From: Physcia stellaris | Lineage: Eukaryota > Ascomycota > Lecanoromycetes > Caliciales > Physciaceae | Direction: 5' to 3' | Length of the DNA: 27,333 bases | NCBI GenBank assembly: GCA_018902385.1 | Contig: JABSSW010000105.1 | Coordinates: forward strand, 1 to 27,333 | In this document: positions 1 to 27,333 of the stretch, in pieces | Position numbering within the stretch: the stretch's first letter is position 1 | Layout of the letters: each line of letters begins with the position of its first letter | Position numbers and translations under genes: made by a program | Notes under the pieces: model-generated | Seen by the model: the letters and a program-made list of their open reading frames with translations, nothing else | Database searches by the model: none | Told to the model about the DNA's origin: nothing

Positions 1-2905
1 AAAAATAAAATCAATCAAATCGATCGTTTAAATCGTTCGTCTCGACGACTTCGTCAAAATTTGAAATAACAAAATGATAAACATGTAGAATTTGATATTT
101 GTAACGTTCGATGAAAAAAAGTTGATGCTGTAGCAGTAAATAATGTGACAAATGAATGAATTGTTATTCCAATTGCGAAAATTCAATTTCATATAGAATT
201 TATAACAGTTCGATTTTTCAGTTGTTCATTCAGAATTTTGATTTAACAATTATGATGTCATTTAGAAATACATTTGCAAATGATATTTAATGAAAAGCAT
301 GTGTAACAGCTCGATAAAAAAATTCAATTCGCAAAAATGAAAATGATGTGACAATTGCGTAAAAAATGATTGATTGCGAAATTTTGATTTAATACAATTT
401 TTAGTATTTAGCAACAAAAATTGCCGCGTTTGTTTTTAATCAATTTACAATTGGCGATCGTTAATATAAACGAAAATCATTATCATCGAAAACTCGTTGT
501 TTGACGCATTGAACAAACGCAATTCAACGTCGTAAAAATCAAAATTCGTGTAATCAATGCGTGAACAATTAATGCGATGTAAAATCGTGATTTTATACGA
601 AATAACGATAATCGAATTTTTTTAATTTGTTCGCGACAATATATCGTTGACAATGTCATTTCAAATGAAAAATTCAAATAATCGTTATCGAAATTTTCAT
701 GTAACATTCGAAAAACGAAATTCAACGTCGTCGACACGAAATTGATTTAACGACTATGTGCGAAATCGTTCCAATTGCGAAAATTTTTACATGTATTCAA
801 AAAATATGAAAATTTAACAGCAAAATTTTGCGTCAATTCAAATCACGTTTAAAAAACGTTCGTTTTGATTGTGATTTCGTTTTATTTTATCGAACATTAA
901 CGTTGAATGTTTTATTTGACATTTTAAATCACATTGTTTATTTTGCAAAAGTTCGATTGAGCGTTTATCAAAATGATATTAAATGCAAAATTTCAGAATG
1001 CGTCGTTTACATCGTCGATAATGACAATTTTTTAATATTGTCGAACATGATTTCGAAACAAAGTTTAACAAATATAATTTATAAACAAAACATTTTCGTT
1101 GATGACGTTTATTCATTGTTTAATATTCAATTGCGAGTCGTTTGATTATACAAATTCGATTCGATCATTGCGTCATGATATTTATCGCGATCAATGCGCG
1201 ATATTGCGATCAACGTCGTTTAGAATTAAAAATCGACGCGATCGAGCATTTTTATCGTCGTTAATCGAGAATTTCTTTAAATACTTCGTAAATCGTTAAG
1301 TCAGATGTTTTCATTTTGAATTTTCATTGATTTGCTTTTTATTTTTTCAAATATTTTTTTTTTTTTCGATAAATATTTTGTTTGTTGAACAACACGATCG
1401 ACTTTTTGCTCGTTTATGCGTCTGTTACTTAATGAAATTTATTGCATTGTTGTCAATCGATTTTCGTTGAATTCAAATGTAATTTACAATGAAAAAAAAA
1501 ACAACGAGAAAAATTTCTATTCAAAAATATAAAACGCAAAAGCGATGAATCGATATCGATGAATCAATAAATGTAATGATACAAATAAACCGATTTTTTT
1601 TATCAACACAATTTTTTGAAATCGCAAAATTGCGTTTTTGTTATTTTGTTGAAAGTCGTTAAAATCGACATTTTTATTCACGCGACATGCAATTTTTAAA
1701 AAATTGTTTTTTATGTAAAACGACGACATGAATTAAATTTTTAAAGGCGACGATTGTGTCGATTTTTTATTTTTGATATTTCAAAAATTCGAATTTGCAA
1801 CACGTTGATATCGCGACAATTTCGTTTTTTCTCGCATTAAACGTATGTAGAAAATTCGAAATCGTTTCGTTTTCGATTTAAATTTTATCGTTGACGTTTT
1901 TTAAAAATTTAAAACGATAAACAAATGAAATTTCAAAAACTCATTGATAACAGACATTCATGATGTCGATTTTCAATTTCGTTTCAACAAATTTTTTTTG
2001 ATTTTCGAAATCTTATTAATACAAATTTTTGCAAACAATTTTTTTTTGAAAACGCAATGTTTTTTATGTTTCACTTGTTAACACGTCGACAATTAATTTT
2101 TTCAAAAACGTTTACAATGTTCGATGCGTTTATTTTAACATCAATCGCGTTTTTATTCGAAACGTTTCGATTTCGCAACGAAATTGTTTTTTCGTTTCGT
2201 CGTTATTTAAGTTGTCGACGCAATTGATGTCGTTTTCGTGTCAAAAATCAATTTTTTAACGTCATCGAAAATTTACAATTCGTTCGCGATTCAATATCGA
2301 CGATGCAAAATTCATCGATAAATTTTTAAAACAACTCAATTTTTAAATACGTACAAAATCGATTTCGATTCTTTTTTTTTTTTGAATTTTAAATTTTCAA
2401 GGTTATGAAAGAAAACGCAAAATCAAAATTTTTTGTGTTTCAACAATGACGTGCAAAAAAGTATAACAATCATTTGTCAAATGACAATTTTATTGTCAAT
2501 ATATTCAAATTAACATTTTGCATAAGATTTCGCGATTTTTTTTTTGTGAAAAATTTTTTACGATCGTCGTGAAATTCGATCGTTAATGAAATCGTTCAAA
2601 TAACGTTTCATTGTCAAAAAGTTTATTTTTGACAACAATTGAAAAATGATTGAAATGTTTTCGATCATGATTTTTTTTGCGCAATATTGACGTTAACGAA
2701 ATGCGAATGCAATTGCGAAAATCGTTTTGATCGTGATGTTTTTATATTTTTCGACAATGTTACAACGCCGACGACGTCTTTTCAAACTATAAAAACATAA
2801 ATGTCAACAATTTATATAAATAAATTTTTTTTGTATCGTTTCGATATCGTCGTTTTCGTTGATTTTTCGAACAAATACAAATATGATCGTGATTTTCGTT
2901 GAAAA

Positions 2906-3439
2906 TTGCGTCGACGTTTCGATGTCGACAATAAAAACTTGCGCATTTTCAAAACAAAAAAAAAATTTAAAAAACGATTTGAATTTGTCGAATGTTTGAT
3001 TTTATTTTCAACGTGTTTTCGACAATTCAACTAATTGATTGACGAACAATATTTGAATTTTTTGAATTTTCGTTTAAAAATCGATTTTCAAAAATGATTC
3101 GAGATTGAAATTACAATATTTATGTTAAAAATGTGAAATTTTCGAAATTTCGTTATTTGAAAAATGCAATTCAAAAAATTTGAATAAATCAAATTGTATT
3201 ATTTGCGATTTTTCACGAAACGTCGTCGATGTTCGAACGCGTTATTTTTCAATTTTGAAATCGTCAAAATTCAAACGCACAATAAAGAAAAAAATTCGCA
3301 TGTATAATGTTGATAATTTTCATGAACAATTTTCGATTCGAAATTTTCGTCGACAATTTTGTCGTTTTTTGAATTCAAATTGTGTTTGATCAATGATTTG
3401 TTTTGCGAAATTCAGAAAATTCGTGTTGATAATTTTTGA
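2906..3439 (+). pseudogene. Gag-like remnant of copy A
   Basis: The stretch starts with the same KLRRRFDVD peptide as the better-preserved gag remnant at 20872-21411 and ends with the matching words CEIQKIRVDNF. Between these it is broken by stops and frame shifts. The late part keeps the CRFLNSNC word that resembles a decayed zinc knuckle. In the Ty3/Gypsy family this would be the capsid/nucleocapsid precursor that packages element RNA. The copy is clearly non-coding now. Identification depends on the downstream copy and on the Gypsy RT remnant there, so certainty is moderate at best. Confidence 0.4.
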
Positions 3440-3599
3440 ATGAAATCAAAATAAATTGCATTTTAGCGATCAATTTTAGAAAAAACGCGAACGATTTTCA
3501 TGTTTTAATTATTTAAAACAACGTTTTCGCATTTTCGATGAATTTGAACGAAATTTGAATTGATTTCGAAATAAAATATATTTTTGTTTTTACGTCGAT

Positions 3600-3960
3600 T
3601 TCGTTGTCAAAAACATCACGTTGTTTGAAAAATTTCGTGTTTCGAACTTTTTCGAAAAACGTTTTCGACAAAATTAGCGTCGTTCGTCGAGTTCGCAACG
3701 CGAATTTATTGCAATGTTTTGTTAATTCGTGATGTCGAATTTTTGTTTCGTCGAAATGACTTTTTGCATTAACGTTTTTCGAACGAACGATGAACAAACG
3801 TTTTACAAAATTTACGTCATAAAATTATTGATTTATTTTGCTCAAGATGTCAATTTTTCGTCAACACATATTTCGCAATTTGTTTTTTTCGACGAAAAAT
3901 TCGATCGATATCGTTAATCGTCGAAATGATTTGATTTTGAAAACGTTCACAACAAATTCA
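3600..3960 (+). pseudogene. Possible retropepsin-like protease remnant (copy A)
   Basis: The plus-strand frame around 3729-3917 reads INVFRTNDEQTFYKIY, then LLIYFAQDVNFSSTHI. It sits just after the gag remnant, where the aspartic protease of a Gypsy polyprotein is expected. The spacing and pattern (a loop word before a hydrophobic strand, then a polar strand) are reminiscent of fungal Gypsy proteases. The catalytic D-S/T-G triad is not visible. The position argument is stronger than the motif argument, so this is a weak call. Confidence 0.25.
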
Positions 3961-4007
3961 ACGATGATCAATCGACATCGTTCAAATTCTAACATTCATT
4001 CTAACGG

Positions 4008-4023
4008 AAGTGATGCATCACTT
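4008..4023. repeat. 16-bp perfect palindrome at satellite start
   Basis: AAGTGATGCATCACTT equals its own reverse complement. It lies directly after the end of copy A, within a lead-in that reads CTAACATTCATTCTAACGG. The identical palindrome with a nearly identical lead-in recurs at 26095-26110, again just before units of the same satellite. It is therefore a fixed part of that satellite's border and not a chance palindrome. Confidence 0.85.
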
Positions 4024-4059
4024 TGCGATGTTGATCAGTGAAGTTAGGATTGTGCTTTT

Positions 4060-5810
4060 TTTTCAAAATATTAGAAGGATCTGTTGAAAGTTGAAGTCGT
4101 TCTCAATGAATATTTCTATCGAAAATTCTGAAACCAGTTTGAAATTACGTAAAAAATAAAAATAAAAGACATATGTTTTCAAATCGGGTTAGCGGCTGAT
4201 TTAATGTTTACGAATTTTCAAATTTTTTATCTCAAATTTCTAAAGTTCGAGATTTGGTTAAAATGAATCGTTTCTCGATGAATATTACATCTATCAAAAA
4301 TTTGAAACCAGTTCTGAAATCTACGTAAAAAAACAAGTTGATTTTTAAAGTGATAGGTTGGGCCAATCGGGCTATGTACATAATTTTTACGAATTTTTCA
4401 AATTGAAAATTTCGAATAAATTTGATTGAAATTGAAGCCGATTGAAATGAATATTACACGTATCAAAAATCTAAAACCAGTTCTGAAATCTGCGTAAAAA
4501 ACGTGATTGAAAAGTGATGAGGTTGGGCCGGATCGGGCACGTTCAAAATTATGTTACAAATTTTGAAAATTTTGTTAACTCGAAATTTCTTAAATTTGAG
4601 ATTTGATTGGAAATGAAGTCGTTTCTCAATGAATATTACACGTATCAAAAATCTGAAATCAATTCTAACATTAACTCTAACGGTAGTCGATATCGACTAC
4701 CAATTTTTGATGAAGAGGTTAGGGTTAACTAGATTCACTATCAACAAAAAAGTTTTGTTGATAGTGGATCGAAGTAAATCGATAAATAATGCTCGTATCA
4801 AAAATCTGAAACCAGATCTGAAATCTACGCAAAATTTCAACAAGATACACATACATTATGGCTCGACTTTTAGCGCCTGATTTTTTAAAATTTTCGAAAC
4901 TTTTTTGAAACGAAAAGTTCTAAGTCCCGAATTTTTGTTGGTAGTGAATCTAGTTTGACGTCAATATTACATGTATGAAAAATCTGAAACCAGATCTGAA
5001 ATCTACGCAAAATTTCCAACAAAATACACATATATAATGGCTCGATCGAATTAGCGCCTGATTTTTTAAAAATTTTCGAAATTTTTTGAAACGAAAATTT
5101 CTAAATCCCGAGCTTTTTGTTGATAGTGAATCTAGTTTGACGTCAATATTACATGTATGAAAAATCTGAAACCAGATCTGAAATTTAGGCAAAATTTTCA
5201 ACAAGATACACATACATGTTGTTCGATCGGGTTAGCAATTGATTTTTAAAAATTTTCGAAACTTTTTTTGAAACGAAAATTTCTAAGTCCCGAACTTTTG
5301 TTGGTAGTGAATCTAGTTTGACGTCAATATTACATGTATGAAAAATCTGAAACCAGATTGAAATCTAAGCAAAATTTCAACAAGATACACATACAATGAC
5401 TCGATCGGGTTAGCGCCTAATTTTTTAAAAATTTTCGAACGATTTTATCTCGAAAATTCGACTAAATCTCGATAAAAATTCGATACCGAATTAATTTAGT
5501 TCAACGTCAATATTTGACGTATTGAAAATGTAAAACCAGTTTTGAAATTCGCGAAAAAAACGAAAATTACACAAAAATGACTCGATTGGGCCCGATCGGG
5601 TTAGCGACTGATTTTTAGAAATTTTTGAAATTTTGTATCTCGAAAATTCGACTAAGTTTCGATAATTCATCGATACCGAAGCCGTTTCTCGATGAATATT
5701 TGACGTATTGAAAATGTAAAATCAGTTTTGAAATCTAAAAAAAATAAAAATAAAAATTGATAAGATTGAATTCGATCGATTAGCGATGATTTTTACAAAT
5801 TTTTCTCGAT
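4060..5810. repeat. Satellite array 1, about ten units of ~177 bp
   Basis: The anchor GAAACCAG or a close variant recurs at about 4130, 4304, 4473, 4655, 4808, 4986, 5169, 5349, 5532 and 5718, giving periods of 153-186 bp. Each unit typically carries GATGAATATTACACGTATC before the anchor, TGAAATCTACG after it, and later a TCGGGTTAGCG word with a telomere-like GGGTTAG. Two subfamilies are visible: early units with GGTTGGGCCGGATCGGG and later units with AGATACACATACA. Unlike most of the window, these units retain many CC, GG, CT and AG steps. The last two units are more eroded. No protein-coding potential is seen. Confidence 0.9.
4671..4728. repeat. Nested palindrome with telomere-like arms inside array 1
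   Basis: GGTAGTCGATATCGACTACC at 4682-4701 is a perfect 20-bp palindrome. It is framed by TTAACTCTAAC at 4671-4681 and GTTAGGGTTAA at 4718-4728, which are inverted repeats of each other with one mismatch. The right arm contains TTAGGGTTA, about one and a half TTAGGG units. It interrupts the satellite (the unit there is only 153 bp from anchor to anchor). It has the same layout as the 4008 border motif: CTAACG, then a palindrome, then GTTAGG. Sequence facts are certain; any link to telomeres is inference. Confidence 0.8.
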
Positions 5811-8800
5811 AAATTATAAATTATTAATAAAATCAAAAAATTCCGAATTCGTCGTTGAATCGGTTTTGAAATTTACGTTTGAAATTTGACAAATCGTAAT
5901 TTTTTCAAGATTTTGAAATTTACTCGTCGAAAACGAAATAAAATTTTTGTTTTGCGTTAAACGAAAAAGTTTCGAAAAACGAAAAATACGAAAATGAAAT
6001 TGACGAAATTACACAAAAATTTTAAAAATTCAAGAATTAAGACGCGATGAATTCGATATGATTTTCTATTTTTGAAATTTTTCGAAAATTTATCGTTTTT
6101 AAATTTTCATGATTCAAACGAAATACGATTCGAAAATAAACGAATCGAAAAAATAAATAAATAAAATAAATGTTCAAAAATTGAAAAATCAAAACGTAAA
6201 ATGATTAATCGAATTTTTTATTTTTGAATTTTTTTTTTAAACGTTTGATTGTTATCGAAAATTTGATTGTAATTTAATTTACGTAAAAAGACAATTGAAA
6301 ATTTTTTAAACGATGATTCGATCAATTTTCAAAATTTTTCTTTTTTTCAATCGATTTTTGAATTGTAAAAATTCAATAAAAATTTCAAATCAACTAAAAT
6401 CATAAATTTAACGAAACGTTAAAATCGATTTGAAATTCATAAATATAAATGACGTTTTGATTTTTAATTTTAAATTGCTGAAAAATTTGACAATAAATTC
6501 GTTTGAAATCGAAAAAAAAAATTTTTTTCAAATCTTCGCGAAGTTGAATTTTTTAAAATTTTTCAATAATTTGTTCAAAATCAAATTTATAAAAAGCTTT
6601 CGTTCAATTCAAAATTATGTTTTATAATTTGAAATCGATTTTTGAAATTTATTGAGTTTTTAAATTGTTAATTTTGTTCTTCTGATCTTTTTCTATTAAG
6701 CGAATTTTACAATTTTGTTTTCACGATTTAAATCAAAATTTTGAAAAATAAAATTCGATTCTTCGAATTGAAAATCATTTTAAACTTTGATTTTTACAAA
6801 AAATGTGAAAATTTCAAATTCATCGAATTAAATTATCGAAATGATTTATAGAAATTTTTAATTTTCGTTTCAATGAAAAATTTAAATTGATCGATTTATG
6901 ATTTTATTTTCTGTTGAGAATCAAGATTTGACGTAAAATCTACATTCGTTTGAAATCTCGTTTAGATGAGTTTGATAAAAATTCATAACGTCAAAATCAA
7001 AAATAAATCGATTTTCGATCGTTTTAATTCGAATCTTGTTTTTTGCGTTTTGATTTTCAAATTTCGAAAACAGATTTTTGAATCGTACGTCGACTTTTAT
7101 TGAGTCAATCGTCATTTTTGATGAAAATTATTTGAAATGAACTCGAAAAATGAATACAGTTTCAAATTCATTAAATGCGTTTGTTAAATTTGACGAAAAT
7201 CGAATCGAAATTTTTTATGAATTGCGAATTTCGATCAAAATTGAGATTTTCGAATGATGTTTTTTTTCACTTTAATATTTGATTTCTTAAATGATTTTCA
7301 ATCGATCGAAACGAATAAAATAAAATTGAAAATCAATACAAATCGAAATAGAACGAAATTTGAAAATTGAAAACGCGAAATTGCAAAATTTCATTAAACG
7401 ATCGATTTTTGAACGCGATTGAATTTCGTAATTTGAAAATTTAATGACTGAATCGAAATAATTTCAAATTGTTAAATTAAATCAATTCGATGTTTTTGCA
7501 TCAATTTAAGTTTTTTTGAAAATCAATTTTTTCTGAAAACCGAAATTGATTTTTAAATTGCAAAAATAAACGTGTTTGATTCGATGAAAAAATTTGCAAA
7601 CAATAAAAAATGATGAATTTTCTGAAAAACGTAAAGTGATTTTCATTAACATGCGAAATTTTTAATTCGCGATTTCATAATTAAATTTCGTCATCGTTTG
7701 AGGATTTTTCTAGAAAATTATTTTTTGATGTTAGAATACTGCAAAAATCTCTTTTTTCATTTCATTTTTCGAAAAGACTTTGATTAAATTTTTCAAACAA
7801 TATTTCAAATTTGCACGAGAAACGAAAAATTTTCGTTTTGAATTTAATTAATTTTTCGAGTTTAAATCAAAATTTGAAATGATTTAACAATTTTTTTACA
7901 ATGCTTTCAAACTTTTTGCTTTTAATCTTAAACGATTTTTTATAATAAGTCAAATTCACGACATCAAATTGATTTATAAAATCGATGAAAATCGTTAATA
8001 GACATAAAAATTCAATTTATGTTTATTCAAAATTTCGAAAATTTTGAGCCAAAACGAAATCGTTGATAAAATTTAATTTTTTTATTTTGAATTTTTAAAA
8101 TTAAAATTTTCGAATTTTGACGTTTCGAACACTCATTCAAATGTTTGAAACGTTTTTCATTGACGAAATATCGAAAATTTCGAATTTTGAAAAGCACAAA
8201 ATCTACTATAAAAATATCAGTATTTTCGCTTGACGCGAAAACGATCGATCGTATTTTTCGAAATGCGAAAATTTCGTTTTTGTTCGATTTTCGAAAAAAT
8301 TTAGTTTTTAAATTGACGAAATTGATCGAAATATGTTAAAATATTTTAAAATTTTTGCGCACAAACGTGCAAATTGATAACGTTGCAAAAAAATTTTCAA
8401 CGATGCGTATATGATTTTAACGAATTTTTGAAATTTAAAACAAAAAAATCGCATTTCAAGAAAAACGAATGTAAAAATTGAAAATATCGAATCGATTTCG
8501 TAAAACATGGAAATTTCGAATTTTTCGTTATTATAAAATCGTTTCGTTCATCAAAATATTAAAAATGCTTTTGTTTAAAATAATTTCGTTTGATTAATTT
8601 TTAAATTTTTATGATTGTTTCGTATTTTTTTTAATTAAATTCATAAACGACGCAAAATCAAATTGTAAAACAAAACGAACGCAAATAAAATCAAAAATAA
8701 AAAATCGATTCATTATCGCAATAATTTTGAATTTTGAAAAATTGCGTCGTTGTCAAATCAACGTGTCGATTCAATTTTTTCGTTTTTTTCAAAATAATAC

Positions 8801-9699
8801 GATTTTCGTTACAATTTAATGCGCAATTCGATCGATTTTCATATTTTTGATTATTTGAATAAAATTCATTTATTTCAATATAAATTTTTTATTGTAAATT
8901 TTAATTGAATGAACGCGATTACTAAAATGCGAAATTCGTGAAATCGCAAAACAATGAATCGAAAATTTCGCAATTTTATCAAATGCAATTTTAATTTGAA
9001 ATCGTTTCGAAAAAATTTTTTTAAAAAATTTCGCATTTGATTTTTAATATATATGAAATTCATTGTTTATTCGATTTATTCAATGTGAAAATCATCGTTC
9101 AAATTACAATTTTTTATTTAAAATATTCAAATTGATTTTTTAATTTTTCGATTTTAATATTGATCGAAAATCGAACGCATTTTAAATCAAAATTGAAAAT
9201 TTCAAGATTTAAAAAAATTTGAAAAATTTTAACATTCAATCGAAAAATTCGATTTAATTCAATTTCAATATTTTTCAAGTTTTGAAATCAAATTTCAAAA
9301 TTTTTCAAATCGATTTTATAAATTCAAAAATTTATCGAATTTTTTATTGAAAATTTTTAAAAAAAAATTAATGTTTAATTTTTAATAAATGATATTATTC
9401 ATCGATTTTCGAATTTTATTTTCAATTTTCGAGAATTCGATTTAAACGAAATTTTTGAATATCGAAAATTTGAAATTATTTATACAATCAATTCAATTCA
9501 ATGAAAATTCGTTTATGTAAAATTATTCAAATTAAATTAATTGATTTCGAAAATGATTTCAAATTTATTGAATTAAATATAAATTATAATCGAAACGTTT
9601 CGAATTTCATTCAAAAACGCAATTTTAAACGAAATTTTTCAAAATCAAATTTAAAAATTCGTTAAAAATCATTAAAATTGAATCAAATTTTTGTTTAAT
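5811..9699. other. Gene-free AT-rich region, possibly eroded satellite
   Basis: No gene, RNA or transposase signature was recognised in these 3.9 kb. The sequence consists of A/T runs broken by TCGA, CGAAA and ATCG words, and open frames are short. Some stretches resemble the satellite that follows. For example, the run near 6209 (AATCGAATTTTTTATTTTTG, then GTTTGATTGTTATCGAA) matches the core of the 9.7-12.1 kb units, and a similar run lies about 160 bp earlier near 6050. Part of the region may therefore be decayed copies of that repeat. This is inference from a few words, not from an alignment. Confidence 0.45.
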
Positions 9700-12140
9700 G
9701 AATATTATGTGAAATCGTGAAAAATTTTTTATCTTTAAAAATTTTAATTGTAGTTTTCAAATCATAAATCGAACGATTATTTTTGATTGTTCTATTTGCA
9801 AATTGACGCATTAAACATTTTTGTATGATCATTTACGAACGACACATTCGAAAATCATTCAAACGTCGAATCGTATTTCGTTCAATCATGAAATTCGTAA
9901 ACGACGCGATAAATTCATAAATGAAATTTCAAAAAATTCATAAATCAACGATTCATCGAGTCGATTTTTTATTTTTTGAATTTTAATTGTAATTTTCGTT
10001 TGACGTTATCGAACGCATTTTTCAAATTGTTTTATTTGCGTTGACGTCACAATGTTTGAATTGAAAATCATCGTTCAAACATCAAAATTCGTAAATGAAA
10101 TTCAAATTCATAAATCAACGATTCATCGAGTCGATTTTTTATTTTTGAATTTTAATTGTAGTTTTCGTTTGACGTTATCGAACGCACGATTCAGAAATTT
10201 TTTATTTGTGTTCGCGTTGACATGTCATGACGAACACATTCGAAAATTGAAAATCGATCGTATTTCGTTCAATCATGAAAATCGTCAAAACGACGCGATA
10301 AATTCATAAATGAAATTTCAAAAAATTCATAAATCAACGATTCATCGAGTCGATTTTTTTTTTTTGAATTTTAATTGTAGTTTTCGTTTGATGTTATCGA
10401 ACGCATTTTTCAAAAATTTTTATCTGTGTTGATTTCACATGTTTAAAATTGAAAATCATCGTTCAAACATGAAATTCATAAATGAAATTTCAAATTCATA
10501 AATCAACGATTCATCGAATCGATTTTTTATTTTTTGAATTTTAATTGTAATTTTCGTTTGACGTTATCGAACGCATATTTTGATTGTTTTATTTCACGTT
10601 GACGCATTAAGCATTAATGACATGATCATGACGAACGACACATTCGAAAATCATGTCAAACGTCGAATCGTATTTCGTTCAATCATGAAATTCGTAAACG
10701 ACGCGATCGATTCATAAATGAAATTTCAAAAAACTCATAAATCAACGATTCATCGAATCGATTTTCTATTTTTTGAATTTTAATTGTAATTCTCGTTTGA
10801 CGTTTTCGAACGCACTTTTCAGATTGTTTTATTTGTGTTGATTTCACATGCAATGAATTGAAAATCATCGTTCAAACATGAAATTCATAAATGAAATTTC
10901 AAATTCATAAATCAACGATTCATCGAGTCGATTTTTATTTTTGAATTTTAATTGTAGTTTTCGTTTGACGTTATCGAACGTTATTCAAAAATGTTCTATT
11001 CGCGTTGACGTCACATGTTTATGAATTGAAAATCATCGTTCGATTATATAAACGAATGATAAATTCATAAATCAACGATTCATCAAATCGATTTTTTACT
11101 TTTTGAATTTTAATTGTAATTTTCGTTTGACGTTATCGAACGCATTTTTTAGAAATTTTTATTCGCGTTGACGTCACATGTTTAAAATTGAAAATCATCG
11201 TTCAATCATGAAATTCATAAATGAATTTTCAAATTCATAAATCAACGATTCATCGAGTCGATTTTTATTTTTTGAATTTTAATTGTAGTTTTCGTTTGAC
11301 GTTATCGAACGCACTATTCAGAAATTTTTAATCGCGTTGACGTCACATGTTTAAAATTGAAAATCATCGTTCAGTCATGAGATTCGTAAATGAATTTTCA
11401 GATTCATAAATCAACGATTCATCGAGTCGAATTTCTATTTTTTGAATTTTAATTGTAGTTTTCGTTTGACGTTATCGAACGCATTATTTTGAAATTTCTA
11501 TTCGCGTTGATTCGTGAAAATCATCGTTCAATCATGAAATTCATAAATGAATTTTCAGATTCATAAATCAACGATTCATCGAGTCGAATTTCTATTTTCT
11601 GAATTTTAATTGTAATTTTCGTTTGACGCTATCGAATGCACTAATTCGAAATTTTTATTCGCGTTGACGTCACATGTTTAAAATTGAAAATCATCGTTCA
11701 ATCATGAAATTCATAAATGAATTTTCAAATTCATAAATCAACGATTCATCGAGTCGATTTTTTATTTTTTGAATTTTAATTGTAATTTTCGTTTGACGTT
11801 ATCGAACGCATTATTTCAATTGTTTTATTTGCGTTGACGCAATAAACATTGATAACATGATCATGACGAACAACACATTCGAAAATCATGTCAAACATCG
11901 AATCGTATTTCGTTCAATCATGAAATTCGTAAACGACGCGATAAATTCATAAATGAAATTTCAAAAAATTCATAAATCAACGTTTCATCGAATCGATTTT
12001 TTATTTTTTGAATTTTAATTTTAGTTTTCGTTCGACGTTTTCGAACGCATTTTTCAAATTGTTTTATTTGCGTTGACGCATTAAACATTGATGACATGAT
12101 CATGATTGACATCACATTGAAAAACAAATGTCAAACATCG
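9700..12140. repeat. Satellite array 2, at least twelve units in short and long forms
   Basis: ATTCATCGAG or a close variant recurs at 9951, 10121, 10340, 10509, 10748, 10918, 11078, 11248, 11417, 11574, 11744 and 11983. Spacings are 170, 219, 169, 239, 170, 160, 170, 169, 157, 170 and 239 bp. Short units are therefore about 170 bp. Long units carry an extra segment of about 50-70 bp including CATGATCATGACGAAC and CGAATCGTATTTCGTTC. Most units share GAATTTTAATTGTA, TTTCGTTTGACGTTATCGAA and GAAAATCATCGTTCA. A further degenerate long unit precedes 9951. Five units hold an intact TGACGTCA (10042, 11006, 11169, 11338, 11665). The array is AT-rich and almost lacks CC/GG. It ends just upstream of the helicase pseudogene. 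Confidence 0.92.
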
Positions 12141-12360
12141 AATCGTTGTTTTCGAATTGTTATCGCGTATTCAAACGCGACATGTTCAACGTTTTTGCAT
12201 CATTTCAATTTCATAACATCGTTTTATTCATCATCATTAATTTATTTAAACATTAGAAATTGACAAATATGATAAAAATTATCAAAATGACATTTCGTCA
12301 ATCGCGTCGCGACATCGCGTCGTTTAAATTTGCAGCGTTTTTGATATTTACGTCATTTTT

Positions 12361-12830
12361 GTTTTTCATCAACGATTGCAAACTATAAATGAACATTTGA
12401 TCGTGTTTTCGCAATGACGTGTAATCATTTGCATCAAATGCGAATATGTCGTAAAAATAAAACATGTCGTCATTCATTTCACGAATTTTTCGAAACACAA
12501 TTTGTTTCAAAATCAAATTCAATTGATTCAGAAAAACATTCGTTCGCACGAATGTAATTCGAAACATTGAAATTTTCGAATTTATTCATGATTTGAACGA
12601 ATTCATTCATGAATTGAAAATACATGATCAAATTTATTTATGTGTAATCGATTTTGTTTGCTTTTACACAACATTAATTCAAATCATTATGAGAACGCAT
12701 TGTTTCAAACATCACAAAAATCATCGAAAACGCGTCACGACAAAACAAAATTCATCGTCGTGAATTTCGATGTCACGATGTCAACAAATGTTTAAAATGA
12801 ATCATGACAACAATTATTTTCGAATGAATT
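12361..12830 (+). pseudogene. OrsD-like (DUF3505) zinc-finger N-terminal part
   Basis: Frame 1 from 12361 reads INEHLIVFSQ, a TGA at 12415, then RVIICIKCEYVV. The CIKCEYAV-type word is the usual start of the OrsD domain, which fungal TLH-like proteins carry at their N-terminus. Frame 2 then gives IYLCVIDFVCFY (Cys codons at 12641 and 12659), followed by THCFKHH (His codons at 12698, 12710 and 12713), a Cys/His finger pattern. The block closes with RCQQMFK and NNYFRM, matching the CQ-x-F ... YF end of the domain. The start codon is not identifiable; the first decoded residues lie only about 220 bp after satellite array 2. Confidence 0.75.
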
Positions 12831-13039
12831 CGATGACGACAATGTTAAACGAAACAAACGACGATACGATTTTCGTGAATGCGTTCGCAATGATCAAACA
12901 ACGAGTTCGTGTCGTTCGTGTCGTCATGAATTTTGTTTTCGTCGAACGTGTAAAAAATCGTGAAATTGAAATCGAATTCGAGTTTTGATTGAAAAAAACG
13001 AATTGACGTTTTATTTCAAAAAATTGAATCGACAAAAAT

Positions 13040-14500
13040 TGATGAATTTCGTGAAAATTTTTATCGTCGATGAAAATCGCTGATCGTCGTCGTGTGAAAA
13101 ATCGTGAAACAAATGTTGCGACAATTTCAACAAACGATCAAAATGCACGTCGAATATTATTTGTGCGTGAAAACGATTCGCAACGAAATTCATTAAATCA
13201 AATATAAATCGTTGTTGACGTACATGATCGATCACGTTTTCAAAAATTACGCACGTTCGTGAAAACAAATCGTCGTCTTTTTCGTTCGCATTCAAATTTA
13301 TCAAAAAATCAAAAAATCAAAAATGTCAATTTACGAATTCGACGAAATCGAACAACGTTGTTTCGACGTCATGATGCAACACGCGCAACAAACACGCAAT
13401 CGCGATTTTTGATCGAGAAAAATTTCATCAATCGTTTGTTCAATTTTTTCAACGAAACGATCGATCAAAACAGCAATCACGAATTCGTTCGTGACAAAAC
13501 ATCATGAATTTCGTTGATTGAATTAAAATTGACGTGTTTGCGATTTTGTTTTGCGTTGTTTCAACGTCGTGTTCGTCACGAAAAATACGAATTGTTCATG
13601 TTATGCGTCATGATCGTTTTGATCGTCAAATCGCAAAATGACGCATTTCACATGAATATTCGTTCATCATGTTTCACGTCATCAAAATGATTCGTTTCAT
13701 GATCATTCAAACAATTTTCAAAATTGTTATAACATTCGTGATTTCATCACGAAAAAACGTCGAATTTGATAAATTACGATATTGTATTAATTAACGATTG
13801 CATAATTCGAAACAATCACGACACGATGCAATGAATATTCGATCGTCGTGCGTACGACATGAAAATTTATTATATTTTCACGTCGTCAAATTTCGTGAAT
13901 TGAATAAAAAATCAAATTCGATACAAATAAATCGAATTTCACATAAACGATTTGCGCAAAATAATACGCGATTTGATTAATTAAACGTATAAAATTTTGA
14001 AATTCGTGATGCATTGCAAACAAATCGATTTTTTTGTCATTTCATGATTGACATTACGAAACGATTTCACGCGAAAAAACATTGAACATAATTTCGTTCA
14101 CGACAAACGCAACTCGTGATCGATCGACGAAAACGCGTGATTGATAAAACGTTTGTTCGAAAAACGAATTCTCGTCGAACGAAACGACATGTACGATTCA
14201 CGCAAATGTCACGAATGATTTCGTTTGATCGATCGATTTCACGATTTGTTGATCATTTTGATACAATAAATTTGAAAACAAAACGCGCGCGATTTCGAAT
14301 TTTTGAACATGTGTGAATGAAATTTCGATTTCGAAACAAAACATAATTTGTTCATCGTCGACGAATACAATTTCGACGAAATCGAAAATGTTCAAATGAA
14401 ATTGATTATTCGATATCACAAAAATTACAACATCGATCGCAATTTCAAAGTGATTTATCGTTATTTGTCGCGCGAGATGAACGCGTTGTTGATTTGAATC
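13040..14500 (+). pseudogene. Conserved middle region of the TLH-like pseudogene
   Basis: No named domain is assigned here, but several words match the linker I remember from TLH-like proteins. Frame 3 gives SLLTYMIDHVFKNYAR and later FDVMMQHAQQ. Frame 2 gives CLRFCFALF near 13535, then MQ-stop-IFDRRAYDMKIYY at 13826-13873 and NFVN-stop-IKNQIRYK near 13889-13923. From 14396 it reads IIRYHKNYNIDRNFKVIYRY followed by LSREMNALLI. The two stops at 13832 and 13901 stand where the family has Trp. The function of this region is not known to me. Confidence 0.7.
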
Positions 14501-14821
14501 GTTTAATTGATTCGTTCGACGTGAAACACGATTCAATTTGTTTTCAAAAACAAGAAATTTGTTCGAAAATGAAAAATCTGACATGTCGATGTCAATGATC
14601 AAAAGTGAAATTCGATTCGTATCAATCGAAAAATGCAACAAATCAACGAGAAAACGTGCGAACAAAAATTGACGATTGTATTTTGACGAAATATTAACAT
14701 CGTCATTAGTCGCAAATATTTGCGCAAAAAAACAAATCATCATCATCAACAAAACGAAAAAAATTGAAATGACGAAAATGAAAAAAACGAAATGAAAAAT
14801 TTGCAAACGAATCACGATTTT

Positions 14822-15700
14822 CACGTTGTCGAAAACGTGTACGCGCGAAACATTCGCGAAACATTCGAAATCGTGAACAACACGCGACAAAAATATCGCT
14901 TCGTCAACGAAAATTGACATCGCATGTTGAATTTCGAAATGTTTGAAATCAATTCGATCGTTTCGAACAAACGCAAACACGTCGAAAACGAATCACACGA
15001 CGTGATCGCGAACGTGTTCAAACGATTTCGACAATCGTTTTCGTTGAATTTGAACGAACAATTGCGCACGTTGATGCGAAATTTCGATGTCACGTTTCGA
15101 TTTTTTCAACGAAACGCGTTTCACGTCATCATTTACGTCAAAAAATTCGTGTTGATTATCATGTTCATCGAAATTGAAAAAATTTGTTGTTTATGTTATC
15201 GACGTTTTGCAATTTCGACGAAATCATCATTGTAAATTTCGCGACGTGCGTTTGTGAACGAAAAACTAATCAAAACACAAATGATCGTTTTTCTGATCGC
15301 ATTGCGACAGAATTTGCGACGAAAATGTCAACACGTCGACATTCGTTGTCGCGAATGAAATTTTCGCAATTCGTCAAACGATGTTCAATTGATGTTGATC
15401 ACATTCGAATTCGTTTTAAACGATGTTTTCGTTTGTTTTTTCATTCGCATTCGAAATCAAAAACGATTAAATCGCATTGTTATCGACGAATGTTACGTTG
15501 TGTTAAACGACAATTTTCAATTTCGATTTCGTTTGCAAAAATTGAAAAAACTTTGTCGATTCGAAATTTTAATAATGATATTGATCGTCATTTTGTCGTT
15601 TCAAAAAAACTCGATTTCGAAAAAAAATGTGCATGACAACGTCAAAATTCAATTTTTTCGAAACGTCATCACGCGAATTAACATTTGTTATTGTACGTGA
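14822..15700 (+). pseudogene. RecA-like lobe 1 of the RecQ-type helicase (motifs I-III)
   Basis: Frame 2 reads VENVYARNIRE and YRFVNEN, a TGA at 14915 in place of the family Trp, then HRML. Next comes FSLNLNEQLRTLMRNF, which precedes the nucleotide-binding site. Walker A at 15161-15184 has decayed to MFIEIEK: the Lys survives but the glycines have become Glu (GGA to GAA), and the frame slips. Frame 1 gives LLFMLSTFCN, then frame 2 resumes with IALRQNLRRKCQ. The DECH box at 15485-15496 is now DECY inside RIVIDECYVVLND. Motif III at 15584-15592 is IVI where TAT is expected. The lobe could not bind ATP as it stands. Confidence 0.88.
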
Positions 15701-15702
15701 CG

Positions 15703-16047
15703 TGCGCGATTTTGATCATTTGCGAATCAAAAAAACGAATTGTTGATTATAATTGAACGTTGTCGTTTCGAATTAAAATCGAACGAAAAATGTTGATGTA
15801 TTGCAATTGAATCGCGAACTGTCAATTTTGAACGATTTTCATCAAATGTGACGCGTATTTCGACGAAATCGAAAACAAAAATTGCGTTTTGTAACGTTTC
15901 GTCATTCAATCGCAATTCAATATTCTCGTGACGATCAACGCGTTTGACATGAAAATCGACATGTCGCATTTGCGATACGTTATTCATTTGAACACGTTTC
16001 GATTTTTGCTGAAATACGATCAAAAAAACGAACGAAGCGAAACGAAA
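15703..16047 (+). pseudogene. RecA-like lobe 2 of the RecQ-type helicase (motifs IV-VI)
   Basis: After a one-base frame change the frame-1 translation reads MLMYCN, KCDAYFDEIENK and RFVIQSQFNILVTINAFDMK. It then gives IDMSHLRYVIHLNTFRFLL, the motif V region (family: ATNALGMGIDIP). Motif VI, the arginine-finger box, is at 16021-16041 as QKNERSE where QESGRAG is usual; the Gln and one Arg survive. Stops at 15718-15720 and 16048 interrupt or end the frame. The order and spacing relative to lobe 1 are those expected for SF2 RecQ helicases. Confidence 0.85.
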
Positions 16048-16138
16048 TGATCGACTCAATGAAACGATCATGATTTTGAATCGAATTTCGTCGCGAAAAA
16101 TCGCGTTCGACGTCATGAAATCGCATTTGCGAATTTGA

Positions 16139-16255
16139 ATGCAGTCGTCTCGACAGCGAGTCTGCAAACGAGTCATTTTAAATCGCTATTTCGACGATCG
16201 CGACAATCGTTTAAAATGCGAAACGAACGAGAAGTTTTGCGAAATTTGTCAATTT
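16139..16255 (+). pseudogene. RecQ zinc-cluster block
   Basis: Frame 2 resumes and reads RVCKRVILNRYFDDRDN, then LKCETNEKFCEICQ. The Cys codons lie at 16163, 16217, 16238 and 16247. The pattern CKR-x2-L-x2-Y-x-D ... C ... C-x2-C is the zinc-binding segment that follows the helicase lobes in the RecQ family (CRR-x2-L-x2-YF-x-E in typical members). All four metal ligands survive although the rest is heavily mutated. It follows lobe 2 by about 90 bp. Confidence 0.8.
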
Positions 16256-16597
16256 TTCATTCGTTTCGTCAATCAAATTCATGTTTTGACGTGACAAAAT
16301 CAATTCATCGATTTCGATCAATTTTTTTTCACGACGTCGTCAATTTCGTTCGTTTCGTTCGTTTTCATCGCGAGAAATGCGATTTTTAATCTCGTCGTCG
16401 CGCGTCAAATTGTTGTTTTTTTTTCAATTTTCACGTCATTTATTTCGAGCAACAACATTTCATTCACGACGAAATTTTTCATTTTTTTTTTTGTTGTTTT
16501 CGTCGTCGCGATTTCGTCGTTTTTCGTTTCGTTCATCGTCGTTCACGTTTTTCAATTCGATTTTCAATTTATCAATCGTTCGATCGTCGAACGTTAT

Positions 16598-17070
16598 GAA
16601 CAACAACAACGCGATATTCAAAAACGTTTTCGTCAATTGCGCGCGATTTTCGAACAAATTCGAAAAAAATGCGCGTATTGTTATTTCACGAATCAAAAAC
16701 GAAAACATTACATGTATCATTGTTTTCACGAAACGTTTGCGTTTTTTCACGACGCGATTATGTAAATCAAAAAGCGATTGCGAAAACAAAAAAAATTGAT
16801 CAATTACGACGAATGCATGAAATGTTATTTGTCGCAACTATGATGCAATGAATATGTGAAATTTCACAAAATCGACAATTTTCGACGTTTGAAAAAATAA
16901 AATGCGACATCAAAAACGTGATGATGAAAATGTTGATCGTGTTGATGCATTTGCATTCGATTTTTCGAAAACAAATGCAAAAACGTTTGTTTGCGCACAT
17001 CGTTTGACTCGACGTGATCAAATATTGAAAACAAAAAATGAAAATGAAAAACGTGAAAATGTATCGCATG
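16598..17070 (+). pseudogene. Cys-rich C-terminal part of the TLH-like pseudogene
   Basis: Frame 2 reads LRAIFEQIRKKCAYCYFTNQ, then KHYMYHCFHE, FFHDAIM, a stop, IKKRLRKQKK and CMKCYLSQL. A TGA at 16841 follows where Trp is usual, then CNEYVKFH. The CxxC ... HxxxxC ... CxxC spacing suggests a second zinc-binding module at the end of these helicases. Past 16915 the match moves to frame 1 (CDIKNVMMKMLIVLM) and then fades, so the true 3' end is uncertain, somewhere between 17.0 and 17.3 kb. The 350 bp before this block (16256-16597) are open in frame 2 but I recognise nothing in them. Confidence 0.7.
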
Positions 17071-17079
17071 ATCGTGAAA

Positions 17080-17908
17080 TTGATCGAAAAATTGCAATTG
17101 CATTCGTTTTCGTGAACGCGTACATTTTAATCGATTTTTTCGACGTTTTGCTCGTCAATCAATTTGACATTCATTTCGAGACGACGAATTTCAAAAACGA
17201 AAAGAATGAATGAATATTCGAATGCAACGTTTTCACGATCGAGACGCAAAAACGACGAAAATTGATTGATTTTTTCGATTGATTGATGAGCGAAATAAAA
17301 ATCAAAAAAACGCTTTGTTGCATGACGAGAAATTAAAAAACAAAAATCACGTCAACGATCGAACTTTTTCAGCATCAACGATGCACGAATCTTGTCATTT
17401 TCATTTGTTGTCGTCATTTCAATTCGTTTCGTTGAAATTTTCGTTTGCGATTTGAACGTTATTGATCATTAATGTCATTTTTCATTTTCATTTCATTCGT
17501 TGTTTCATTTTATCAATCGTTTTCATCTCATCAGTCGTTTTCACTTCATCGTTTTTCATTTTTCATTTTGATTTCGTACATGTGTTCACGCTTTTGTGTT
17601 TCGTTCGTTAATTGCAAAATTCATTCGTCGTGTGAATACGATTTTCGTTGATTTGTAAAGTTCACGACGCGACAATCGCGTCAATTTTCATTTGAAATGA
17701 ATCGTTTTTTCGAATTCGATTTCACGCAAATTTTTTGAAACGCATTCATGATTTCAAAATTCATTTTCGTTGATATGCGCATATGAATAGCGGATTCGAG
17801 TTAGAGTTACGAGACGAACAGACGAAAAACTTAAAAATTTTCAACTCGATTTGCTTGTTTTGAATCAATCAAATCGTTAGTTTCAGTCACTCGTTTTGAT
17901 CGACGTCA
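17080..17908. other. Spacer between helicase pseudogene and retrotransposon copy A'
   Basis: No gene is seen. From 17461 to about 17600 the top strand is dominated by TTTCATTT, TCATTTC and TTCATC words, so it is strongly pyrimidine-biased. It may be a mutated pyrimidine microsatellite. From about 17785 to 17905 the sequence keeps AG and GG steps (AGCGGATTCGAGTTAGAG, ACGAGACGAACAGACG) and so looks less mutated than its neighbours. The repeat copy begins at 17909. Confidence 0.5.
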
Positions 17909-18902
17909 AAATAAAATCAATCAAATCGATTGTTTAAATCATTCGTCTGAACGATTTCTCATCAAAATTTGAAATAACAAATGATAAACATGTGAAATCT
18001 GATATCTGTAACGCTCGATGAGAAAAATTCAATGTTGCAAAAATGAAAATGATGTGACAAATGAATGAATTGCTATTCAATTGCGAAAATTCAATTTCAT
18101 ACAAATTCATGACAATTCGATTTTTCAATTTGCGTTCATTCAAAATTTTCAACTCAACAATCATGATGTCATTTCATGATACATTTGCATATGATATTTA
18201 ATGATAACATGATATGTGTAACGTTCGATGAAAAAAATTCAATTTCGCAAAAATGAAAATGATGTGACAATTGCGTAAAAAGTGATTCAATTGCGAAATT
18301 TTGAATTCATACAAATTTTTGAACATTTAGCAACAAAAATTGCGCGTTTGTTTTTAATCGAATTTACAATTCAACGATCATCATTCAAAAATGTAAATTA
18401 TCATCGAAAATTCGTTGTTTGACGTTCTGAACGAGCGCAATTCAACGTCGTAAAAATCAAATTCGTGTGATCAATGTGTGAATAATCAATGCGATGTGAA
18501 ATTTTGATTTCATACAAAATAACGATAGTCGATTTTTTCAATTTGTTCGCGACAACATATCGTTCAACAATCATTTCAAATGAAATAATCAAATAATCGT
18601 TATCGAAATTCTTTTGTAACATTCGAAAAAAAATTTCAACGTCGTCGACACGAAGTTGATTTAACGACTATGTGCAAAGTCATTCAATTGCGAAAGTTTC
18701 ACATCATTCAAAAATATGATCGTTCAACAACAAAATTTGCGATCAATCAAATCACGTCTAAAAGTCATTCGTTTTGATTCGATCGTTTCGTTTTACTTTA
18801 TCGAGCATTAACGTCGAGTGTTTTATTTCATTTTTAAATCATTTGTTTTTTGCAATGCACATCAGACGATTCAAATTGTCAACAATCGCATTCGTTTTCA
18901 AT

Positions 18903-19096
18903 CTCGTCGAGCAACGAATTCGAAACAATGAAATGAAAATATAATTTGCAAACAACATGAATTTAATCATGATGTTTTCAAAATATTAAAATCATGTTGT
19001 TTGCAAATTACATTTTTCATTCATTGTTTTGAAATCATGTTGTTTGCAAATTATATTTTCATTTCATTGTTTCGAATTCGTTGTTCGACATCGAGT
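18903..19096. repeat. Long inverted repeat (foldback) inside copy A'
   Basis: The left arm 18913-18960 and the right arm 19036-19083 are perfect reverse complements over 48 bp, and the match continues outward with a 3-bp gap (CTCG...TCGAGCAACG against CTCGATGTCGAACAACG). The loop contains an extra direct copy of the right arm: 18990-19033 and 19034-19077 are near-identical 43-44-bp repeats starting ATCATGTTGTTTGCAAATTA. The foldback is much cleaner than its surroundings. The matching place in copy A (about 1040-1130) has only weakly similar words. It could be a MITE-like insertion or a local inverted duplication. Confidence 0.85.
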
Positions 19097-20610
19097 CAAT
19101 TGCAACAATTCGTTTCGATCATTGCGCACGATGAAATTTGTTGCGATTAATGCGCAATGTAATCAATATTCATTTTGCAACAATCAACGCGATCAGACAT
19201 TTTTCATTAATCGAAAATCAAAATTTTTTCGCATTAACGTTTGTAATATTTTTCAAACATCAAGCGAATTTCATTTTTTTTATCAATCATTTTTTTGATT
19301 TGTTTTTTTTTTCAAATATTTGTTGTTTTTTTTTGACAAATATTTTGTTTGCGAACAACACGATCAATTCTTTGCTCATTTGTCATTTGTTTACAGTGAA
19401 ATTTGTCGCATTGTTGTGACAATGAATCGTTCAATCAAATACAATACAATGAAAAAAAAAACAACGAGAAAAATTGACATTCAAAAATATAAAGCAAAAA
19501 GAAAACGAACATCGATATCAATGAATCAATGAACGAATTCAGTACAAATACATTAGTTTTTTTCATCAAACACAACTTTTTTGAAATCATAAAATTCACG
19601 TTTTTGTCATTCTGTTGAAATTCATCAAAATCGACATTTTTATTTACGTCACGAATTTTCAGAAAATTGCTTTTTTTCATGTGAAACGACGACATGAATC
19701 ACATTTATTGACGACGATTGTGTCATCGACAATATTTCAAAAATTCGAATTTGCAACACGTTCAACATCGTCGCAATTTCGTTTTTTTTCAAACGTATGT
19801 AGAAAATTCAAAAATCGTTTCGTTTTCGATTCAAATTTTATCGTTGACGTTTTTTAAAAAATTTAAAACGAACAAATCATTTTTCATCATTATTAATAAC
19901 AGACAGCATGATGTCGAAAGCAATTTCGTTTTCAAAAATTTTTTTGATTTTCGAGATTGTATTAACATTGCAAATAAAAACATTATAGCATTCTCATTGA
20001 AAACGATGTTTTTTCATGTTTCAAATGTTAACATATCGACAATCAATTTTTCAAAAACGTCGACAATGATCGATGCGTTTATTTTCGTCGAAATCGCGTT
20101 TTCATTCAACGTTGCGATTTCGCAACGAATTTTTTCGTTATTTTGTCGTCAAAGTGCGTCGACGCAATTGTTGATGTCGTTTTCTCGCGTCAAAAATCAA
20201 TTTTTTTTATCGTCATCGTCATTTACAGCTTGTTCGCGATTCGAGTCATTGACGATGCAAAATTTATCGATACAATTTTCAAAACAATCAGAAAAATTTT
20301 CATTTTCGTTCATTTACATCGATTTCGATTTTTTTTCGAATTTTTAAATTTTTTTTAATTTTTCGAACGAGTCGAAAGCAAACGCAAAATCAAATCGTTT
20401 TGATTATTTCAACAATGACGTGCAAAAAAACAATAACAATCATTTGTCAAATGACAATTTTATTGTCAATCAATCAACAACAAACATTTTGCATGAAATT
20501 TCGCGATTTATTTGCGTTTGTGATGAATTTATTCACGATCGTCGTGCAAATCAAAACAGTCGTTAATGAAATCGTTCAAATAACATCATTTCAAAAAAAA
20601 ACATCATTTC

Positions 20611-20633
20611 AAAAAAAAAAAAAAAAAAAAAAA
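20611..20633 (+). repeat. 23-base A run with duplicated flank
   Basis: The run follows a duplicated CATCATTTCAAAAAAAAA segment (the first copy ends at about 20601). It is absent from the corresponding place in copy A near 2600. It looks like a replication-slippage expansion within the element and not a transcript tail, because gag-like sequence follows it in the same orientation. Confidence 0.7.
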
Positions 20634-20871
20634 TGTTTTCGCAATCATGATGAATTTTGCGCAATATTGACGTATGATGCAAAACAATCGTTCAAAATCA
20701 TTTTTCAACATTGATGTTTTTTTACATTTTTCGACAATGTTACAACGCGACGACTCGTTTCAAAATTACAAAAACATAAATTGAAACAATTTATTTAACG
20801 ATCAATTTTTTTTGTATCGTTTCGATATCGTCGTTTTCGAAATTCTTTTCGAACAAACACAAATCAATTTT

Positions 20872-21411
20872 TATTGAAAATTGCGTCGACGTTTCGATGT
20901 CGACGATTTCGTTGCGCATTTCAAAACGTTAAAAAATTTGAAAAACGATTTGAATTTGTCGTATGTTTCATTTTATTTTCAACGTGTGATGAACGATTCA
21001 AAAATGCTCATCGACGAACACAAATCGCATGAAATTATGAATTTTCGTTTAAAAATCGATTTCAATGATCGAAATTGAAATTACAATATTCACGTTTTCT
21101 TTTTTCACATGAAATTTTCGAAATTTCGTCATTTGAAAAATGCAACGCAAAAAATTTGAATAAATCAAATTGTATTATTTGCGATTCGCGCAAACGTGTC
21201 GATCAATGTTCGAACGTGTCATTTTTTCAATTTTGAAATCGTCAAAGTTCAGACGCACAATAAAGAAAAAAATTCACATGTACGATGTCGATCATTTCAT
21301 GAACAATTTTCGACTCGTTTCAGTCGACAATTTTGTCGTTTTTTGAATTCAAATTGTCATTTTGATCAACGAATTTGCGAAATTCAGAAAATTCGTGTTG
21401 ATGATTTTTGA
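20872..21411 (+). pseudogene. Gag-like remnant of copy A'
   Basis: Frame 1 reads Y, a TGA at 20875 (probably a former Trp), then KLRRRFDVDDFVAHFKTLKN, SYVSFYFQRVMND, KMLIDEHKSHEIMNFRLKI and DFNDRN. This pattern resembles the end of a Gypsy gag domain (W-x2-L-x4-F ... Y-x2-GL-x-D ... A-I-x-I-D-N-R). After two more TGAs it gives HNKEKNSHVRCRSFHEQFST, then RQFCRFLNSNCHFDQRICEI. The last looks like a zinc knuckle that has lost its second Cys. It ends with KIRVDDF and a stop. In an intact element this protein would form the particle and bind RNA. Confidence 0.5.
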
Positions 21412-21599
21412 TTGAAATCAAAAATTGCATTTTCAGCGATCAATTTTAGAAAAAACGCGAACGATTTTCATCATTCATTTGAAACAACGTTTTCGCATTT
21501 TCGACGAATTCATGAACGAAATTTGAATTGATTTCGAAATAAAATATATTTTTTGTTTGCATTATGTCGATTTCGCTGTCAAAAACATCACGTTGTTGT

Positions 21600-21960
21600 G
21601 AAAAACATCGTGTTTCGAACATTGAAAAACGTTTTTTCACGACAAAATTAGCGTCGTTCGTCGAGTTCGCAACGCGACGTATTCATTTTTGTTGATTCGT
21701 GACGTCGAATTTTGTTTCGTCGAAATGACATTCATTAACGTTTTTCGAACGAACGATGAACAAACGTTTCACAAAATTTATGTCATGATTCGAAATTATT
21801 GATTTATTTTCGTTCGAAATGTCAAATTTTTCGTCAACACATATTTCGAGAATTTGTCGTTTAGCGACGAAAAATTCGATCGATGACACATCGTTAATCG
21901 TCGAAATGATTTGATTTTTGAAAACGTGCACAACAAATTCAACGATGATCAATCGACATC
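21600..21960 (+). pseudogene. Possible protease remnant of copy A'
   Basis: This lies between gag and RT and is homologous to 3600-3960. Frames read TTKLASFVEFATRRIHF, LTFFERTMNKRFTKFM and FSFEMSNFSSTHISR, with shifts between them. Position and length suit the aspartic protease of a Gypsy polyprotein, but the active-site triad cannot be seen, so this is a placement-based call. Confidence 0.25.
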
Positions 21961-22257
21961 GTTCAAATTCAAAATTCATCAATTCAAAACGTGACGAACA
22001 ATCAAACATCGTATCGACATTTCATTGATTGACGCGTACAATTTTTCTCATACGACGTCAATCGAAATCATCAATGATTTACGCAAAAAATATCGTTTAC
22101 GTTTGTCAATTTTTCAAGAATTGAAATCGATGCACAGTTTCGTCGAAATTGATTTTTGATCATCATGAATTATCAACGATTCGAAAATTCGAACGTCACA
22201 TTTCTTTGTTTGTGAATTCTTTTTCGCAAATTTTTTCGTCATCGTTCATATTGAATT

Positions 22258-22620
22258 TTGTTCAGAAAAAAAATCGACATTTTCATCACGATCACGTTCA
22301 ATCGTTATTTTTTATTCATCGAAATCATGATCATTCAATGTCACAATGATTTCAATGATTTGAAATTCGTTTTCGTTGACGAACAACGACGATACAATCT
22401 CATGATCAACGTTTTTTTTCGAATTTTTCAATTCATCGTGAACGACATTTTGTCTGTCACGATAAACGAATTGTGACAAAATATCGTCAAACGACGCGTC
22501 GTTCGACAATCACATTTATTCACGATCGATTGAAATTTTGATTCGTCGAATGTCAAAATCGTTCGACGACGCGAATTCAATTATAAAAAATGCATTCAAA
22601 AATACGATTATTTTTTTTTG
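22258..22620 (+). pseudogene. Ty3/Gypsy-type reverse transcriptase remnant
   Basis: Frame 1 reads LFRKKIDIFITITFNRYFLF, then IEIM. This fits the RT words LFVKKxDG and NRYPLPxI with Pro changed to Phe. It continues with DLKFVFVDEQRRYNLMINVF and FRIFQFIVNDIL, matching KTAFVTxxGxYxxxxMPFGLTNAPxTFQxxVNDIL of Gypsy RTs with Thr to Ile, Ala to Val, Pro to Phe and Gly to Arg. Spacing between the first words is shorter than in intact RTs, so some sequence seems deleted. After a stop, frame 2 gives SSNDASFDNHIYSRSIEIL, which may cover the former YxDD box, but the catalytic motif is not recognisable. Only remnants of the fingers and palm are present. Confidence 0.6.
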
Positions 22621-23800
22621 TTTGTTCATTTTATCATTTGAAAATTCGATTTTTTGTTCGTTTTCGATTTTCGTTTTGTTTTTCGTTTGATTTTTGTTGT
22701 CGATGACATGCAAAATCGTTTCAAAAATTGTCGTGACATCGTTGCGATTATGATCAAACAAAACAACATATTCAAACTGTTTCGCGATCGAGTAGAAATT
22801 TTTATTTTCGATTATGACGATAAAAACAATATGATCAATTACAAACGCGTTCAAAAAATCATGAAAATTGAAATCGAATTGATTGTTCAATTTTACATTC
22901 AAAATATTTGAAACATTTTCAAAACACGAATTACGAAACACATCAAGAATTTCGTCGAACGACAAAAACAAAATCGTCGTTTCATGTCTCGATTGTCGAA
23001 AGAAAAAATTGCAAAATTTCATGATTTCATTTATGTTTTTGTCGTCAAATTGCTCGATAATATCAAGTTTAAAATTGTTTTTGAATGATCATTCAAAAGT
23101 ACGATTCGAACAACAACAAAACGAACGTTTTTGAAAAATATTACGTCAATGACAAATGAATCGATCGTCTTCGAATTCTTTTCGAATGAAACGATTTTTC
23201 GCGACAAAAGCGCATTTGAAACAAAATTCGATTTCGTCAATTTTTGCGTCGATTGCATTACATCGTTTTCATTTTAAAATTTGTTGTCGACGACACGTTT
23301 CAAAAAATTTTTTTCTTTGTCGTTCATCAAAAATTTTTTTGTATTTCATTTTTCGATTGCGATCATTTGTTCATCGAATTGAAATTCAACAAAAACAATA
23401 ACATTCAACGTGTGATCGAAATCGTCGATCAAATCGAATTGAAACGAACGAATTGATTTATCGTTTGTTTTTTTTTCGACACAACAAACGCGTATCGAAA
23501 TCGCATCATGACGATGTTTCGATTTTCGTTCACGATACAAAACGAAATAACGCAATGAATTCAACATCATATTCGCACAAAAAAATTGATCACGATCATT
23601 TTTACGAATGCATGAATCGTTTATTTTCGAAATTCAACAAATTTGCATTTGCAATCAATTTTACGATGTCGACGCGTTCAGAAATTTCATGTCGATATAA
23701 CAAAAACAAAAAAAACAAAATCGAACGAAATCAATAATCAATCAAAAATTTCGACGAACGAAAACGACGAAAAAAAAAAAAAAAAAAAAAAAAATCGAAA
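22621..23800 (+). pseudogene. Unresolved 3' part of the element
   Basis: Frame 1, the frame of gag and RT, is open from 22654 to 22911 (FVVDDMQNRF, MINYKRVQKIMKIEIELIVQ) and partly to 23090 (SRLSKEKIAKFHDFIYVFVV). The word FDFVNFCVDC near 23240 has the FVxxCxxC form of an integrase zinc finger, but the partner His residues and the D,D-35-E core were not seen. The segment ends in a 25-base A run at 23770-23794. It may be the rest of pol with deletions, or sequence unrelated to the RT upstream. Confidence 0.3.
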
Positions 23801-23884
23801 ATGCGTTTGTCATAACTTAATAAATTAAAATTTCAATTGAATTCAATTTTCATTTTTGTTTAACACATTATCACAATTTCAATA

Positions 23885-24115
23885 TTGCATTATTTATTTT
23901 GAATACATATCGTTTGCAAACAATGTGTTAAATCGCATTATTAATATTTATTTTGAATACATATCGTTTGCAAACAATATGTTCATTGCATTATTTATTT
24001 TGAATACATATCGTTTTGCAAACAATGTGTTCAATTGCATTATTTATTCTGAATACATATCGTTTGCAAACAATATGTTCATTGCATTTTGATGTTTCGT
24101 TTACAAACAACATGT
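23885..24115. repeat. Tandem array of ~50-bp units
   Basis: GAATACATATCGTTT recurs at 23901, 23955, 24002 and 24051 (periods 54, 47 and 49 bp). Each is followed by GCAAACAAT(A/G)TGTT and a CATTGCATTATTTATT-type linker. A fifth partial unit near 24091-24115 has CGTTTACAAACAACATG. The GTTTGCAAA word also occurs in the foldback arms at 18913-19083. The array reads through as a repetitive open frame, which is not a gene. Confidence 0.88.
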
Positions 24116-25130
24116 GCATGATTGTTCATGTTAATTGCGAACATCATAACGTGACGTACACGAAAAATTCTTTCTGATTTTTAACGAAACATTCAAGTAT
24201 AAATGCAAAAATGTTCATTTGAATGTTTTCATTTTCAAATTATGTCGAAATCGATTTGTTAAAATTTTTCAATATAAAAGTTCGAATTCATTATCGATTC
24301 AATGATATTGTTCAAGTTTATCGAATTAAATTTCAATAAAAATCTTTTATTAACAAAGTTTTGTTTATACGTAATCGTCTGTTTGCGCATTGTAAACAAC
24401 GTTAAATCACAAAATCAAATTGTCGTAATGATTTGCATCATTTATTGATTCATTCGTATCATTAAATTTTCGATTCAAAACGTTTTCAATGAAATTGATT
24501 TGAAATTGTTTTTTGTGACGATATCAAATCGTTTGATTTTCAATTTCAACATTTGATCGAACGAATCATTTAAAATTCATTTTTTTGAAACGTTTTTCGA
24601 TAATATTCAATTTGAAATTCATATGAACAAAATTCGAATATTTTCGAAAAACGTTTTCGAATAAATTGATTTGAAAACATCAATCGTTTTTCACATTTCA
24701 TTTTGCATCATTAGCATTTTTCAAAAAAATCACAACAATGAAATTCGCGTTTTTCAAATAACAATTTTTTTTTTTTTTGATTTTTTGATCGAATCGTCAT
24801 TAATATATCGTCGTTGACATTTTCGACATCATCAACGATTTTATTTCACTTTCGTGCACATTTCGAATTTTCAACATTTGTTGCTATTCACGTCACGAAC
24901 ATTTTTGCGTTTTTCATTTGAAAAACGCGTTTTTTTTTTCACACGTCGATCGTTTAAACGATATTCGTCTTGACATTTTTTTTTTATCGTTTGATGACGT
25001 CAAGCGCAACAACATCGTAATTGAATTCGTATCACAAAATTTTTGAATTTCATTTTATGCTCAAATCACGTATACATATTTCGAATGTCAATCATCGCAT
25101 TCTCGACAGTCAAACAAATTTCAAAAACTC
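24116..25130. other. Gene-free AT-rich region
   Basis: No coding, RNA or repeat signature was recognised. It is AT-rich, with the same shortage of CC/GG as the rest of the block, and several near-inverted words such as CGAAAAACGTTTTCG near 24644. Confidence 0.5.
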
Positions 25131-25187
25131 ATGAAATGTATCAATGTTCATGAAATGTATCAATGTTCATGAAATGTATCAATGTTC
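25131..25187. repeat. Three perfect copies of a 19-bp tandem repeat
   Basis: ATGAAATGTATCAATGTTC is present three times head to tail with no mismatch, starting at 25131, 25150 and 25169. The perfect identity suggests recent slippage. Confidence 0.9.
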
Positions 25188-26067
25188 ATTGATATTCTAT
25201 TTTAATTTTTTACGTTTATTATTTGAAAAATGTAAAAAAATCGAATGTCATGTTCATTTTTATTCGAAATTCAATCATTTTATGAAAATTTTCGAAAATT
25301 CGAAAATTTTTTAATTTGCACGTTATCTCATCATCAATTGTTTTTATGCGACAACGTTTTACAAAATATACAATTTTCGTGATTTTTTGCGTCGTATATT
25401 CAACAGCGACGACAAGCATGAAAATCGCAACAATACGATATGTGTCGATTTCGAATCATTCACACATTCAATTGAAAATTTAAACGAACATATTTCGTGT
25501 CGCATACAAAACATTTCACATTTTCAACGAATCGCGTCGTTCAATCGTTCGCGATGAAATGTGATAAAACGATTATTCAATCACGATAATAACGACGAAC
25601 AATTTTTCGATTTTCATCGACATTCACGAAAACGTTGATGCGCGATTGTTGATTCGTTTTTGTGTCGATGATGAAATCATCACGAATTCAATTCGAATTT
25701 TTAAAACGATTGATTTTTGACATAAAAACATAATGACGATTGATTTTTGTTCATGACGAAATTCATTGAACGAAAAATTAACATGTCAATTGCGATGAAT
25801 CAGAAAAATTCGAAATCATATTTTACACGTCGAACACACTTTTTTGAAATTTATTTTATAACATTTTCGACAAATTGAATTCGATTCACATCGACATTCA
25901 TGTTCACATGATTTGATTTTTGATGAACAAATTTGACATTTTCAATAAAACGAAACGCGAATTTTTTCATCAAACGATTGCAAACACAAAAAGCATTTCT
26001 CGTTCGAAATTTCTTTCGTAAACATTTGAGATCATCAGTCGTCGTCTCATCACACGATCAAAAAAAA
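25188..26067. other. Gene-free AT-rich region
   Basis: No reliable gene. A 66-codon minus-strand frame at 25219-25419 is open but has no recognisable motif and lies in mutated DNA, so it is not called. AACGATTGATTTTTG occurs twice near 25707 and 25737 as GACGATTGATTTTTG, a minor direct repeat. Confidence 0.45.
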
Positions 26068-26640
26068 ATCTAACATTCATTTTAACGAGTTGAAAAGTGA
26101 TGCATCACTTCAATCGATTTGATGAATGAGATTAGAGTTATTTAGTTTCGAAACTTTCAATCACTAGAGAATCTGTTGAAAGTGAAGTCGTTTCTCGATG
26201 AATATTGCATTTATCGAAATTTTGAAATCAATTTTGAAATTTACGTAAATAACGAAGTTAAAAAGACATGAAGTTCGTCCGGATCGGGTTAACGGCTAAT
26301 TTGTTACGAATTTTTCAAATTTTGTTCACTCGAAATTTCTCGAAATCTCGAAATTTGATTGAAAATGAAGTCGTTTCTCGATGAATATTACACGTATCAA
26401 AACTTTGAAACCAGTTCTGAAATCTACGTAAAAAATCGAATTGAAAAATGATGAGGTTGAGCCGAATCGGGTTAGCGTCTGATTTTTTACGAATTTTTGA
26501 AATTTTTGACTCGAAATTTCTCGAAGTCTCGACTTTTCGTTGAAAGTGAAAACTTTTCTCGATGAATAATACACGTATTCGAAATTTGAAATCAATTTTG
26601 AAATTTACGTGAAAAATGCAATTAAAAAGTGTTCAAATTG
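26068..26640. repeat. Satellite array 3, about three units of the array-1 family
   Basis: It opens with TCTAACATTCATTTTAACGA and the palindrome AAGTGATGCATCACTT at 26095-26110, as at 3989-4023. The unit anchors (GAAATCA, GAAACCAG, GAAATCA) are at 26224, 26407 and 26588, giving periods of 183 and 181 bp. The words TCGTTTCTCGATGAATATT, TCTACGTAAAAAATCG and AATCGGGTTAGCGTCTGATT are shared with array 1. The orientation is the same as array 1. The last unit fades into ordinary AT-rich DNA. Confidence 0.9.
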
Positions 26641-27019
26641 AAATTAATTAAATAAACGATTAATTTTATACGAATTTTTGAAATTTTCGTCGAAAAAATA
26701 ATTCGAATATCGAATTTTCTTGCGTACAATCGATTTGAAAATTGACGTAAAATTTGACAATTTTATAAAAAAAAAACGTTATTGAAATTGCTATTAAAAT
26801 TGATATATAAATTGTAAATGAAAAAAAATTAACATGTTATCATTGTATATTAAAAATAAATTAATAATTTAAATCAATATAATTCGAATTTCAAACTTAC
26901 ATTGTATTTCGAAAAATTATTGAATTTTATGATCACAAATTCTCAAAATAATTTTCTTGTTCGTTCGAAGATGAAATAAATTTCTATAACAATTAAAATT
27001 TTATAATTTTTAATACAAA
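26641..27019. other. AT-rich flank with changed composition
   Basis: After about 26640 the CG-containing words that dominate the block become much rarer and TA, ATA and TTAA steps become common (for example ATTAATAATTTAAATCAATA near 26864). No gene was recognised. This may be the edge of the hypermutated block. Confidence 0.5.
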
Positions 27020-27271
27020 TTATTGATCATTTACATTAGATCGTTTGTATTCACGAATGATAATTTTATTCAATCGTTTTTCATCGTTTTCGTCGTCATA
27101 AACAATATTTATCCAAAAATAATTTTCGATATTTTGTTTTGATTTAAGCAAATAAATCAAAAATTCGTCATTGATTATAAAATTTGAATCAATAAAATCA
27201 ACAAAATATGTTTCGAAATCGTCAATTGTTGTAAAGTAATTGTTAGAATTTTCGTGTACAAAAATCGACAT
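27020..27271 (-). CDS. Small hypothetical protein, 83 residues
   Basis: This minus-strand frame starts with ATG at 27271 and ends with TAA at 27020. The product is acidic and rich in Asn, Asp, Ile, Phe and Tyr, with segments FETYFVDFIDSNFIINDEFL and NYFWINIVYDDENDEKRLNK. No signal peptide, membrane segment or known motif was recognised. It lies where composition has changed from the hypermutated block, contains a TGG Trp codon, and its balanced polar and hydrophobic spacing looks more protein-like than frames elsewhere. It could be one exon of a larger gene or a chance frame in AT-rich DNA; introns were not resolved. Confidence 0.35.
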   Translation of the reverse strand: MSIFVHENSNNYFTTIDDFETYFVDFIDSNFIINDEFLIYLLKSKQNIENYFWINIVYDDENDEKRLNKIIIREYKRSNVNDQ

Positions 27272-27333
27272 ATTTATGCTGAATAATAAATATATTCGTT
27301 GTATGATGAATTGTGATTGAAAAAATGATTTGA

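Follow-up and report, generated by a model that had tools for sequence, protein, structure and literature searches.

Telomere-linked helicase (TLH) families have been described in Magnaporthe, Fusarium and Ustilago (UTASa/UTASb), and excerpts of the published accounts also describe subtelomeric elements of Colletotrichum higginsianum that combine a helicase with DUF3505. Defences of fungi that resemble repeat-induced point mutation (RIP) are described, in part of a survey of 1,239 genomes, as sharing a preference for CpA (PMC12543289). CpT-biased signatures are found in excerpts of reports on Botrytis, Sclerotinia and Magnaporthe (PMC4352252) and on the Tad1 element of Neurospora (PMC2621366), and a passage on control repeats of RIP-capable fungi speaks of 'dominant ... 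CpT to TpT' mutation (PMC7882544). CpC is not mentioned in the main text of either PMC4352252 or PMC7882544, and our literature search returned no report in which CpC leads and CpA is spared.

The window analyzed here is the whole 27,333-nucleotide stretch of Physcia stellaris contig JABSSW010000105.1 (C105). It very probably holds a full-length plus-strand OrsD-RecQ pseudogene of a multi-copy TLH-like family, killed by indels together with C-to-T mutation that has saturated both strands at cytosines before pyrimidines (CpY). OrsD is presumably the former DUF3505. In a frameshift-tolerant protein-to-DNA alignment, with an intact 1,687-residue OrsD-RecQ ORF from contig C67 of the same genome as the query, residues 15–1677 map collinearly to positions 12376–17368 of the plus strand. 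The features of the window are:

12376..17368, plus strand: OrsD-RecQ (TLH-like) relic, family B, from the C67 alignment; near-copies 94–97% identical on C10, C57 and C12
12400..12718, plus strand: OrsD domain remnant, 315 of 319 bases identical to C10:61120–61437
15155..15190, plus strand: glycine-free remnant of helicase motif I (P-loop), with peptides IIMFIEIEK and KNLLFML from two reading frames
15485..15496, plus strand: helicase motif II, DECY (DEAH in the intact C67 protein)
15930..16045 (about), plus strand: lobe 2 remnant, motifs V–VI (INAFDMKIDMSHLRYVIHL...DQKNERSE), from the C67 alignment
16163..16249, plus strand: remnant of a RecQ-type four-cysteine (zinc) cluster, aligned with C67 CLRRVLDNYF...CSHNQNFCYLC
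9724..12146, no strand: tandem array with periods of 157–409 bp, upstream of the relic and common to the B copies
17908..21979, no strand: segment duplicated from window positions 1–3999, 84% and 79.5% over its two parts
4084..5805, no strand: satellite of ~182 bp units, also at 26175–26695 and at the start of C10
26176..27333, plus strand: stretch 83% identical to C10:527–1787
8660..8968, no strand: stretch 69% similar to C34:771–1100 with the low-complexity filter off

The assignment of 15155–15190 to motif I follows what we take to be the RecQ consensus; the fitted C67 path crosses this segment in another frame, where glycine is absent too. The names of motifs V–VI are likewise presumptive. 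The OrsD remnant has one base more than the C10 copy and is out of frame past that base, and the four cysteines of the zinc cluster are in place relative to C67, without an HMM match. Region 527–1787 of C10 lies upstream of a TLH gene of a second family, A, and the window contig stops before any such gene. In a Pfam search of ten other ORFs of the window, three matches were obtained, all below the cut-off (E 0.09–0.12). Family B comprises at least six close copies (C105, C10, C57, C12, C4 and C6) and a distant one on C41, which is ~68% identical to the window relic.

The C-to-T damage that the earlier note had read from this region is real, and its context, which the note had not seen, is unusual. 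Between positions 12301 and 17300 both CC and GG are at zero and CpT is nearly absent, while CpA and CpG persist. The CpY index, defined as (CC+GG+CT+AG)/(TC+GA+TT+AA), is 0.022 for the relic and 0.77–1.13 for ten other loci (eight helicase genes, a DIM-2-like gene and the end of C77). In a damaged rDNA copy, polarized against the Rfam consensus, C-to-T changes affect 20 of 25 CpC, 15 of 32 CpT, 2 of 28 CpG and none of 35 CpA sites. Cytosines of the window relic are lost in the C10 copy at 24/38 CpT, 23/425 CpA and 6/684 CpG sites, in the C57 copy at 32/37, 43/424 and 11/684, and in the C12 copy at 26/36, 10/425 and 13/684, respectively. No CpA preference is seen in the rDNA copy, and the classical RIP indices are negative. 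The context specificity, CpC > CpT >> CpA and CpG, shows that the damage of the relic is not classical RIP.

If a TLH gene had undergone ordinary CpA-directed RIP, as known from Leptosphaeria, and the odd dinucleotides were secondary, C-to-T changes on both strands would be accounted for, and RID- and DIM-2-like DNA-methylase loci exist in the genome. Recent CpA changes among the B copies also speak for it: in the 3:1 columns of four copies, C>T changes number 100 before A, 21 before G, 13 before T and 8 before C, and the same columns contain 105 T>C changes before T, which we take to mean that one copy retained CpT. When C41 is compared with the window, 97 of 168 CpT, 87 of 454 CpA and 105 of 448 CpG cytosines of C41 are T in the window. 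CpA is thus not immune. However, CpA-directed RIP is contradicted by the unchanged CpA sites of the rDNA copy and by the dinucleotide ratios of the relic (CpA o/e 1.18, TpA o/e 0.25), and we consider it very unlikely. Just as improbable is another origin of the C-to-T changes, in ultraviolet dipyrimidine damage or in a deaminase of the APOBEC/AID type, which would fit CpC as the strongest target in the rDNA copy. Such processes are steered mainly by the 5′ neighbor, whereas here the 3′ neighbor decides, as in known RIP; TpC is enriched in the relic (o/e 1.54), and the ordinary genes sampled escape. The latter are shown to be spared by the CpY mutation, with a CC/GG o/e of 0.84–1.10 at eight ordinary loci of the same assembly. 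Four stop-free reverse-transcriptase loci are also without CpY loss (index 0.89–1.04), and therefore some mobile DNA escaped.

The identity of the relic rests on the C67 ORF, which matches Pfam OrsD (2.6e-10) and Helicase_C (4.2e-14) as well as RecQ-family structures, the best being that of the Bloom syndrome protein (6.6e-16). Its alignment to the plus strand of the relic scored 445.5 and comprised 1,577 aligned residues, of which 399 are identical (25%) and 342 similar, with 25 fitted frameshifts whose placement is the optimizer's choice. Along the fitted path there are 37 TGA and 8 TAA in-frame stops. This excess of TGA was dropped as independent proof, because the three plus frames together contain stops in nearly the same ratio (162 TGA, 50 TAA and 1 TAG). 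The same caution applies to the reverse-transcriptase matches of the genome, in which, among 150 scored of 527 candidates, there were 250 TGA, 33 TAA and 3 TAG stops, with TGA alone in 112 of the 140 stop-bearing matches. Both RecQ helicase lobes are present and collinear in the relic. The six blocks that the earlier note had placed in order (OrsD, middle region, lobe 1 with DECY, lobe 2, cysteine cluster and a cysteine-containing tail) recur in that order in the C67 alignment, and its reading over the full length of the plus strand was borne out by the scores. The note had looked to a frameshift-tolerant search for a collinear chain of more than 1,000 residues, and the chain obtained is longer, on one strand and in the right order. 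The extent given in the note, 12361..17070, falls a little short of the 3′ end of the relic. The assignment to the RecQ/TLH family is supported by the matches of the C67 ORF and by the near-identical OrsD copy on C10. The relic has relatives both living and dead, of which the note was unaware.

It could be argued that AT-rich DNA resembles any protein rich in Asn, Lys and Ile. In tblastn with uncorrected composition, the C67 protein gave one long hit in the window (E 1.8e-12, 20% identity), and these E-values were discarded because an out-of-register alignment between the C67 locus and its protein product reached E 4e-17. An X-masked Pfam scan of the six frames of 12320–17290 contained neither an OrsD nor a helicase match; the sole listing at E up to 1 was a minus-strand OppC_N (0.16), below the cut-off. 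The relic is therefore too broken for ordinary search. A composition artefact is nevertheless scarcely credible, being refuted by the controls of the C67 alignment, all of which remained at or below 203: the minus strand scored 161.5, the reversed protein 158, eight other pieces of the window 106.5–179.5, and 30 dinucleotide-preserving shuffles had a mean of 172.3 (sd 18.5, maximum 203). It is also at odds with the OrsD copy on C10, which reached 29.9 bits in the genome search against a PF12013 cut-off of 26.6 (23.0 bits, below the cut-off, when the whole X-masked frame was scanned). The related C41 relic reached 48.8 bits for OrsD, with a sub-cut-off DEAD match (0.0054).

The relic is not a working gene, as seen from its stops, frameshifts, missing P-loop glycine and neutral substitution pattern. 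Synonymous, nonsynonymous and stop changes relative to the window number 23/23/7 in the C10 copy (26.6/23.2/3.2 expected), 39/43/4 in the C57 copy (42.1/38.0/5.9 expected) and 25/23/1 in the C12 copy (25.1/21.7/2.2 expected), which shows that the relic evolves neutrally. An apparent signal of selection on the B copies, with 111/59/137 variable columns at codon positions 1/2/3, vanishes once context rates are allowed for.

A subtelomeric position had been suggested for this stretch. Among the 20 OrsD matches with a given locus (of 25 in the genome search), 18 are no more than 75 kb away from a contig end and 17 are oriented toward the nearest end, counts that carry no chance expectation and are weak evidence for subtelomeres because the assembly gathers repeats at contig ends. 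Among contigs with OrsD matches, a telomere array is present only on C34, and the C34 stretch that resembles 8660–8968 of the window is within ~1.1 kb of it; C41 begins with a single CCCTAA. A chromosome-end position of the family is supported. In the window there is no run of three TTAGGG, and the window contig is without a telomere array, so its own place at a chromosome end is one that we infer.

Family A is saturated by the same CpY process, yet shows purifying selection. The open A copy, which is the C67 ORF, encodes 7 Gly, 5 Pro and no Trp at all, a composition in which no single CpY change can create a stop codon. It seems to have outlived the CpY process by losing all Trp and nearly all Gly and Pro. 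A reassigned TGA codon was ruled out, as the open ORF is without in-frame TGA. Cytosine loss in A copies differs less by context (CpT 0.12–0.15, CpA 0.06–0.08, CpG 0.05–0.06). Frame-changing gaps fall in homopolymers in 2 of 11 cases in the C10 copy, 3 of 5 in C62 and 2 of 9 in C53; these are only 7 of the 25 such gaps, so some of the frame breaks may be real. An artefact of sequencing or assembly, such as base-conversion chemistry or homopolymer collapse, could appeal to these gaps but has next to no probability, given that CC and GG vanish while AA and TT remain and that CC/GG is normal at the eight ordinary loci.

Three DNA-methylase loci are present in the genome, two of which we take to be RID-like and one DIM-2-like from their motifs; one RID-like match contains two in-frame TGA codons (intron or damage). 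Repeated DNA is mutated from C to T on both strands at cytosines before a pyrimidine, and in coding DNA Gly codons thereby become Glu or Asp, Pro codons Ser, Leu or Phe, and TGG becomes TGA. Judged from sequence, the process would be RIP, in a CpY-directed variant that is putatively premeiotic and methyltransferase-linked, with one or both RID-like enzymes as candidates. Family A would have kept its protein under the same mutation by dispensing with Trp and with nearly every Gly and Pro. The family of the relic may serve to maintain chromosome ends, a role that has been proposed for other TLHs. Tentatively, and at slightly less than an even chance, we combine this into a joint reading: TGG to TGA is the sole one-step nonsense change of a CpY-directed RIP, family A is immune by substrate exhaustion (no Trp, with Gly and Pro ~95% below the level of ordinary ORFs in this genome) and can hence exist in many copies in a RIP-active genome, its leftover GG and CC form a natural saturation-mutagenesis map of indispensable residues, and the window relic belongs to an unadapted sister family. 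The map would include the motif I glycine, the motif Ia proline and the motif VI glycine, which we propose with the same hesitation.

A CpC/CpT process that spares CpA would be invisible to standard indices and would mean that the target context can change. Family A, provided that it is expressed, would represent a gene persisting in multiple copies under genome defense through the purging of the attacked codons, and it makes testable which residues of a RecQ-like helicase are indispensable. As in fungal TLHs, in so far as the excerpts describe them, a RecQ-type helicase is combined with OrsD in a multi-copy family located near contig ends, mostly in one orientation; unlike in known TLHs, the sequences are CpY-saturated and scarcely any Gly, Pro or Trp remains in the open A copy. 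CpA-type RIP is resembled in the both-strand C-to-T changes, the hitting of repeats while sampled ordinary genes are spared, the 3′-neighbor context and the presence of what we take, from motifs, to be RID-like and DIM-2-like loci. It differs in that CpC and CpT are targeted here, CpA is unchanged in the rDNA relic and classical indices are negative. The closest parallels, in the parts of PMC4352252, PMC2621366 and PMC7882544 that describe them, also have CpT among the targets and concern Pezizomycotina that possess RID-class enzymes, whereas in the cases of PMC4352252 and PMC2621366 CpT accompanies CpA.

The plus strand of 12000–17600 was aligned, by a frameshift-tolerant protein-to-DNA method, with the protein of the C67 gene, an open member of a second family (A) of OrsD-RecQ, telomere-linked-helicase-like (TLH) genes. 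The score was 445.5, with 1,577 residues (399 identical) aligned collinearly from residue 15 to 1677 of the C67 protein over 12376–17368. This confirms the full-length RecQ/TLH helicase relic that the earlier note had proposed for the plus strand at 12361–17070 and places its six ordered blocks on one collinear path. Controls scored 161.5 (minus strand), 106.5–179.5 (eight other pieces of the window), 158 (reversed C67 protein) and a mean of 172.3 with a maximum of 203 (30 dinucleotide shuffles). In the assembly (43.97 Mb, 147 contigs, C105 being wholly covered by the window), the stretch 14000–15500 has copies on C10 (97%), C57 (96%) and C12 (94%), with that on C41 (68%) more distantly related; further close copies of this family (B) are found on C4, cut off by the contig end, and on C6, without the stretch matching ~13355–17780. 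The C10 and C41 copies scored 477 and 363.5 against the C67 protein. A Pfam scan of the window's own copy gave no match. Its OrsD piece (12400–12718) is identical at 315 of 319 bases to C10:61120–61437, which exceeds the Pfam OrsD cut-off in the genome search (29.9 versus 26.6 bits, with one stop inside) and reaches only 23.0 bits when the whole X-masked frame is scanned; the C41 relic scored 48.8 in an X-masked frame scan.

The relic is a pseudogene. In its P-loop stretch, glycine is absent from the assigned peptides and likewise from the fitted alignment path. Eleven of the 26 blocks of the fit were used to class C-to-T differences between the window and three B copies as synonymous/replacement/nonsense. 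The differences numbered 23/23/7 for C10, 39/43/4 for C57 and 25/23/1 for C12, in line with the values expected without selection (26.6/23.2/3.2, 42.1/38.0/5.9 and 25.1/21.7/2.2).

A subtelomeric origin of the window, at which the earlier note had hinted, is likely, although the window itself contains no telomere array. The OrsD search of the genome gave 25 matches, and positions were counted for 20 after exclusion of the five weakest (C12:52425 and C13:39951, both near a contig start, C41:129341, which is not, and those on C25 and C49). The distance to a contig end is at most 15 kb for ten of the 20 and at most 75 kb for 18, the exceptions being on C5 and C6, and 17 point to the nearest end. 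C34 starts with a telomere array and C41 with a single CCCTAA; the window contains a stretch resembling one at most ~1.1 kb from the C34 telomere. At the right end of the window is a counterpart of the stretch that lies upstream of an A gene on C10. The surroundings of the relic include:

4084–5805 and 26175–26695: satellite, units of ~182 bp
1–3999 and 17908–21979: direct duplication of ~4 kb, 79.5–84% identical
27020–27331, minus strand: small ORF with a counterpart upstream of the A-type TLH of C10 (L038:1468–1788)

The satellite is also present at the start of C10, and its stretch at 4–6 kb retains much CC/GG, unlike most of the window. The duplication brackets the tandem array and the relic. 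The small ORF is conserved, divergent from the helicase, contains one Trp and has no match in Pfam. The C6 copy (C6:433473 region, L022), without the part matching 13355–17780, lies midway along a 1 Mb contig; B units therefore occur away from contig ends too.

The C-to-T damage noticed earlier was also seen here, and comparisons of B copies and of rDNA show its context to be a 3′ pyrimidine. In 12301–17300, CC and GG are both zero, and observed/expected ratios are 0.08 for CpT, 0.10 for ApG, 3.4 for CpG, 1.18 for CpA and 0.25 for TpA, while eight helicase loci elsewhere in the genome have CC/GG at 0.84–1.10 of expectation. The assembly has a single 5.8S match, inside an rDNA copy with heavy mutation (L058, C41:45899–46052 and flanks); the 5.8S search found no working rDNA array. 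Polarised on the conserved (upper-case) columns of the Rfam consensus for 5.8S and for LSU positions 1 to ~418, this copy shows C-to-T at 20/25 CpC, 15/32 CpT, 2/28 CpG and 0/35 CpA, with 157 of 160 A/U columns unchanged. Window cytosines lost in C10, C57 and C12 are 24/38, 32/37 and 26/36 at CpT, 23/425, 43/424 and 10/425 at CpA, and 6/684, 11/684 and 13/684 at CpG. It follows from both comparisons that the 3′ pyrimidine decides. CpA is mutated after CpY (CpC or CpT) is spent, since C>T changes in 3:1 columns of four B copies fall mostly before A (100, against 21 before G, 13 before T and 8 before C); T>C before T accounts for another 105 columns, read as CpT retained by one copy. C41 cytosines read T in the window at 97/168 CpT, 87/454 CpA and 105/448 CpG. 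By the thresholds given in PMC3164635, the common indices of repeat-induced point mutation (RIP) both read as RIP-negative for the relic (0.24 and 1.16); for the C67 gene (0.58 and 0.95) the second is on the positive side. CpY is lost at two reverse-transcriptase loci with stops (0.10, 0.26) and not at four without (0.89–1.04). Among 150 reverse-transcriptase matches scored out of 527 candidates, TGA is the only stop type in 112 of 140 with stops, and 10 are stop-free; the TGA-only matches are what CpY damage of transposons would produce, though base composition favours TGA too.

The C67 ORF is saturated by mutation too. Its OrsD match lies inside a 1,763-codon open frame, and the protein from the MSFYD methionine (1,687 residues) has Pfam OrsD and Helicase_C domains, with Bloom, RecQ1 and WRN helicases as best solved relatives. 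Only 17 CC/GG sites remain in 5,061 bases; its seven Gly and five Pro codons account for 12 of them (P = 0.0019 for at least 12 in this codon phase, by a simple binomial). Gly, Pro and Trp make up 0.41, 0.30 and 0% of the protein (zero Trp), versus 8.1, 5.4 and 0.93% in ordinary ORFs of the genome (6,109 codons in nine ORFs of at least 300 codons, out of 11 loci sampled). Of the 12 Gly/Pro sites, ten are preserved throughout the three other A copies examined (C10, C62, C53), versus one of the five other CC/GG sites. By alignment to solved relatives, three lie in helicase motifs, presumably with G937 ahead of the lysine of motif I, P959 in motif Ia and G1205 in motif VI. C-to-T differences of these copies from C67 (synonymous/replacement/stop) are 62/32/1, 51/33/1 and 61/49/2, against ~28/62/10% expected without selection, giving replacement-to-synonymous ratios of 0.24, 0.30 and 0.37 of neutral. 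Contexts differ less among A copies (change rates 0.12–0.15 at CpT, 0.06–0.08 at CpA, 0.05–0.06 at CpG). No stop codons were found in the fitted A copies; of the four examined, C67 alone is open, and the assembled sequences of the other three have broken frames. By our reading, only 7 of the 25 gaps that change frame fall in homopolymers, so part of the breaks may be genuine.

For uL3 the best match is a Neurospora crassa structure (PDB 7r81), which makes the fungus probably one of the Pezizomycotina. The genome contains DNA-methylase loci, of which, by motif, we take two to be RID/Masc1-like and one DIM-2-like; in-frame TGA occurs twice in one of the RID-like matches. In the mechanism that we propose, a RID-class enzyme of CpY specificity would mark or convert cytosines in duplicated DNA. 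Damage would mainly be loss of Gly, Pro and Trp, because only TGG becomes a stop in one CpY step; single-step stops possible in the C67 ORF are 0 by CpY, 108 by CpA and 45 by CpG, and in the nine ordinary ORFs 57 by CpY versus 289 by CpA. A gene able to do without these residues would become immune and could remain multi-copy. Family A fits such immunity, and family B, that of the relic, would have failed to adapt.

A literature search with few subscription journals found no description of a RIP that leads with CpC and spares CpA, nor of a living gene exhausted by RIP. Chromosome ends of Colletotrichum higginsianum are described as carrying TLH elements whose domains are helicase and DUF3505 (PMC5576322); OrsD is described in Ustilago UTASb (PMC10532341) and TLHs in Fusarium (PMC12857005). 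A CpT signature accompanies CpA in Botrytis, Sclerotinia and Magnaporthe (PMC4352252) and is also known from Neurospora Tad1 (PMC2621366), and CpT predominates in the repeat sets of control fungi capable of RIP (PMC7882544). CpA dominates in damaged rDNA of other ascomycetes, with CpT commoner in N. crassa (PMC5555474), and a survey of 1,239 genomes gives CpA preference as common to RIP-like defences (PMC12543289).
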